Assembly (NCBI GenBank): GCA_905181785.1
Contig: CAJIZC010000003.1
Span: 1-64,000, forward strand
Length of the DNA stretch: 64,000 bases
Direction of reading: 5' to 3'
Source: an uncultured Candidatus Poseidoniales archaeon
GTDB taxonomy: Archaea; Thermoplasmatota; Poseidoniia; Poseidoniales; Poseidoniaceae
Of the stretch, positions 1 to 64,000 are shown one piece after another. Position numbers and translations under genes: made by a program. Within the stretch, counting starts at the first letter, position 1, and each line of letters starts with the position of its first letter. Under the pieces are notes generated by a model. That model was given only the letters and a program-made list of their open reading frames with translations. It did no database searches and was not told where the DNA came from.

Positions 1-60
1 ATTATCTCGACAAAACCATTTCCCGCAACCGCACTGGGCACATATCCTTATTCCGCTCAT
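1..60 (-). CDS. Partial N terminus of a cysteine-rich (zinc-ribbon-like) protein, cut by window edge
   Basis: Only the first 20 codons are inside the window, starting with ATG at 60 and reading leftward without a stop. The fragment has four cysteines spaced C-x2-C-x-C-x4-C, suggesting a small metal-binding knuckle at the N terminus. The start is supported by a TATA/BRE-like element at 83-96 placed so that transcription would begin at or next to the ATG (leaderless). The family cannot be named from so little sequence. The gene is divergent from the gene starting at 404. Confidence 0.4.
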   Translation of the reverse strand, partial: MSGIRICAQCGCGKWFCRDN

Positions 61-82
61 GTTTTCGACTTGACCAGAGTTA

Positions 83-96
83 GTATAAACTTTTTC
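83..96 (-). promoter_or_regulatory. TATA box plus BRE-like element for the leftward gene at 60
   Basis: On the minus strand this reads GAAAAAG followed by TTTATAC. That is a purine-rich BRE-like stretch and an archaeal TATA box. The TATA centre lies about 26 nt upstream of the ATG at 60, the usual TATA-to-start distance, which predicts a leaderless mRNA. The call is from pattern and spacing only. Confidence 0.5.
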
Positions 97-150
97 GCCT
101 AATATTCGCGAGATGTAGGTCGTATTCATTGACAAATCGATTCGGATAGG

Positions 151-270
151 ATGCAAGGGGTTATCCGAAACCCCTTTGCATTTTATTTTCCGATACAAAG
201 GGGATTCAGTGGGTCGGTACAGACGCTAGCGTTTATGACCCACACATATGCAAGGGGGGCCCTTGTGCAT
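151..270. repeat. Five ORB-like ATGCAARGGGG repeats in both orientations with competing inverted repeats
   Basis: The motif ATGCAAGGGG or a close variant occurs at 151-160 (+), 171-181 (-, ATGCAAAGGGG), 193-203 (+, ATACAAAGGGG), 248-258 (+, ATGCAAGGGGG) and 260-270 (-, ATGCACAAGGG). Copies 1 and 2 form a near-perfect stem (151-162 with 168-181). Copies 2 and 3 can pair instead (171-178 with 196-203), and the last two copies face each other as a hairpin. A T-rich stretch (TTTTATTTTC, 181-190) sits between them. The G-run element resembles the ACAAAGGGG half of archaeal origin recognition boxes bound by Orc1/Cdc6. An RNA regulatory element is the alternative. The rest of the gap 61-403 shows nothing else I can support. 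Confidence 0.5.
209..243. other. Hairpin with 7-bp stem enclosing a 10-bp palindrome
   Basis: GTGGGTC (209-215) pairs with GACCCAC (237-243). The enclosed sequence contains the perfect palindrome ACGCTAGCGT (223-232). It lies between the third and fourth copies of the ATGCAARGGGG-type repeats, so it may be part of the same protein-binding or RNA structure. Function unknown. Confidence 0.4.
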
Positions 271-403
271 GCTCTACCAAACGATCCCCACTTTGGCCAG
301 TGGCTGAAGCTATGAATCCAGATATAACGATGGATTCCCGCCCTACAGCATCGCGGTTTCATTCGACCAATAACAATAAGAATCCAAGTTCAGAGGATTC
401 GAT

Positions 404-955
404 ATGGACGTTCTATCGCACTGGCTCTGGGGCATGGCAGTCACGCGTGGGAAAGTGAAAGCGAGAGTTGCCGGCCCAATGGGGGTTTTGCCTGATTTGG
501 TAGCGTTTGTACCCGCTTCAATTGTTGGGGCGATTTCTGGGTTTGAGAAACCAGAGATCAACGACAACACGCTCACTGCAGACTTTCATCCACTTTCTTG
601 GGCAATCTATCAATGGAGCCACAGCGTGATCGTTGTGACCATTTGCTGCTTGCTGACTTGGCTTTACTTCGAGAAAAAAGGAACGCCCAAGGTCATGGAG
701 AATCTTTTCATTTCAGAATACACGCCTGGCAAACAGGCCTTCCTTCTTTGGGCACCTTGGTTTTTCCATATTTTGACTGATATCCCTTCTCATACCCTCA
801 AATTCTTTCCAACACCCGTCTTCCACCCGATTTCAGATTTGATGTTTGATGGGATTCGCTGGTCCACTCCATGGTTCTGGTTTACAACCACCACCCTTCT
901 CGTAGGAACTTGGGTTTTCATTCTCTACAATGAAAGGAAAACAGCCGCTGAATAA
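404..955 (+). CDS. YdjM-like membrane protein (putative membrane-bound metal-dependent hydrolase)
   Basis: 183 residues with several hydrophobic segments. Conserved polar residues sit where the YdjM/DUF457 family has its putative metal ligands: SHW near residue 5, PDLVAF near 31, HS near 69 and HILTDIPSH near 122. Such proteins are small integral membrane proteins named as metal-dependent hydrolases by motif; substrates are generally unknown. The start is supported by a GAGG ribosome site about 8 nt upstream of the ATG. It is the first rightward gene after the repeat-rich region at 151-270 and is separated by 186 nt from the next gene. The biochemical role is inferred from family resemblance only. 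Confidence 0.6.
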   Translation: MDVLSHWLWGMAVTRGKVKARVAGPMGVLPDLVAFVPASIVGAISGFEKPEINDNTLTADFHPLSWAIYQWSHSVIVVTICCLLTWLYFEKKGTPKVMENLFISEYTPGKQAFLLWAPWFFHILTDIPSHTLKFFPTPVFHPISDLMFDGIRWSTPWFWFTTTTLLVGTWVFILYNERKTAAE

Positions 956-1141
956 CCATCACCGGTGGAATTGCTTCGTCATCGGTTTTGAACCGCAAAA
1001 ATACCCGGGAAAGAGCAAGTTTCCTATGCGCATTAAAGCGTTCCAGAAGTAAAAATGGGCTGTTGAGTCCATCGATTTGGGCGCGATTTGTTGGCATGCA
1101 CGCATACGACCCTTTTAGAGCAGGATTAACGACCCGCAAAC

Positions 1142-2788
1142 ATGGAGGGTGCTGTTGCGGAAATTGAAGCAACCTCCCGACTGGACCGTCTAATCGGCCC
1201 GGGCTTTGTTGCCGCAGGTGCCTTGGCCTCGATTGCCCAACCAATCGTTCTGTTGCTGGCCGGTAAGGATGTCAATGACGCCATCTGGCCCCATGCTTAC
1301 CGCGCTCTTCAGGCCACCATGCTGCTGCGAGAAAACTTGACATTGATGTTCTTCTGCACCCTCATGCTGTTTTTTGCATCCCTCGTGGCGGTTCAAAATA
1401 AACTCAAAGGCAAACCTTTGCCGCCAGTTCTTCATCGCAGTCTTTTGTTCGCCATCGGGTTGTTCAGCGGGTTCACGGTGTTGTACTTCCTGCTCGACGT
1501 GTATTACCTGAGGGGTGCCTTTCTTCTCCTCCCAACAATGTACGGTGTAATCTTGTTTACATCCGTTCTCAGTGTTCGAGGGCTTCCGACCTTGCCGATG
1601 GGGGGCTCCAAGAAATCCTTCCTCTCGAGTTTGGTTCATGTCGGGGCGATCTTCTTCGCTGCTTGGCTGCTCATGCCTGGTATTCCCGCGATGATTGGTA
1701 TTGCGCCGTCCCCCCCGGATGCCCCGCGAGTTGGATATGGCGCTGAACCCGGCCCGTTCGATACCACGATGTCAGTCCACCCGTACGAGATGCCAGAAGA
1801 TGTGGCTAAAATTATCATGGAGCAAGAGGAGGAGATCGATTTCTCGGTTTACCTTACCTTGCCGGAGTTGGATCCTGATTTGCCGCTTGATACGGTGCCG
1901 TTGGCACTTCTAAGCCACGGTTGGGGCTATCCAGTCTATGAGGAATACACGGACTGGATCGCACATCTCTCGGCGCGAGGCATTGCTGTGGCCTTCGTTC
2001 AATACCCCTCGCACATCGACCCCCCAATCCCTGATGGTCTGGAAGGCGAAGACATCAATGGTGCCTCCAATTGGCCACATCACATCTATCGCGCCAAAGC
2101 CATTGCTTCAGCTTTGGACACACTCGAGGAAGTGGCTTTGGGGGAAACACGCCACGCAACCGTTGAGGCTGCTCTAGGCAACGTCACCATCGACCCGAGT
2201 CATCTCTGGATTGGGGGCCACAGCCTTGGCGGCGCCTATACCTTCATCCAACTCTATGAATCGCTTGAACGCGGATGGGGCAATGAAACGTTGTTCATCG
2301 ACATCGAATCGGGTTGGACGCGTCCAAACCATCCTGAACTTCAACCAAACTTCTCCCGTATGCCTGCGGATTCAATGGTTCACCTCGCTCGTGGTGTCGA
2401 TGACATGACCGTCGATGCCTGTTACAGCGTTCATCACCAGCAGGCGTTCAATCAGTTGCCAAGCAAGCATGTACTTTACATCGAATTGCAAAGCGATTTG
2501 TACGGCTTCCCTCGACTGGTAGGCTCGCACTACTTGCCGACTGATTCTGTTCACGACCGCCTCGCGGATTACGGGGTGTACCGACGGATCGACGCCCAAG
2601 CAGACTGGGTGTTCGCTCGCACTCAAGGCGACACCATCACCGAAGATTGGGCTTACAATCATCTGATCGACAGCGATATGCTGCGCTCAATGGGGAAATG
2701 GTCAGACGGAACTGAGGTTTTGCCGTTGTTGGTGTACGAGGATGCACTCAACACCGAACCGAAATTCAGTCCCTGCGCCACCTCTTAA
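1142..2788 (+). CDS. Membrane-anchored alpha/beta hydrolase (PAF-acetylhydrolase/lipase-like)
   Basis: 548 residues. The first ~190 are a membrane domain with about five hydrophobic helices. The remaining ~350 form an alpha/beta-hydrolase domain. The nucleophile elbow GGHSLGG places the catalytic serine at residue 361. The strand-loop LLSHGWGYP near 255 is the usual oxyanion-hole region, and SHYLPTDSVHDRL near 465 may supply the catalytic histidine. The layout resembles platelet-activating-factor acetylhydrolase/chlorophyllase-like esterases tethered to the membrane. The substrate, perhaps a lipid or ester, is unknown. It stands alone between the YdjM-like gene and gcvT. The N-terminal membrane domain is not one I recognise. 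Confidence 0.7.
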   Translation: MEGAVAEIEATSRLDRLIGPGFVAAGALASIAQPIVLLLAGKDVNDAIWPHAYRALQATMLLRENLTLMFFCTLMLFFASLVAVQNKLKGKPLPPVLHRSLLFAIGLFSGFTVLYFLLDVYYLRGAFLLLPTMYGVILFTSVLSVRGLPTLPMGGSKKSFLSSLVHVGAIFFAAWLLMPGIPAMIGIAPSPPDAPRVGYGAEPGPFDTTMSVHPYEMPEDVAKIIMEQEEEIDFSVYLTLPELDPDLPLDTVPLALLSHGWGYPVYEEYTDWIAHLSARGIAVAFVQYPSHIDPPIPDGLEGEDINGASNWPHHIYRAKAIASALDTLEEVALGETRHATVEAALGNVTIDPSHLWIGGHSLGGAYTFIQLYESLERGWGNETLFIDIESGWTRPNHPELQPNFSRMPADSMVHLARGVDDMTVDACYSVHHQQAFNQLPSKHVLYIELQSDLYGFPRLVGSHYLPTDSVHDRLADYGVYRRIDAQADWVFARTQGDTITEDWAYNHLIDSDMLRSMGKWSDGTEVLPLLVYEDALNTEPKFSPCATS

Positions 2789-2863
2789 GAGGTACTGTGA
2801 GCCCAACGATCTCGAAAATGAGCGGTTGCTTGAGTTTAAGGGGCGGCTTGCCATGCCAGCGGT

Positions 2864-3982
2864 ATGAGCGAAGGCGCACCGGTTCGAACCTCCTTGTATG
2901 ACGAGCACGTAGCCCTTGAGGCAAACCTTGTCGATTTCCACGGCTTTGAACTTCCAATTTGGTACTCCAATATCAAGGATGAGCACCTTGCAACCAGGGC
3001 CACAGCAGGACTCTTTGATGTGTCGCACATGGGTTCGTTCCGCTTCAGTGGACCAAACGTCAAACTGTGGTTGGAAGGCATGGCCACTCAGAAAGTCACG
3101 GCGATTGCAGCACCTCGATGCGCTTATACGCACTTCTTAGACGACGACGGAGTCCTCATTGATGACATGATTTTTGCAGTTGTTTCCGAGGACGAAATCC
3201 TCGGCGTTCCAAACGCTTCCATGATCGGTGTGATGTGGGATTGGTTCTCAAAACACCTCCCCGAGGACGGCTCAGTGCGCCTCGAAAACCTCTCTGATGA
3301 GACTTCAATCATGGCCCTTCAGGGGCCTCAGGCAAAATCCATTCTCACCGAAGTGCTCGGTGACTCAAACCATGTTGGTCGATTCAAATGGCAGGCCTTT
3401 GGGGAAAACCCACTCGGCATCTCTGGATGGTTACAAGGGACCGGCTACACCGGGGAAGCAGGATACGAAATTTTCGTAGCAAACGAAGACGCCCCGCTGC
3501 TGTGGCGAGCCCTTCTCACCGCTGGCGCGGTTCCCGTCGGCCTTGGAGCGAGGGACACACTGCGTCTGGAGAAAGGCTTCTTGCTGTCAGGAGTGGACTT
3601 CTGCTGGCCGCCGCTTGCAGAAGGCGAAGACGCCTCGTTTTTGGCCCGTGACTCATGGGAAACCAACGTTCCATTCGGTCTGGATCTGGAGCACGAATTC
3701 ATCGGCAAGCATCGAGTGGTAAGCCACGACGAAAATGATGCGCGTTGGTGGGGCATCAAGTACACCGAGAAGGGTCCGTTACCACGGCCAGGAAAAGCGG
3801 TTACCCTACCTGATGGAACTTCCATTGGCGCTCTAACCTCCGGCGCACCAGCACCAAGTTTGGAGAACCTAGGGATCGGTATTGGTTACCTTTCTTCGGT
3901 CAGCGAAGGCGACGAGGTGCTCATCGTTGCCAGCCCTCGGAAATCCGTCAAGGCGGTTGTCGTTCGACCACCGTTCCTCTGA
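2864..3982 (+). CDS. gcvT: Aminomethyltransferase, glycine cleavage system T protein
   Basis: 372 residues, normal T-protein length. It has the family N terminus (TSLYDEH then LVDFHGFELPIWY), SHMG near residue 55, the folate-fold core with the ALQGPQA segment, and the GYTGEAGYEIF motif near 198. It transfers the aminomethyl carbon from lipoyl-GcvH to tetrahydrofolate, giving 5,10-methylene-THF and ammonia. gcvPA and gcvPB follow 1.3 kb downstream, so the window supplies T and P proteins. The lipoyl carrier GcvH and the dehydrogenase are not present here. The stop codon directly abuts the stop of the convergent glycosyltransferase. A TATA-like GTTTAAGG lies about 30 nt before the ATG. Confidence 0.93.
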   Translation: MSEGAPVRTSLYDEHVALEANLVDFHGFELPIWYSNIKDEHLATRATAGLFDVSHMGSFRFSGPNVKLWLEGMATQKVTAIAAPRCAYTHFLDDDGVLIDDMIFAVVSEDEILGVPNASMIGVMWDWFSKHLPEDGSVRLENLSDETSIMALQGPQAKSILTEVLGDSNHVGRFKWQAFGENPLGISGWLQGTGYTGEAGYEIFVANEDAPLLWRALLTAGAVPVGLGARDTLRLEKGFLLSGVDFCWPPLAEGEDASFLARDSWETNVPFGLDLEHEFIGKHRVVSHDENDARWWGIKYTEKGPLPRPGKAVTLPDGTSIGALTSGAPAPSLENLGIGIGYLSSVSEGDEVLIVASPRKSVKAVVVRPPFL

Positions 3983-5122
3983 TTAGAACAGAGCCTCAAA
4001 GGCGTGGACGAAGGCATTTTGCTGTTCGACGCCAAGTTGTGTTAACACGGCTACGCTATGCCGTTGACTGAGCAATGCATCTGCGAGTTCTTGGGGTTTA
4101 TCCCACGCCACGGGAACCCCTATCGCTTCCATAGATGCGAGTTCTCCCATCAAACAATCCGAGTTGACAATCGTTGGGACACCATAGGATGCGGCATCAA
4201 ACATCTTGACGGGCAGAGCGCCGTTCGTGATGTTGCCACGGTGCGGCGGATACAGTGCATACATCACATCCACATCTTGCATTAAGGTTGGAAATGTTTC
4301 GCTCGTAAATGAGCCGCTAAGGTTCAAGTGAATTCCAAGTCGGCTTGATGCTGTCAAAAGGTGGGCGTGAACGGGCTCCACAGCGGTTCCGTCCCCGGCA
4401 ATTTTGAGCGAAGGTCGCTGTTCAGGAGCGATCAGTTCAATGGCAGAGGTAAGAAGTTGGAAACTTTCGACTTCTCTGACTCGCCCGATGTAGGCAACGG
4501 TCCAATCGCTCTTTTTGGTTGCTGATTTCTGTGCTCTTTCGCCTTGCTTTGGCCGGTTTTCGACAACCATTGACTCAATGCCATTATCTGCGAGGTACTC
4601 TTTGAATCCAGGGTGCAAACCACCTGTCAATGAACCGGAACTGGTGATGACTAAATCGGCCATTTTAGCTCCACGGAGGGCTTTGCGTTCCATTCGGTTT
4701 GCGATTAAGCGGCGAGGCAAGGAGTTTGGTTTTCCCATCAGCGCCCAGGTGTGCTGCAAATCATGCATGTCATAGATCAGTTTGCATCCAGTCTGTCGGG
4801 CCATCTTCACACCGATTGAGAGCGTGTCTGCATCGTGGCAGTACACGCATTCCGGGGGTTTGGCTTGAAGCGTGGAAAGAACAACCTTGGAAAACGCCCG
4901 AAGGCCTCGAACCGTCGCTAATTTAGCACCATAGGCGTACGATCCGATGTGGTATCGCATGATGCGCACCCCGTTGACCATCTCGCTCATCGGAGCCTTT
5001 TGCGTTCTGTCAAAGGCATGGATGGTGACAGTGTGTCCTTTTTGTCCCAAAAGTTCGGCGCTTCTCATCACTCTTGGGTCAGGTGCACAGGCGTTTGTCA
5101 CCACCATCGCAACGCTCGCCAT
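3983..5122 (-). CDS. GT4-type (GT-B fold) glycosyltransferase
   Basis: 379 residues with the two-Rossmann GT-B layout. The N-terminal acceptor domain starts with VAMVVTNACAPDPRV. The C-terminal nucleotide-sugar domain contains VAYIGRVREVES near 210, LKIAGDG near 240, and a late NITNGALPVKMFDAASYGVPTIV segment where GT4 enzymes bind the donor phosphate and ribose. It probably adds a sugar to a lipid-linked glycan, exopolysaccharide or surface glycan; donor and acceptor cannot be read from sequence. It lies convergent with gcvT (no intervening base) and divergent from gcvPA, so it appears to be an insertion into a former gcv cluster. No signal peptide, so cytoplasmic. Confidence 0.8.
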   Translation of the reverse strand: MASVAMVVTNACAPDPRVMRSAELLGQKGHTVTIHAFDRTQKAPMSEMVNGVRIMRYHIGSYAYGAKLATVRGLRAFSKVVLSTLQAKPPECVYCHDADTLSIGVKMARQTGCKLIYDMHDLQHTWALMGKPNSLPRRLIANRMERKALRGAKMADLVITSSGSLTGGLHPGFKEYLADNGIESMVVENRPKQGERAQKSATKKSDWTVAYIGRVREVESFQLLTSAIELIAPEQRPSLKIAGDGTAVEPVHAHLLTASSRLGIHLNLSGSFTSETFPTLMQDVDVMYALYPPHRGNITNGALPVKMFDAASYGVPTIVNSDCLMGELASMEAIGVPVAWDKPQELADALLSQRHSVAVLTQLGVEQQNAFVHAFEALF

Positions 5123-5211
5123 GCTTGTTCCATGAGCGGCGAGAACATGAGGTATTCGGCGTTTGAATCCCAGCGGTTCAAAGGGCCATTATTATCACCG
5201 TTCCGCGGTCT

Positions 5212-5219
5212 GTTTATAC
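5212..5219 (+). promoter_or_regulatory. TATA box upstream of gcvPA
   Basis: GTTTATAC ends 27 nt before the gcvPA ATG at 5247, in the 124-nt gap shared with the divergent glycosyltransferase gene. The spacing predicts transcription starting just upstream of the start codon, so a very short leader. I see no glycine-riboswitch-like architecture in this gap. Confidence 0.5.
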
Positions 5220-5246
5220 TACACCCGAGACTGAGGATGGATTGCT

Positions 5247-6623
5247 ATGGTTGACCAACTGCCGAATCTGGGCCGAGAGGCCGAAATGCTTGCCACGATG
5301 GGAATGTCTTCCATGGACGATTTATTTTCCGATGTTCCCGATGAAGTTCGGATTCAAGGATTGCTCCCTCTCCCCGATCCTCAATCTGAAGAAGAGATCA
5401 TTGCAGACGCTCGCCGTCTGCTTGGCTCGAACGTTGCTTTGGGGCAACGCGTCTCGTTTTTAGGCGCTGGTCTTTACAGAAATTATGTTCCCGCAGCCGT
5501 CTTCCAACTGATCACCCGCGGTGAATTTTTGACCTCATACACTCCCTACCAACCTGAAGTGAGCCAGGGAATGCTGCAAGCCATGTGGGAGTTTCAAACC
5601 CTCATTTCAGAACTTGTTGGCTTGCCAATCGCCAACCTCTCACTTTACGACGGTTCAACAGCAGCGGCTGAAGCCATCACATGTTGCGTTCGGGTCCACA
5701 CTCGAAAAGCAACTCAAAAGGATACAGTGTACGTCTCCGAACTGACGCCTCCAGACCGCATGTCAGTGATTGAAAACTACTGCCAAGGAGCGGAAATCAA
5801 AATCAACATGCTTCGACACAACCCTGACGGCACGGTGATGCTGTCTTCCGCCCAGGATGCTGCAGGCTCATGCGGGGTTTACGTCGAACAACCAAACCCC
5901 ATCGGCGTTCTTGATGGTGGCTTACCTCTGCTCAAGGAAATCATCGGTCCAAACACCGCTCTGATCGTTGCAGTCCAACCCGTTTCACTCGGCCTTGTCG
6001 AGGCACCTGGTGCCTATGGTGCTGACATCGTTGTTGGTGAAGGCCAACCGCTTGGCAGCCCAATCACCGGCGGTGGACCAATTTACGGCATCTTTGCATG
6101 CAGCAAACCGTACCTTCGATTGATGCCCGGCAGAATTGTCGGGCGCAGCATTGACGTTGACGGAAAAGAGGCTTATTGCCTGACGCTTTCAACGCGGGAA
6201 CAACACATTCGTCGGCATCGAGCAACCTCCAACATCTGCACCAATGAAACCCTCATCGCCCTGATGGGTGCCATGCATATGTCGCTTTTAGGCCCAGAAG
6301 GCCTTCACGACCTTGCGGTCAGAAACATGGCTGCATGCACGCTTGGAAAGCAAAAACTCTCAGCGATCGAGGGTGTGCATTTGCCGCACGCCTCGAGCCA
6401 TCACTTCCAAGAGTTTGTTCTTGAGTTGCCTGGCAAGGCAAGCGAATGTCTTTCCTACCTCGACGGCGTTGGTATCGTTGGCGGCTTTGACCTGCATCGA
6501 TGGTACCCCTCTCAACCAAATTGGCTTCTCGTCTCCTTCACAGACCAAACCCAATCCAACGAGATTGAGTTGCTCGCAGCCCACCTCGAAGTGTGGGCTA
6601 CAAGTCAGGGGGTGACCGCATGA
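5247..6623 (+). CDS. gcvPA: Glycine dehydrogenase (decarboxylating) subunit 1
   Basis: 458 residues, the length of the stand-alone N-terminal half of P protein found in archaea and many bacteria. Family signatures include the SFLGAGLYRNYVPAAV segment near 70, TPYQPEVSQGMLQ near 100, SLYDGSTAAAEA near 133 and the GRIVGRSIDVDG segment near 297. Together with GcvPB it forms the pyridoxal-phosphate enzyme that decarboxylates glycine and passes the aminomethyl group to GcvH. Its stop overlaps the start of gcvPB as ATGA, so the two subunits are translationally coupled. A TATA box lies at 5212-5219. Confidence 0.93.
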   Translation: MVDQLPNLGREAEMLATMGMSSMDDLFSDVPDEVRIQGLLPLPDPQSEEEIIADARRLLGSNVALGQRVSFLGAGLYRNYVPAAVFQLITRGEFLTSYTPYQPEVSQGMLQAMWEFQTLISELVGLPIANLSLYDGSTAAAEAITCCVRVHTRKATQKDTVYVSELTPPDRMSVIENYCQGAEIKINMLRHNPDGTVMLSSAQDAAGSCGVYVEQPNPIGVLDGGLPLLKEIIGPNTALIVAVQPVSLGLVEAPGAYGADIVVGEGQPLGSPITGGGPIYGIFACSKPYLRLMPGRIVGRSIDVDGKEAYCLTLSTREQHIRRHRATSNICTNETLIALMGAMHMSLLGPEGLHDLAVRNMAACTLGKQKLSAIEGVHLPHASSHHFQEFVLELPGKASECLSYLDGVGIVGGFDLHRWYPSQPNWLLVSFTDQTQSNEIELLAAHLEVWATSQGVTA

Positions 6624-8119
6624 GTCACTTGTTTGATCACCACGGTGCTTCCGGCAAAGGGTATTCACAACCTGCTCCGGTGCTACCAGCGTCTGAATTG
6701 AGCCTACCGGATACACTGGTCCGAAAGAAAGCCCCTCGCTGGCCACGGATTTCGGAACCAGAAATGGTTCGCCACTACACTTGGTTGTCAAAGCGAAACT
6801 TTGGCATCGACACAGGTTTCTATCCGCTCGGTTCGTGCACCATGAAGCACAACCCTCGCGTGAATGAAGTCATTGCTCAGTTGCCTGGCATTGCTGACAT
6901 CCACCCTCATCAACCCGAACACCACCTGCAGGGCTTGCTTTCCATCTACCATGAAATGCAATACATGCTTGAGGTCTGTGCTGGTATGGATCAAGTGACC
7001 CTCCAGCCTGTTGCTGGGGCCCAAGGTGAATTCACCGCCGTGCGGTGCATTCAGGAATACTTCCGTTTGCGCGGTGAAGACCAGCGCACCAAGGTCATCG
7101 TTCCTGATTCCGCTCACGGCACGAACCCAGCAAGCGCCGCCATGTGTGGCTTTGAGATTGTAGAAATCCCAAGCCGAGTCGACGGACGAATCGACCTTGA
7201 TGCACTCCGAGCAGTCGCTGATGAAACCACCGCAGTGATGATGATCACCAACCCTAACACGCTCGGGTTGTTTGAAGCAGATATTTTGGAAGCCACTTCC
7301 ATTGTTCACAACGTAGGCGGCCAAATGTACTACGACGGAGCAAATTTCAACGCCATCTTGGGGATCACTTCACCCGGTTTAATGGGCTTCGATGCGGTTC
7401 ACTTCAACCTTCACAAGACGTTCAGTCAACCGCACGGAGGCGGCGGGCCTGGATCTGGTCCAATCGGTGTCAAGGCTCACCTCGCTGATTTCTTGCCCGG
7501 TCCAATTGTCAAGAAACGCCCCATTGTGGGCGATGAAGCTAAGCACGCTGTTGATGACATGTGGTTTGGTTGGTATCAGCCAACCCACAGCATTGGTAAG
7601 GTTCAGCAGTGGCACGGCAATGCCGGAGCAATCATTCGTTGCTGGGCGTACTACCGCCGCTATGGCAACGGTTTGAAAACGATGTCAGAGCATGCGGTGT
7701 TGAACGCAAATTACCTCCGTCATGTCTTGCACCGGGAAGCCGAAGCGGCAGGTGTTGGTGACATGATCGTTGATGGCGCTGAGACAAAAGTGGCTAAACA
7801 CGAGTTCACGATTTCACTTGAACCAGCCAAGGAACGCCATGGGATTTCCGCTATGGACATCGCCAAGGGATTGCTCGATATGGGCTACATGGCTCCAACG
7901 GTTTACTTCCCGCTGGTCGTGCCAGAATGCATGATGATCGAGCCGACAGAAACTGAGAGCAAAGAAACGCTTGATACCTTCGCAATTGATTTCGCAAAGG
8001 TGCTGCAAGTTGACGCCGAAACTTTGCACGCCGCTCCCATCACTACGCCAGTTCGCCGAGTGGATGAGGTCTACGCTGCACGAAATTTGTGCTTGCGCCA
8101 CCCTTACGACGACGAGTGA
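6620..8119 (+). CDS. gcvPB: Glycine dehydrogenase (decarboxylating) subunit 2
   Basis: 499 residues from the ATG at 6620. I prefer this start to the in-frame ATG at 6593 because it forms the classic ATGA overlap with the gcvPA stop and has GGTGA 4 nt upstream. The PLP-binding lysine is K266 in LHKTFSQPHGGGGPG, the glycine-rich loop characteristic of P protein. GFYPLGSCTMKHNP near 60 is also diagnostic. It forms the catalytic P protein with GcvPA. A T-protein gene (gcvT) lies upstream, but no gcvH is adjacent. Confidence 0.94.
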   Translation: MSHLFDHHGASGKGYSQPAPVLPASELSLPDTLVRKKAPRWPRISEPEMVRHYTWLSKRNFGIDTGFYPLGSCTMKHNPRVNEVIAQLPGIADIHPHQPEHHLQGLLSIYHEMQYMLEVCAGMDQVTLQPVAGAQGEFTAVRCIQEYFRLRGEDQRTKVIVPDSAHGTNPASAAMCGFEIVEIPSRVDGRIDLDALRAVADETTAVMMITNPNTLGLFEADILEATSIVHNVGGQMYYDGANFNAILGITSPGLMGFDAVHFNLHKTFSQPHGGGGPGSGPIGVKAHLADFLPGPIVKKRPIVGDEAKHAVDDMWFGWYQPTHSIGKVQQWHGNAGAIIRCWAYYRRYGNGLKTMSEHAVLNANYLRHVLHREAEAAGVGDMIVDGAETKVAKHEFTISLEPAKERHGISAMDIAKGLLDMGYMAPTVYFPLVVPECMMIEPTETESKETLDTFAIDFAKVLQVDAETLHAAPITTPVRRVDEVYAARNLCLRHPYDDE

Positions 8120-8163
8120 AGGTTTGAGCGAATGCGTAAATACGCCGAGCGGTTCGCAGTGGT

Positions 8164-8832
8164 ATGGAACTGCGTGAATTCTCCAAGCGAGGATGGACAC
8201 GCGTCAAGCTGGAATCACGAGCATCGGTTGCATTGTTTCCAATGGCGTGGGGTTTGTTGCCACTAGCCTTTGGATGGCTGATGTGGTTCACCAGCACCAA
8301 TCTGGATTTGATTCCGTACCTCGGCGTTGCCGGCATGCTGCTGATTTTGATGGGTGGCGTGGCAGGGCTTTCCTCTCGAATGGGGGCACTTGGTGCAACA
8401 AGGGTCGGGATTGGCTTGTTTTGTGTAGCCTTTTCGATTGTTGCTTGGGCCCTCGTCAGTCAGGGTAATTTCCCGATTTGGGGCGGTCTTGTGTTCTCAT
8501 CTGCTTCAGTCGTTGCTCTTGTCAAAGGCTTGGACGTGGTGTTCAAAGACGGCGGCTATGTGTTTGAACATCGATGGCACGCAAAAGCACGCCTCCCAAT
8601 TGACTCCCTTCTGGGATGGGAAATTAAAACCACTCGCTTCGATCAGCAAGCCATGGCGAGCAAGAGGTTTGGTTCAAACCAATTTGTCACGATTTATGGA
8701 CGAATCGTCGAAAATGAACCGTTCATTTGCTTCGATGTTCTTGGTTGCAAAGACAAGGCAGAGTTCCAATCGCTCAACTTCGGCATCGACCTAGAAGGCT
8801 TTGACGAGGCCCTAGATGACGCTGAAGAATAG
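8164..8832 (+). CDS. Conserved-looking membrane protein of unknown function
   Basis: 222 residues. The N-terminal ~135 residues carry about four hydrophobic helices (roughly 22-45, 48-70, 80-98, 102-122). The C-terminal ~85 residues are soluble and end in an acidic stretch (DDAEE). No catalytic motif is visible and I do not recognise the family. It lies 44 nt after gcvPB and 45 nt before purE on the same strand, so it may be co-transcribed with them, but nothing ties it functionally to either. The ATG at 8164 has only a weak ribosome site. Confidence 0.6.
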   Translation: MELREFSKRGWTRVKLESRASVALFPMAWGLLPLAFGWLMWFTSTNLDLIPYLGVAGMLLILMGGVAGLSSRMGALGATRVGIGLFCVAFSIVAWALVSQGNFPIWGGLVFSSASVVALVKGLDVVFKDGGYVFEHRWHAKARLPIDSLLGWEIKTTRFDQQAMASKRFGSNQFVTIYGRIVENEPFICFDVLGCKDKAEFQSLNFGIDLEGFDEALDDAEE

Positions 8833-8877
8833 CCCCCTTTTGCCCTTGCAGGCGCAAGAAATCCAAGAGGCATCTTG

Positions 8878-9384
8878 ATGAACCACCCGCGCCGGCGTAG
8901 AAGCATGGATGTTACCATTCTCTTGGGCTCGTCTTCCGACCTACCAGTAGCCGAAAAATGCACGAAAATCCTCGACCACTTTAGCGTGACTTACCAACTC
9001 CGTGTTGCAAGCGCTCACCGCTCCCCTGTGTTCGTTGAAGAAATCATCAATCAAGCCGAAGCCGATGGCTGTCAAGTCTTCATCGCTATGGCTGGTTTAG
9101 CCGCTGCTCTTCCCGGTGCAGTTGCTGCTCTGACCACAAAACCTGTGATTGGCGTCCCATGCGGTGGCCGTGTGCCATTCGATTCGTTGCTTTCCATCGT
9201 TCAACTGCCACCTGGCGTCCCTGCGGCAACCGTTGGTGTTGACCGCGGTGACAACGCAGGCTACCTTGCAACTCAGATCCTCGCCCTCAAGAACCCAGAC
9301 TACGCTGCAGCATTGAAGCAAAACAAACTCGACCAAGTGGCTCGAGTGAAAGCCCAAGACGCAGAAGTCAACGGGGGACAGTGA
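8878..9384 (+). CDS. purE: N5-carboxyaminoimidazole ribonucleotide mutase (PurE)
   Basis: 168 residues from the ATG at 8878, which has AGAGG 7 nt upstream. An internal ATG at 8905 would match the minimal family N terminus. Diagnostic motifs are GSSSDLPVAEK, SAHRSP and the loop LPGAVAALTTKPVIGVP, followed by DSLLSIVQLPPGVPAATV. PurE converts N5-CAIR (made by PurK) to CAIR in purine synthesis; the loop sequence looks class I-like, so a PurK partner elsewhere is expected. Its stop codon directly abuts the ATG of guaAB, so the two nucleotide genes are probably one transcript. Confidence 0.92.
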   Translation: MNHPRRRRSMDVTILLGSSSDLPVAEKCTKILDHFSVTYQLRVASAHRSPVFVEEIINQAEADGCQVFIAMAGLAAALPGAVAALTTKPVIGVPCGGRVPFDSLLSIVQLPPGVPAATVGVDRGDNAGYLATQILALKNPDYAAALKQNKLDQVARVKAQDAEVNGGQ

Positions 9385-10335
9385 ATGTTTGATACCTCGG
9401 AATTCATCGAGGAATCCATCGCCACCATGCGAGAAACCATTGACGATGTGGCCATTATCGCCTGCTCTGGTGGTGTTGACTCCACCGTGGCTGCTGTGAT
9501 TGCGAACCAAGCGGTTGGCGATTTACTTCACTGCGTTTACGTCGATACCGGCTTTATGCGCAAAGGAGAAACAGAAGAGATTGAAGCGCTCCTCGCTGCT
9601 CAAGGCATCAAAAACCTCGTCACCGTTAAGGCAGCAGACCGATATTTTGCTGCACTCAAAGGCATCACCGAGCCAGAACAAAAGCGCAAGGTCATCGGCG
9701 AACTGTTCATCCGAATTTTTGAAGAGGAGCAAGTCAAAGTTGATGCCAAGTACCTCATTCAAGGCACCATCGCTCCAGATTGGATTGAATCCGGTGGTGG
9801 CGTTCGTGACACCATCAAATCCCACCACAACGTTGGCGGTTTGCCTGAAGACATGACGTTGGAAGTTGTTGAGCCTCTTCGTGACCTCTACAAGGATGAA
9901 GTCAGAGATTTGGCTCGAACCCTTGAGATCAATGTCGCAGAGCGCCAACCGTTCCCTGGACCGGGTTTGGCCGTTCGTACCCTTGGCGACCTCACTCCAG
10001 AACGCGTTGGTGTCGTCCGTGAAGCATGCGCCATTGTCGAAGAAGAATTCGAAGCAGCAGCAGCAGCTGGTGAAATGGAAATTCCATGGCAATACTTTGC
10101 TGCTCTTCTCCCGGTGAGAAGCGTCGGTGTTCACGGCGACGTTCGTGCTTACGGCGAAACAATCGTTGTTCGAGCGGTCCAATCGATGGATGGTATGTCA
10201 GCGCGTTATTCGGAAATCCCACATCACATTCTCCAGAAAATCAGCACTCGAATCACAAACACAGTGAAGGGCGCTGCTAACCGTGTTGTGTACGACATCA
10301 CGCACAAGCCACCTGGTACAATCGAGTGGGAATAA
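9385..10335 (+). CDS. guaAB: GMP synthetase ATP-pyrophosphatase subunit B
   Basis: 316 residues. The PP-loop motif CSGGVDST occurs near residue 30. The C-terminal dimerisation domain has FPGPGLAVRTLGDLT and GVHGDVRAYGETIV, and the protein ends in the canonical PGTIEWE. It lacks a glutamine amidotransferase domain, as is normal in archaea where that activity is a separate small subunit; that subunit is not in this window. It amidates XMP to GMP using ATP and ammonia. It directly follows purE (no gap) and is followed convergently by tRNA-Asn. Confidence 0.94.
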   Translation: MFDTSEFIEESIATMRETIDDVAIIACSGGVDSTVAAVIANQAVGDLLHCVYVDTGFMRKGETEEIEALLAAQGIKNLVTVKAADRYFAALKGITEPEQKRKVIGELFIRIFEEEQVKVDAKYLIQGTIAPDWIESGGGVRDTIKSHHNVGGLPEDMTLEVVEPLRDLYKDEVRDLARTLEINVAERQPFPGPGLAVRTLGDLTPERVGVVREACAIVEEEFEAAAAAGEMEIPWQYFAALLPVRSVGVHGDVRAYGETIVVRAVQSMDGMSARYSEIPHHILQKISTRITNTVKGAANRVVYDITHKPPGTIEWE

Positions 10336-10355
10336 CCTCCAAGGGTTAGAAATTA

Positions 10356-10428
10356 CGCCGATTGAGGGGCTCGAACCCTCGACCTTGGGATTAACAGTCC
10401 CACGCTCCACCAGCTAAGCTAAATCGGC
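10356..10428 (-). tRNA. tRNA-Asn (anticodon GUU)
   Basis: The minus strand folds into a complete 73-nt cloverleaf. It has a 7-bp acceptor GCCGATT/AATCGGC, discriminator G, a D arm, the anticodon stem TGGGA/TCCCA with loop CTGTTAA (anticodon GTT), a 5-nt variable loop, and T arm GAGGG-TTCGAGC-CCCTC. CCA is not encoded. It sits between the convergent guaAB and deoA ends. No intron is needed for a good fold. Confidence 0.96.
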
Positions 10429-10477
10429 AACTATGGCCAATCGCCTCCCCTTTATGACGGCTTCGGGACTGTCACTC

Positions 10478-11797
10478 TCATTGAATGACCTTGAGAAGCC
10501 TCACAATTGGCTTGACGGGTGCAGTTGAGAGGCGCAACGCCCCATGGAGTCCCTTTTCTTGATCGATGGTGAGGGGTTGATTGTGATGAACTGCAATCCA
10601 TGGTTGGCCCTGCAGAATCTCATCGCCTTTGGCCTTCAACACCACAAACCCAACTGAGGGGTCGATGATGCCCTCGATATCGAACCGGCCAGCGCCATGC
10701 TCACGAGCGATTTCAGCCAAAACCATCGCATCAATTCCTTCGATGTGCCCGGATGACTTTGCCTTGAGTTCAGTCACCTGTTCGGCCCTTTGCACCACGT
10801 TCTCGGGTGTCGAAAGCAACTTTTTGGCTGTGGCTGGCGTCACGCCCTGAGCGATGCACATCAGTTCAAAGCGCTTCGCAGCCGTGCCATCGTGAAGCGT
10901 GTTGACAATCATCTGCTCTCCATCTTCACTCGATTCTGCTTTTCCGAGCAGGTGCAAGAGCGCTCCTCCCTGCATGGCTACGAGGTTCACCGTGTCCTTT
11001 GAGCCTCGACCGTTGAGCACTTCCACACTTTCGATGATTTCCAGAGCGTTTCCAACATGGCTTCCAATGGGTTCGTTCATGTCAGTGATTTGAGCCATGG
11101 TTTGAATTCCCAAACCGTTTGCAGTCCGAACCATTGAGGTTGCCAGTTCGATGGCTTGCTGCTCGGTTTGCATGAACGCAGCTCGGCCACACTTGACATC
11201 CAAAACGAGGGCTTTGAGTCCTTCAGCGGCTTTTTTAGAAACGATTGAGGCCGTAATCAGTGGTATGCTATCAACGGTGCTTGTCACGTCTCGAATGGCG
11301 TACAACAATCCGTCTGCAGGGGCTATTGCTTCGTTTTGTGCTGCAATACAACAGCCAATTTCATTCACCATCGATTGCATCTGTTTGGGGTTAAGAGCGC
11401 AATTAAATCCTGGAATTGATTCCAACTTGTCAATGGTGCCACCTGTATGGCCTAAGCCTCGGCCTGCGAGCATTGGAACTTCGACCCCGCAGGCTGCCAG
11501 GGCTGGAGCAAGCATGATCGACATCTTGTCACCAACGCCTCCGGTGCTGTGCTTGTCGGCGACAGGGCGGTGTGAATCCCATGAGAGCACTGCACCTGAG
11601 TGCATCATGCCTTTTGTCAAAGCTACAGTGTCCTCGACGCTGGCTCCATGAGCATGAACCGCTTTGAGCCACACGGTGATGGCCTCAATGGACAGGGTTC
11701 GATTTGCCACACCTTCGATGAAGGATGCTAAATCCTGCGGTTCCATTGATTGACCGTTTTCGATGGCTGTGCACAATCGGGCGATGAGATTGCTCAT
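10478..11797 (-). CDS. deoA: Thymidine (pyrimidine-nucleoside) phosphorylase
   Basis: 439 residues, the length of bacterial-type thymidine/pyrimidine nucleoside phosphorylase and shorter than the ~500-residue archaeal AMP phosphorylase. The signature DKHSTGGVGDK lies near residue 81, followed by the phosphate/pyrimidine-site region GRGLGHTGGTIDKLESIPG. It cleaves thymidine (or uridine/deoxyuridine) to free base and (deoxy)ribose-1-phosphate. Its ATG overlaps the stop of the upstream 2-oxoglutarate oxygenase as ATGA, so the enzymes are translationally coupled. This suggests the free thymine or uracil may be the substrate of that oxygenase (inference). It is the last gene of the leftward cluster. 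Confidence 0.9.
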   Translation of the reverse strand: MSNLIARLCTAIENGQSMEPQDLASFIEGVANRTLSIEAITVWLKAVHAHGASVEDTVALTKGMMHSGAVLSWDSHRPVADKHSTGGVGDKMSIMLAPALAACGVEVPMLAGRGLGHTGGTIDKLESIPGFNCALNPKQMQSMVNEIGCCIAAQNEAIAPADGLLYAIRDVTSTVDSIPLITASIVSKKAAEGLKALVLDVKCGRAAFMQTEQQAIELATSMVRTANGLGIQTMAQITDMNEPIGSHVGNALEIIESVEVLNGRGSKDTVNLVAMQGGALLHLLGKAESSEDGEQMIVNTLHDGTAAKRFELMCIAQGVTPATAKKLLSTPENVVQRAEQVTELKAKSSGHIEGIDAMVLAEIAREHGAGRFDIEGIIDPSVGFVVLKAKGDEILQGQPWIAVHHNQPLTIDQEKGLHGALRLSTAPVKPIVRLLKVIQ

Positions 11798-12762
11798 GCG
11801 TTGCCCTCAGGTTCAGCCAATCCAATTTCGACCAATCGCTGATGCAGGTATGCACCGGCTGTGATCGACGAATAAAGAGGAGTTCCACCGGTTTGTTCTA
11901 CAAATTCATTGCGTGGGGTCAAATCGATTTCATTTCTCGGATGAACAAACATGGGCATGGAAAATCGTCTGGCCGTGGTGTCTTTTGGGTTCACAACCCG
12001 GTGGGTTGTGGATCGGAACAGGCCGTTCGTGATGTTTTGCAACATGTCGCCAGAATCGACGATGATGTGCCGTGCGTCACCCTCGACTTTGATCCAACTG
12101 CCATCGTGGTCCATGACTTGGAGGCCATCTGCTGTGGCGGTGACAAGCAGCGTGATCAGGTTGATGTCTTCGTGTGCAGCAGAGCGCACGGCACCAACAG
12201 GTGCATCCTTGCCAACAGGCGGGTAGTGAATGATTCGCATGATTGTGTTCCCCTCCTGACTCATTTCAGTGAGCCAATCCGCAGGTTTGTCAAGGTAGAT
12301 GCTGCAGGCCTTCAAGATGCGCTGAGCCAAGGCTTCCATTTGCTCAAAGAGCCCGTCAATCACGGGTTTGAACCCTGGTGCATGGTCTTCGGGCCATACA
12401 TTGGCTGGGTAGGTTGGTTGGGGTCCTTTACCAGTGTGCGTTCTTCCATTTTGCCAGAATTCTTTCAAATCAGGTGCATCGTTGTCCTTTGCGTGTTCGA
12501 CCCCGAAGGCGGTGTAGCCGCGTTGATGCGAAATTTCTGGCTGTAAATACCGTTGTTTGATGGTCTTTGGTAACGAGAAAAAGACATCACTTTGCTCATA
12601 GGATCGTTCAATCAAGTCCAAATCAATGCCGTGATTTTTGAGAGCAAAGAAACCGATGTCCTTCAGTGAATCTCCAACGGCTTGAACGAAGCGTTCTTGT
12701 TGACGCTCATCGCCAAGCATGTCGGCGAAATCAACCGTTGGTATTCGGCGGCTCACATTCAT
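11794..12762 (-). CDS. 2-oxoglutarate/Fe(II)-dependent dioxygenase, isopenicillin-N-synthase-like family
   Basis: 322 residues from the ATG at 12762, chosen because it shares a base with the stop of the upstream BI-1 gene (TGATG) and begins exactly at the family DIOX_N motif IPTVDFADM. The iron facial triad is visible as H197-x-D199 (AAHEDINLITLL) and H254 (STTHRVVNP). The 2-oxoglutarate anchor is R266-x-S268 (RRFS). The GLQV-x5-W segment is typical of this family, which includes thymine-7-hydroxylase, flavanone hydroxylases and ACC oxidase. Overlap with deoA favours a pyrimidine-base substrate, but substrate choice is inference. Cytoplasmic; no signal peptide. Confidence 0.85.
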   Translation of the reverse strand: MNVSRRIPTVDFADMLGDERQQERFVQAVGDSLKDIGFFALKNHGIDLDLIERSYEQSDVFFSLPKTIKQRYLQPEISHQRGYTAFGVEHAKDNDAPDLKEFWQNGRTHTGKGPQPTYPANVWPEDHAPGFKPVIDGLFEQMEALAQRILKACSIYLDKPADWLTEMSQEGNTIMRIIHYPPVGKDAPVGAVRSAAHEDINLITLLVTATADGLQVMDHDGSWIKVEGDARHIIVDSGDMLQNITNGLFRSTTHRVVNPKDTTARRFSMPMFVHPRNEIDLTPRNEFVEQTGGTPLYSSITAGAYLHQRLVEIGLAEPEGNA

Positions 12763-13508
12763 CACTGATTCCTGATCTTGGAGAGGAGTCTTAGCATTTC
12801 GAAGTAGACCCAAATAACGGTGATTAACAAACCGAATGCAGCCCACCATTCACCTGATTTTGGTGAGTTGTTGCTGATGCCGCGCTCAATAAAGTGAAAG
12901 TCGAGGATCAAATTGAGTGATGCAATACCCAGAATGAACAATGTCACCAAAATTCCAAGAGGTCCAGAGGAATGGAGGAAGGGTACGCCAACATTTGTGA
13001 ACAGCGACAAAACCATTGAAACCATGTACAAAGCGAACACGCCGAGCGTGAGGGTGATGACGACGGCTTGGAATGCAGGTGTCGCTTTGATGATTTTAGT
13101 TGACCAAAGGAAATACATGACGCCGATAATACAGACTGTGCCTAAGCCAGCTTGCAAAACAATTCCGGAGTATGCTCCTTCGTACACAAACGAGACTCCA
13201 CCAATGAGCATACCTTCAAACAAGGCGTAACAGATCGCTCCCGGTGCTGGATTTTTTGGCCTCGTAAATACCATCACCAGTAAGGTGATGAGGCCACCCA
13301 AGAATCCAATTCCCGTGAGAAGGACCATTGCCCCAAGGTTTCCAGATGCGCCCAAAGAAACGGTCACAAGGGCAGTGAGGATTGTGATTCCGAACAAAAC
13401 GCCAATCTTCTGCATTGTCCCTTCATAGGACATGGTTTCGTAGCCTGGGATGTTGCTCCAAAAATTGTTGGACAAGACTGGGTTGCTCGTCGAAGTGACT
13501 GCTCGCAT
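12762..13508 (-). CDS. Bax inhibitor-1/YccA family integral membrane protein
   Basis: 248 residues from the ATG at 13508. The upstream in-frame extension would overlap the preceding gene and read through its coding end, so the shorter start is preferred. There are seven hydrophobic segments and the typical C-terminal signature LDFHFIERGISN-x6-EWWAAFGLLITVIWVYFEMLRLL. BI-1 relatives act as membrane calcium-leak or stress proteins; an archaeal role is not established. It begins 26 nt after the LTD/PLD surface-protein gene and ends by overlapping the oxygenase start, so it sits inside the leftward operon. Its link to the neighbouring catabolic genes is unclear. Confidence 0.85.
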   Translation of the reverse strand: MRAVTSTSNPVLSNNFWSNIPGYETMSYEGTMQKIGVLFGITILTALVTVSLGASGNLGAMVLLTGIGFLGGLITLLVMVFTRPKNPAPGAICYALFEGMLIGGVSFVYEGAYSGIVLQAGLGTVCIIGVMYFLWSTKIIKATPAFQAVVITLTLGVFALYMVSMVLSLFTNVGVPFLHSSGPLGILVTLFILGIASLNLILDFHFIERGISNNSPKSGEWWAAFGLLITVIWVYFEMLRLLSKIRNQ

Positions 13509-13534
13509 GACCTGAAATGCAAAGCGGTCCCTTG

Positions 13535-16500
13535 TCAATCTTGTGACGAATCTCTGTGTGCCTGAACCTGTTCTTCGTAATACACGACCAACTGGTCCAT
13601 CGTCCAACCTTGGTCGAAGTAACTCTGCACCATTGCTTCATCCCAACCGGGGACTCTTGCTAGGTCAGTCTCTGAAATCACTTTCTTTGGTGGTTCTTTC
13701 TCTGCTCCAGTACCGTCCAAAACGGGGGCTTGGAATCCATCGATGGAAATCGGGTCTGCTGCCAAAGCGTCGAGTTGAGCAGATTCAAGGGTGATCAAGT
13801 CCTTTGCATCCTCGGCTTCTTGCTCGATGTTCCGGAGCACCAAGAAGGCACAAACTGCCAATATTACACCTGCTACCATCAGCATGAGCATCAATTTAGA
13901 ACCGAGGTTCGTTTCATCGCCACTGCTTGGCGTTGCAAGGACAAGCCGTTGTTCTGTTGAACATCCTTGGAGGTTGACAGCCAAATCGGCGAGGGTATCT
14001 GGACATTCATCGTCGGCGTTGATCACGCCGTCGTTGTCGTCGTCAAGCGTCCCATTGTCGACCGGTTCGGTTGGCGTATTGTCGATGTCGATGCCGCTCA
14101 AGTCACAGCCAAGGACATCCGATTCATTGACACCGTCCATATCTGCATCTGCAAGGTTCAGCGCATTTCGAGGTGAAACGGCTTCGATTGTTGGATCCAA
14201 GGCCGTTGATTGCGCCCAAGCAACTTCAAGGCCGTCGGGAATGCAATCCCCATCGGTATCGGCATTTGTTGGATGGCTGCCAAACTTGTATTCATCTTGA
14301 TTTGTGATGCCGTCCATGTCTGCATCGTACAACCCTTCAGCCATGTTTGGGCCAGGCAGGGTGTGCGTGGTTCGATTCAAACCGTTTGGAACTTCCCAAA
14401 TATCAGGCAGTCCATCTTGGTCGGTGTCTGTCACGTTATCCAACCTGTTCCAGTCTTCATACCAAGCAGTAAGGTAGGGTGCTGCAACTTCGGTTGAAGT
14501 CAGCACTAGCCCCATTTCTCGGTTTCTGTTGACTGCGGAATTGCCCCAGTTGATCGATGAAACCAACACGGTCTCTTGGTCAATAATGAGGCCTTTGTTG
14601 TGGAGTTTGGAAACATCATCATCTTCGCTCATGACGATGGCTGCTACATCCAAACCGTCGCTTGAATTCCACACTTCATTGAAGGTGTCAACTACATCTT
14701 GAACGTCCTGGTCGAGGTATGCGCCGTTGATGATCAACCGAACTGCTACGCCGTTTTCTGCAGATTGCCGCAAGGCAGTGAAAATTGGATTGTCGCCCCA
14801 TCCCCAAGACCAGTCCATGTCGAGGTATTGCAAGGACAACAGAAGCTCGTCCTCTGCACTGTCGATCAACTCGACCAGTCCCTCAATGCAGTTGTCCGGG
14901 CACGTCAAGAGCGCCCCGTTGACGGTGGCCGTAATGGATTGCGAACGGGCACCATCGACAGGTGTTGCGGTGGGCATGTTCCATCCGTTTGGCTCGTCGC
15001 TTGCCGAAGCAGGGGAGATGTGTTGGCGCAGCGGTTCTTCATCAAACGACATCTGCTGGAGAACAATCGAAGCCAGTTCGTCGTTTTCAATCAAAACGCC
15101 CCAATCCACGTTGCCGCGAACGCCTGGTGCGGGCATGGAAGAGCCCTTCCAGTTGCCTGATGAAATCCAGACGCTTGTGCCGTCACGGACAGCAACCTTG
15201 CTGTGAATGTAAGCATAAGGTTCCACGCCGCCATCACCGAACCAGTAGGTGGTGACGCCTGCTTTGACCAGTTCACTGGCCATACCGTATTGATTGATCA
15301 TGTCGAAGTCCGCCCAGAAGCCAGGGGACCCGGCATCGAGGACGACCGTAACATCAACGCCTCTGCCTTGTGCGTCAATCAACGCTTGAACCAGTCTTGG
15401 TTCTGAGAGTTGGTAGACATGGACATTGAGGCTCGTGTTCGCCCCTTCAATCCAGTCCAGCACATCGAGGAGGCCGTGGGTTGGGCCAATCAATGGAATG
15501 ACTTCTGATTCACCGGAGAAGGTTTGGTCGTCGCAGAACGTGCTGCCGCCAAGTCGACCCCAGCGGTGATGCCAATCGCTCACCGTATCGGTGTCATCAA
15601 GGGCACCACATCCGTCGCCTCGGTGGTAAATGATCAGGTTGATCCCCGATACGGGTTCAACCAAACTGATGCCACTCCACCCGTTCACCTCGACCGGACC
15701 GTTGCCGTACACGATGGTGTCAGCGAGTGCTCCTGCTGGGTCCGTGATCTGTAAGGCCGCTCCGTCGTTTGGAAGGGTCGGTGCTTCGTTGAATCCAGAA
15801 GCAAACCCGACGATTATACCGTCTTCATAGACGCCAAGGCCGTTCGGATCTGCGGCAAAAATCACCGCACTCATGGCAGGGATTGTAAGGTCGCCGAAGA
15901 CGAATGGGTCGGTGCCACCCGAGGTCGTGACGCTGAACGTCCAACCTTCGAGGTATGCTGTTTTATCACCGATGTTGCTGATTTCAAAGAACTCTGTGTT
16001 CGAAGAAATGCCTGTGGACCCTTCGCTCATAAAGCGTGTGAATTTGACATCATCGAGTTGCGCGAACTGGGTTGCATTTGGCTCTTCAGTTCCTGGTGTT
16101 GGCCACATGGTGTGAATCCAAGACGCCTCAGAAGTGTTGCCGGGCATCATTGTTTGGCAGTCGCTGACAATGCTCCATTGAACAGTGGTGATGGGTACAC
16201 CATCCGGATTGGACAGCGTGAACCCATCGCCAAGACCGCTGAGCAGGCTGTCATCCATGAGGAACACAGCACGCTGTCCGGGCTCTACGATTGTAGCGTT
16301 CCATCCCATGTCAACGGAGTCCCACATTGCGTCGCTTCGAATGAACCTGCGATCTTGGTCGACGGTGTCGATGTGCCATCGGCTGAGGTTGAGGTCCTCT
16401 GTTCCAGTGTTCATGAATTCAATCCAGTCTTCTACAGGGTCAATTGAATCGTCGCTGCAGTACGCCAACACTTCGGTGACGCTCACGTTTTCTGAGCCTG

Positions 16501-18466
16501 TATAGGCTGGCCAAACCGGATTTACTCGGCCAGGGCTTGTCCATGCTGAAAGCAACCAATCAGAGCCTGTGCCGGCAGCAGTGCCGCTCGGACCTGCTCC
16601 AGCATGACTGCTGTTGGGTGCGATGAGCGACTCACCTTCGACTGTGGACGACCATGCGATTGTATCGACGACAGCGCCGTTTGCATCAACCAAACCAATT
16701 GAATCGGGGGTTGTGTGTTTGAGGTAGAAACTGCTGGTGCCATTGAGGGCAATCAGTGCCACATTGCCAGGTTGTATGACGGATGTGGACTGCAGTGGCA
16801 TGTTGAATTGGTGGAGCGTCAGTGTCCTGCTCGCTGCTTGAAGTTTCCATCCAGCAACGTCGATGGCTTGTTCGCCGTTGTTCTGAATCTCCAACCATTC
16901 GCCAAGCGGCCATTGTTGGGAATCGCTCCCAACGCCGTCTGGCATGATTTCCGAAAAGGAGACTTCACCTGTTGAATCCATCAAACCTGGCTCTGGTTGG
17001 CCTGGTGTCATCCAAGGCGCAGGCACCCAAGGATCAGTCGAAGATTCAGCAGGGATGAGCGATACATTGACGCCATAGTCAGCAGCATACCATGCGGCAT
17101 CCACGATGCTTCCAGTGGTGTCAGCAAGCATGAGGTGGTTGTAGAAGTTCCACAGTTGAGTGTCGGTTGTAAACTGAACAAGCCGTCGCCCATCGGCCTC
17201 GATCATGGTGCTCGCTTGGGTGTCGTTGTAAACCAACGACGCCGGGTCGAGCAGTGTGATGTTGCCCATGCCGTCGATGATTGACCAGCCGGCGAGGTCG
17301 ACATCAACGGGTCCGTCGTTGAACAATTCGAGCCACTCGCCGTCAGGGTAGGGGGTGCCATCTGCTGAACTGTTGGCGAGGAGTTCTGTCATCTTCACCG
17401 GAGATGGCGTCATTGCAATTACATCCAATGACAAAGGGTTGGGTGCGTTTGGAGTTGGGTATGCTGCATACACCATGTAGGTCGAGGCAGCATCGTTGAC
17501 CAGGGAGAATCCTTGTTCATTGTCGGTCCAAGAAACCTGCTGAGCCACGCTGCCGTTTGGCCATTTCATCTGAATCATCTCAACACCGTTGTTGAGCATG
17601 CTGGACCCTGAGCCATTGACCGCCACCATTCGAGTTGCTCCTGGTGCGATGAGGTAGCCAGCACTTTCTGCGTCAATCAGATGAGATTCGTTGAACAAGA
17701 GGGTTTTTCCTGCTTGGTCGACAATGCTCCATCCAGTGAGGTTCATGTCGTTTGAACCAGTGTTGGTGAGTTCAATCCATTCGCCGCCAGGCCACATATC
17801 GCCATCGAAGCTTGGCCATGGGTCGGCCATCACTTCGTTGATATGGAGGTCAGAGGGTATGATTGTTGGACCACCGGTTCCGCTGCCGGTGTTGATGCCA
17901 CCGGGTGTCGGGGTGTTGGTCGCAACCCAATCGTTTGTTGGTCCAGTGGTGTCTTCTTCCAAACTCACACCGGACGGTGCACCGCTGCTGCTGTAGTTCC
18001 AAGTGGCTTGATCAAGCAGCGTGCCTGCAGCGGTGTAGAGATCGATGACGTCGTTCGTGTTAGCAAGGTAAAACATGCCGTTTGACATGCCGTTGCGAGC
18101 GATGACCATGTAGTCGCCGGGTGCTATTTCCCATGTTGTTGAATCGTTTGCATCATAGTCGACAATCGTTGTTTCGTTGAAGTACATCATTTTGGAGGCT
18201 TTGTTTGTAACGTACCAGTTTGACACGTCAATCGTGGTGTTTCCATTGTTGTACAGTTCGACCCATTCACCATTTGGCCAAGTTCCCGAATCGTACCCGT
18301 TTGGATTCGGCAATGCTTCATTGAGGCAAACATCACCGGTGCATGCAAGGGAACGGGCTGATGTCAAGTCAGCAGCTTCGTCAGAAAGTTCAGTGCTCGT
18401 AAGCGCTCCTAAGGTGGAGCAAATTAAGAGAAGTGCAAGCAGGACGGGGCGGAGTTGAGAGGTCAT
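13535..18466 (-). CDS. Giant surface-anchored protein: six lamin-tail domains, two PLD (HKD) motifs, TSP3 calcium repeats, C-terminal anchor
   Basis: 1643 residues. The ATG at 18466 has AGGTGA 5 nt upstream. Signal peptide ~1-22. Six lamin-tail domains follow (about 42-990), each with a [DG]EW[IVL]E[LIF]xNxG core and a downstream W. Then comes a two-motif phospholipase D superfamily region with complete HxKx4Dx6SxxN motifs at H~1088 (HSKVAVRD) and H~1289 (HNKGLIID). Aspartate-rich thrombospondin type-3-like repeats (~1340-1500) precede a TM helix near 1527-1549. The cytoplasmic tail contains GWDEAMVQSYF and GWTMDQLVVYY. PLD enzymes hydrolyse phosphodiesters, and LTDs in prokaryotes often accompany secreted nucleases. 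An external nuclease or phospholipase is plausible; the substrate is inferred. Confidence 0.85.
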   Translation of the reverse strand: MTSQLRPVLLALLLICSTLGALTSTELSDEAADLTSARSLACTGDVCLNEALPNPNGYDSGTWPNGEWVELYNNGNTTIDVSNWYVTNKASKMMYFNETTIVDYDANDSTTWEIAPGDYMVIARNGMSNGMFYLANTNDVIDLYTAAGTLLDQATWNYSSSGAPSGVSLEEDTTGPTNDWVATNTPTPGGINTGSGTGGPTIIPSDLHINEVMADPWPSFDGDMWPGGEWIELTNTGSNDMNLTGWSIVDQAGKTLLFNESHLIDAESAGYLIAPGATRMVAVNGSGSSMLNNGVEMIQMKWPNGSVAQQVSWTDNEQGFSLVNDAASTYMVYAAYPTPNAPNPLSLDVIAMTPSPVKMTELLANSSADGTPYPDGEWLELFNDGPVDVDLAGWSIIDGMGNITLLDPASLVYNDTQASTMIEADGRRLVQFTTDTQLWNFYNHLMLADTTGSIVDAAWYAADYGVNVSLIPAESSTDPWVPAPWMTPGQPEPGLMDSTGEVSFSEIMPDGVGSDSQQWPLGEWLEIQNNGEQAIDVAGWKLQAASRTLTLHQFNMPLQSTSVIQPGNVALIALNGTSSFYLKHTTPDSIGLVDANGAVVDTIAWSSTVEGESLIAPNSSHAGAGPSGTAAGTGSDWLLSAWTSPGRVNPVWPAYTGSENVSVTEVLAYCSDDSIDPVEDWIEFMNTGTEDLNLSRWHIDTVDQDRRFIRSDAMWDSVDMGWNATIVEPGQRAVFLMDDSLLSGLGDGFTLSNPDGVPITTVQWSIVSDCQTMMPGNTSEASWIHTMWPTPGTEEPNATQFAQLDDVKFTRFMSEGSTGISSNTEFFEISNIGDKTAYLEGWTFSVTTSGGTDPFVFGDLTIPAMSAVIFAADPNGLGVYEDGIIVGFASGFNEAPTLPNDGAALQITDPAGALADTIVYGNGPVEVNGWSGISLVEPVSGINLIIYHRGDGCGALDDTDTVSDWHHRWGRLGGSTFCDDQTFSGESEVIPLIGPTHGLLDVLDWIEGANTSLNVHVYQLSEPRLVQALIDAQGRGVDVTVVLDAGSPGFWADFDMINQYGMASELVKAGVTTYWFGDGGVEPYAYIHSKVAVRDGTSVWISSGNWKGSSMPAPGVRGNVDWGVLIENDELASIVLQQMSFDEEPLRQHISPASASDEPNGWNMPTATPVDGARSQSITATVNGALLTCPDNCIEGLVELIDSAEDELLLSLQYLDMDWSWGWGDNPIFTALRQSAENGVAVRLIINGAYLDQDVQDVVDTFNEVWNSSDGLDVAAIVMSEDDDVSKLHNKGLIIDQETVLVSSINWGNSAVNRNREMGLVLTSTEVAAPYLTAWYEDWNRLDNVTDTDQDGLPDIWEVPNGLNRTTHTLPGPNMAEGLYDADMDGITNQDEYKFGSHPTNADTDGDCIPDGLEVAWAQSTALDPTIEAVSPRNALNLADADMDGVNESDVLGCDLSGIDIDNTPTEPVDNGTLDDDNDGVINADDECPDTLADLAVNLQGCSTEQRLVLATPSSGDETNLGSKLMLMLMVAGVILAVCAFLVLRNIEQEAEDAKDLITLESAQLDALAADPISIDGFQAPVLDGTGAEKEPPKKVISETDLARVPGWDEAMVQSYFDQGWTMDQLVVYYEEQVQAHRDSSQD

Positions 18467-18523
18467 GGACTCACCTGTACCCCTTCGTGATGGTCAAAGG
18501 GCATAGGGCTTACGCCTGTGTTC

Positions 18524-18530
18524 GATAAAA
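18524..18530 (-). promoter_or_regulatory. Candidate TATA box for the LTD/PLD gene
   Basis: TTTTATC on the minus strand lies in the 79-nt gap between the TctA-like gene and the LTD/PLD gene, 58 nt before the start codon. It would give a leader of about 30-35 nt containing the AGGTGA ribosome site. It suggests the giant gene can be transcribed on its own as well as with the upstream pair. Confidence 0.35.
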
Positions 18531-18545
18531 CCTCGAGCGAGAAAA

Positions 18546-20057
18546 TCACAAGAAACCGGCGTTGTCGACGAGGTTTTTGAACATCAAAATCATGATCGGA
18601 ACGAGAATAACGCCCATGGCGTGGCTTCGTCGAATGCCGAGCCGTGGGGGCAGCAAGCCAATCATGGTTCCAACGATCAGCACCGACATGCCAATGAATC
18701 CAGTGCTGACGAACACGAGTGCACCTACAAACAGGATGACGCTCATGATCATTTGTTGCAAAGGAATTGCTGCGTGAAGCCGCAACATTCCCATTCCTAC
18801 ATAGCGCATGATCGGCATGGCCATCAAGCCCGCAGCAAGTGTGATTGCGAGCAAACGGATGAAATCAGCCGTCGGTTCAAGGTTGCTCCAAGTGTCAACT
18901 GGGTACATGGCCTTCAACGCCAATGTAGCGCCAGACCGGGAGCGGCTGATGATGTAGAGGAAACCAAGAACACACACCGTGACTGCGGTGTTCACTGCGG
19001 AAAGGATTGCAATGATTTCCAAATCTTGTTTTGTTTGAGGCCCTTCAACCCCTTCATCAGATTCAGCTTTTGCGATCTCCAGCAGTTCATCATCGGTCAT
19101 TTCTGTCAATCGACGGGTTTCCCAGTCCATTCCATAGCCTGTTTTCCCTTGCACCTTGGCCACAACGTTGCGACCTCCCATGACGAGAACGGTGGCCTGT
19201 GAGGCGGTCATTCCGGGCAGAACGCCCATCGATGCTCCAGCCACACCCGACCAAAAGCACGGGACAAGCAAAGGCTTAGCAGGCGGCAAATCCCAGTTCT
19301 CTTTCTGTGGTGGTAGGTGTGAGGTGGTTGCGTAAATGTCGAGCAGGTTAGCGATGCCGAACAAACCGGCTAAACCGGGCAAGAGCAGGCTCGCACCTGG
19401 CATGTTGATCGGGGAACTGGCTGGCAAGGCGGTTGGGCCGATGATGGTCCATCCAAACAAACCTGCGAGCAAAAAGAAGGCGGTAGCGGTGAAGAATCCA
19501 GCGAACCGGGAATCCTTACCGAGCACGCCACCGGTGATGGTTTGCAACCAACTTGGCCAATCGAGGCGAGTGGTTTCGGTGGCCAATAAAAGGGCGGAAA
19601 TCACGAGAAGAATGAACGGCAGCATGGTTCGTAATTGGTCGTACCAACCGAGTTCAGGTCCGAACGCAATCCGGGCAACAACGATCAGCGGCAATGACAA
19701 AAACAGTCCAAGTTGCGACCCGCGTGCGGACCATGCGACACCACGTGCCGCATTTCCGGAGAGCAGCATTCGGTGACCGGGCAGCAATGACAGCGCTTGA
19801 TCGGCATCCGGTGCCCCCATCAGTGCGGATGGGATGTAATTGAGGAACGTGTGAACCGTTCCAGTCGATACGATGATTCCAGCGACGGCCGAAAGGGGAA
19901 TGCCGAGCGCCAACAAACTGGGTGACAAGGCCAGCAAAATCAGAGCGACGTTGTTGACGTGGAACCCGGGAATAATACCCGTAAGCGAGCCCATGAAGAC
20001 GCCGAAAAACAGAGCGAACAGCATCCACCCAAGTTCGTAAAAGTACGCCTCCAACAT
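18546..20057 (-). CDS. TctA-superfamily (PF01970-type) permease
   Basis: 503 residues from the ATG at 20057, preceded by GAGG at 7 nt; an alternative ATG two codons earlier (20063) lacks room for a ribosome site. It has 11-12 hydrophobic helices and the duplicated TctA-like glycine/proline motif, GSLTGIIPGFHVNN near 26 and GASMGVLPGMTASQ near 270. TctA proteins are the large membrane subunits of tripartite tricarboxylate transporters. Archaeal homologues usually occur, as here, without TctB or a periplasmic TctC. The substrate is unknown. It follows the exported OB-fold gene by only a few bases, so the two are probably translated together. Confidence 0.75.
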   Translation of the reverse strand: MLEAYFYELGWMLFALFFGVFMGSLTGIIPGFHVNNVALILLALSPSLLALGIPLSAVAGIIVSTGTVHTFLNYIPSALMGAPDADQALSLLPGHRMLLSGNAARGVAWSARGSQLGLFLSLPLIVVARIAFGPELGWYDQLRTMLPFILLVISALLLATETTRLDWPSWLQTITGGVLGKDSRFAGFFTATAFFLLAGLFGWTIIGPTALPASSPINMPGASLLLPGLAGLFGIANLLDIYATTSHLPPQKENWDLPPAKPLLVPCFWSGVAGASMGVLPGMTASQATVLVMGGRNVVAKVQGKTGYGMDWETRRLTEMTDDELLEIAKAESDEGVEGPQTKQDLEIIAILSAVNTAVTVCVLGFLYIISRSRSGATLALKAMYPVDTWSNLEPTADFIRLLAITLAAGLMAMPIMRYVGMGMLRLHAAIPLQQMIMSVILFVGALVFVSTGFIGMSVLIVGTMIGLLPPRLGIRRSHAMGVILVPIMILMFKNLVDNAGFL

Positions 20058-20066
20058 GGTCATCCC

Positions 20067-21818
20067 TCAAGCATTTGGATTGCTGTCTTCTTCCAGTTCC
20101 AGTCTGTCGCTGTCTCCGTCACCGTCGGTGTCGGGGCTGTTGATGTTCATTCCATTGGCGCTTTCGAGCGAATCGGCAACTCTGTCACCGTCGGTGTCCA
20201 GTGCGTCTGCATCATCGAGTGTGAAAATAAGTGAAACTTCTGAAGGGTGTTCCACTTGGCGCAGCCGTCCAACCCAAGTCATCGAAATGTTCGAATGGAG
20301 GTCGTCGGTTCCGATCGGATTGAGGTCAAGGTTCAGGCGAATGGATTGAGAGGAGCCATCCCTGTACAGGTACCATCCATCGTCTTCAAGCATTGCTTTT
20401 CCGTTGAGAAGGACGTGTTTATTTTGCGAATAGCCCCATTGGGTTGCGCCGTCGTCCCAGAGCAAAGCTTCAGGGGCGGGAGGTTCACCAACCAGCTGGT
20501 AGGATTGAACCATGAGCCTCATCATCATTTTTTCGTCGTCCCAAGATACGGTCACGTTCGCCACAAGCCCTTGACCTGCCTCAATCCACTCGGTACGAGT
20601 TGAGGGGAAGGACATGGCCACACGGGTTTGGCCGTAAGTGTAAATCTGGCTGTCGACAAAGTACCCATCGGTGTCCAGAGGTTCGAATGCGTACTGCATG
20701 AAGGTCCGCAGCGTGTATTGCTTATCCGGCGTCTGCAGCATTGAGGCGGGGTTGGCAGAGAGCATGGCTTGCATTGACATGGCCGACATCGGATCGATCA
20801 GGTTCGTGCCGTTTCCGTTGTTGGCATCGATGCACCACATGCTTCTGTCATCGTTCCACATCAAGCGCCCTGTGGCCGCGTAGGCAGAGCCATTGTAACC
20901 ATATTGATCTGCGTTTATGATGTCTTCATCGGTCGGCAAAATACACATCATGTTGCCGCTGGGTCCAAACAGAGTCCATTGGTTGCCGGTGATGAGAACG
21001 GTTCCAGCCATGGACACCATGCTGCCGGATTGGTAACTCCAAGTGGCTTCTCCTGCCCATTCGAGGTTGTTCACTTGTGGCTTGTATCCATCGACGAGGA
21101 TGATTTCAGGGCCTTGGGTCAAAAACGCCCAACGCAGGCTTGTTTCTTGGTAGGCCAGCATTCCCGTAATTTCCACCTTAGAGTTTGCTTCAATCCAAAC
21201 GCCAGGGGCTGATTGTACGAGCAATTGCATTTGGTGCGCAGCGTTCCCCGGGTGGTCGGTGATGTAGGCAGATGTGTAGACTGCATCTTTGTTGATGGCT
21301 TCGCTGATAAAGCCAGTGATGGTCACGATTTCTCCGAGGTAAGATTCGGGATCAACTGCCAAATCGCTCAGAGTGAGGCGTTGGACTTGAGGGAGGCCTT
21401 CAGGCTCCCACCAAATTGCACCGGCGCCGGTTGATTGTAAGTAAAAACGACCGTTGTAATCATTTACGGTGCCCATGACGGTGACGTTGGTCCCAATTGG
21501 AGGTTTATCTCCTGTAGAATACCAACGCACGCTGATGACGCCGGTTTCATCTTCAAGAACGAGGTCAACTCGATCCTCGCCGTTTCCATATCGATCGTTG
21601 ATCCAAGAGATGACGGTGCCTTCAACAAGCACAGTTTCCCGATTGTGATTGACCAAATCCTCGACCTGGACCACTTGAGGTTCCCGAACCATAGCGTACC
21701 AGTTCAACGAGGCTACGAGGAAGATTGCCAAGGCAAACATAACCCACAACTTCTGGCCGCGGGTTGCCGGATCGTCGTCCGTAATTTTCAGCATGATGTC
21801 TTTCAGAGCATCGGCCAT
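20067..21818 (-). CDS. Membrane-tethered exported protein with several OB-fold (tRNA_anti-like) domains and a C-terminal calcium repeat
   Basis: 583 residues. One TM helix near residues 24-45 follows a short charged cytoplasmic N terminus, so the bulk is outside. Two or three OB-fold-like modules follow: about 60-130 (VLVEGTVISWINDR...VDLVLEDETGVISVRWY), 150-240 (IVTITGFISEA) and 265-340 (VSMAGTVLITGNQWTLFG). These resemble tRNA_anti-like/NfeD-type OB folds that bind nucleic acid or oligosaccharide. The C terminus carries DTDGDRVADSLE and DTDGDGDSDRLE calcium motifs. No catalytic site is evident. It is the first gene of the leftward cluster, divergent from the HD phosphohydrolase, with 121 nt between start codons. 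Nucleic-acid binding outside the cell is inference from the fold and the downstream LTD/PLD gene. Confidence 0.65.
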   Translation of the reverse strand: MADALKDIMLKITDDDPATRGQKLWVMFALAIFLVASLNWYAMVREPQVVQVEDLVNHNRETVLVEGTVISWINDRYGNGEDRVDLVLEDETGVISVRWYSTGDKPPIGTNVTVMGTVNDYNGRFYLQSTGAGAIWWEPEGLPQVQRLTLSDLAVDPESYLGEIVTITGFISEAINKDAVYTSAYITDHPGNAAHQMQLLVQSAPGVWIEANSKVEITGMLAYQETSLRWAFLTQGPEIILVDGYKPQVNNLEWAGEATWSYQSGSMVSMAGTVLITGNQWTLFGPSGNMMCILPTDEDIINADQYGYNGSAYAATGRLMWNDDRSMWCIDANNGNGTNLIDPMSAMSMQAMLSANPASMLQTPDKQYTLRTFMQYAFEPLDTDGYFVDSQIYTYGQTRVAMSFPSTRTEWIEAGQGLVANVTVSWDDEKMMMRLMVQSYQLVGEPPAPEALLWDDGATQWGYSQNKHVLLNGKAMLEDDGWYLYRDGSSQSIRLNLDLNPIGTDDLHSNISMTWVGRLRQVEHPSEVSLIFTLDDADALDTDGDRVADSLESANGMNINSPDTDGDGDSDRLELEEDSNPNA

Positions 21819-21927
21819 GTTTTGGTCACACGCGGTCCGGTCATAGCCGTTTGCCTTGCGTTCCCTGTGATAAGAATTGAAACAACGGCTGTTTTCATGG
21901 GACTCTTTTTTTAATGGTTGAACAGAG

Positions 21928-21934
21928 GGAGGTG
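21928..21934 (+). promoter_or_regulatory. Perfect ribosome-binding site GGAGGTG deciding the HD-gene start
   Basis: GGAGGTG is fully complementary to the expected archaeal 16S 3' end. It lies 5 nt before the ATG at 21940. It overlaps the upstream in-frame GTG at 21934, ruling that GTG out as the start. Confidence 0.8.
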
Positions 21935-21939
21935 TGGGG

Positions 21940-23241
21940 ATGAAGATGCGTGACCGCGTAATTCGTGATGAAATTCACAAGGACATTCTCGTCCCGGGCC
22001 GTCACGCAACCATCATTGACACGAAGGAATTTCAACGCCTTCGCCACATCCAGCAACTGTCCACATGCGAGTATGTGTTCCCTGCTGCGAATCACAATCG
22101 CTTCGCACATTCCTTAGGCGCCTACCATCTTGCAGGGCAATTGACGGCATCGCTCCAAGAAGTGCAACCTGGCATCCTCAGCGAGGAGGACGCAGAACTG
22201 GTTCGTTTGGCGGCCCTCCTTCACGACATTGGCCACCCGCCGTTTTCCCATGTGCTGGAAACTCCGGAAGTGTTTGCCACCTATCATTCCCATGAGCATT
22301 GGGGTCGATTGCTGCTTGAATCTGAGGAGACGGAAGTCGGAGCAGCCCTCATCGACACCTTGGGTGGTGAACGAACTGGGCGCTTATTTGCACTCATGGA
22401 CGGTGCAAAAGAACACGCTGGAATCCCTATTGCGCCGTTTTTGAAAGAGATTGTTTCGAGCCAATTGGACGTCGACCGTATGGACTACATGGTTCGAGAT
22501 CAAGCAAACACAGGCGCTCAAATCGGCGGTTTCGATATTGCTCGGGTGCTTCGGGCGCTTCGAGTTGGTGAAGACGGTCATTTCTTCGTCAAAACCTGGG
22601 GCCTTCCAGCCATTGAGGCTTACCTCGTTACCCGTTACCACATGTACCATCAGGTCTACTTCCACAAGGTCAACATGTTGACTCAGAATTACTTGGTGCG
22701 CATGTTGGCTCGCGCCCGAGTTCTTGCTGCTGAAGGAAGCTTGACGCTTTCCTCCTCGCTTCAAAAGATGCTGATGGACAAATCACTCGACGCCCAAGGC
22801 TACGCCAGCCTCAACGACGCTCATGTGCGGGTTGCAATTCCGGAATGGGCCGAACATGAAGATTCAATTCTTGCCAATTATGCCATGAAACTGATGTCGC
22901 GCAGAGGCTTCCACAAATCCCTTCGCATCGAAGCCCTGACGACTGAAATGGTCGATGTGGTGAAGGATCGAATCGAAGAGGCCGTTGCTGCTGCTGGATT
23001 TGATGTGAGTTCGGAAGTCATCTATGCCAGAATCTCCAAGAAAGGGTACAAACCCTACGCTCAAGGCATTCAAATCGAAGACGGTGGCGATGCTTCCGAA
23101 CATTCACCATTGATTCGCTCGTTGACCCAACCCCATGAACGGGCGTTGATTTTCGTTCCAGACGAACTGCGCGATGATCTGGAGCAACGCGTTCGTGAGT
23201 GGATTAAACCCACCCAATCTTCACTGGTTCGATTCGAATGA
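21940..23241 (+). CDS. HD-domain phosphohydrolase, SAMHD1/dNTPase-like
   Basis: 433 residues from ATG 21940, set by the GGAGGTG site at 21928-21934. The start region RDEIHKDILV...IIDTKEFQRLRHIQQLS is diagnostic for the YdhJ/SAMHD1-like HD family. Metal ligands are visible: H in NRFAHSLGAYHLA, the HD pair in ALLHDIGHPPFSH, and D in QLDVDRMDYMVRD. Such enzymes hydrolyse dNTPs to deoxynucleoside plus triphosphate and help set dNTP pools. It is divergent from the OB-fold/TctA/LTD-PLD cluster and precedes a tRNA gene. A deoxynucleoside-producing role would fit the nearby thymidine phosphorylase, but that link is inference. Confidence 0.85.
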   Translation: MKMRDRVIRDEIHKDILVPGRHATIIDTKEFQRLRHIQQLSTCEYVFPAANHNRFAHSLGAYHLAGQLTASLQEVQPGILSEEDAELVRLAALLHDIGHPPFSHVLETPEVFATYHSHEHWGRLLLESEETEVGAALIDTLGGERTGRLFALMDGAKEHAGIPIAPFLKEIVSSQLDVDRMDYMVRDQANTGAQIGGFDIARVLRALRVGEDGHFFVKTWGLPAIEAYLVTRYHMYHQVYFHKVNMLTQNYLVRMLARARVLAAEGSLTLSSSLQKMLMDKSLDAQGYASLNDAHVRVAIPEWAEHEDSILANYAMKLMSRRGFHKSLRIEALTTEMVDVVKDRIEEAVAAAGFDVSSEVIYARISKKGYKPYAQGIQIEDGGDASEHSPLIRSLTQPHERALIFVPDELRDDLEQRVREWIKPTQSSLVRFE

Positions 23242-23282
23242 AGCGGATAAGTTGATGAGTTTAACCAAGTCCAACAACACAG

Positions 23283-23359
23283 GGGCCTGTAGCTTAGTAG
23301 GTTAGAGCGCCCGGCTCATAACCGGGAGGTCAGGGGTTCAACTCCCTTCGGGCCCACCA
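23283..23359 (+). tRNA. tRNA with CAU anticodon (elongator Met or Ile2)
   Basis: Complete cloverleaf: acceptor GGGCCTG/CGGGCCC with one T-G pair, D arm, anticodon stem CCCGG/CCGGG with loop CTCATAA, 5-nt variable loop, T arm AGGGG-TTCAACT-CCCTT, discriminator A, and an encoded CCA (23357-23359). It is not the initiator: the acceptor starts G1-C72 rather than A1-U72, and the anticodon stem lacks three consecutive G-C pairs next to the loop. Sequence alone does not separate elongator tRNA-Met from tRNA-Ile2, which carries agmatidine at the wobble C in archaea. Confidence 0.93.
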
Positions 23360-23364
23360 TTTAA

Positions 23365-23414
23365 TTTTCCATTTGTGATTGGAAAAGAGGGTTTTTTCGC
23401 CTGACGAAGAACCC
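23365..23414 (+). other. Two tandem hairpins just downstream of the CAU tRNA
   Basis: TTTTCCA (23365-23371) pairs with TGGAAAA (23380-23386). A second stem runs from about 23388 to 23414: AGGGTT with TTTCG on the 5' side, CGAAGAACCCT on the 3' side, one bulged T, and a T6 run inside. They lie between the tRNA 3' end and the promoter region of the next gene and may act as tRNA trailer/termination signals. Downstream, TTTTATTC and TTTTATCA (about 23424 and 23449) are candidate TATA boxes for the gene at 23510. Confidence 0.35.
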
Positions 23415-23509
23415 TTGGAAAGGTTTTATTCAACTTCTTTTGCTAACCATTTTATCACAACGGTTATGAGTGTCGCATCAGTGGCGTTGATTGTTAGGTG
23501 GAACTTAAT

Positions 23510-24433
23510 ATGTTGAAGCGTGCTGTGTTCTTGCTTGCCTTGTATGTGTCCTCGATGATGCTGGTCGCTGTTCCTGCGGCTGCACAAGCCCCTACGGCGG
23601 CTGTTTCCCTGTCCTGTGCACCAATTTCAATTAACGTTGAAGTCAAACCAGGATCAACTTACTCTGGATTCACCACCTGCACCGCCAGCAACCCAACCAC
23701 TTACCAAGAAAAGATCAGCATCTTGGTGACAAGCGACGGCTTAGCCACCGCTTCTCCCGGTGACATGTACATCGGTGGTAACCAAGAGGTCGATTTCCAA
23801 ATTTCAGTTCGGGCCACACCGTACATGGTGATGCAAAGTCGAACGCTCTCCGTTTCGGCAACCGTGCAAGAAATTAACAGCTTGCCGCCAGTCAACACAG
23901 CGTCCTCTCAAAACAACATGATTGTCAACATCATGCAATACTCACTCGTTCAGGTTGAAGCCGTTGAGCCATTCGTCCAACTCATGCCTAAGAAGGACAA
24001 GAACTTCGAATTCAAGGTCTACAACCTCGGCAACCAAATCGATTTCATGAAGGTCGGCATTACTGACTCAAGCCGTGATGATTTGGAGAAGGCCGGCTTC
24101 ACAATCAACCTTCCAGCCGTGAAGGTGCAGATTGACGCAATCCCAACAGCAACCAACGTCCGTGTGATGGCTCGTACGCCTAAGACACAGGGATGGAGCG
24201 ACGCATACCACGTTCTTGATTTCTATGCAGAATCCGAATTCGCCTGCAACAACGGTGGGTGCATCCGTGAATCTCAGATGATCACGGTCTACGTCCGCGG
24301 TGTCTACCTTCCAGGCTTCGAAGTGATTCCTGCAATCTCCATGCTTGCTCTTGCAGCAGCAGTCGCTGGCCGTCGAATGACCGGTAGCGAAGAAGAAGAA
24401 GGCGAATGGCGAGAAGCCGCTCCCGGACTCTAA
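23510..24433 (+). CDS. Secreted surface protein with PGF-CTERM-like sorting signal
   Basis: 307 residues from ATG 23510, which has AGGTG 9 nt upstream and begins directly with a signal peptide (~1-25, ending in AAAQA). The body is beta-rich with paired cysteines near residues 36 and 52 and near 246 and 251. It carries few N-glycosylation sequons and resembles an Ig-like/adhesin module. The C terminus reads LPGFEVIPAISMLALAAAVAGRR: PGF, a hydrophobic span and a double arginine, the layout of archaeal PGF-CTERM signals processed by archaeosortase. Unlike typical cases, about 17 acidic residues follow the arginines. No archaeosortase gene is in the window. A structural envelope protein is the likely role. 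Confidence 0.65.
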   Translation: MLKRAVFLLALYVSSMMLVAVPAAAQAPTAAVSLSCAPISINVEVKPGSTYSGFTTCTASNPTTYQEKISILVTSDGLATASPGDMYIGGNQEVDFQISVRATPYMVMQSRTLSVSATVQEINSLPPVNTASSQNNMIVNIMQYSLVQVEAVEPFVQLMPKKDKNFEFKVYNLGNQIDFMKVGITDSSRDDLEKAGFTINLPAVKVQIDAIPTATNVRVMARTPKTQGWSDAYHVLDFYAESEFACNNGGCIRESQMITVYVRGVYLPGFEVIPAISMLALAAAVAGRRMTGSEEEEGEWREAAPGL

Positions 24434-24533
24434 CGGCTCAAATGCAGCCCCTGCCGAATAAGGCTATGATTGACCTCTACAGGGGTTGACTTGATAATCT
24501 AAGGTGAACAAGAACCAGTTAGTTGGGACTTCT

Positions 24534-25766
24534 ATGAGTGGATTACTGGACAAGGCTACTGCCGTAAAAGATGCAGAAACAGACACAGCAGCACCCGCTC
24601 CGGTCGTCGTGAAGAAACAAGCGGAAGAAAAGCAACGCGCTCCGAAAACCGTTGCCAAAACCACTTCAGCAAGCAACGATCCTCCAAGTGGTTCATTTCC
24701 AGTCCTACCGTCAATCGGTTGGGCTGCCATCGTACTTGCTGGGATCCTCTCTCTTCAAGGGGGGGCGATTGGCCTGCTTATCGTTGGTGTCATCGCTCTT
24801 CTCGGTGTTGGCATGTTGGTCCAACACGAACGCATGCAACCTGAACTGAACACAGTGAAGGTTTCCGTTTCAGTTGTGCTTGCTATCATTATCGCCATTG
24901 GCCCGTATGCAGCCCTCGTTTTGGTTCCGCAAGACTCCTCTATGGCCTTGACTCAAATTGAGATGGACCAAGAAAGTGACGAGTTGACGTTCTATGTCCG
25001 TGGAAGTTTCTCTTCCAGCACCGCTTCGATTTCTTCTGGAGGCGAAGAATTGTGGACCGGTAGTGAAGATTTGAGCAACGACTTTGCTAAGTTTAGGGTC
25101 GCAGTCAGCAGCTTCTTCCAAGGCAACGCTCAAGACAACACTGGAGCGACCATCAAAGCATACGAGATTACAGTCGAATCCGGTGATGGACAAACCCAGA
25201 CTCGTGAAATCCCCCCAAATTTCATGAACAGAGAAGTGCTCAATTCTGGTGCTAAAATCACCATGGTCACCAAGACTGAAACATCTGGTACGACCACGGA
25301 AACAAGCGTTGACGGCCTCATTGTCGAATCGATTGTAGGGCTCTTCGGACCTACAGAAGAAGCCGAGGATGGTGGCGAACACTCGATGAGCACTGTGAGC
25401 AACTACCTCCCTGTCTTTTCAGACTACACCATCCAACTCAAGATCATGAAAGGTGGCAGCCAAAAGTGGCAATCACCACTGATCACCGCTGACGGAACTG
25501 ATACCACTTGGGTGAGCGCAGTTTCGGGATCGAAGTCGGGAAGTCCTGACCGATGGATGGGCCTTCCTGGGACCGGTTATGATGTCGATACTGGCATGAT
25601 TGAAATTCTGAAGAAGGATGATTTCTACGACGGTTCGGGATGCTACACGTTCCAAGTGATTGTTGTGAATCAATACTATGCAGGCGATTCGTCCACTCAA
25701 GTGAGTTCGAGCGCATGGGATTTAAATCTCGAGAACACGGACGACGAAATGTCAGAATGTTCGTGA
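24534..25766 (+). CDS. Three-TM membrane protein with large extracellular domain, unknown function
   Basis: 410 residues from ATG 24534 (MSGLLDKA); an in-frame GTG at 24504 is possible but unsupported. The N-terminal ~50 residues are cytoplasmic and rich in Ala, Pro and Lys. A two-helix hairpin (about 58-95) and a third helix (about 105-130) follow. The remaining ~280 residues are extracellular, Ser/Thr-rich and beta-like, with two cysteines near the C terminus that could form a disulfide. No catalytic motif is seen and I do not recognise the extracellular domain. It lies 100 nt after the PGF-CTERM-like gene on the same strand. An inverted repeat follows its stop. Confidence 0.6.
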   Translation: MSGLLDKATAVKDAETDTAAPAPVVVKKQAEEKQRAPKTVAKTTSASNDPPSGSFPVLPSIGWAAIVLAGILSLQGGAIGLLIVGVIALLGVGMLVQHERMQPELNTVKVSVSVVLAIIIAIGPYAALVLVPQDSSMALTQIEMDQESDELTFYVRGSFSSSTASISSGGEELWTGSEDLSNDFAKFRVAVSSFFQGNAQDNTGATIKAYEITVESGDGQTQTREIPPNFMNREVLNSGAKITMVTKTETSGTTTETSVDGLIVESIVGLFGPTEEAEDGGEHSMSTVSNYLPVFSDYTIQLKIMKGGSQKWQSPLITADGTDTTWVSAVSGSKSGSPDRWMGLPGTGYDVDTGMIEILKKDDFYDGSGCYTFQVIVVNQYYAGDSSTQVSSSAWDLNLENTDDEMSECS

Positions 25767-25782
25767 CGCTGGTTTGGTATTT

Positions 25783-25810
25783 TCAGAATCATCAGAATGC
25801 ATGATTCTGA
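25783..25810. repeat. Perfect 10-bp inverted repeat between two membrane/surface genes
   Basis: TCAGAATCAT (25783-25792) and ATGATTCTGA (25801-25810) form a perfect inverted repeat with an 8-nt spacer. It begins 16 nt after the upstream stop codon and runs directly into GATAAATG, a possible TATA box for the gene starting at 25868. It could be an operator overlapping the promoter or a transcript-end hairpin. Confidence 0.5.
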
Positions 25811-25867
25811 TAAATGCCTTGCACCGTTCAAGCAAGGTATCAAAAATGGCAGGGATTAGGTAGGTGC

Positions 25868-28618
25868 ATGGCCAACCGAAGAGTTACGCTGCTCATCCTC
25901 ATGTTGCTCCTCCTCTATGTGCCATCAAATGCCGTTGGTAACGAAGGTTCTCCAGCAGTTGAACAGTTTGGTCACGTGTTCGAAGAGGTCGTGATCGCTG
26001 ATTCATCTGACGACATTCGCGAGCCAAGGGACCTCGAATTTCATCCTGGCAGAGCCAATGAGTTGTGGGTTGCTAATCGGGCCACAGACAGCATGACCAT
26101 CGTGGAGAACACGGGTTTGGACAACCAAACTTCTCAAAACCGCAAGGATGCCTACAGCAATCACTTCCTTGAAGAAGTCAGTGCCATCGCCTTCGGTGCT
26201 TATCACCCAGAGTTTGATTGGCAGTGGGGCTCAGCCCAAGAATCAGCCAACACCTACTGCGGGCAAGGTTCACCAAACAACTTCATGGGCCCAACGCTTT
26301 GGCCTTCGTCGATGTCTCATTATGCCGTTGAACACCAAAACGACGATTTGCTTGGAAGCCACATCGACATGAACCATGAATCTCCTTTCGGCGTTGGTAT
26401 GGCTCACGATTCTGCAAATAAGTACTGGTACAACGATGGTTACTATGGCGAACTGGTTTACTATGACTTCCAACTCGACCACGATACCGGATACGACGAC
26501 CACTCCGATGCGATTGTGCGCCGCTACTCAGAAATTCAATTGAGCCACGTGCTTGGGGTACCAGGTCACATGGTTCTGGACAAAGATTCTGATATTCTCT
26601 ACATCTCTGACCCGGGAGCCAACCGGGTGCTTTGGGTCAACACAGGGGACACATCGACAACTTCGACCGACATCATGAGCAGTTCGACAAGGCTCGAGCC
26701 GCTCCAAGAATACTCACGCATTGCAGGCGTTGAATGGGGCGTCCTTGATACGGGACTTAACCGGCCTTCCGGAATCGCTCTGGTTGATGACAAACTGTTT
26801 GTTTCGGAGTACGGCAACGGTCAAATCGTGGCTTATGAACTAAGTACGAACGGAAAGAGCGCAACAGAAGCAGGCAGCATCCAAACAACGGCTTCTTCCA
26901 TCATGGGTCTGGAAATTGGCCCAAACGGTCACATCTATTACGTTGATAACGGCCAAGATGAAGTCGTTCGAATCGATCCGTACACGGACGAAGACGGCGA
27001 CGGAGTTGTTGATCAAGACGATAATTGCCCCCTCATCGCAAACGCGGATCAAGCGAACCATGACCTCGATGCTCTTGGCGATGTGTGCGATCAGGACATC
27101 GACAACGATAGCGTTCTCAACAACGTCGACAATTGCCCCTCAGGCGATGTTGGCTGGGTGGCATCTGTAGCGAGTGATTATGATTCAGACGGTTGTCGGG
27201 ACAGCAGTGAAGATTATGACGACGACAACGACAATGTCATCGATATTCGTGACGATTGCCCAGTTGGTGAACGCTCTTGGTCGGCTGATGCTTTCTCCGA
27301 TTATGACAGCGATGGTTGTCGCGACGCAGGTGAAGACACCGACGACGACGACGACAACGTGTGCGACACCGGTTCGAATGAGGCATGGTCTTGTATGCTT
27401 TCAACCACGGGCGCTGATCTTTGCCCGACCAGTCCACTTTCATTCACTTCAATGCTCTCAAGCGACGCAGACCAAGACGGCTGTGAAGACCGAGACGAAG
27501 ATGAAGACGATGACAACGATGGCTACCTTGACAAACACGACGATTGTCCAAACGAAGCTGGAATGAGCGACTCTGGGCGGTTGTTTGGTTGCCCTGACTC
27601 AGACGGTGATGGCTACGCCAACTCGATTGACGAATTCGTTGACGAATCCTCCCAATGGGCAGATATTGACGAAGATGGCTTTGGTGACAACTCCGACGGC
27701 TTCGAAGGCGATGCGTGCCCTGCAAGTTACGGGACTTCCAGCCTCGATCGGCTCGGATGCCAAGACAGCGATGCTGATGGCTGGTCCAACCCAAGTTCAA
27801 GTTGGACAACGCTGCTCGGAGCGGATGCATTCCCTGCCGAGGCTTCCCAACATCTTGATCAAGACGCTGACGGCTACGGCGACAATCCACTCGGCAACGA
27901 AGCAGATGCATGTCCAGAGGTGTCCGGTGCCTCTTTCCAAGACCGCTTCGGTTGCCTCGATACAGACGGTGACGGTTGGTCCGATGCGGGCGACATGCTT
28001 CCGCTTGATGCCACACAACACCTCGACCAAGACATGGACGGATTTGGTGATTCCCAAACAGGCAACCAACCCGATGCATGCATTGCAGAATACGGTCTGT
28101 CGACTGAACAGAAGTTTGGCTGCCCTGACGCAGATGGCGACGGTTGGGCAGACACCGTTGATGCTTTCCCTGATGATGCTCAATCATGGTCGGACACCGA
28201 TCTTGACAGTTATCCAGATCAAATCGGAACCAACCGTTCAGATGCTTGTCCGGAAGTCATGGGAGATTCCTTTGAAGACAGGCTTGGTTGTTTAGATTCT
28301 GATGGCGATGGCTGGTCTGACGCAGCAGATGCTTTCCCGAACGACGCAATGAGGTTCGAGGCAAGCGAATCCTCTTCTTCGGTGGTTGTCTTCGCAGGCA
28401 TTGGCGTCCTTTTGCTCACATTGACGCTGGGCTTTTTCGTTTCACGAAAGCGCAGTAGCCCAACCCATTTGGACCAAATAAACGCTTTCGAAGATGCAAA
28501 ACCAGTACCTTCTGTTCATGCACCGGCCGGCCCTCCACTCCCCGCTTCTGGCCTTCCAGCTGGTTGGACGATGGAGCAGTGGGCTTGGTACGGCGAAGAC
28601 TATCTCAAAAATCAGTAA
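25868..28618 (+). CDS. Surface-anchored NHL-type beta-propeller plus thrombospondin type-3 calcium-repeat protein
   Basis: 916 residues from ATG 25868; the upstream in-frame ATG at 25814 would bury the signal peptide. Signal peptide ~1-22. Residues ~45-370 look like an NHL/beta-propeller: repeated LEFHPGRANELWVAN, LDKDSDILYISDPGANRVLWV, GIALVDDKLFVSEYGNGQIVAY and LEIGPNGHIYYVDNG. Residues ~375-830 are aspartate-rich TSP3 repeats, ending in five 56-65-residue units (27587 on) each with GC and DACP cysteines. A TM helix (~840-862) and cytoplasmic tail follow, ending GWTMEQWAWYGEDYL. It is probably a calcium-stabilised stalk presenting a propeller head for binding or adhesion. No enzymatic motif is seen. 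Confidence 0.8.
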   Translation: MANRRVTLLILMLLLLYVPSNAVGNEGSPAVEQFGHVFEEVVIADSSDDIREPRDLEFHPGRANELWVANRATDSMTIVENTGLDNQTSQNRKDAYSNHFLEEVSAIAFGAYHPEFDWQWGSAQESANTYCGQGSPNNFMGPTLWPSSMSHYAVEHQNDDLLGSHIDMNHESPFGVGMAHDSANKYWYNDGYYGELVYYDFQLDHDTGYDDHSDAIVRRYSEIQLSHVLGVPGHMVLDKDSDILYISDPGANRVLWVNTGDTSTTSTDIMSSSTRLEPLQEYSRIAGVEWGVLDTGLNRPSGIALVDDKLFVSEYGNGQIVAYELSTNGKSATEAGSIQTTASSIMGLEIGPNGHIYYVDNGQDEVVRIDPYTDEDGDGVVDQDDNCPLIANADQANHDLDALGDVCDQDIDNDSVLNNVDNCPSGDVGWVASVASDYDSDGCRDSSEDYDDDNDNVIDIRDDCPVGERSWSADAFSDYDSDGCRDAGEDTDDDDDNVCDTGSNEAWSCMLSTTGADLCPTSPLSFTSMLSSDADQDGCEDRDEDEDDDNDGYLDKHDDCPNEAGMSDSGRLFGCPDSDGDGYANSIDEFVDESSQWADIDEDGFGDNSDGFEGDACPASYGTSSLDRLGCQDSDADGWSNPSSSWTTLLGADAFPAEASQHLDQDADGYGDNPLGNEADACPEVSGASFQDRFGCLDTDGDGWSDAGDMLPLDATQHLDQDMDGFGDSQTGNQPDACIAEYGLSTEQKFGCPDADGDGWADTVDAFPDDAQSWSDTDLDSYPDQIGTNRSDACPEVMGDSFEDRLGCLDSDGDGWSDAADAFPNDAMRFEASESSSSVVVFAGIGVLLLTLTLGFFVSRKRSSPTHLDQINAFEDAKPVPSVHAPAGPPLPASGLPAGWTMEQWAWYGEDYLKNQ
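27587..28350 (+). repeat. 168-bp coding repeat (56-residue calcium/cysteine module), five units
   Basis: Units start at about 27587, 27755, 27950, 28118 and 28286. Spacing is exactly 168 bp except for one 195-bp unit. Each encodes GC-x-DxDGDGW, a D-x-FPxDA segment, DxDxDGxGD, then DACP and a link to the next GC. Two calcium loops and two cysteines per unit suggest a disulfide-stapled TSP3-like rod. This is protein-level repetition, not a CRISPR. Confidence 0.75.
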
Positions 28619-28646
28619 GAATGGACACGAATCCCTCATTCTTACT
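28614..28646 (+). terminator. Perfect 10-bp hairpin overlapping the stop codon of the propeller/TSP3 gene
   Basis: AGTAAGAATG (28614-28623) pairs with CATTCTTACT (28637-28646), enclosing 13 nt. The TAA stop (28616-28618) lies inside the left arm. No long U-tract follows, so intrinsic termination is uncertain; transcript-end stabilisation is possible. A second small hairpin, CACCAA-AAA-TTGGTG, lies at 28666-28680. Confidence 0.4.
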
Positions 28647-28737
28647 CGCTTCAATGTGGTTTAGCCACCAAAAATTGGTGTTTGGTTTCGCTTTTATCAA
28701 ACAGGAGTTCATAAGGCAATCCAGTTAACTCAATCGC

Positions 28738-29526
28738 ATGAAGTACACAATCTCGGCAGCATCCCTCGTTTTCCTGTTGATTCTCAGCGCCGCCTCCGGT
28801 GTTGCACTTTCAAACTTGACATCCTCTTCCTCGGGGAGCTCGGGTACGTTCAGCATCGACGCAGATGGGACAAACGGCACCAACGAATACACGCTTTTGG
28901 AGGTTGACGAAGGCGACAACGATGAGGAAGAAGTGGTCACTGAACGCTTGCATGAATTCATGCTTGAAAGCAAGAATGCCGCCGGTGTCGTGACTTGGGA
29001 CTTTGGCGATGGAACCACCGCAACCGGAAAAACGACGTCCCATGCTTATGCCAAGTCCGGCCACTACATTGTCACAGCAACCTCCACTTCCATCGAAGCA
29101 ATTGTTCAAGCCTCGCTTGAACTCACTGTCGACATGGTTGGAACGGTTGAATCGGACAACATGGAATGCGTCTGCGCACCGACCGCTAAGGACACCGTGA
29201 TCAATCTCATTCCGTCGACTGGCTTGGTCACCATCGAAGGCTTTGTGACAGTTGAGCATGATGGGAGCAGCGAGTCATGCACCCTTCGAAATCCACTTCA
29301 AGAATGCCACGTTCGAGTTATGCTTGAACGAACACTGGACGGTTCCGTCATCAATCAGGAAGTTTTGTTCGATGATACCTTCCGTTCCAATGAACTCAGC
29401 GTTGCCTTCGACCTTGTAGATCTCGAGTTTGAATCCGGAGAAGGCCTTCAGTTGAGACTGGAGACCGATCAAGCACGGGATTGGCACAAACCCAGCACTG
29501 AATGGTCGATGACCGCTCCTGTGTGA
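28738..29526 (+). CDS. Secreted PKD-domain protein
   Basis: 262 residues. The signal peptide spans ~1-23, possibly retained as an anchor, and is followed by a Ser/Gly/Asp-rich linker. Residues ~75-130 form a PKD fold: WDFGDGTT followed by SHAYAKSGHYIVTATST is the classic PKD signature. The C-terminal ~130 residues are an unrecognised beta-rich domain with cysteines near 144, 146, 180 and 189. No TM helix is seen at the C terminus. CTTTTATCAA about 45 nt upstream is a candidate TATA box. PKD domains mediate protein-protein or carbohydrate contacts on surfaces. It ends 45 nt from the convergent CARDB protein gene. Confidence 0.7.
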   Translation: MKYTISAASLVFLLILSAASGVALSNLTSSSSGSSGTFSIDADGTNGTNEYTLLEVDEGDNDEEEVVTERLHEFMLESKNAAGVVTWDFGDGTTATGKTTSHAYAKSGHYIVTATSTSIEAIVQASLELTVDMVGTVESDNMECVCAPTAKDTVINLIPSTGLVTIEGFVTVEHDGSSESCTLRNPLQECHVRVMLERTLDGSVINQEVLFDDTFRSNELSVAFDLVDLEFESGEGLQLRLETDQARDWHKPSTEWSMTAPV

Positions 29527-29571
29527 AACTGAAGCATCTTCTTTTGATGAGGTCGAGGGCAACTTAGTTGC

Positions 29572-31272
29572 TCACATTTCCTCTTCGAATTCTGCGTCTT
29601 CTAAAGCCACTTTGGTCTCATCTGAAGCAACCGGTGCGTCTGTGTCCTCTTGCGCCCCTTCGTTGATTTTCTTTGTGGCTTGGTTGGATATGATGAATGT
29701 TCCAAGCAAGACCACAGCAACCAAAGCAGCGTATATGATCAGGGGCTGATCCTCCACTTCTTCTGCAGTTGACCATTTCACTTCATCGGATGTGGCACCG
29801 TTGATGTTGGAAACATCTTCGGTAATGGACTGCATGACGGTTGGAATGTTGGGCTTGCATTCAAGCGTCTGTGAACCAGCAGCGTTTCCATACCAAGAAA
29901 CATAGATGGTTTTCGATTCACCTGGTGCCAAGGAAACGGTCAATTGGGTTGTATCTTGCAATTCAGTTCCTGCGTAACACCAAAAGTTGACGCCCGTCAC
30001 TGCAACGGTTCCTGAGTTTTTGACGACGACATCACCGCTGATTTTGGAACCAAGCGAACCAATGTTTGCCTCCAGTTCAATCGATTCCACACTGATGAAT
30101 GGAAGTGGTACTGCGGCTGTAGCCACAGGTGTTCGCGGTGCGTCGATTGTCGTTTGGAAGTCGCCCCAGTGAGAACTGAGGGTGAGGAGGATCTCTGCGT
30201 TTTCTTCGTGGTACACGCCGTCGCCATCGAGCCATTCCACGATCCTTGACTGTTCACTGAGTGCGAAGTTGACATGCCCGTTGCTGTCGGTTACGTTGTC
30301 AATGGTGCTCCCAGAGTAGCCTAATCCTGTGGCGTGAAGGGTGATGTTTCCTGCATTGGTGTGCAGCACTCGTTGTGAGAGCAAACGAATCCATGCGTCG
30401 GTCTGACCGCCTGTCCCCGTGCTATCGATGTAGGCAATTGTCGCTTGGTCGTGCGCGATGATGTCTTCATCAGTGCGCGATCCTTGAACGCTAGATTGGT
30501 TGATGGTGAGGCTTCCATCGTTTCCAATGTGAACAGGAGCGCTTCCCATGAGCGTTGCCTCCGTCATAACGCAGGTGTGGGCGCAATTGATGTCCGCACC
30601 AGCAATGGTTGCTCCGTTGACGTTGAGGGTGCCTTGGACGTCGAGGCTAAAGGACGCTGCGTTCCACTTCAAACTTCCACCGGTGTGGTTGAGGTTTTCA
30701 GCATCGACCACAACGGTGCCACCAGATCCAGAGTGAAGTGCTTGGACGCTGGTGATTTGTGTGGCAAAGAAGTAGTAGACATGGAATTCAACAACAAGCG
30801 GCGTTCCATCGAGTGCGGCAGGAATGTCCACATGGTCCGCTCCAACCGCGTTTTGGGTTTCATTGCCAATGGTGACGTTGAACATAGCTGTTTCTGGGAT
30901 GGTGTGATCAAAGTTGATCCGAACCTTTCCGGTTTCAGAAAGGTCACCAAAATTAAGGTACAATTCGGTGTCGTTGTACACCAGAAGACCAGCGTCCACA
31001 TCGCTGCCCACAAGATCACCATTAAGCGTCAAGGTGGCGCCTTCTGCCACGGTAATGGTCAGACCTGAGCCAACGGCTGCAGTGGTGTCGATGAAGAGTG
31101 TTGCACCGTCAACTACGGTCAAATCCTTGTCAATTTGGGAGGCCGCATCCCATGTCTCGGTACCTGTGACTGTGATGGAGTTTCCATTGTCAGTGATTTC
31201 GGCAGAGGCAGAAATAGCACCAATCGTCGGGGCGAGAAGGAGAAGCAGAATCAAAGATAGGGCAGTTCGCAT
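29572..31272 (-). CDS. Secreted, C-terminally anchored CARDB-domain surface protein
   Basis: 566 residues from ATG 31272; the upstream in-frame ATG would overlap carS and precede the signal peptide. Signal peptide ~1-25. The N-terminal region starts with ITVTGTETW and LTVVDGATLFI, a strand-rich module shared with the beta-helix protein at 44602. The middle is beta-helix-like with many NxT/NxS sequons. A CARDB-like domain follows at ~400-490 (SGDVVVKNSGTVAVTGVNFWCYAG, then APGESKTIYVSW). A TM helix (~515-535) and an acidic cytoplasmic tail end the protein. It is a structural or adhesive surface protein. It follows carS by 40 nt on the same strand and may share its transcript. Confidence 0.7.
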   Translation of the reverse strand: MRTALSLILLLLLAPTIGAISASAEITDNGNSITVTGTETWDAASQIDKDLTVVDGATLFIDTTAAVGSGLTITVAEGATLTLNGDLVGSDVDAGLLVYNDTELYLNFGDLSETGKVRINFDHTIPETAMFNVTIGNETQNAVGADHVDIPAALDGTPLVVEFHVYYFFATQITSVQALHSGSGGTVVVDAENLNHTGGSLKWNAASFSLDVQGTLNVNGATIAGADINCAHTCVMTEATLMGSAPVHIGNDGSLTINQSSVQGSRTDEDIIAHDQATIAYIDSTGTGGQTDAWIRLLSQRVLHTNAGNITLHATGLGYSGSTIDNVTDSNGHVNFALSEQSRIVEWLDGDGVYHEENAEILLTLSSHWGDFQTTIDAPRTPVATAAVPLPFISVESIELEANIGSLGSKISGDVVVKNSGTVAVTGVNFWCYAGTELQDTTQLTVSLAPGESKTIYVSWYGNAAGSQTLECKPNIPTVMQSITEDVSNINGATSDEVKWSTAEEVEDQPLIIYAALVAVVLLGTFIISNQATKKINEGAQEDTDAPVASDETKVALEDAEFEEEM

Positions 31273-31312
31273 GGTATATTGGAGCGGAACTTGAGTTATA
31301 GACTTCGCTCCG

Positions 31313-31966
31313 TCAATACGGAACATCCTTCCAACCTATCTTGTATCCAATGAGATTGAAGGTTCGATGTAAGACGGGCGTGAACAGAATCAATCCGACC
31401 ATAGGGAGCCTCAGTTCCTCAGCTGCCAGCCACGATGTACCGAGCAGCAATTGGCCAGCCAAGAACACCGAGATCGCAAACGGTAAGGTGTCCAAGAGAG
31501 GTGCTTTCGATGACACATCGCCTTCACGCTTCAAACCGCGACGTCGCTTAAAAAAGGAGCCAGTGCTGTCCCCGACGAGGCACATGAATCCGAGGAATGA
31601 TCCGAGGATGAACGCCGAAAGCATGGGGCCTCCTGTGGCAAACCATGCTCCTGCCGAACCTGCGAGTGGGGATGCAAACAAAGCCGTGTTTTCGCTGATT
31701 GAGCCTGCATTGCTTCCATCATTGGTGACAGCGACCATCGCCATGCAGAGAAGTCCTGAAGTCAACGAACCTCCAATCAATCCGTTCCAAGTTTTTCCAT
31801 CGCCAAGCATTCTGTTTCCGTCGCTTAAGCAACGTCCGCCATCGATTGGCCAGGGTCCGTAGCCTGTTTTTGGCAGCCATTTGCCCCACATCATGGCAAA
31901 GGTGTTGGCCAAAAAACCGGGCAAGTACAGCCACAAACACATCAAGCAAAGGATGAGAAAATTCAT
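31313..31966 (-). CDS. carS: CDP-archaeol synthase
   Basis: 217 residues with about five TM helices. Conserved CarS/DUF46 signatures are present: LPGFLANTFAMMWGKWLP near 15, GDGKTWNGLIGG near 55, GDSTGSFFKRR near 132, PLLDTLPF near 155, and the C terminus HRTFNLIGYKIGWKDVPY. CarS transfers CMP from CTP to 2,3-digeranylgeranylglyceryl phosphate, making CDP-archaeol for archaeal phospholipid synthesis. It is a diagnostic archaeal gene. It is divergent from purD and lies just upstream of a secreted protein gene on the same strand. Confidence 0.93.
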   Translation of the reverse strand: MNFLILCLMCLWLYLPGFLANTFAMMWGKWLPKTGYGPWPIDGGRCLSDGNRMLGDGKTWNGLIGGSLTSGLLCMAMVAVTNDGSNAGSISENTALFASPLAGSAGAWFATGGPMLSAFILGSFLGFMCLVGDSTGSFFKRRRGLKREGDVSSKAPLLDTLPFAISVFLAGQLLLGTSWLAAEELRLPMVGLILFTPVLHRTFNLIGYKIGWKDVPY

Positions 31967-32110
31967 GTCAAGTCCTCCAAGGTGGTGGATGTCATGCTTC
32001 CCCTTGAGCCACGAAGGCCTTTCAATCCTGCCCCGTTCCTTCTTTCACGAAGAATGGTTTGAGATGGAGTACGCGATGGGATTATGAGGTGGCAGTCACG
32101 GTTGCAACTC

Positions 32111-33370
32111 ATGGCGAACAACTCAGTTTTGGTGGTTGGTGGCGGCGGTCGAGAACACGCACTGTGCATGGCGCTCAGTTCATCGCCCCTTGTTGAATCG
32201 CTTCACTGCGCCCCCGGGAACGCAGGGACAAAGGCCATTTCTACCAACCATGAAGTGTCTGCCTCTGATGCCAGCGGGCTTGTTGAGTTGGCCCTCCACG
32301 TTGGTGCGTCGCTTGTCGTTGTGGGGCCCGAGGCACCGCTGTGCGATGCGCTTGCTGACCGCCTTGCTGAAGTCGGCATTCCATGCTTTGGACCCGTTCA
32401 AGCCCTTGCCGAATTGGAAGGCTCCAAATTGCATGCCAAAGAAGTCATGCGAACCGCCGGCGTACCAACGGCCGATTTTCATGTGCTCACATCGTCTTCT
32501 GATATCGATCAAGCGCTGGATGAATTTTCAGGCCACCCATGGGTTGTCAAGCGCGATGTTTTGGCTGGCGGTAAAGGCGTGGTGGTCACCGCAGATCGCA
32601 ACGAAGCCAAGGCTTTCATTGAACATTCAATTGAAACCGATGGCAAGGTTCTCCTCGAGGCTTTCCTTGTTGGTGAAGAGGCGAGCATGCTTGTCATAAT
32701 GGACGGTTCAGGTTACGTTTGCTTGCCGCCAAGCCAAGACCACAAGCGGGCCTATGACGGCGATAACGGTCCGAACACCGGCGGCATGGGCGCCTATTGC
32801 CCAGCACCGGTAGCGACCCCCGAAGTTCTCGAACGCACGGTCGAAGAAATCGTCGAGCCAATGCATGCTTACCTCGCATCCCAAGTTGTTCCTTATCGCG
32901 GGGTGCTGTATGTTGGATTGATGATTACCCCACAAGGGGCGCCAAGCGTGGTTGAATTCAATGTGCGGTTTGGGGACCCAGAATGTCAAATTACGCTGCC
33001 CTTGATCGAATCAGATGCCTTTGAAATGCTGTACGCAGCAGCCACTGACGCGCTTGCAGAATCCAAAGTTTCCTTCCACAACCGACACGCTTTGACGGTG
33101 GTTTTAGCCGCTGAAGGCTACCCTGCTTCACCTGTAAAAGGGCGCCTCATTCAAGGCATTCCAACACCAACCGCTGATGCTTGGGTCAACCATGCTGGGA
33201 CTGGGTTCAACGCCGCTGGAGAACTCATCTCCACTGGCGGAAGGGTTTTGACATGCACTGCGCTTGGAAAAACGCTCGATGAAGCCGCACTGCGGGCCTA
33301 TCAAGTGCTCGAAGGCATCGAGTTGGAAGGGTCGCATCATCGAACAGATATCGGCCATCGGGCCCTGTGA
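32111..33370 (+). CDS. purD: Phosphoribosylamine-glycine ligase (GAR synthetase)
   Basis: 419 residues from ATG 32111, which puts the family N terminus (VLVVGGGGREHAL) at residue 5. An ATG at 32084 would add nine residues and cannot be excluded. The ATP-grasp core is clear: VKRDVLAGGKGVVV near 150, the SQDHKRAYDGDNGPNTGGMGAYCPAP segment near 205, and VEFNVRFGDPECQ near 285 with the metal-binding acidic residues. It joins phosphoribosylamine and glycine using ATP, the second step of purine synthesis. It stands alone, divergent from carS. PurE and guaAB are elsewhere in the window, so purine genes are scattered. Confidence 0.93.
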   Translation: MANNSVLVVGGGGREHALCMALSSSPLVESLHCAPGNAGTKAISTNHEVSASDASGLVELALHVGASLVVVGPEAPLCDALADRLAEVGIPCFGPVQALAELEGSKLHAKEVMRTAGVPTADFHVLTSSSDIDQALDEFSGHPWVVKRDVLAGGKGVVVTADRNEAKAFIEHSIETDGKVLLEAFLVGEEASMLVIMDGSGYVCLPPSQDHKRAYDGDNGPNTGGMGAYCPAPVATPEVLERTVEEIVEPMHAYLASQVVPYRGVLYVGLMITPQGAPSVVEFNVRFGDPECQITLPLIESDAFEMLYAAATDALAESKVSFHNRHALTVVLAAEGYPASPVKGRLIQGIPTPTADAWVNHAGTGFNAAGELISTGGRVLTCTALGKTLDEAALRAYQVLEGIELEGSHHRTDIGHRAL

Positions 33371-33552
33371 AATCCACTCCACCAACGGCTCAAAGAATCA
33401 GGGACAAAACAACCGAATTGAAATCCACCCAAACGGGTCACTCCGGCCTGTAGGGAGGGCATCCTCAATGGGACATCATTAAAAGAGAACCAAAAGTGGC
33501 GAAACTGCTTGCCAGCCTTGCTGCTGTCTTGCAAACACCCTGAGGGAATAAA

Positions 33553-36500
33553 ATGGAAACGAAAAACCCCGAACCTCGTCAGGCGCCCGCACCCATGCTC
33601 GGTTGGCTCATAGCCCCGATCGCAGTGCTTCTTGCGCTTGCAGCGACACAGATTGTTGGCATGCCCTTCGATCTTGATTTTGAAAACCTGAAACCCATGC
33701 TCGTCGTTTTGGCGGCCGCATCGCTTGGCCTCGCGCCTCGCATGCTTCATGCATCTGGCAAAACCACGCTCTCCACTTCGACCCTCTCACTCGTTTCCCT
33801 TGTGGTCGCTCTGGTCTTGGCAGAAGTTGTCTACATGCTGGATTTCAGCGCAGTGACTTCTTTGCTGTTCTTTATCGTCATGTTTGGAATTCACCTCATG
33901 GTGATGAAGGGCGCTTTCGAATGGGCCAACGTCCTCATGTTCGCTGCCGTTGGTGTCGAACTTGCTTTCGTTGCTGCCGGTCACATTGGAAACACTTTGG
34001 ATGTAAACCTCGCCCTTTCAACAGGCGAAACCATCAATGTGCTCGACGCTCAACGAAGCGCTGTTGCTTACCAATTCTTCAGTTACATCATGCTGTTCAC
34101 CATCCTCGGATTGTTGGTTGCTGTTTTGGCACGTGGCGTTCTTTCGCCTTCGTCTTCCAAAGGCTGGTTCGCTCACATCACTGACGGTAACGGCTCGTGG
34201 AACTCAAGCACCCTGCCCCTGCAAATTGGGCTCGGGGTTTGGGCTCTGGCTCACATCGCAAGTTTGTGGCACTTCAACTACCTCATGAGCGATGACCAAA
34301 CCATGTTCAATGTGTTTGGACCGTTCAGTGCACCCGTGATCAATGCTTATCCTGAATTGGCAGCTTACCACGGCTACTTCGGCTTTTGGAGTGCTTTCTT
34401 CACTGGTATGGTCGCTCTTGTGGTCGCTGGAATGGTTTCAGAGCGCTGGTACACACGCTCGATGTTCATTGGATCCATGTGGGCGCTTTACCTCGTATCT
34501 TCGTGGTACGAAGCAGGTATGTTCCAAAACGAAGCCTTTGAAGGCAGTTGGGGCGCACTGATTTGGCTCGCCTTTACCTTCTTCATCTGCGCTGCTATCT
34601 ACGTCATTGGAACCGGCGAGAAGTGGGGCGGTTGGTCCAACATCAGTGAATACGAACCATCCGGTGCTCGCCGATTCTGGTCCGCTCACTGGGCCAGCAT
34701 CTTGATTGGCATGGCCTTCTTATTCGGATTCTTTATCCGTGTTGGATGGTATGTCATCCCTTCGATGAACTCCTTAGGAACCAACACATGGGACATGACC
34801 GGTGGTTCTGACCCTTGGTACATGAAGCGGGTCGTTGACTACATCCTTGCAAACAACGCACACATGATCGTTGACGCTGACAGGTTTTACCCCGTTGGTG
34901 GCATCAACCCTCGTCCACCGTTGTTTACTTGGTCGATTGCAATCCTCGCTAGCATTCTTGCTCCCTTTGTCGGTTCAGAAGACGCAGTTTGGTGGGCCAT
35001 TCTCACCCTTCCTGCAGTCTATGGCTCCTTGACCATCCTTCCAGTTGCCGCTATCGCTCGTGAGCACGTCAACGAGAAGGCTGCTGTTGTTGCTGCTTGG
35101 CTGATCGCCTTCATGCCGGCTCACGTATCCCACACCACGTTCGCCCTTGCTGACCACGACGCATTCATCATGCTGTTCTTGACAATGGGCTTTATGTTCT
35201 GGCTCAAAGCCATGAAGTACGCTGGAAGCGACAGGTTGTTGCGAAGCACCTCGCCGTCCATCTCAACCTTCCTCAAGTCCTTCTCTGCCGTTTCAAACGA
35301 ACGCCCAGCAGCGCTGTCTTATGCGGTGCTTGCTGGTGTTTCCTTCGGTGTGGTTTCGCTTGGTTGGAAGGGATTCGTCGTTGGACCTGCAATTCTGTTC
35401 CTTGCTTACGCATTGCAGATTGCGCTCAACATGTTCCGCCGCCGTGACTCAACGACATTGAGCGTTTTGTTCATCACAATGCTTGCGGTCAACTTCCTGA
35501 TGGCTTTGCCGTTCTATGGCCACCCACAACTTGATCTCATCCTTGATGGAACAGGGCTTCAACCCTTCTTGTTCATCGCTATCTTTACTCTGGCTATCGC
35601 CTTTGTAACGACTGGATTCCGGGACAAGCCTTGGTTGCTGGTTCTAGGTGTCCTCGGTGCAAGCGGTCTTGTGTTCTTCTCTGCTCTTTACGCACTCAAA
35701 GCGCTTGATTTGTTCAACGCTTGGGACGTTTTGTTCACCGGTGGTGGTTACTTCACCAAGACCAAAATTTTCGGAACAGTTGCTGAAGCGAACGCAAGCG
35801 ACCGTGGGCAACTCTTTGCTCAGTTCGGACCGATCACCTTCCTCCTTTCACTCGTGATGGGCCTGCTTTGCTTGGTATCGGGGCTCAAAGACCGAAAGCA
35901 CACAAACCTCGTGTTTGGTGTGTGGATCCTCGCTGCATCCTACATGGCTTGGTCTGCTGCTCGTTTCATGTTCAACGCGACACCTGCTATTGCGGTTCTC
36001 GGCGCTTGGGGCATCATCTCCCTTTGGAAGTGGGCCAACTGGCCTGGTATGGTCCGTGCTTGGAAGAAGTACGGCATTCGAACCCCAGAAGACCGAATCC
36101 GTGGTGCTCGTAAGGCGCTATGGCGGTCACCGAACTTCTCTGCGATTATGCTCGTCATGATCATGCTGTTTGGCCAACAAGCCACGTACGGTCTGGACGC
36201 TGCTATCCCTCAAACTGTTGCGGCAGAAGAAGAACTCGATGAGACAATCTTCAACTTGATTCCTGACGCTCTGCGCTTTGAAATCGGCGGCTTTTCCCTT
36301 CTCGATGACAGCTCCTACGATGGAAATTGGTATTTGGGATCCATGGGGTCTGGCTTCAACGATAACAGTTGGAACGCAGCCTATGACTGGCTTGCGCAAC
36401 AAGACACCGATGAAGAATATTCAGAACGACCTGCATTTGTCTCTTGGTGGGACTATGGTTTCCAAGCTTTGAATCAAGGCGAACACCCCTCGGTTTCTGA

Positions 36501-39500
36501 CAACTTCCAATCCGGTATTCCTGCAACTGGTAACATGCTCCTGGCTCAATCACAAGAGGACCTTGTTTCGATGTTCATCTGGCAACTTGCCCAAGGGGAC
36601 ATCGCTTACAACAACGCCAACAAAGGAGAATACACCTTCACGAGCGGATTTGAAAGCCGAGTTGCAAACCACCTCACTGCATCACAGATGGAAGATTTCA
36701 AGACCATCAACACCGATCTCGACCTAGACGAAATGGAAGACATGGTCGTCGAAAGCAGCTTCAAGGTGCTCAAGACAAACCGTGACATCGTGATGGCAGA
36801 AGGGTACCATCATGTCGATGGAGCCTTTGATACAAGTCAAAAGGTCTACCGAATCTACGATGAAACCGTTCAAATCGAGTGCACTGAAACGCTCTCAACC
36901 ACCTGTAAAGACGGGGATTGGACCGTTCAATCCGAAGCAGAACGAACCTTCACCAACAACATCCGTTCAGCCCAAGACTCTTCGGAAGAAACAACGCACT
37001 ACATCATCAACGGGTATTGGTACACTGAAGATATGATCAGCGAGTTTGGCTCGGTTTCAACCAGCATTCACCGAGTGAACGCTCGACTTGCTCTGACCGT
37101 TCAACTCATCAGCAATGTGCTCGATGACGGCCAAATCATTGACCTGTATGACGATCTCATCAACATGGAAGGCTATTATTCAGTTCAGGATTACTACGGC
37201 GCCCCTGGTGAACTCATTGATCGCGATCACGAAATCCGATACTTTGCCATCGACAGCCGACTTTACCCACGCGCTGGACGCTACACAGCAGATGCGGGAT
37301 ACAACCGAGGGCAACCAATGGGTATCTTTGGTGCCCCAACCATCCTCAGTGGACAAGACATTGGCACGTACATGGATGAAGTGTACGAAACCACCCGTGG
37401 TGAATTCCAAGACGAAATGACCCGCGAAGAAGTGGATGCCGCAATCACCGAAGATTTCCTCAACCAACAAGCAGGAGCGGAAATTGACCCACTGCAGGTT
37501 CAAGATGTTCGCGTTGACCACAACCCAGCGTTCTTCAAGACCATGCTTGCCAACACCTATGTTGGCTACGGTGCCTCAACACTCGGTGTCAATGCAGGGT
37601 CGTCGAACCCTCAACCTGCTCAGCACTTTGGACAACAAGGAAGTCCAGGCAGTTCATTGAACCAAGCCCTTCCACTTCCTGGCGCTATGTCGAATCACTT
37701 CGTCATCAGCAACTGGTACAGCGAAGACGCTGACATGGGAATTGGAAACACCAACACCTACGTCAAGATCATGAAGTACTACTCCGGTGCAGAAATTTCT
37801 GGACAAGTCGCCATGAGCGATAACGGCCAAGGCCTCTCAGGCGTGCGCTTGCTCGTCGAGCGGGATGCATTCTCCGGCGAAGGTCCAGAGGACCTTGACG
37901 GTGACACATACTGGATTCCAATCGGCTTTGTTGACGCAGACGAGGAAGGCAAGTGGAGCTTCGATGCTCCTGCTGGCCGAATCCGTGTGTCCGCATTCGC
38001 AGGTGTCTATGACCCAACCAACGCTCAGGACAGCATCCGTGCAGGCTCCTTTGCTCAAGGCCTCTCTGACATCCTCACCGATGTCAACACCGACCGTCAA
38101 ATCAACGACATCACCGCCGTTCTCGGCGAAGTCGCAAACATGACATGGTTGGGTGAGACTCAACTCAACGTCACCGCTTCACAAGCAGACAGGATGTCTG
38201 ATGTCACCGAATCGATGGACATCGACGTCCAAAGCAGCGGTGTTTCAGGAATTGTAACTTGGACCGGTGCAGAAGCTTTCAACGGCGACCCACTTGTTGA
38301 CACAACCTTCGTGTTGCGCAGCATTTGGTCAATGGCAGAAAACTACACCCTGACCACCACCAACGGTTCCTTCACCTCCGAAGACAGCCGAATCCTCCAA
38401 GGAACAGGTGAAGCAACATTCGTCGAAAACGGTACCTTCGAAAGCGAAGGTGTGGCCTTTGCACAAGACTTCACTGGAACATTCACTCGTTCCATTGCCG
38501 ACAAGCGAACCTACACCAGCAATGGTACCTGGAACGGCATCGGTGAACTTGAAGCCAGTTGGGTCGCTAACGAAACGGTCATGGATTGCTACGAAGAAAA
38601 TGGAACCATTTCGATGCCGACCAATGAGACGGTCTGTAAGAAAGGATCCGTTGGCGAACTCAACACCTACATGCTTGATGGAGAGGTCACCGCAAATGGT
38701 CGTCTGACCTCACAAGGTGTTTCCACCCTCAGAACAGAACTGGTCAACGCCACGTTCGAAGCAACAGGCTCGTTTGAAGGAACTGGAACCCTTAACGGAA
38801 CGGGTCTTTTCATTGGAAAGGGCCTCTTTGCAGGCTCGATGGTACAACCTGGCTCCTTCTACATCACCGGACTTGTTCCCGGCATGTACAACATGATTGC
38901 ACAGTTGGACAACGGCAAGGAAGTCTTGCTTCCTGCCCCAGTGGATGTTGGAATCACGCCATCCTATGACCTGACCATGACCATGCCAGGTTCATTGTTC
39001 GAAGACACGCTCGAAGATTTCTTCAGCGAAATCTTCGCCAACGAAACCATTGAACTGATCGATGAAGGCCTCGGTGAAGAATACGCTGTGAACATCATAA
39101 CCGATGAAAACGGAACCTTCTCCTATGGACCTCTTGCTCCTGGTGATTACTTCTATCGAGTCGACGTCGACAACGATGGATGGTATGAAGTCAACGAAAG
39201 CCTGTTTGTCCGAGACGATTCTGAGAACTTTTCGATGAGCATGGCTGTGCCAGAAATGCACGACGTGACCATCCAACTGATTTCACCAGTTGACGCAGAA
39301 ACTCAAGCAGCAATGCTGAATGTGGCCAACCGTGTTGTGACGTTCACCAACGATGATCCATTGATGGGCCCAATCAACGCAACCTCAAACGAAGCAGGAG
39401 AACTGTACATAGAACTGCCAATGGGCGCTTACACCCTTTCGGACGATTCTGACGGACAGTATGTCTTGTTCAACCACTTTGAATTGGAGACTGAAGACAT

Positions 39501-42500
39501 GATGTTTGACGGCAACTACGCTGTATCTACATGGGTGAACGGCACCATCCGGACACATACTGATGCATCCAATTACCAACAATGGCTCGAGGGAACTGAC
39601 GAAATCAAGTTGCTTGAAAGCGATGCAGCCTCTGGCTTAACCATCGATTTCACATCTGGAGATCTCTCCTTTAGCACCGTAACTGATGTTGAAGGAAACT
39701 ACAGCATGCGCCTACCAAACGGCCAAGACTTCCACATGACCACCATCAGCTTGTTTTCCACCTACACCGGTGGTCAATTGATTGCTCTTGATGGCACAAA
39801 TGAAATGGATATGGGTCTCATGTACCTCGCACCAGCAACCGCAGTCAATGGGTTTGTGTACCTCTACGAGAACACCTCCCTTTGGGACAACCTTGTCCCT
39901 GGCTGGGCGGCTCAAACCCTCATTGCAACAAACGAAGATGGATTGGAATGGCGAACTGAAATCAGCGAAGGTGGCGAATTTGCGTTCTACCTGCTTGACG
40001 GTGCTTGGGACTTCAACGCCATCAATTCAGAATTGAACATCGAAGGCGTAGAGAACTTCAACGTCCTTGGGGAGAGCGGATCACCGCCTTCACCGATCGA
40101 GTTGTTTGCAAACCCTGCACATCAAAACGTAACCTTGAATTTCTTCATGGACACTGGCGATGATGGTTCCTTCGAAAATGGCACGCTGGTGAGCCCTTCG
40201 TTCTCGGCTGTGCCACTGAACAACCATGGAACCCAGATGAACTTCACAGCAGACAATTACACATCCCCCGGCGTCATTACGATCATGCTGGAACCGGGAA
40301 CTTACTCTGTGGAATTCAACTTTACTGCACCAGATGAAGAGAATGCAAGCGACTACGCTCTTGCTGGCGTTACAGCCCTTCAACCGATTGTTGTTGGTCT
40401 AGAAGCCATCGAAGACGACATGGATATGCCTTTGCGCAACGATTACCTTGTCACGGGCGAGTTGGTCAACGCATCTGCTGGGCCCCTCCAAAAGCAGTTC
40501 CTCCTCTACGAAGCAGACCAAGACCTCTGGTTCAACATGGACAGCGATGAGAACGGAACCTTTGCCGCCTACGTGCCTGCTGGTGACTGGGTTACCATTG
40601 TTGCACCATTCATCGCAAATGAGAACGCTACAGAAATCCTGCGCGCACCTCTCACCATCGGCGAGAACACCTCTTTGAGAACTGGACTTAGTTACACAAC
40701 TGTGGAAACGGTGGATGTCACCTTCCAACTCCAAGAAACAGCCAGCGGCAACAACATGTCGAACGTACGTGTAACTGCTGTCAGCCATGACGGATACGGC
40801 AATGTGACGCTGACCAAGTCCAACGAAACGGGCATGGTCTCCGAGCAAATGATGCCGGGCACATGGAGTCTTTTCCTTAACGAAACTGCCCCACAACGCC
40901 ACTGGACTATGGACACTTCAGATGCTTCCTTTACCACAGAGGACGCAACAAACGGCTCCCTTGATTTGGGTGTCGTTAACGCAGACTTGGAAGTCGAAAT
41001 AGGCGGGAAGATTTACTGGGATCTCAATGAAGACGATGCACCTGGCATCACTGAAGGCATCGAAGGCTTCCTTGTGGAAGTCGTTGGTACCAACACCACC
41101 ATTGACACCAACGTCACAACAGACGACCTTGGTGTTTGGCGGCTCTTCGTCCCAGTTGACGACACCTACCACGTCACTGTGAGCAAAGAAGGATTTGCAA
41201 CGGAAACCTACAACCTGACCAACTCAAGCGCATACCCTGTCGAAAACAACCCTGAATCGCATGACCTGAAGGTCATTGCAGGCAACGTTGCCGTTGCAGG
41301 CAACGTGACAGACATCAACGATGCTGGACGTCTAGATGGAGCAACAATCATGCTTTACCCAGCACTCGACACCGTTCGAGACCCAATCGCCATCAACGCA
41401 ACGCTCACTGATGATGTGTTGACATGGAATGCGGACATCGCTCCGGGCGAATGGATTGTCGTTGTGACTCAAGCAGATGCTGATGAGAACGGCGGCGGCG
41501 TCGCTGTTGGACTCCTGGATGCAACCATTGCTACAGGAGCAACCCTCGATATGGAAATGTCGCTTGGTGGCTGGGTTGACCTGACCACTGAATGGACAGC
41601 ATTCAACTTGAGTTCATACCATGCAGGATCTACTTCTGGTGGTGCTTCGATGATCAACGGCACCGTGGAAGTCGCAGTGACCATTGGTGATGTGGTTTGG
41701 AACATGCCGCTCGCTGAAGATGGTACACTCACCTTGTTGTTGCCTGCTGGCGATGTTGACTTCGACTCGGAGTTCAAGACCGTGCAGCACGATGATCTGC
41801 TGGACATGGACTATGTTGCTGGAGCAAAAACTTCAGTCGGCGAAGGCCGCTCACCAGTCAGCATGACGTTCACTCGTTCAATCAACTCGGACAGTTCACT
41901 CACCATGACAGCAAGCAGCCTCGTCAACGCAACAACCTTTGGCGAAGCAGGAACTGACCTCATGGCCGAACCAACTGAAGATGCCTACAAGACCATTGAA
42001 TTCGACTTGGAAGTTGACTATCAAGGAACGGAGTTGAACGACGTGTTCACCGTTACTGGTTCGATTGGCGTTGCACCAGACAGCAGCCTGTGGTCCGTTG
42101 AGTTCTTCAACGGAACCGACTGGGTTGAATCCTATGACTTGAACCTCGGTGTTGGCGTTAACGCAACAGACACCAGCGTTGATACGACTGACACGATCTC
42201 AGTCCGTGTGAACGTTGCCAACCAATCTGAGGCTTGGAATCTTGAAGACGCTCACTTGGTGAAGATCCGCATGAGCACCGTTACCGGCGCATCAAGCGAA
42301 ATCTCCCTTGGCGTTCAGGTTCCTCAAACCTATGGGTTTGAACTGAGTGATGAACCCACTGAACTTGGAATTGCGGCGGGATCATCTCGTCCATTCACCT
42401 TCATGCTAACCAACACTGGAAACGGTGATGATCTGTTCACCATCACCCTCGCTGACGACATCCCGGAAGGCTTCGAGATCACCCCGATGGAATCGAAAGC

Positions 42501-43104
42501 CAACGTGCCAAAGGACACCAGTCGTTCCCAGGCGTTCACCGTCTTCGCACCAAGCACTTGGGACGGCATCAGCAAGACGGTCAGAGTGACGGTCACCAGC
42601 GAGAACGGCATAGACTCTGAGACCTTTGAAGTGGAATTGAAGGAAGCCATGATCTCCCTCCGGTTCGCAGATGGCGATGTTCAAACGGCTAGCGACACAG
42701 ACGCTGATTCGGAGAACACGCAACTGAGAATCCCAATCGAAAACTTCGGTTACCTCGATGCCACAGGCAGCGTTATTGTTTACCTCACCTACCAAACAAC
42801 CGGTGAGGAATTCGCCGCTCAAACCATCAGTATACCAGCTCAATCGACAGTCAATGCAGTGTTCGATGTCGGTGCCATGGCCGTTGGAAGTCAGCGGTTT
42901 GACTACCGAGTGGAAGTGGTTGGAGAGGACAGTGAATTTGTTGACCAAGGCATTGAAGACGGAGATTTCTCAGTGGAATACTACGTGGTCACAGAAGAAA
43001 GCGATGACACTTGGATTACACTGCTTGTCATCGTCCTCATTCCGCTCATCCTGTTTGGCGGTGTCAAATTGGTTCGCGGCGGCAGTGGTTCCAAGAAGTT
43101 CTGA
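33553..43104 (+). CDS. aglB: Giant AglB/STT3 oligosaccharyltransferase with N-terminal membrane extension and ~1780-residue extracellular module array
   Basis: 3183 residues; the ATG has GAGGG 7 nt upstream. Residues 1-~390 are extra TM helices. The AglB core then begins with D420 in GGSDPWYMKRV, has D534-H-D536, and the catalytic WWDYG at 965-969. The core ends near 1400. About 1780 further residues follow: repeated carboxypeptidase-regulatory/Cna-B-like modules (e.g. DENGTFSYGPLAPGDYFYRV), a NEW3-like domain (LGIAAGSSRPFTFMLTNTGNG) and a CARDB-like domain. A final TM helix (~3150-3172) and a basic tail end it. It carries many NxS/T sequons. AglB moves lipid-linked glycan onto asparagines outside the membrane. 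Usual AglBs are ~600-1100 residues, so this size is exceptional. The role of the extension is unknown. Confidence 0.92.
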   Translation: METKNPEPRQAPAPMLGWLIAPIAVLLALAATQIVGMPFDLDFENLKPMLVVLAAASLGLAPRMLHASGKTTLSTSTLSLVSLVVALVLAEVVYMLDFSAVTSLLFFIVMFGIHLMVMKGAFEWANVLMFAAVGVELAFVAAGHIGNTLDVNLALSTGETINVLDAQRSAVAYQFFSYIMLFTILGLLVAVLARGVLSPSSSKGWFAHITDGNGSWNSSTLPLQIGLGVWALAHIASLWHFNYLMSDDQTMFNVFGPFSAPVINAYPELAAYHGYFGFWSAFFTGMVALVVAGMVSERWYTRSMFIGSMWALYLVSSWYEAGMFQNEAFEGSWGALIWLAFTFFICAAIYVIGTGEKWGGWSNISEYEPSGARRFWSAHWASILIGMAFLFGFFIRVGWYVIPSMNSLGTNTWDMTGGSDPWYMKRVVDYILANNAHMIVDADRFYPVGGINPRPPLFTWSIAILASILAPFVGSEDAVWWAILTLPAVYGSLTILPVAAIAREHVNEKAAVVAAWLIAFMPAHVSHTTFALADHDAFIMLFLTMGFMFWLKAMKYAGSDRLLRSTSPSISTFLKSFSAVSNERPAALSYAVLAGVSFGVVSLGWKGFVVGPAILFLAYALQIALNMFRRRDSTTLSVLFITMLAVNFLMALPFYGHPQLDLILDGTGLQPFLFIAIFTLAIAFVTTGFRDKPWLLVLGVLGASGLVFFSALYALKALDLFNAWDVLFTGGGYFTKTKIFGTVAEANASDRGQLFAQFGPITFLLSLVMGLLCLVSGLKDRKHTNLVFGVWILAASYMAWSAARFMFNATPAIAVLGAWGIISLWKWANWPGMVRAWKKYGIRTPEDRIRGARKALWRSPNFSAIMLVMIMLFGQQATYGLDAAIPQTVAAEEELDETIFNLIPDALRFEIGGFSLLDDSSYDGNWYLGSMGSGFNDNSWNAAYDWLAQQDTDEEYSERPAFVSWWDYGFQALNQGEHPSVSDNFQSGIPATGNMLLAQSQEDLVSMFIWQLAQGDIAYNNANKGEYTFTSGFESRVANHLTASQMEDFKTINTDLDLDEMEDMVVESSFKVLKTNRDIVMAEGYHHVDGAFDTSQKVYRIYDETVQIECTETLSTTCKDGDWTVQSEAERTFTNNIRSAQDSSEETTHYIINGYWYTEDMISEFGSVSTSIHRVNARLALTVQLISNVLDDGQIIDLYDDLINMEGYYSVQDYYGAPGELIDRDHEIRYFAIDSRLYPRAGRYTADAGYNRGQPMGIFGAPTILSGQDIGTYMDEVYETTRGEFQDEMTREEVDAAITEDFLNQQAGAEIDPLQVQDVRVDHNPAFFKTMLANTYVGYGASTLGVNAGSSNPQPAQHFGQQGSPGSSLNQALPLPGAMSNHFVISNWYSEDADMGIGNTNTYVKIMKYYSGAEISGQVAMSDNGQGLSGVRLLVERDAFSGEGPEDLDGDTYWIPIGFVDADEEGKWSFDAPAGRIRVSAFAGVYDPTNAQDSIRAGSFAQGLSDILTDVNTDRQINDITAVLGEVANMTWLGETQLNVTASQADRMSDVTESMDIDVQSSGVSGIVTWTGAEAFNGDPLVDTTFVLRSIWSMAENYTLTTTNGSFTSEDSRILQGTGEATFVENGTFESEGVAFAQDFTGTFTRSIADKRTYTSNGTWNGIGELEASWVANETVMDCYEENGTISMPTNETVCKKGSVGELNTYMLDGEVTANGRLTSQGVSTLRTELVNATFEATGSFEGTGTLNGTGLFIGKGLFAGSMVQPGSFYITGLVPGMYNMIAQLDNGKEVLLPAPVDVGITPSYDLTMTMPGSLFEDTLEDFFSEIFANETIELIDEGLGEEYAVNIITDENGTFSYGPLAPGDYFYRVDVDNDGWYEVNESLFVRDDSENFSMSMAVPEMHDVTIQLISPVDAETQAAMLNVANRVVTFTNDDPLMGPINATSNEAGELYIELPMGAYTLSDDSDGQYVLFNHFELETEDMMFDGNYAVSTWVNGTIRTHTDASNYQQWLEGTDEIKLLESDAASGLTIDFTSGDLSFSTVTDVEGNYSMRLPNGQDFHMTTISLFSTYTGGQLIALDGTNEMDMGLMYLAPATAVNGFVYLYENTSLWDNLVPGWAAQTLIATNEDGLEWRTEISEGGEFAFYLLDGAWDFNAINSELNIEGVENFNVLGESGSPPSPIELFANPAHQNVTLNFFMDTGDDGSFENGTLVSPSFSAVPLNNHGTQMNFTADNYTSPGVITIMLEPGTYSVEFNFTAPDEENASDYALAGVTALQPIVVGLEAIEDDMDMPLRNDYLVTGELVNASAGPLQKQFLLYEADQDLWFNMDSDENGTFAAYVPAGDWVTIVAPFIANENATEILRAPLTIGENTSLRTGLSYTTVETVDVTFQLQETASGNNMSNVRVTAVSHDGYGNVTLTKSNETGMVSEQMMPGTWSLFLNETAPQRHWTMDTSDASFTTEDATNGSLDLGVVNADLEVEIGGKIYWDLNEDDAPGITEGIEGFLVEVVGTNTTIDTNVTTDDLGVWRLFVPVDDTYHVTVSKEGFATETYNLTNSSAYPVENNPESHDLKVIAGNVAVAGNVTDINDAGRLDGATIMLYPALDTVRDPIAINATLTDDVLTWNADIAPGEWIVVVTQADADENGGGVAVGLLDATIATGATLDMEMSLGGWVDLTTEWTAFNLSSYHAGSTSGGASMINGTVEVAVTIGDVVWNMPLAEDGTLTLLLPAGDVDFDSEFKTVQHDDLLDMDYVAGAKTSVGEGRSPVSMTFTRSINSDSSLTMTASSLVNATTFGEAGTDLMAEPTEDAYKTIEFDLEVDYQGTELNDVFTVTGSIGVAPDSSLWSVEFFNGTDWVESYDLNLGVGVNATDTSVDTTDTISVRVNVANQSEAWNLEDAHLVKIRMSTVTGASSEISLGVQVPQTYGFELSDEPTELGIAAGSSRPFTFMLTNTGNGDDLFTITLADDIPEGFEITPMESKANVPKDTSRSQAFTVFAPSTWDGISKTVRVTVTSENGIDSETFEVELKEAMISLRFADGDVQTASDTDADSENTQLRIPIENFGYLDATGSVIVYLTYQTTGEEFAAQTISIPAQSTVNAVFDVGAMAVGSQRFDYRVEVVGEDSEFVDQGIEDGDFSVEYYVVTEESDDTWITLLVIVLIPLILFGGVKLVRGGSGSKKF

Positions 43105-43160
43105 TTGAGTACAACCCATTATACCGCCACCCCTCAAGTGGGGGACAGGCGGAAGCCTTG

Positions 43161-44390
43161 GTGGTAGCTTTGGACGAATTAGATCATGTAGAGTTTCTTC
43201 CGGAACCGGAAGATTCGAGGATCTTATCAGCCATCGACCCAGCAGCGGTTGGTTTCCAAGGGGCTTGGCGGGCAGAAGTGACCGGATGGGCACCGCTGCA
43301 AGCGGCACCCATTCAACGTCGCAGACGCCGGCGCGCAGCGGTAACGAACGGTCTTATCTTTGCGATTCTAAGTGTGGCCCTGTTTGCTGCTTGGAATTCA
43401 GGAATACTTCTGGTGGAACTAAGCCTGCCCGATTCAAAATGGGCCAACGAACAAGTCCAGTTGACAGACGCAGCAGAAGATGGTTTGTCCGGTGTTGGTG
43501 TTCGCGTCTGCATTGTGGATACGGGCATAGATCTCACGCATGACGCTCTCAGCGGGATTGAAGTGACGTTCAAAGATTTGAGGGGCAACTCTGTTGCTCC
43601 AATTGATTACGGAATGATTGCTCATGGAACACTCATGGCTGGTATTCTTGTCGCCAATCAGCATCAGATTGGCGCTGCACCAGGCATCACACTTGGCATC
43701 GCTGCGGCCTTAGGCACCGATGAGAACGGTGAAAACAGCGGTGATGAAGCAACCGTTGCGCAAGCCATTCGTTGGTGTCATGACACTTTTGAAGCGGACA
43801 TCATTTCACTCTCCCTCGGTGGAGAACAAAACCTCAACGCCCAACGTGAGGGAGCCACTGCATCTGCTGCTCGCCGTGCCGTCGATGCGGGTATTTTCGT
43901 TGTAGCCGCAGCAGGGAACGATGGTGGACCTGATGATGATGGTTTAGTTTCAGTCCCTGCTAACATACCCCGTGTAATCACGGTAGGCGCCACGAACATG
44001 AACTCTGAAGTATGGGGCAATTCGTCTGCAGGCTCTCAAGTGTTTGAAAACGGAAAACTACGCAACCATCCCCACCAAAAACCCGAAGTTGTGGCACCTG
44101 GAGTTGGGATCATCAGTACGGGAAACAACAACGCCTGGTTTTCAAGCAGTGGTACATCCGATGCCACGGTGTTCGTAACGGCTGCGCTCGCTTTGCTCCT
44201 CGAGGCTCACCCTCAATACAAACCACAATCTGACAGCAATGGTGCGTGCATCGATGCCGTCAAGATGGCGTTGATGAACACAGCCAGTCCACTCCATGAA
44301 CAAGGCGTTCATGACGACAGGTCTGGTTATGGCGAATTGCAGGCTTTGGATTGGATCGAAGAAGTTGGGTCAACCGCCCCTGATTGTTGA
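43161..44390 (+). CDS. Membrane-anchored subtilisin-family (S8) serine protease
   Basis: About 409 residues if translation starts at GTG 43161 (TTG 43158 is also possible). The longer in-frame ATG at 43011 would read out of frame through the end of aglB. A CATTATACC element near 43116 fits a promoter for the short start. The catalytic triad is complete: D120 (VCIVDTGID), H155 (AHGTLMAGI) and S333 (SSSGTSDATVF), plus the oxyanion asparagine in AAAGNDGG. A basic patch (RRRRRRAAV) followed by one TM helix near 59-84 predicts a type II topology with the protease outside. It starts 56 nt after aglB and could process surface glycoproteins. Substrate is inference. Confidence 0.82.
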   Translation: MVALDELDHVEFLPEPEDSRILSAIDPAAVGFQGAWRAEVTGWAPLQAAPIQRRRRRRAAVTNGLIFAILSVALFAAWNSGILLVELSLPDSKWANEQVQLTDAAEDGLSGVGVRVCIVDTGIDLTHDALSGIEVTFKDLRGNSVAPIDYGMIAHGTLMAGILVANQHQIGAAPGITLGIAAALGTDENGENSGDEATVAQAIRWCHDTFEADIISLSLGGEQNLNAQREGATASAARRAVDAGIFVVAAAGNDGGPDDDGLVSVPANIPRVITVGATNMNSEVWGNSSAGSQVFENGKLRNHPHQKPEVVAPGVGIISTGNNNAWFSSSGTSDATVFVTAALALLLEAHPQYKPQSDSNGACIDAVKMALMNTASPLHEQGVHDDRSGYGELQALDWIEEVGSTAPDC

Positions 44391-44557
44391 ACTCGAACCG
44401 GTGCGGTTTCATGTTCTCAAGTTGCAGTTAATGGCGTGGTCTGTCGTTTCGCGCACTTTTTGACTGATATTTTTAATCTCATTTGATATCATAGGCCAGA
44501 TTTAGACGATACAATAGGTTCTAAGTGATACCATTAGGGTGGCGGCAGGGGCGCAGT

Positions 44558-44565
44558 GTTATATC
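44558..44565 (+). promoter_or_regulatory. Candidate TATA box for the beta-helix surface protein
   Basis: GTTATATC lies 36 nt before the ATG at 44602 in a 211-nt gap. It overlaps a longer in-frame reading frame that starts at 44539, arguing that the true start is downstream. The rest of the gap 44391-44557 is AT-rich around 44460-44520 (TGATATTTTTAATC, then TGATATCA) but shows no gene. Confidence 0.4.
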
Positions 44566-44601
44566 TCTCGGTTCTATGGGATTGAATCGTTGGTGCCAGT
44601 A

Positions 44602-47600
44602 ATGTCTACACACACTTCCCGAAAAAGCCTATCGTTGGTCGCCCTCCTTCTTCTGTCAAGTTTTGCAGGATTAATCGCTCTTCCATCTGTGTCTGCCGTA
44701 AACGAAACCACCTCAGGTACCGTGACTGGGACCGAGACATGGACGGGGACAATGAACCTCGCTGGTGATGTTACGGTCGCTGAAGGCTCGAAACTCATCA
44801 TCAATGCAGGGACGACCGTTAACATTCCATACGGCTCTTTCATCGACGTCGAAGGCGCAATTTGCATCGGTTCGACAGCATGCGGGGCCAGCGCAGGATC
44901 CGCTCAAAACCAAGCCCGTTTTGTTTGGTCGGTCCCGTCAGCATCTGATTACGAAAAAGAAGGGCGTTGCTATGTTAACGGATCAAACACATACACCAAC
45001 ACCGATGCAGGATGCGGTTCGGGAATGATCATCCGCAAAACCATCGACCAGTCCGCAACCGCCACTGGAATCAATTATGCAGAATTCGTGAATGGTTATG
45101 GCTACCCAATCTATGTATCCACCCTTCAACAGGTGCAATACGGCGTTCTTGTTTTCGATGGCTCTTCTACCACAGCCACTGGACTCAGCTTCACCAACAT
45201 CAACACCACCAACGTCCTTGCCATCGATTTCGCAGCACCATCCCTCGTTGATTCCACCTTCACACTCGGCGTCGACGGGAACGGATACGACGCAGCGGCG
45301 CTCCGTGCCTACGGTGCCGGTGCTGGAATCTTGGCAACTGTTAACGTTCAAAATTCAGTGTTCACTGGCGATGCGGAACCAGACTGCAGCCAACAAGGCG
45401 GTGGTCGAACAGTGATTTTCATGGAAGAATCTTACATTAACCTCGATAACATCGAAGTCAATGACAACTCCTTCGGCGTGTTCCTTAAGGGCACCTCTGG
45501 TTGGTTAACGAACTCCACAATTAACGTAAAATGCAACGCTATTGACACCAACTCCCACAAAGAAACAGGGAACATCAAGCACACGTTGAACATTTACGAC
45601 AACATCATCACAACCGCTGAAGGTGCAGGGATTACTGCCTATGACGGAGCAATCGTCGACGCTCGAAACAACGTTATCTCTGGTGCAACCGAGTCATCAG
45701 GGTTTGGTATCCGATCCTCGACCGTTCAAATCCACAACAATGTCATCGGCCCTATCGGTGGCTGGAATGGATTGTGGATTTACGGAACTTCCGACGTTGT
45801 GGCAGAGAACAACACCATTCAAGACACAGCCAAGGAAGCTGTACTGATTGGTGAATACCACTTTGGCGACCAAGGCTGGAACGTTCCAACCCCAACCGCT
45901 GCTCGTTTGTACCTCGCCAACAACCAAATCTCCAACAACACAGGTACATGCAACTCTCAGTTGTATGGCGGCGACTTCGCTTGCCCCGCAATTCACGTGT
46001 TCATGTCCTCAGCAACTGTTTATGACAACACCGTCACAAATAACGCAGGCGACGGATTCCGAATCAAAGGCGGCATTGTCAACGCTCAACGCAATACAAT
46101 GGCTGTTGGAGGCTTCGCAGCTAACATTTCGATGTACGACGATAACTACGGAAACAAGTACGGCAGCATTGCTTACTTCTCCGGCAACAGTTACTCCAAC
46201 GCGTCCCAAGTCTACAACATTACAGAATCCCGTGTGACGGTTCAATCCGAATACATGCCAGATCCGGGTGCAGGCGAACTCTATCCTGTTTCGCTTCAGT
46301 GGCTCGGTGCGGAATGCCCGTACGTTCAAGACGAGTGCTTGCAAGTCCCCTCCACTGCAGCAATGCCTCCAGCCTTCATGCCCATGGCGCTTGAGGTTGT
46401 CTCCAACTCCACTGTGTTCTCGTTCGCAGACCTGCAAAACTTCGATCCAAGCAAGGTCCACGTCCAAAATCAGAATTCTGCTTGGGGCAGTCAAGTGCGA
46501 GAAGGGGAACTCGTTCGCTATCAAGTGAAAGCAAAGAACAGCAACGTCGTTGACGCTACTGTTGTGATCAGCGATGCTACGGGACTTCCGCTCTACACTT
46601 TGCAAACCGATGCCTTTGGTTTCACGCCGGAGATTTCTCTTCCAAGTGACTTCTACCTCGACCGAAACTGGAACCATTTGGTTGGTGAAACCAATGTCGA
46701 AGTGACAATCTCACCAGGGCTCACTGAATTCATGGATGAAAACACCTGTTCGGATGGGTATGACAACGATGGGGATACTTTCGTCGATGGCGCAGATTCG
46801 TCCCAAACTTCTGGAGACACCTCCAACTGTGACATTGGAAACAGAGAATTACCTTTCTACAGCGTGAATGCATTCAAGTTTAGCAAGGGTACAAAGGACT
46901 TTGATTTCGTCTTGAGCGGTGCTATTGATGATGTGATCAACCTCGACAACCTCAAACCAAGCGTTGCTGTTGCTCAAGGTGATGGAGCTTCCTTTGCCAC
47001 CACCGTTACCCTTACCGGTACCGCTTGGGACGGCATTGCTGGACCATACCCGTTGGACATCGTAGCCTATGAGAAGCAATTCGGTCTCGTCAAGCGAGTT
47101 GAAGTTCAGCCACCAGGCTCCACTGATTGGTACTCCGCTGTCGACACTTCTGGTGCCGGCGGCGAAATCTCCCTCTCGAACCATCCTTTCAAGGCGTGGT
47201 CCTTTGACTGGGACCTCTCTGCCCACCCTGAGGGAGAAGGGGATGTGACCTTCCGTGTCCGTTCCTACGACGGACTGGATTACTCTCCAATCGAAGTTCG
47301 TAAGTACAAACTCAACCTCGTCGCTCCTACGATCTTAGTGGAGACACCAAACGATGGTACATCTCATGACAACGCTAAGGTCACCTTCACAGGTAGTGCT
47401 AGCGATCCATATTCCGGTACATGGGGCAGCGACATCCAATCGATATGGTTCGACATCAGTGGACCGAATGATTACACTTCGCACTTTGCCATCGAGGGAT
47501 CAACCGTATGGTCCTATGATTGGAAATTCGAAGAATTGGTCAGTGGTTCCTACACGTTCAACATCTGGGCTGCTGACAGTGACTTCTGCATCGACATGAT

Positions 47601-48960
47601 TGGCACCTGCAACGCAGAAACACGAACCCTCACCATCATGAACGACAACGCTTTGCCGTTCGTTCAACTCAGCGAACCGATCAACAGCGATGTACTCCGT
47701 GCCTCCGAAGAACAACTGATTCAAGGTGTGGCCAGAGATAACGACGGGCAAGTCACACGGGTTGAAATCCAAATCCAAGATTTAGCCAGTGGTTTGATCC
47801 TCAGCAATGGACCCAACCCGATCACAACCTTTGCACCAAGCGGTGCTTGGGCGACCACATGGGACACTTCCAGACTGATTCATGACCAACAATACGAACT
47901 GGTCATCAGGGCCTACGACGGTGAAGATTACTCTGTTGAAGAGCGAATTCGCATCACCATTGACAACCCAACAGACGCCAACAACATTGCACCAATCTTC
48001 AATCAAACCGGCTGGGTTGGAACCATCACAGTGTTCTGTGATGCCAACTCGAACGCCATCGATCGCTGTGGCGAAGGAGCTGTCATCGACTTGACCGCAT
48101 TCTTCTCGGATCCTGATGGGACGGGTGAAGCAGAGAACGACCTCCTGTTTGACATCTTTAACGATGCTACGAATTTGGACGACGATAACTATGCAGATTA
48201 CGTAAGAATCAACGCTCAAGGGGTTGCTACCTACAATCCACCGTGGGTTCAACCAACCTCTGTTATCGCTGAATGGTCCCTCGTTGGACTGATGTTCGAA
48301 GCCCGCGACTCCTACGATTCCGTTGCCTATTCCTACAAGGTGAACGTCGTTGTTGTCTCGGTCGCCTTCAGCGCAGAACGCATCGATTCTGGTGCAGTTA
48401 CCGCAACCGATCCAGCCACTTTCTCTGGAAAAGGCCTTCCGAACAGCATCGTTGCTGCTCGGTTTGACGATGCTAAGGGCATCCGCTTGAACTCAACTCG
48501 TGTTGGTGCAGACGGAACATGGACAATGGACATCGCCAGCAACCAAATGTCAGGTGTTGAGGAAGCGAATGTCATCTTCGAAATGGATGGACAAGTCTAC
48601 TCGGCACCCGGAACAACGGCCAACTCGATGTTCGAACTTCGTTCACAGTCAGCAGATGCAAGCAGCGGAAACCTCCTGCTGATCATTGGAGCGATCGTCG
48701 GAGTCATCGTGCTCCTCGGGGCAGGTGCGTTCTTTTTCCAAGTCGAATACGAAGATTTTGATGAAGATGAATCCATGAATGAAGCAGCAGCTCCCGCTGA
48801 AGACCCATATGCATGGGGTAAAGCAAAGCAAACGCCTGTCGCCATTCCACAAGAAACAGCAACTGCTCCCGCAGCAGCAGCATCAACTCATCCCGGCTGG
48901 CTCTGGGACGAAACCACAAGCAGTTGGGTTCCAGATCCAAACTACGCCCCTGAACAGTGA
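44602..48960 (+). CDS. Giant surface-anchored right-handed beta-helix / Ig-like protein
   Basis: 1452 residues from ATG 44602, which places the signal peptide at ~1-30 (ending SVSA). The N-terminal TGTVTGTETWTG...LTIN-type module is shared with the CARDB protein at 29572. Residues ~60-560 are a parallel beta-helix with NosD/pectate-lyase-like rungs (NNVISGA, VHNNVIGPIG and NNTIQDTAKEAV-type turns). A calcium-like loop with cysteines (DGYDNDGDTFVDGAD) follows near 720. Several Ig-like/bacterial Ig modules run from ~800 to 1330. A TM helix near 1360-1380 leads to an acidic, Ala/Pro-rich tail ending GWLWDETTSSWVPDPNY. Beta-helices of this type bind or process polysaccharides, but no lyase catalytic residues can be assigned. 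Confidence 0.75.
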   Translation: MSTHTSRKSLSLVALLLLSSFAGLIALPSVSAVNETTSGTVTGTETWTGTMNLAGDVTVAEGSKLIINAGTTVNIPYGSFIDVEGAICIGSTACGASAGSAQNQARFVWSVPSASDYEKEGRCYVNGSNTYTNTDAGCGSGMIIRKTIDQSATATGINYAEFVNGYGYPIYVSTLQQVQYGVLVFDGSSTTATGLSFTNINTTNVLAIDFAAPSLVDSTFTLGVDGNGYDAAALRAYGAGAGILATVNVQNSVFTGDAEPDCSQQGGGRTVIFMEESYINLDNIEVNDNSFGVFLKGTSGWLTNSTINVKCNAIDTNSHKETGNIKHTLNIYDNIITTAEGAGITAYDGAIVDARNNVISGATESSGFGIRSSTVQIHNNVIGPIGGWNGLWIYGTSDVVAENNTIQDTAKEAVLIGEYHFGDQGWNVPTPTAARLYLANNQISNNTGTCNSQLYGGDFACPAIHVFMSSATVYDNTVTNNAGDGFRIKGGIVNAQRNTMAVGGFAANISMYDDNYGNKYGSIAYFSGNSYSNASQVYNITESRVTVQSEYMPDPGAGELYPVSLQWLGAECPYVQDECLQVPSTAAMPPAFMPMALEVVSNSTVFSFADLQNFDPSKVHVQNQNSAWGSQVREGELVRYQVKAKNSNVVDATVVISDATGLPLYTLQTDAFGFTPEISLPSDFYLDRNWNHLVGETNVEVTISPGLTEFMDENTCSDGYDNDGDTFVDGADSSQTSGDTSNCDIGNRELPFYSVNAFKFSKGTKDFDFVLSGAIDDVINLDNLKPSVAVAQGDGASFATTVTLTGTAWDGIAGPYPLDIVAYEKQFGLVKRVEVQPPGSTDWYSAVDTSGAGGEISLSNHPFKAWSFDWDLSAHPEGEGDVTFRVRSYDGLDYSPIEVRKYKLNLVAPTILVETPNDGTSHDNAKVTFTGSASDPYSGTWGSDIQSIWFDISGPNDYTSHFAIEGSTVWSYDWKFEELVSGSYTFNIWAADSDFCIDMIGTCNAETRTLTIMNDNALPFVQLSEPINSDVLRASEEQLIQGVARDNDGQVTRVEIQIQDLASGLILSNGPNPITTFAPSGAWATTWDTSRLIHDQQYELVIRAYDGEDYSVEERIRITIDNPTDANNIAPIFNQTGWVGTITVFCDANSNAIDRCGEGAVIDLTAFFSDPDGTGEAENDLLFDIFNDATNLDDDNYADYVRINAQGVATYNPPWVQPTSVIAEWSLVGLMFEARDSYDSVAYSYKVNVVVVSVAFSAERIDSGAVTATDPATFSGKGLPNSIVAARFDDAKGIRLNSTRVGADGTWTMDIASNQMSGVEEANVIFEMDGQVYSAPGTTANSMFELRSQSADASSGNLLLIIGAIVGVIVLLGAGAFFFQVEYEDFDEDESMNEAAAPAEDPYAWGKAKQTPVAIPQETATAPAAAASTHPGWLWDETTSSWVPDPNYAPEQ

Positions 48961-49018
48961 AGCAATCATTGGTCAGTGAGCCGTAAGAGTTGAAGAGGAT
49001 AAGCGTGGGTGGTCGTGT

Positions 49019-51544
49019 ATGGCAGTGCATCCGAAACCTGGCGTTCAGGAACGAATCCTCCTTCACTTGCTGGATTATACAGATTTTAAGAACAGCGTTG
49101 AGGTGCCGTTTGCGCTTTCTCAAATGGGCATCGCTAACGCCGTGGCGATTGCTCGTTCCAACGTCCCGAGGGCCATTGCCGGCCTCAAAGATCAAGGGTT
49201 GTTGATCGAGCGACAAGCTCACGTCAAAGGCGTTTCTCGCAAGCGCAAGGCCTACTTCCTCACCGATCCTGGGATGAATTTGAGTGAAGAAACTTGGCGA
49301 CGTCTTCGTTCCTTCCCGCTTAGGGCAATCCTCGAAGACGGGCAGTCCGTGCATTCTACACTCAGCGAGGTCAATGAAAAATTACCATTTTCGATGAGAC
49401 CAGTGGACATCATCCGCTACATGGATGACAACTGCGTTCTTGATGCACGAACCCTCTCTGCTGACTTGATTGAGCGTGATTTATCCAAGCACGTCGAAAA
49501 GCAACTTGTGACTTCCCTCGGTGATTTACCGAGGCTTCGCCATTTCTATGGCCGAGAAAAGGAGCTTGACAACATGGCGAGTTTGATCGAAGCAAGGGCA
49601 ACAACCTTGCTGGTGCCTGGTATCGCTGGAATCGGTAAAACAACGGTTGCCTCGAAACTCATTGAACGGTTTATGCATCGACGCAATCTTCTCTATCATC
49701 GCTGTCAAGATTGGGAGGGCTCCCGTTCGTTCTTTGAATCGGTTGCTGACTGGCTCGCCAACATCGGGAACTCAACCTTCGCAGATTACCTTGCAGCAAC
49801 CCCTGTCCCGCAACCGGCTGATGCTGCACGCTTGCTCGTCGATGCCTTGGAAGGTACGCCATCGTTGATCGTCATCGATGACTTCCATAAGGTGGCTGAT
49901 GCAACCCTCCATCAAACCTTCCAAGCAATGTCCTTAGCCCTACTTGGAAGCGAAGAAGAAATTGCTCTCGTCTTGTTCTCAAGATCGTTTAAGCCCGTTG
50001 TACCAACAAAGGACGCAGAAGGACGGATTGCTAGCTTAGTTTTGCCCTTGGACGGTCTTGATTCGGATGCTGGAAGAAAGTTACTCAGCAGCTTTGAGGA
50101 ACTTGCAGACGAACAGTGGTTGCACATCCACGGGCTCTCCCGTGGCCACCCCCTTGTCCTCGAACTGATCAACAGAGGTGCATCCGCAGGGGCCTTCCAC
50201 GAAACTCTTGAAAATTACGTGACGCTCGAAATCTTCTCCAAACTGAGTGCCGAACAAAAGCGGGTTCTCTCTGCCCTTGCCATTTACCGAGAACCAGTCG
50301 AACTTGCGGCACTCGCCAAACAAGGCCTCGACACCGACGAACTTGATTCACTGGTCGAGCAAGGCCTTGCACGTCAAGCGGACTCCGAAACATACGACGT
50401 GCACGATCTGATTCGTGAATTCCTTCTTCGCAGCCTTGACGAGACGACACGCAAATCCTTCCACGCAAAGTGCTGTGACTGGTATGCAAAGCAAAACCAA
50501 AGCCCGGACATTACCATTGAGCACATCTACCACTTGACATGTTCTGGTGGCCATGAAGAAGCATCCAACCTGATCGCCTCAGAAGGCAGAAACCTCGTTT
50601 CACAAGGTTACATGGAATTGCTTCCGCTCATGGAGGGCATCGATGGGGACGACATCAAACCTGAAACCTACATGCGTGTGTCACAACTACAGGGTGAAGT
50701 TTTGGTCCTCTTGGGACGCTTTTCGGAAGCAGAAGAAGTATTTTCTAACTCTCAAACCCTCGCAGCAACTTCCAAATCAACACTTGTTGAAGCGGAAATT
50801 CTTGCTGCACTTGCAGATATTTCGCTCAAGCAAGGCAACGCCGATAAAGCCCTCAGCATGCACAGGGAAGCCTTGGAGAAATTCATTCAACTTGAAGACG
50901 CCAAAGGGGCTGCACGTTCGTACAACAACATGGGGTACCTGCTGCGTCGGAAAAATGACCGGGTTAAGGCCCTTGAAGCCTATGGTGAAGTCGAAGCCAT
51001 TCTTCAGGAATCGGATGGGATCGAACTGATCGGTTCCCAGTTGATCCTCGCCCGCTCCTTCCTCGATTTGGGTGAAATCGACCGTGCAAGGGACCATGCT
51101 TTGCAAGCGTTTGAACGAACGGACGGCGGAGACGACCATGTTCTTCACGCCCGTGCTCAAGCCGTTTTGGGTCGTTACTACGCTAAAGTCGGTGATGCTG
51201 ATGTTGCTTCACACCACTATTCGACCGCCCTTGAAACCATGAGTGAAGCAGGTGACCTGCTTTCGCTCGTGGAGATCACAATCCTCCTCGGCGAAGTGGT
51301 CCAAGATGCAGGGAAGGCGGAAGAAGCCATGGAACACTATCGTGAAGCGCTTGTGATCGCAGAAGCGAACGACCTTCGAATGCAAATCGGAGAATTGTTA
51401 TCGCGCCTTGGCGGGGTGGCTCCAGACAAACCTCGTCGAATGGAATACCTACAGAGGGCGTTGGCTGTGTTTAGGGAACTGGGTGCTAAGTCTCGTATGC
51501 GAGAAGTGCAAGCACAGGTTCACGCTGCGGTCATGGGCCGTTGA
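49019..51544 (+). CDS. STAND-type ATPase regulator: winged-helix N terminus, P-loop NTPase, TPR array (MalT-like layout)
   Basis: 841 residues. An N-terminal winged-helix/MarR-like DNA-binding region (~5-90; ARSNVPRAIAGLKDQGLLIER is the recognition/wing segment, followed by KRKAYFLTDPG) is followed by a P-loop domain. Walker A is GIAGIGKTT with K207, and Walker B is LIVIDDFHK with D287/D288. An arginine-rich sensor and a second winged-helix (~400-470, DVHDLIREFLLR) follow. About eight TPR-like helical pairs fill ~520-830 (e.g. ARSYNNMGYLLRRKNDRVKALEAYGEVEAIL). This is the layout of MalT/LAL and related signal-responsive transcription regulators. The ligand is unknown. It lies convergent with the pilin-like operon, its stop 2 nt from that operon's last stop. 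Confidence 0.78.
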   Translation: MAVHPKPGVQERILLHLLDYTDFKNSVEVPFALSQMGIANAVAIARSNVPRAIAGLKDQGLLIERQAHVKGVSRKRKAYFLTDPGMNLSEETWRRLRSFPLRAILEDGQSVHSTLSEVNEKLPFSMRPVDIIRYMDDNCVLDARTLSADLIERDLSKHVEKQLVTSLGDLPRLRHFYGREKELDNMASLIEARATTLLVPGIAGIGKTTVASKLIERFMHRRNLLYHRCQDWEGSRSFFESVADWLANIGNSTFADYLAATPVPQPADAARLLVDALEGTPSLIVIDDFHKVADATLHQTFQAMSLALLGSEEEIALVLFSRSFKPVVPTKDAEGRIASLVLPLDGLDSDAGRKLLSSFEELADEQWLHIHGLSRGHPLVLELINRGASAGAFHETLENYVTLEIFSKLSAEQKRVLSALAIYREPVELAALAKQGLDTDELDSLVEQGLARQADSETYDVHDLIREFLLRSLDETTRKSFHAKCCDWYAKQNQSPDITIEHIYHLTCSGGHEEASNLIASEGRNLVSQGYMELLPLMEGIDGDDIKPETYMRVSQLQGEVLVLLGRFSEAEEVFSNSQTLAATSKSTLVEAEILAALADISLKQGNADKALSMHREALEKFIQLEDAKGAARSYNNMGYLLRRKNDRVKALEAYGEVEAILQESDGIELIGSQLILARSFLDLGEIDRARDHALQAFERTDGGDDHVLHARAQAVLGRYYAKVGDADVASHHYSTALETMSEAGDLLSLVEITILLGEVVQDAGKAEEAMEHYREALVIAEANDLRMQIGELLSRLGGVAPDKPRRMEYLQRALAVFRELGAKSRMREVQAQVHAAVMGR

Positions 51545-51546
51545 GC

Positions 51547-52020
51547 CTATTCGTGCTGTGGGCGATCGTATTCAATCGAAGTCACACCTTGGTAGTGAAC
51601 CACCCAGATGCTGTTGATTCCGGCTAAGGTGATTGTTCCTTCATGCGCACCAGCACCTGTGCCTGAAATCGAAATGTTGGTGTCCAAATCCCCTGTTTTG
51701 TGAATCAACTCGATGTTGGTATCGCTCAGCACCAGAACAAACTGGGATTCATCCGCTTCAGTGAGTCGCCAGTCGACGCGTTCTGCGTAATCGATAGAGC
51801 CCATGCGGCTCGCTTCATCAGCTCGTTCGACCGCAGCTGCGAGGTCGTCCATGTTGGCTTGAATTGCATTTTCATTCCAACGCTCTCTTGTGGCGGTCTC
51901 GATGTCCCACGCCCAAAGGCTGAACATGGTCAACAGCAACACCCCCAAAAGGAATGTGAAAATGTACCCAAGTTCGGTTGCAGCAGCGCTTGTGTCCTTG
52001 CGAAGTGCCGTGCGATTCAT
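51547..52020 (-). CDS. Pilin-like (class III signal/DUF7266-type) small membrane protein
   Basis: 157 residues. A short basic N terminus is followed by a small/hydrophobic helix (TELGYIFTFLLGVLLLTMFSLWAW, about 15-40) and an alpha-helical spine, then a beta-rich C-terminal domain. This is the archaeal type IV pilin/pseudopilin plan, with a predicted prepilin-peptidase site after the basic segment. It is the third gene of a leftward operon: its ATG overlaps the preceding stop as ATGA. It has no catalytic residues. No assembly ATPase or membrane core protein is nearby. Confidence 0.65.
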   Translation of the reverse strand: MNRTALRKDTSAAATELGYIFTFLLGVLLLTMFSLWAWDIETATRERWNENAIQANMDDLAAAVERADEASRMGSIDYAERVDWRLTEADESQFVLVLSDTNIELIHKTGDLDTNISISGTGAGAHEGTITLAGINSIWVVHYQGVTSIEYDRPQHE

Positions 52021-54248
52021 GAAATCGCCTCCGTCATGTGAACGTTGAGCGATGACATTTGCAAGGTGAACTGGATCGGTTCACCGTTGGTGTGCCAAAC
52101 AGCCTCACTGGTGCCATAACTTGGGTCAGGAACCCAGCCAACGTAATCGGTGAGCAAATCGATCCGACCAGGATAAACGGTCCAATCTTCGCTTGATTCG
52201 AGGCCGTCTGCGGAAGCTAGAGCGATTGCCGTCCCGTAGGGTTCCGACCACCCTCTCCGAATTTCATGGGCGACGGTTGATGCCAGCGAAGAGCGGTCGA
52301 CAAGTTCAATTTCTAGATTCATCGACCCCGCTCCTGTTGTGCTTCCTGCAGTTGGGTGGAGCGCTGGGACTGTTGCTGCGAATCGGGGGCCTGGGCCACC
52401 TCGGTCGGAGGGTGCCACCACGACAAAGGATTCAAATTCAGGGTGGTTGGTCAACACTGCACCTCCAGAGTAGGCGACTTCCATGCCCATGATGGATGAT
52501 GAAAACCCGTAAGACAGTCTCGAGAGGTGGAAGCCCCAAACCGTTCCAATAGTTGCGTGCGTCGATGCTCCTTGGCCGCCGATTAATGTGATTTGCATGC
52601 TCGATGGGTGTGCACCTGCTCGCCATGCGTTTTTCAAATCCACTTCACCTCGCCCGCTCATTGTCGTCCATGGAAGGGTCATGGCGATCCAGCCACTTGC
52701 TTCCACGCCAATGCTCAAGCACCTTTCTTCACCATCATGCCGGATTTGATGCAAGCCATCGTTACCGTTGATTCGAGTCACCCTAAGCGTGTGGCCTTCT
52801 GTGACCATGAGGCTTGAGGTCCCTTCAGTGAGGTTGACAAGTTCATTTCCATTTTCATCGAACATCGATCCGTTTTGCTCCATTGCTCCCGTCAGGTTCC
52901 ACACAACAGTTTGGCCAGCTCGCATCAAATGAGCGGATTGGGTTAGGCTTGAATTTTCAACATGGAATGTATGGTGCTGGCCTGAACTCGCACCTGTGTC
53001 GTCAGCAGGGTGGATGAACACACCAGATGTGTTGGCACCTTCACCTGTCGAAGCGCTGCGCCATGCGACGAACACGTCGCCTTCAGCCTCCACAAGAGGC
53101 GCCCCATTTACGCCAGCAGGCGGCCACGCAAAGCCGAGGCTTTGGTTTGGGGCAACTGAAATGCCGCCGCCACGCCATGTCACTGTCACCGAGCTTGTGC
53201 CCGGATTTGTGAACACCATTTCCCCATCGAGGTAAGGTGCGATAAACGCATGACCGAGGTATTGGCCGTCCATGCTTGGCAAGGATACGATACCCTTGCT
53301 GGCATCGATTGAAGTTTGCAAAAGCAGCCTTGAAGCGTCGCTGGAGGAGATATGAATCACGCCGGGAGATGCCTGAACAATGGTTTTTGTGAACGCAACG
53401 CCCACTCGGTTTTGGCCGCTTGGTAATGCATAATGCGTTTGTGTTGTTGATTCATTCGTGATGCTAATTTGGTTTGCATTCTCGCTGATCAAGTGAAGTT
53501 TACTCGTTCCTGCCGGAAGTGGAATCGACCAAGATCGGCCTGTGTTGTCAATTGGACTTGCATCGTTTGGAGCGACAAGTGTCGTGCCTCCTGTTCCCCG
53601 TTCAGTGAACACGTTCAGTTCATGGCTTGATGCCAGTGTGAACAAACCGAGTTCGTTTGCCTCGAGTTGATGCATTCCATCAACCATCAATTCGATGGTT
53701 TGTGTGACTTCGTTGTCTACAATCAAATCCACATCCACCGGGCCAAGCGGGATTGCGAGGCCTGGGGCGACCGTGAATCTGACATTGTCGACCCATTCGG
53801 GAATGGTGTAGTAGTATGGGTTGGACGGGCCCAAGCGTAGGTCATCGATGCAAAGGGCGGTGTTGACGGATTCGGGGTGGCGAACTTCCAGTTGATCATC
53901 AAAGTCAAGCGCTCCACGCATCCTAAAAGACATGTCTTCATGCCATGTGGCTGCGTACCACATGTTGCTTTGCATGTGCTGCCATTCAAGGTTCCCATCG
54001 ACGGGAATGAGGTCAATGGATGTCGAGTCGCCAGGCATTCCTTTTTCGCTCAAGGCAGATGTTTGATGGGCCAGAAGCGACATTTGTGCGGACATGTCAT
54101 GCCGTTCAACAGACCCTTCGAGTTCTTCGATGACTGGGATCATTGACACCATCATCATGCCAATGATTGACAGCACGCCACCAAACATAAGGACGGTCGC
54201 TACGGCTGCAGAAACTGCTTCTTCGTTTCGCTGGAGTCGAGATCTCAT
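52017..54248 (-). CDS. Very large pilin-like surface protein
   Basis: 743 residues, far longer than ordinary archaeal pilins (~120-300). The N terminus has a short charged stretch (RSRLQRNEE) followed by AVSAAVATVLMFGGVLSIIGMMMV, a class III signal-like hydrophobic helix, then a helical spine. The rest is beta-rich, with repeated jelly-roll-like modules and a conserved-looking late GWSEPYG...SEDWTVYPGRIDLL region. No C-terminal anchor is present. Both ends overlap neighbours by 4 nt (ATGA at 52017-52020 and 54245-54248), so the three pilin-like genes are tightly coupled. It could be a tip adhesin or a large minor pilin; function is inference. Confidence 0.6.
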   Translation of the reverse strand: MRSRLQRNEEAVSAAVATVLMFGGVLSIIGMMMVSMIPVIEELEGSVERHDMSAQMSLLAHQTSALSEKGMPGDSTSIDLIPVDGNLEWQHMQSNMWYAATWHEDMSFRMRGALDFDDQLEVRHPESVNTALCIDDLRLGPSNPYYYTIPEWVDNVRFTVAPGLAIPLGPVDVDLIVDNEVTQTIELMVDGMHQLEANELGLFTLASSHELNVFTERGTGGTTLVAPNDASPIDNTGRSWSIPLPAGTSKLHLISENANQISITNESTTQTHYALPSGQNRVGVAFTKTIVQASPGVIHISSSDASRLLLQTSIDASKGIVSLPSMDGQYLGHAFIAPYLDGEMVFTNPGTSSVTVTWRGGGISVAPNQSLGFAWPPAGVNGAPLVEAEGDVFVAWRSASTGEGANTSGVFIHPADDTGASSGQHHTFHVENSSLTQSAHLMRAGQTVVWNLTGAMEQNGSMFDENGNELVNLTEGTSSLMVTEGHTLRVTRINGNDGLHQIRHDGEERCLSIGVEASGWIAMTLPWTTMSGRGEVDLKNAWRAGAHPSSMQITLIGGQGASTHATIGTVWGFHLSRLSYGFSSSIMGMEVAYSGGAVLTNHPEFESFVVVAPSDRGGPGPRFAATVPALHPTAGSTTGAGSMNLEIELVDRSSLASTVAHEIRRGWSEPYGTAIALASADGLESSEDWTVYPGRIDLLTDYVGWVPDPSYGTSEAVWHTNGEPIQFTLQMSSLNVHMTEAIS

Positions 54249-55330
54249 CGGCTCACCTCCACTCGTTGGACATCAACTTCGAGGTACAGCGGGACGCCGT
54301 GTGTATCGATGGTAAAACCGTCAGCCCCGCTTGCCCGTTCATATGGGCCGTAGCCAACGAAGGTGTCGAGGGTTCCAGAGGCTCGGTTGAGGTTGTACTC
54401 ATCCAACCAGTGATCGTGATATTGTGGGGTAATGAGGTCGTTTAATTCATTGAGGACAGTGAACCTAAGGTTGTAGGCTTGGCCTGTGAACAGCGTCATT
54501 GGGCCCTGTGAGAGCATGTTCATGCCGATGTTGTTGCCCGTGCCGAGTGAACCGTTAATCGTGACATCCGAGAGGAGCATTGACAATCTAAATTCCCCAT
54601 CGACGAGTTGGTCGAGGCCAACGCTGGGGTATGATGTAACCTTCCAAGGTTGATTTGGGAAGTGCTCGACTCGAGCGTTGTTCATCAGCGCTAATTCGTG
54701 CTCCCCTTGGCCCAAAGAAGTGGTGATTTGGATACCGGAGAGGGCATAACTCAAACTCCGGTGAACCGGTTGCAGGTTTTCATCAAAGACGGTGATGATC
54801 ATCCAGTGCTCACGCGAAGAATTATGGCGAACCAGCACTTCTTCACGGGAGGCAGCAAAGGCAACATTCTCTGTGCCCACGGGAGTTTCGATCGAGAGCG
54901 AACGCGCTGTTTCGTTGAGCGCATCGATTCCCAGTGTGGTCAAATTAACGTGGCGGATGTTGATTTGGTCACTGGCTACAACATCGGCCGAGATGGTCCA
55001 AGTTTCGACCTTATCGATGGGCCGGATGTAGGTTGACTGCAACGCCAGCGTGTGGCGGATGCCGGTGCCTTCTGGCGAGGCACCAGCGACGTCAATCCTA
55101 TCTTGGAATCGCTCAGAAATACCAACCGCACTGTTCCAGTTTGTGTTGTCTTCAAAATCGGTGAGGTACGGGTTGAGGAAAATCCACACACCGCCCATGA
55201 TTGTAATCACCATGGCCAAGAGCATGACCACGCCCAAAACTTCGCTCACAGCACGGTCGTCCCTGCGCAAGGACGCTCGCGAAACGAAGCAGGCTTCTGT
55301 GTTCACAGTCCACTCAAGGTTCGGTACCAT
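54245..55330 (-). CDS. Archaeal type IV pilin-like protein (DUF7289-like)
   Basis: 361 residues; the ATG at 55330 has an AGGTGA site about 8 nt upstream. The N-terminal motif RRDDRAVSEVLGVVMLLAMV (residues ~22-41) is the classic archaeal pilin signature: charged residues, prepilin-peptidase site, then hydrophobic helix. A GVWIFLNPYL segment and beta-rich domain follow. This is the first gene of the leftward three-gene operon and the most typical pilin of the set. The first 20 residues before the signature are longer than usual; a GTG at 55306 is an alternative start. Role: structural or minor pilin of an adhesion filament or pseudopilus. Confidence 0.7.
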   Translation of the reverse strand: MVPNLEWTVNTEACFVSRASLRRDDRAVSEVLGVVMLLAMVITIMGGVWIFLNPYLTDFEDNTNWNSAVGISERFQDRIDVAGASPEGTGIRHTLALQSTYIRPIDKVETWTISADVVASDQINIRHVNLTTLGIDALNETARSLSIETPVGTENVAFAASREEVLVRHNSSREHWMIITVFDENLQPVHRSLSYALSGIQITTSLGQGEHELALMNNARVEHFPNQPWKVTSYPSVGLDQLVDGEFRLSMLLSDVTINGSLGTGNNIGMNMLSQGPMTLFTGQAYNLRFTVLNELNDLITPQYHDHWLDEYNLNRASGTLDTFVGYGPYERASGADGFTIDTHGVPLYLEVDVQRVEVSR

Positions 55331-55377
55331 TTAGCCCTTCACCTTTCACAGGGTGTTCTGAGTCCGGATTCCGTGGT

Positions 55378-56196
55378 TTAGGCTTCGAGGGATTCGCTTT
55401 GCTCGCTATGCTTCTCGGTGCTTTTTTCCCCGATGTAATGGGTGTAATCAGGTCCGTCTTGAAGGGATATTGTGATGTCCCCTGAAAACACTTCGTCGAT
55501 GTGGTACAAAACAGTTGATTCTGCCAAATGCGGCTGGTTGTTTTTCTCCGAAAGGTGAGTCAGGCTGATGCTGCGCGTGGCTGCGGTGCAAACGTTGGCT
55601 AGAAATTCTCCTGTTTGGTCGTTGGAAAGGTGGCCTCCTCTGCCGCTGATGCGGTCCTTCAATGAATAGGGGTAGGGCCCGTTCATAAGCCGATTATAAT
55701 CGTAATTTGCCTCGATTGCGATGTGTTCACACCCGTGGACGTGGGTGACCAGTTCGTCGGTCCACGACCCAAGATCGGTGATGATCGCAGCTCGTTCACC
55801 ACCATGGCTTGCTACGAAGGCGACGTTGTCTGCACCAGAATGGGGGACTGGGACCGGTAGGATGGCCAAATCATCTCCAACCTTCACAAGGTCGAGGGCG
55901 TCAAAGTACGATGTCAATTCTGGGTCCAAACCCAGTTCTTCGGCTGTCCGTTTGTTTGCTAAAATTTGCAGGCCCCATCGTTTCTGTGCAATTCGGGCTC
56001 CGCCTCCATGATCGCCATGGTGGTGGCTGATGAAAATACAGTCAATTTCGGTCGGGGCAATGCCCAACCTTTTCAAACGCTTTTCGAGTTGGGCGCCGCT
56101 GAAACCTTGGTCGATCAAAACTTTCGCACCTTTTGTTTCCAACAACGTCGCGTTGCCGCGACTGCCGGTGCCAAGGTGAGTGATGCTCATGGTCAT
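55378..56196 (-). CDS. MBL-fold metallo-hydrolase, YycJ/WalJ-like
   Basis: 272 residues from ATG 56196; the next ATG at 56190 is equally possible and the longer reading frame from 56247 is not needed. The family N terminus (ITHLGTGSRGNATLL) is followed by the zinc motif HxHxDH at 58-63 (HHHGDH), IITDLG near 160, a late HLS motif (ISGRGGHLSNDQ) and SLTHLSEKNN. YycJ-like enzymes are predicted phosphodiesterases or nucleases, some with 5'-3' DNA exonuclease activity. Cytoplasmic. It lies 47 nt upstream of the pilin-like operon on the same strand and may share its transcript, with no obvious functional link. Confidence 0.8.
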   Translation of the reverse strand: MTMSITHLGTGSRGNATLLETKGAKVLIDQGFSGAQLEKRLKRLGIAPTEIDCIFISHHHGDHGGGARIAQKRWGLQILANKRTAEELGLDPELTSYFDALDLVKVGDDLAILPVPVPHSGADNVAFVASHGGERAAIITDLGSWTDELVTHVHGCEHIAIEANYDYNRLMNGPYPYSLKDRISGRGGHLSNDQTGEFLANVCTAATRSISLTHLSEKNNQPHLAESTVLYHIDEVFSGDITISLQDGPDYTHYIGEKSTEKHSEQSESLEA

Positions 56197-56431
56197 GGGG
56201 TTCACTTGGAGCCCAGCGCGTTCGGACTTTGAACAAAGCGATTGCATTCGCTTGATTTGGTGGATTTAGTGAGGTTTTGGTCACCGACCACCAGCGAGGC
56301 GATTCTTGCCGCGGCGAGAAAATCAGACCCTAAGGAAATTAAAATGTCCGAACATCGTTCCATCATCCTCATAAGTGTCCATTTTAGGTTGTGAGTTAGC
56401 GAAGCCTATGGCTTGGCCCCCCGGTGATACA

Positions 56432-59400
56432 ATGCGACGAAGCCTAACCACTCTTCTCACCACGCTTGCAGTCGTTGCAAGCCTTCTGTTTATGTCGCAA
56501 TTCCCTGCGGTCTCTTCAGTCTCTAGCGTCCATCCTAAGGTGACGGAAGGTGAGAAACCACCGTCGACGGACACCGACGGTGACAAAATCCCCGATGTTC
56601 ACGAAAACCTGTTTGAATCTTGGATGAACTGGACCACTGTCGATGGCAGGGACGTTTACATGCCCGGCATGGACAAAGAGGATGCCTCTGACGCCTTTGT
56701 CGACAATGATCGGGATGGTTTGAACGCCACGGAAGAGTACTGTTGGCCTTATCCGGCAAATTGCACAGCTTCTGGCTTCCCTAGAGGATTAACCGGAACC
56801 GTCAATGATGCAGGTGAGCGTACCTACCTCGATCCTCGTGTTGCCGATACCGACGGTGACGGGATGCCCGATGGTTACGAAGCATACATGTGCCACAGAA
56901 CCGGTGGTTTTGACATCTTTACCTTGCGATATGTATGCCCTTCCTTCGACCCGCTTAATGCAAGTGACTTGACCGATGATCCAGATGAAGACGGTTTTGA
57001 CGTCAACAGGGACGGGGTTCTTTCAGTGACGGAACGTTTTACTTCGCCTGAAGAATACAGCCAAGGCACGCCTTTCAACCACACAACAGAACTCGACGGT
57101 TTGTGGTGTTCTGCTTCTTTGCCAGAAGGCTCGATCCTCCTCAATTGGCCCTTTATTCCAAGCGGTGCAAACGCGACATTCGACAACCTTCTTGCTGCAT
57201 GTACGACAAACGCAACCAATGTCGTTGACGAAGATTTGTGGCTTGGAACCGATCCCCTTTTGGACGACTCTGACCGCTATCATTGGGACGGGTTCTCCAT
57301 ACGGCGCCTGTTCCCGTCTTTTGGCGATGGCATTCCTGACGGATGGGAAGTTCACTTCGGTCTTGATCCATTGAACCGCACCAACGCCCTCATCGATCAC
57401 GACAGAGATGGTTGGGATGCCAACCGAGATGGAGGCGTTTCACCTGACGTCAGCCGTACCATGACGGCCATTAAACTGGGTGAAGCCTTGTCGACGCTTG
57501 AAGAATATCTGGTCCATGAGGACGACGGAAACACGGTTATCGCCGGCCTGAAGTCTGTGCCTTATGGCGTGGGTGAAGATCCGTCTAGCCTGATTCAACT
57601 CTCCTTCACAGCAGACCCTAGCGCCATGAGCGTCATGCATTACGACATCAAAGACATCGAAACAGACGCCTCTAATGTCTATGTGACCACGAAATACGGT
57701 TTGACGTTCATGAACATGGAAGAAGAAACCAACGTCGATCAGTGGATGCCTCAAGGTGTTGAACTTCATGACGGCCACCTCCTCGTGTCTCAAGGTGATG
57801 CTTACGGACTTGCGCTCGCTACGAGCGTGGGATTAGCGGTCGTTCCTTTGCAAGCCGATGGATCGTTTGCAGAATTGAGCCAATGGTCTTGGAGCATCGG
57901 TGATGGTTTGAACGCCTTAGCCATGCTCGACATTGAAGGTCCAAACGCCCAACTTTTGGCGCTTGGTGATTCTGGTGCGGGTTCAGTTATCGAAATCAGC
58001 ACCGCTGCAGCAATCGTGCAGAGTTACGAACTCTCAACATCGCTCACTTCGGTGCTCAGCGAATCGAACGCCAGCGTCACATCAATCGCTCACGGAGCTG
58101 TTGGAGGCGGTACCAAGATGCTGCTCGTTGGAACCGATCGTGGCTTGGTGATGGCTGAGACACCAACGGCTATGGATGACTTCACAGCCACATGGCGATT
58201 CCATTACACCACTGAATCAACACCAATCCCAACAAGCATCGACGAATTGCGCTCCTTGTCTTTGGGGATGGTGGCAAACCCAGCAGAGGTTCGCACATTG
58301 GTTCTTGATGGTCCTAACGCAAACAACGCTCAGGTCTTGTGGTTTGGCACGCCCTCTGGACTTCATCGAATGGATTTGCTTGACAACAGCATCACCCACA
58401 GTGGTCTGCTTGAACATCCGGGGCTCGATGGTAAATCCAGCCGCGACCTCAACAACATTCACGCCATCTTCCCAACCGGAGATGAACTGTTGATAGGCTC
58501 TCAAAAAGGCCTATGGGCCATATCTGGTGATTACACTGCAGTTTATGGCTTGCAGGAACAAGAGCCAATTTACGGAGAACTTAGCACCTTGAATTGGGTT
58601 AGCATCGATGGCAACATCACCATTCTTGCTGGTTCGGCCCCGGGCCAATACGCCAACTTGGAACTGATGAATCCAGGTGCAAACGACTCTGATAACGATG
58701 GTATGCCTGACGGATGGGAAGTCGCCAACGGTCTTGACCCGACCGATCCTTGGGACGCTCTGCTCGACATGGATGGAGACGGGCTTGACCTCGACCAACA
58801 AAGCGACGGTTTCTTGGAACGTTTGTGGACCAACCTCGATGAGTTTAGGTACGTGAAAACATCCACAGAGGGGTACAACTCCACCAACCCGAAAGAAGGG
58901 GACACCGATGGTGACGGACTTGGCGATGGTGAAGAGTACTTCGGATTCTTTTTCCAAAACAGCAACCTATGGTGCCACTACACCGTCCAACTCGTGTATG
59001 TTTGCGATGACGCAGCAGGCGCTGCTGCAAACGCTACTTACCTTGGATTATCCTCAAGCGATGTTGGAACCGATCCAACGAACTTCGATTCCGATGGGGA
59101 CGGCATGCCTGATGGCTGGGAAATCACGCACCGACGTTGGGTCGGCTCGAGTTTCTCCGGCGGTAACAATTGGTCGCTTGATCCAAATCGAGCTGACGAT
59201 GCAAATTGGGACGCAGACCGAGATGGTTTGCCAAACCTTTGCGAGTATCAATGGTCCCTGGTCAAAGGCGCTGCAATGGAAGGACTCTTGTTGGAAAGCC
59301 ACGGCGAGTCGGCCGAAGCTGCCGCAGCGTGGTCCACCGCAGATCCAAACAACATCGACTCCGATGGCGATTCCCTCCCCGATGGATGGGAATCAAACGG

Positions 59401-62185
59401 GGCGTGTGATTGGGATCCTTCACGAATTGGTGTCAATCCGTTGAACGGATCGGACTTGTTTGAAAACCCTGATGGCGATGGCTATGACATCGACCATGAC
59501 GGTGTGCTTGAGGCGAATGAAGCCTTTGTCAATTGGCTTGAATTCCACGTCCGTTCTGATCTTTTCAGCGGCAACATGACCATGGCTGGAGCATCGCTAC
59601 CAGACGGCTTTACCACCGACCTCTTCCAGAACATCAGTGATTACGGCGCCCCCGAAGCCACCTTTGGGGAACGTGCCTCCGGTGCAGTGACCGCACCACA
59701 ACCTGTCACCAGCGTTGGGGCGGCTGATCCGTTCGACGCCGACAGCGACAGCGACGGCATGCCCGATGGCTGGGAGATTTGGTTTGCTCGTTGGGACATC
59801 TTAGCGGACGCTTGGACGCTCAACCCGTTGGATGCTGCAGACCGTTGGCAGGACGCTGATGATGACGGCATGGCAAACTGGGAAGAGTACAACGCCATCG
59901 CTCCAGAGTACAGCGAAACCAACGCCAACCGCTCATCACCGCAGTGGTTCGTTACCACCGTAGGCTCCGCCTTTGCCCTCCAACAATGGCCGAGCATCTC
60001 GACGACTTCTTCGTTCGGCTCCTTCCTCACCCAAGAACAAATTAACATCAGCGGATGGACATCGGACCCCAACAACGTCGACACAGACGGCGACGGCATC
60101 ATCGACGGCATTGAGCATTTGTTCACGGCTTGGAACCTCTCTGCAGAAACCTGGACTCTGAATCCTCTGGTTGCAGGTGACGGTGACTTTGATGGTGACG
60201 GTGATGGTCTTATCGATGCGCAAGAATTTGCGCTTGCATCTTCCAATCCTGATAACGGAATTACACCCCCGAGTGACGCACCATTGCTGCACATTGACGG
60301 GGATGCTCAACAGGCAACAGAAAAGGCACAGCGTGTGTTCAACATCTTGATCACCAAAGAAACCCGTGGCAAACGCTTGCTCACAGATTTCAATGATTGG
60401 CAACAAGGAGAGCCGCCAAACGCCATCATCTCGATCCTCCTCGGCATGACCGACCCAACCAACCCCGACACGGATGGCGACGGCATGTATGACGGATTTG
60501 AATACTGGTTCACGGTTTGGGACCTCGATCAAAACCGCTGGAGCATGAATCCACTGATCGACAACGACGTAAACCTCGATACCGACGGCGACAGTTTCGA
60601 TTGCAACGGCGACGGGCAAATCACCGAAGAAGAAGTGTTCAGCAACCTTCGAGAATGGGAGTCGAGGACATGGGGGAAGTACAGCGAACGCAATTCAGTT
60701 CCAGCCGCCCTTGGTATCATAGATTTCGGTGAAGATGCTATGGCTGCATACATGGAAGAAGCAGGCATGGGTCTCGCTGAAGCAAGGGACGCCATTTACG
60801 ATGATTTCATCGAAAAGTCACCCGAAAGCGCCGACCGAATGCTGAAAATCAATGAATTTTACTTTGACAACTTCAACAGCACCCTAATTGGTGTGGCCGA
60901 CCCAACCAGCACTGATTCAGACGGCGACGGAATCGAAGATGGATGGGAATTCTGCTACGCCTTGTATGGGATGGAAGACCCTTCCACCCTCAACCACTGG
61001 GCTGCAAACCCAATCAACCCTTGGGACGTCGACTACGATGGAGATCGGGATGGCTGGTATGGACGCACAGCGTTTGATATTCCTGCAACTCAAGGGACCT
61101 GGTCTGAGCGAGTGTTCACGCCTTCATCAGATGTGGTCCAACCGGGCCTCGGCGATTTGCCGTTTACTAATTGGATGGAGTGGGACAATCAAACACGCCC
61201 AGACTTGAACGATTCAGACGGTGATAGCGTCACGTATTCTACGACCGTATCAAACGGACAAGTGGTGGCTCATGACCGCGACTTCAACCTCTCCGACGGC
61301 CGTGAAGTGTTCAAGTACGGCATCAACCCCAGCGACAACGACACTGATGGCGATATGATTCCCGACTGGTATGAATATTCCAAGGCGTGGAACGAGTCAA
61401 ACGACAACTTCAGTTCCTTCTTGCAAATCCGAGTGGTTTGGATTGATGCAGCCACAGGTGGTCCCTGCGATACGGACACAAATTCATGCCTGCCGCTTTC
61501 CCAACAGGGGGCAGAAGGCGTGCTCAGCCGCCCGGATTTGACCTTCACATGGTTTACGATGAATCCCGCCGACCCACTTGATGCGAACCTCGATCCCGAC
61601 CAAGATGGAAATTGGGATTGCACAGGAGCAGGGTGCGTCTACGAACCTTACACCAACTTCCAAGAATTCTACGCTGTCACCGATTCAGATTACTCCTCAC
61701 CGAACGGTGTGCGATTAAGCGGCTTGATTTACGACGGACAAGTCGTTTTGGAATGGTGGCAATTCCGAGCAGCAATGCTCAACTTCGATGAAACAGGTTC
61801 CAGCTCGGTCAATTACCTCAAGATGGATCAATCTTTTTCCAACGACATACGCTATGCTTACATCGTAGACGATAAGGACACCAATTTCCTTTCGCTTGAT
61901 GCGGGCGATGATGAAGTTCATCTGGCAGGAAACTGGACCGATGCGTGGGACATCTACTACGAAGGCTCACCTTTCTCAGCCCCAGTCAGAGGCGTCGGCG
62001 AGCATGAATTTGGATGGTACCTCCTCGATCACGATAACGACCACATTGCTGAAGGAACGGACCCCACAAATTGGGACACTGACGGCGATTGGATGGTGGA
62101 TTGGTTTGAAGTCCATGACGATGAAGAAGATGGAGTTCGAGGCGATTCATCCCCAATTCGTTATGATTCTCGGCAAACCGGCTGA
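56432..62185 (+). CDS. Giant secreted protein: DxDGDGMPDGWE calcium repeats around a beta-propeller
   Basis: 1917 residues from ATG 56432, which has GGTGAT 6 nt upstream; earlier in-frame ATGs would precede the signal peptide. Signal peptide ~1-32. About eleven widely spaced calcium-loop modules with the core DxDGDGMPDGWE (for example near residues 145, 300, 760, 890, 970 and 1110) are each followed by an aromatic-rich helix such as YWFTVW or IWFARW and NPL[DN]. Between the third and fourth lies a ~330-residue propeller (390-740) with LLVGTDRGLVM, LWFGTPSGLHRMDL and LLIGSQKGLWAIS blades, like regulator-type propellers. No C-terminal TM helix or tail is seen, so it is probably released or held non-covalently. 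No enzyme motif is seen. It is divergent from the MBL gene. Confidence 0.75.
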   Translation: MRRSLTTLLTTLAVVASLLFMSQFPAVSSVSSVHPKVTEGEKPPSTDTDGDKIPDVHENLFESWMNWTTVDGRDVYMPGMDKEDASDAFVDNDRDGLNATEEYCWPYPANCTASGFPRGLTGTVNDAGERTYLDPRVADTDGDGMPDGYEAYMCHRTGGFDIFTLRYVCPSFDPLNASDLTDDPDEDGFDVNRDGVLSVTERFTSPEEYSQGTPFNHTTELDGLWCSASLPEGSILLNWPFIPSGANATFDNLLAACTTNATNVVDEDLWLGTDPLLDDSDRYHWDGFSIRRLFPSFGDGIPDGWEVHFGLDPLNRTNALIDHDRDGWDANRDGGVSPDVSRTMTAIKLGEALSTLEEYLVHEDDGNTVIAGLKSVPYGVGEDPSSLIQLSFTADPSAMSVMHYDIKDIETDASNVYVTTKYGLTFMNMEEETNVDQWMPQGVELHDGHLLVSQGDAYGLALATSVGLAVVPLQADGSFAELSQWSWSIGDGLNALAMLDIEGPNAQLLALGDSGAGSVIEISTAAAIVQSYELSTSLTSVLSESNASVTSIAHGAVGGGTKMLLVGTDRGLVMAETPTAMDDFTATWRFHYTTESTPIPTSIDELRSLSLGMVANPAEVRTLVLDGPNANNAQVLWFGTPSGLHRMDLLDNSITHSGLLEHPGLDGKSSRDLNNIHAIFPTGDELLIGSQKGLWAISGDYTAVYGLQEQEPIYGELSTLNWVSIDGNITILAGSAPGQYANLELMNPGANDSDNDGMPDGWEVANGLDPTDPWDALLDMDGDGLDLDQQSDGFLERLWTNLDEFRYVKTSTEGYNSTNPKEGDTDGDGLGDGEEYFGFFFQNSNLWCHYTVQLVYVCDDAAGAAANATYLGLSSSDVGTDPTNFDSDGDGMPDGWEITHRRWVGSSFSGGNNWSLDPNRADDANWDADRDGLPNLCEYQWSLVKGAAMEGLLLESHGESAEAAAAWSTADPNNIDSDGDSLPDGWESNGACDWDPSRIGVNPLNGSDLFENPDGDGYDIDHDGVLEANEAFVNWLEFHVRSDLFSGNMTMAGASLPDGFTTDLFQNISDYGAPEATFGERASGAVTAPQPVTSVGAADPFDADSDSDGMPDGWEIWFARWDILADAWTLNPLDAADRWQDADDDGMANWEEYNAIAPEYSETNANRSSPQWFVTTVGSAFALQQWPSISTTSSFGSFLTQEQINISGWTSDPNNVDTDGDGIIDGIEHLFTAWNLSAETWTLNPLVAGDGDFDGDGDGLIDAQEFALASSNPDNGITPPSDAPLLHIDGDAQQATEKAQRVFNILITKETRGKRLLTDFNDWQQGEPPNAIISILLGMTDPTNPDTDGDGMYDGFEYWFTVWDLDQNRWSMNPLIDNDVNLDTDGDSFDCNGDGQITEEEVFSNLREWESRTWGKYSERNSVPAALGIIDFGEDAMAAYMEEAGMGLAEARDAIYDDFIEKSPESADRMLKINEFYFDNFNSTLIGVADPTSTDSDGDGIEDGWEFCYALYGMEDPSTLNHWAANPINPWDVDYDGDRDGWYGRTAFDIPATQGTWSERVFTPSSDVVQPGLGDLPFTNWMEWDNQTRPDLNDSDGDSVTYSTTVSNGQVVAHDRDFNLSDGREVFKYGINPSDNDTDGDMIPDWYEYSKAWNESNDNFSSFLQIRVVWIDAATGGPCDTDTNSCLPLSQQGAEGVLSRPDLTFTWFTMNPADPLDANLDPDQDGNWDCTGAGCVYEPYTNFQEFYAVTDSDYSSPNGVRLSGLIYDGQVVLEWWQFRAAMLNFDETGSSSVNYLKMDQSFSNDIRYAYIVDDKDTNFLSLDAGDDEVHLAGNWTDAWDIYYEGSPFSAPVRGVGEHEFGWYLLDHDNDHIAEGTDPTNWDTDGDWMVDWFEVHDDEEDGVRGDSSPIRYDSRQTG

Positions 62186-62243
62186 CCGTGAGCATGAGAC
62201 ACCATTGCGTATTGTCTAAAGCCTGAACCGCATGTGACCCACC

Positions 62244-64000
62244 ATGGGACGCGTTATGCATGAAAATATTCCAGCCGGTCGCGGCGTGATGTTCTTGCTT
62301 TTTGCAATCATGGTGATGTCACCATTATCGCCACTAGCAGATGTGGTTGTGAAGCCTGCTGATGCATCTGGTGTGGCTCGCCACGTCTATGAATTCGCAG
62401 ACGGATCAACGGAATACGTTGCTCTCTATCAGGGCGGGAATCCTGATGCAGGTGCAGAGATTGCGCTACCGAAGGGTGCGAAAATCACAGATGTGAGCAT
62501 GACGCTTTCGGGAGCCTCAGCAACGGGTTGGTCTCAAATTATTGACGATGACCGTTCGGATTGGATTCAAGGCCAAGCCTCTTCATCTGATGCCCGAAGT
62601 GGTGATTTGAGCCTTGGCTTTGAGAGCACGGACGACGTTTTCTTCCCACATGGCTATGATGAAGACATCGATCCTAATTCTGACGCTTGGCTGGACAATG
62701 GCTCCTACGCCCTGCGACAACCACACACTTCGAACGCTACTGAAAACCGATTTTCCCAGCAGACCTTGAAGACAGCTTCCAGTTTGGTAAAGCAATCACA
62801 AGGAGCCGTTTTGAAGCATCACGACTGGCTTTTCCTTTCGACTTGGAGTTCTTCCAACTTCCAGAACATCGTGCAACGGCTCTATCCAAACAACCTCACG
62901 CGTGAATCAACGATCACACTCGATCAAGCAGATTGCACCATTGCCACCCTCCATCCGAGCACATACTACGGAAGCTACGGCTTCCGTGATTGGACTGTGA
63001 CCGACGACGAGCGGATGTTTGCGATCTTGTCGGGCTACCGCTACCATTACAGTTCATCAGCTCCAACCCAATATCACCGAGTTTTAGAGTTGGATATTTC
63101 TCGCGATGACACTTGGACCTGCCTCGATTCTTACGATGTGTCCCCGCAATATTCAGAATACACGGGCATAGCATACGACCGCACAACCGATGAAGTTTGG
63201 ATTGTTCACAACACGCAACGTCGAATTGTCCCTTACACCTTCTCCGACGAGGCCGATGGACAATACACGCGCGGCTCAAACATGTATTCCTACTCCTCGT
63301 CTTCCGGGACCTCGTTCGAGTGCGGTAAAACTGGTCAACAAGTGCGTGGATTGGAAATGAACAACACGACCTTCTTCATGCGATGCCAACAAGGTTCTAC
63401 CGGCAGCAATGACAAAGATCAACTCGAAGCATGGTCCATCTCTGGGACTTCAAGTTCACTGGTCCCACAACTTGGTACACGATTGATTTCAGCGCTCGGG
63501 TACGGCCTTCAATTCGACGGTAACCGCTTCGTCACCGTTGACTGTGGCTACTCAACATGGTCTTCTTCGACGCTGTATTATCGTGAATATGGAACCGGTT
63601 GGCAGTACAAAACCACCCCTGCTCCTGGAACCACAACCTGGTTTGGTCCTGTGACATCAGCTGCCGAAAACATCGTAGCCGCCAACATGCAAACCTATTG
63701 GTCAGCCGCTTCAACCGGCGACAGGGTGGATTACTGGATCTCAGCCGACAACGGCACGCACTGGGAATCGGTCACTTCAAACGAAACCATTCATTTTGCT
63801 TATCCCGGCCAAGATTTGGTTTGGAAAGCACAATTGATTGGTTCTACCGCAGTATCGTGGTGGGTTGATGTTGAAATGGCAACCTCCTATGTTGCGAGTG
63901 GTTCTTGGACCTCAGACCCATTCACTGCAGGGACCAAAGTCGGTAAAGTTCGACCGCAATGGGTGGCGACAGAGCCGACTGGTACCTCGCTCCAAATTCA
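62244..64000 (+). CDS. Partial secreted protein, runs off the right edge
   Basis: An uninterrupted frame from ATG 62244 (or ATG 62256) to the window end gives at least 585 codons. The signal peptide is clear (GVMFLLFAIMVMSPLSPLADV). An N-terminal module (FADGSTEYVALY then EIALPKGAKITDVSMTLSG) is followed by a beta-rich region with propeller-like blades (RVLELDISRDDTWTCLDS, GIAYDRTTDEVWIVHN) and many aromatic/Ser/Thr residues. It starts 58 nt after the calcium-repeat protein gene and is probably co-transcribed with it. The family is not recognised; the C terminus, and hence any anchor, is unseen. Confidence 0.7.
   Translation, partial: MGRVMHENIPAGRGVMFLLFAIMVMSPLSPLADVVVKPADASGVARHVYEFADGSTEYVALYQGGNPDAGAEIALPKGAKITDVSMTLSGASATGWSQIIDDDRSDWIQGQASSSDARSGDLSLGFESTDDVFFPHGYDEDIDPNSDAWLDNGSYALRQPHTSNATENRFSQQTLKTASSLVKQSQGAVLKHHDWLFLSTWSSSNFQNIVQRLYPNNLTRESTITLDQADCTIATLHPSTYYGSYGFRDWTVTDDERMFAILSGYRYHYSSSAPTQYHRVLELDISRDDTWTCLDSYDVSPQYSEYTGIAYDRTTDEVWIVHNTQRRIVPYTFSDEADGQYTRGSNMYSYSSSSGTSFECGKTGQQVRGLEMNNTTFFMRCQQGSTGSNDKDQLEAWSISGTSSSLVPQLGTRLISALGYGLQFDGNRFVTVDCGYSTWSSSTLYYREYGTGWQYKTTPAPGTTTWFGPVTSAAENIVAANMQTYWSAASTGDRVDYWISADNGTHWESVTSNETIHFAYPGQDLVWKAQLIGSTAVSWWVDVEMATSYVASGSWTSDPFTAGTKVGKVRPQWVATEPTGTSLQI

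Follow-up and report, generated by a model that had tools for sequence, protein, structure and literature searches.

The window (the whole stretch of 64,000 nucleotides analyzed here, from an uncultured “Candidatus Poseidoniales” archaeon) contains no ambiguous bases and carries, on the plus strand at positions 33553 to 43104, a single open reading frame without internal stops that encodes a 3183-amino-acid AglB. All features of this protein lie on the same strand. The chain begins with an N-terminal extension (residues 1 to 383; 33553 to 34701) of ∼7 predicted hydrophobic helices, which has no Pfam match and is poorly conserved (31% mean identity). It is followed by the STT3/AglB transmembrane catalytic core (residues 384 to 900; 34702 to 36252) and by an extracellular, central-core-like catalytic domain (residues 901 to 1394; 36253 to 37734). 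Motif alignment places the catalytic WWDYG motif of this domain at residues 965 to 969 (36445 to 36459), whereas in most relatives outside Poseidoniia it lies near residue 580 to 600. Beyond approximately residue 1400 the chain runs on for another ∼1780 residues, here termed the arm.

Identification of the giant protein as an AglB oligosaccharyltransferase is firm at the sequence level. PF02516 (STT3) exceeds its cut-off on residues 419 to 678 (E = 3.6e-17), and a phmmer search relates the protein to the Archaeoglobus fulgidus enzyme of known structure (3waj; E = 4.9e-11). TIGR04154 (archaeosortase A-associated oligosaccharyl transferase) aligns with residues 384 to 1002 at E = 9.2e-50, but its 169.8 bits are below the cut-off of 450, and the rest of the model is unaligned. 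The motifs GGSDPW at 417 (first Asp), ADHDA at 533 (DHx), and the TIxE-like GTVAEA at 741 are all present; their D, DHD, and E residues do not vary in the alignment (A1), nor does WWDYG among 16 aligned relatives. The DK/MI (Ser/Thr pocket) region contains a conserved AIDSRLYP at 1232; assigning the Lys/Ile partner would take a structure of the core. Transfer of glycans to NxS/T is the predicted activity. Most Poseidoniales genomes surveyed have one AglB-type match each, so that the giant form is usually the sole oligosaccharyltransferase detected in this order, and an oligosaccharyltransferase transcript was among the highly transcribed Poseidoniales genes in a coastal study (PMC9723583).

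The arm is built of beta-sandwich modules. The first (residues 1396 to 1530; 37738 to 38142), beginning KIMKYYSGAEISG, is homologous phylum-wide, and its position offers a lead toward a possible correspondence with the P1 unit of known AglBs. A sequon-rich array of transthyretin/carboxypeptidase-regulatory-like sandwiches follows (residues 1531 to 2890; 38143 to 42222). It includes a Gly/Thr-rich insert of ∼190 residues found only in Poseidoniales (approximately residues 1572 to 1765; 38266 to 38847), with very long predicted strands and invariant cysteines at 1679 and 1695. The last part before the C-terminal helix is Ig-like (approximately residues 2882 to 3150; 42196 to 43002). CarboxypepD_reg modules were matched in the first half of the arm in 37 of 40 relatives and in the second half in 36; near the C terminus, NEW3 (PF10633) was matched in 10 and CARDB (PF07705) in 11, and NCBIfam choice_anch_T gave sub-threshold profile matches in 33. 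Two AlphaFold2 models based on 40 orthologues, covering residues 1395 to 2300 and 2290 to 3183, had mean pLDDT values of 87.3 and 87.7, respectively, and were nearly all beta with one C-terminal helix. The earlier note, made from the letters alone, had placed the end of the catalytic core near residue 1400 and read the extension as NxS/T-rich transthyretin-like, NEW3-like, and CARDB-like modules leading to a final transmembrane helix. The extension does begin there, profile matches in the relatives confirm the module types, and the helix and the sequon richness are borne out below; the structure prediction that it proposed for the modules gave the confident all-beta models just described.

Fold searches with these models retrieved generic strings of Ig/prealbumin sandwiches with low global TM-scores and no whole-chain counterpart; the best matches were bacterial surface proteins, pilins, alpha-2-macroglobulins, and ciliary Ig repeats. 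A phmmer search of the arm against the PDB gave no match, a single-sequence search found no arm paralogue in the same genome at E = 1e-3, and no S-layer family was among the Pfam matches of the protein and its relatives. PF18079 (AglB long peripheral domain) had no match in this genome and a weak match in 1 of 40 relatives. Homology with NOMO, considered on account of a Pfam match, did not hold up beyond generic transthyretin-like similarity: in the full protein NOMO1-like_9th scored 21.5 bits against a cut-off of 27, and few of the 40 relatives matched any NOMO model.

A transmembrane helix is modelled at residues 3153 to 3175 (43009 to 43077), followed by a short basic tail (residues 3176 to 3183; 43078 to 43101) that the positive-inside rule predicts to be cytoplasmic. 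Of the 122 giant AglBs, all have a net positive tail after the last hydrophobic segment, and in 121 that segment is strongly hydrophobic, the exception (L077) containing ambiguous residues; the helix is absent from all 16 short-form AglBs. The terminal helix and positive tail strongly predict an extracellular arm that is anchored in the membrane twice.

Sequons are concentrated in the arm. Residues 1530 to 2900 of this AglB contain 45 NxS/T, compared with 16.3 ± 3.8 in shuffled sequences and 12 for the reversed motif, and no NPS/T; the shuffles and the reversed-motif control rule out mere composition as the source of this richness. Pooled over 46 Poseidoniales orthologues, the arm (1531 to 2900) has 1785 NxS/T versus 735 reversed motifs (2.4-fold), while the catalytic part is depleted (83 versus 196; ratio, 0.42) and the last 280 residues have 124 versus 101. 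The arms of 70 other Thermoplasmatota are also enriched (1691 versus 882), although their catalytic regions show no depletion (285 versus 114). Enrichment is weak in MGIII arms (95 versus 72; ratio, 1.32) and is weaker in some other relatives, e.g., L097 and L110. Only 3 of the 321 sequon columns are occupied in ≥80% of rows. Individual sites come and go at a maintained density, a pattern suggestive of selection for a certain density of glycans, and N-glycosylation of the arm is well supported by sequence statistics, if unproven. Enrichment is far lower or absent in the other large surface proteins of the window. Two further large proteins, at 13535 to 18466 (1643 amino acids) and 56375 to 62185 (1936 amino acids), show moderate enrichment (z of 2.8 and 3.7, respectively).

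The giant AglB is real and widespread, occurring over most of the phylum. The survey took in 60 close relatives and, across the class Poseidoniia, 146 genomes; AglB was nearly always present. Where the contig allows, frames are ∼3120 to 3335 amino acids in Poseidoniales and 2290 to 2375 in the sister order; shorter frames were mostly taken as truncations at contig edges, part of which were checked. Full-length genes that were read out gave 3124 to 3321 amino acids in all 46 Poseidoniales and 2286 to 2359 in the sister order. Most other Thermoplasmatota lineages have AglBs of 1860 to 2743 amino acids. Named records, chiefly of Methanomassiliicoccales, DHVE2/Aciduliprofundum, and other Thermoplasmata, gave 54 closed frames, of which 52 measured 2051 to 2441 amino acids. 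The other two, from Methanomassiliicoccus records (L134 and L137), have only 1047 and 1272 amino acids, which may reflect a frameshift or genuine shortening. In a Thermoplasmatales-like family (f15; L244 to L248), AglBs of 1860 to 2544 amino acids with a C-terminal helix were missed by the WWD motif filter, suggesting a diverged WWDYG region. The arms are homologous across the phylum (profile-profile probability, 100; E = 4.3e-79 over 1280 columns), and Poseidoniales add the ∼190-residue insert, a longer array, and the ∼380-residue N-terminal extension.

An artifact, by misassembly (which the earlier note had named as a refuting finding) or by fusion of two neighboring genes in this metagenome-assembled genome, is refuted, leaving it next to no probability; nothing was found in its favor. 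Dozens of independently assembled genomes from different families carry the same uninterrupted frame with conserved synteny; in the one split orthologue that was looked into (G061; 1603 plus 1624 amino acids, in a single-contig genome), a run of N breaks the frame. Nor do two proteins appear to be encoded: the junction (residues 1301 to 1500) is among the best-conserved parts (∼57 to 60% mean identity), no shift in codon composition marks it, and no obvious ribosome-binding site accompanies the start codons near residue 1400, all of which argues for one fused protein. The length survey that the note had proposed also qualifies its view that 3183 residues is far outside the normal range. This holds against archaeal AglBs of known structure but not within this phylum, where large AglBs are the norm.

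Several lineages have AglBs of 1.12 to 1.43 thousand amino acids (kaa) that match the arm over its first part and lack the C-terminal helix, and no separate arm gene was found near short AglBs in the 6.5- to 15-kb loci of eight genomes (L236 to L243). These lineages manage without the long arm, which is therefore not needed for catalysis as such. Some genomes outside Poseidoniia carry second, divergent AglB-like paralogues of ∼920 to 980 amino acids (L260 to L263). A catalytic-core tree with 78 rows, rooted on ∼930-amino-acid paralogues, puts the giant forms on one side of one branch (SH-aLRT, 93). This is consistent with the long form having arisen once, from AglBs of 1.1 to 1.4 kaa without the last helix, the direction being provisional. 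It also fits stepwise growth that started at ∼0.9 kaa, passed through 1.1 to 1.4 kaa, went on to >1.85 kaa with a second anchor, and finally reached 3.1 to 3.3 kaa in Poseidoniales. In the midpoint-rooted tree, short forms are nested inside the giants, suggesting loss instead. Rooting on the paralogues, by a long branch, reverses the midpoint topology, so that the direction of change rests on the root.

Gene order around AglB is largely conserved in Poseidoniales: CarS, GARS, AglB, a membrane subtilase, and a large beta-helix/Ig protein. Neither of the last two genes was found in AglB loci of other Thermoplasmatota. The membrane-anchored subtilase (43104 to 44390) lies directly downstream of AglB; the start listed for it, 43011, falls within AglB, and translation probably begins further on. 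The 1473-amino-acid beta-helix/Big_7 protein (44539 to 48960) is syntenic with AglB across Poseidoniales and is not enriched in sequons.

We consider it rather probable that the giant AglB is an oligosaccharyltransferase with a twice-tethered, glycosylated arm, for which a role as a surface scaffold is hypothetical. Its catalytic unit, of the standard kind with a GT-C membrane core and a WWDYG domain, is followed by a predicted extracellular beta-sandwich arm that returns to the membrane via one C-terminal helix and is thereby tethered at both ends. The arm would be N-glycosylated, probably by the same enzyme or by neighboring copies, and might surround the active site as a glycosylated surface scaffold. 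Such a scaffold could be part of the cell coat and/or hold secreted acceptor proteins near the enzyme, each role being hypothetical, and a single chain would then take on the task that falls to beta-sandwich accessory proteins in the eukaryotic enzyme. Of the suggestion that the extension is a built-in scaffold, acceptor, or envelope strut, the fused beta-module arm, terminal helix, and sequons fit the acceptor part, and the scaffold part stays hypothetical. Its further element, coupling of glycosylation to the surface layer, is unlikely as a general role, since isolated Cuniculiplasma strains (Thermoplasmatota) have AglB and no S-layer (PMC5155288). A bolder version, in which AglB doubles as a structural surface glycoprotein and self-glycosylated arms form a glycan canopy partly replacing a wall or S-layer in this phylum, is one that we regard as doubtful.

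The same architecture could instead have arisen by fusion of an accessory subunit, with an arm that chiefly captures and orients acceptors or couples the enzyme to the Sec channel, in the manner of NOMO or the lumenal subunits of the eukaryotic oligosaccharyltransferase, and whose own glycans are incidental. In its favor are the type-I-like layout (extracellular beta-sandwiches, one C-terminal helix, and a basic tail), weak matches to NOMO and EMC7 sandwiches, and a local Foldseek hit in the BOS complex (9c7u_B; E = 5e-5). We nevertheless judge this unlikely: the NOMO matches fall under curated cut-offs and are rarer than those to generic CarboxypepD_reg, the best fold matches are the other proteins named above, with low global TM-scores, and the strong sequon enrichment would be left unexplained. 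Alternatively, the chain might be a polyprotein whose arm is cleaved after synthesis, perhaps by the downstream subtilase, to yield a normal-size enzyme and a membrane-anchored glycoprotein. The subtilase adjoins AglB in nearly all Poseidoniales loci reaching that far, and a cleaved arm would retain its own helix. However, a conserved cleavage site was not identified, conservation at the junction is high, and the subtilase was not found in the AglB loci of other Thermoplasmatota that share the architecture, which makes cleavage quite improbable.

AglB has been studied mainly in species with an enzyme of less than ∼1100 residues. Enzymes 2 to 4 times larger occur in most of a phylum whose members include abundant ocean plankton, methanogens of gut and rumen, and acidophiles, and they widen the view of the archaeal enzyme. 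We provisionally regard this as a known enzyme in a new, large form; no description of a giant AglB was found in the open full-text literature, a scope that subscription papers and bioRxiv preprints mostly fall outside. Cultured relatives exist (Methanomassiliicoccus, Aciduliprofundum, and Thermoplasma), so that glycosylation and function of the arm are testable.

Compared with known systems, the giant AglB shares the GT-C core, Asp motifs, TIxE, and WWDYG with AglB-L of A. fulgidus (3waj, 5gmy, and 7e9s). The latter consists of 499 membrane-region residues and a 369-residue C-terminal globular domain comprising a central core, an insertion, and a beta-rich peripheral unit (PMC3703281). AglBs of known structure and the giant form alike have one or more beta-rich peripheral units after the central core, but the giant chain runs on for >1700 further residues and ends in a second membrane anchor. 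Bacterial surface proteins of the Cna-B, SdrD-B, and pilin types, the best fold matches for residues 1395 to 2300, are likewise beads of prealbumin-like sandwiches; unlike the arm, these cell-wall-anchored adhesins or pilins are not fused to such an enzyme. NOMO, of the eukaryotic BOS complex, has transthyretin-like domains in tandem and a membrane helix at its C terminus. It is a separate protein without a catalytic unit, and its sub-threshold likeness to the giant AglB may reflect a shared fold only. The eukaryotic oligosaccharyltransferase subunits ribophorin I, OST48, and ribophorin II place beta-rich domains beside STT3 on the extracytoplasmic side and are anchored by a C-terminal helix. 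Pfam models of these subunits had no match in the protein or its relatives, and they are separate chains, unlike the arm fused to AglB. The giant AglB represents a natural catalytic subunit with a built-in extracellular domain array, in which the function of the separate eukaryotic beta-sandwich subunits could be explored.
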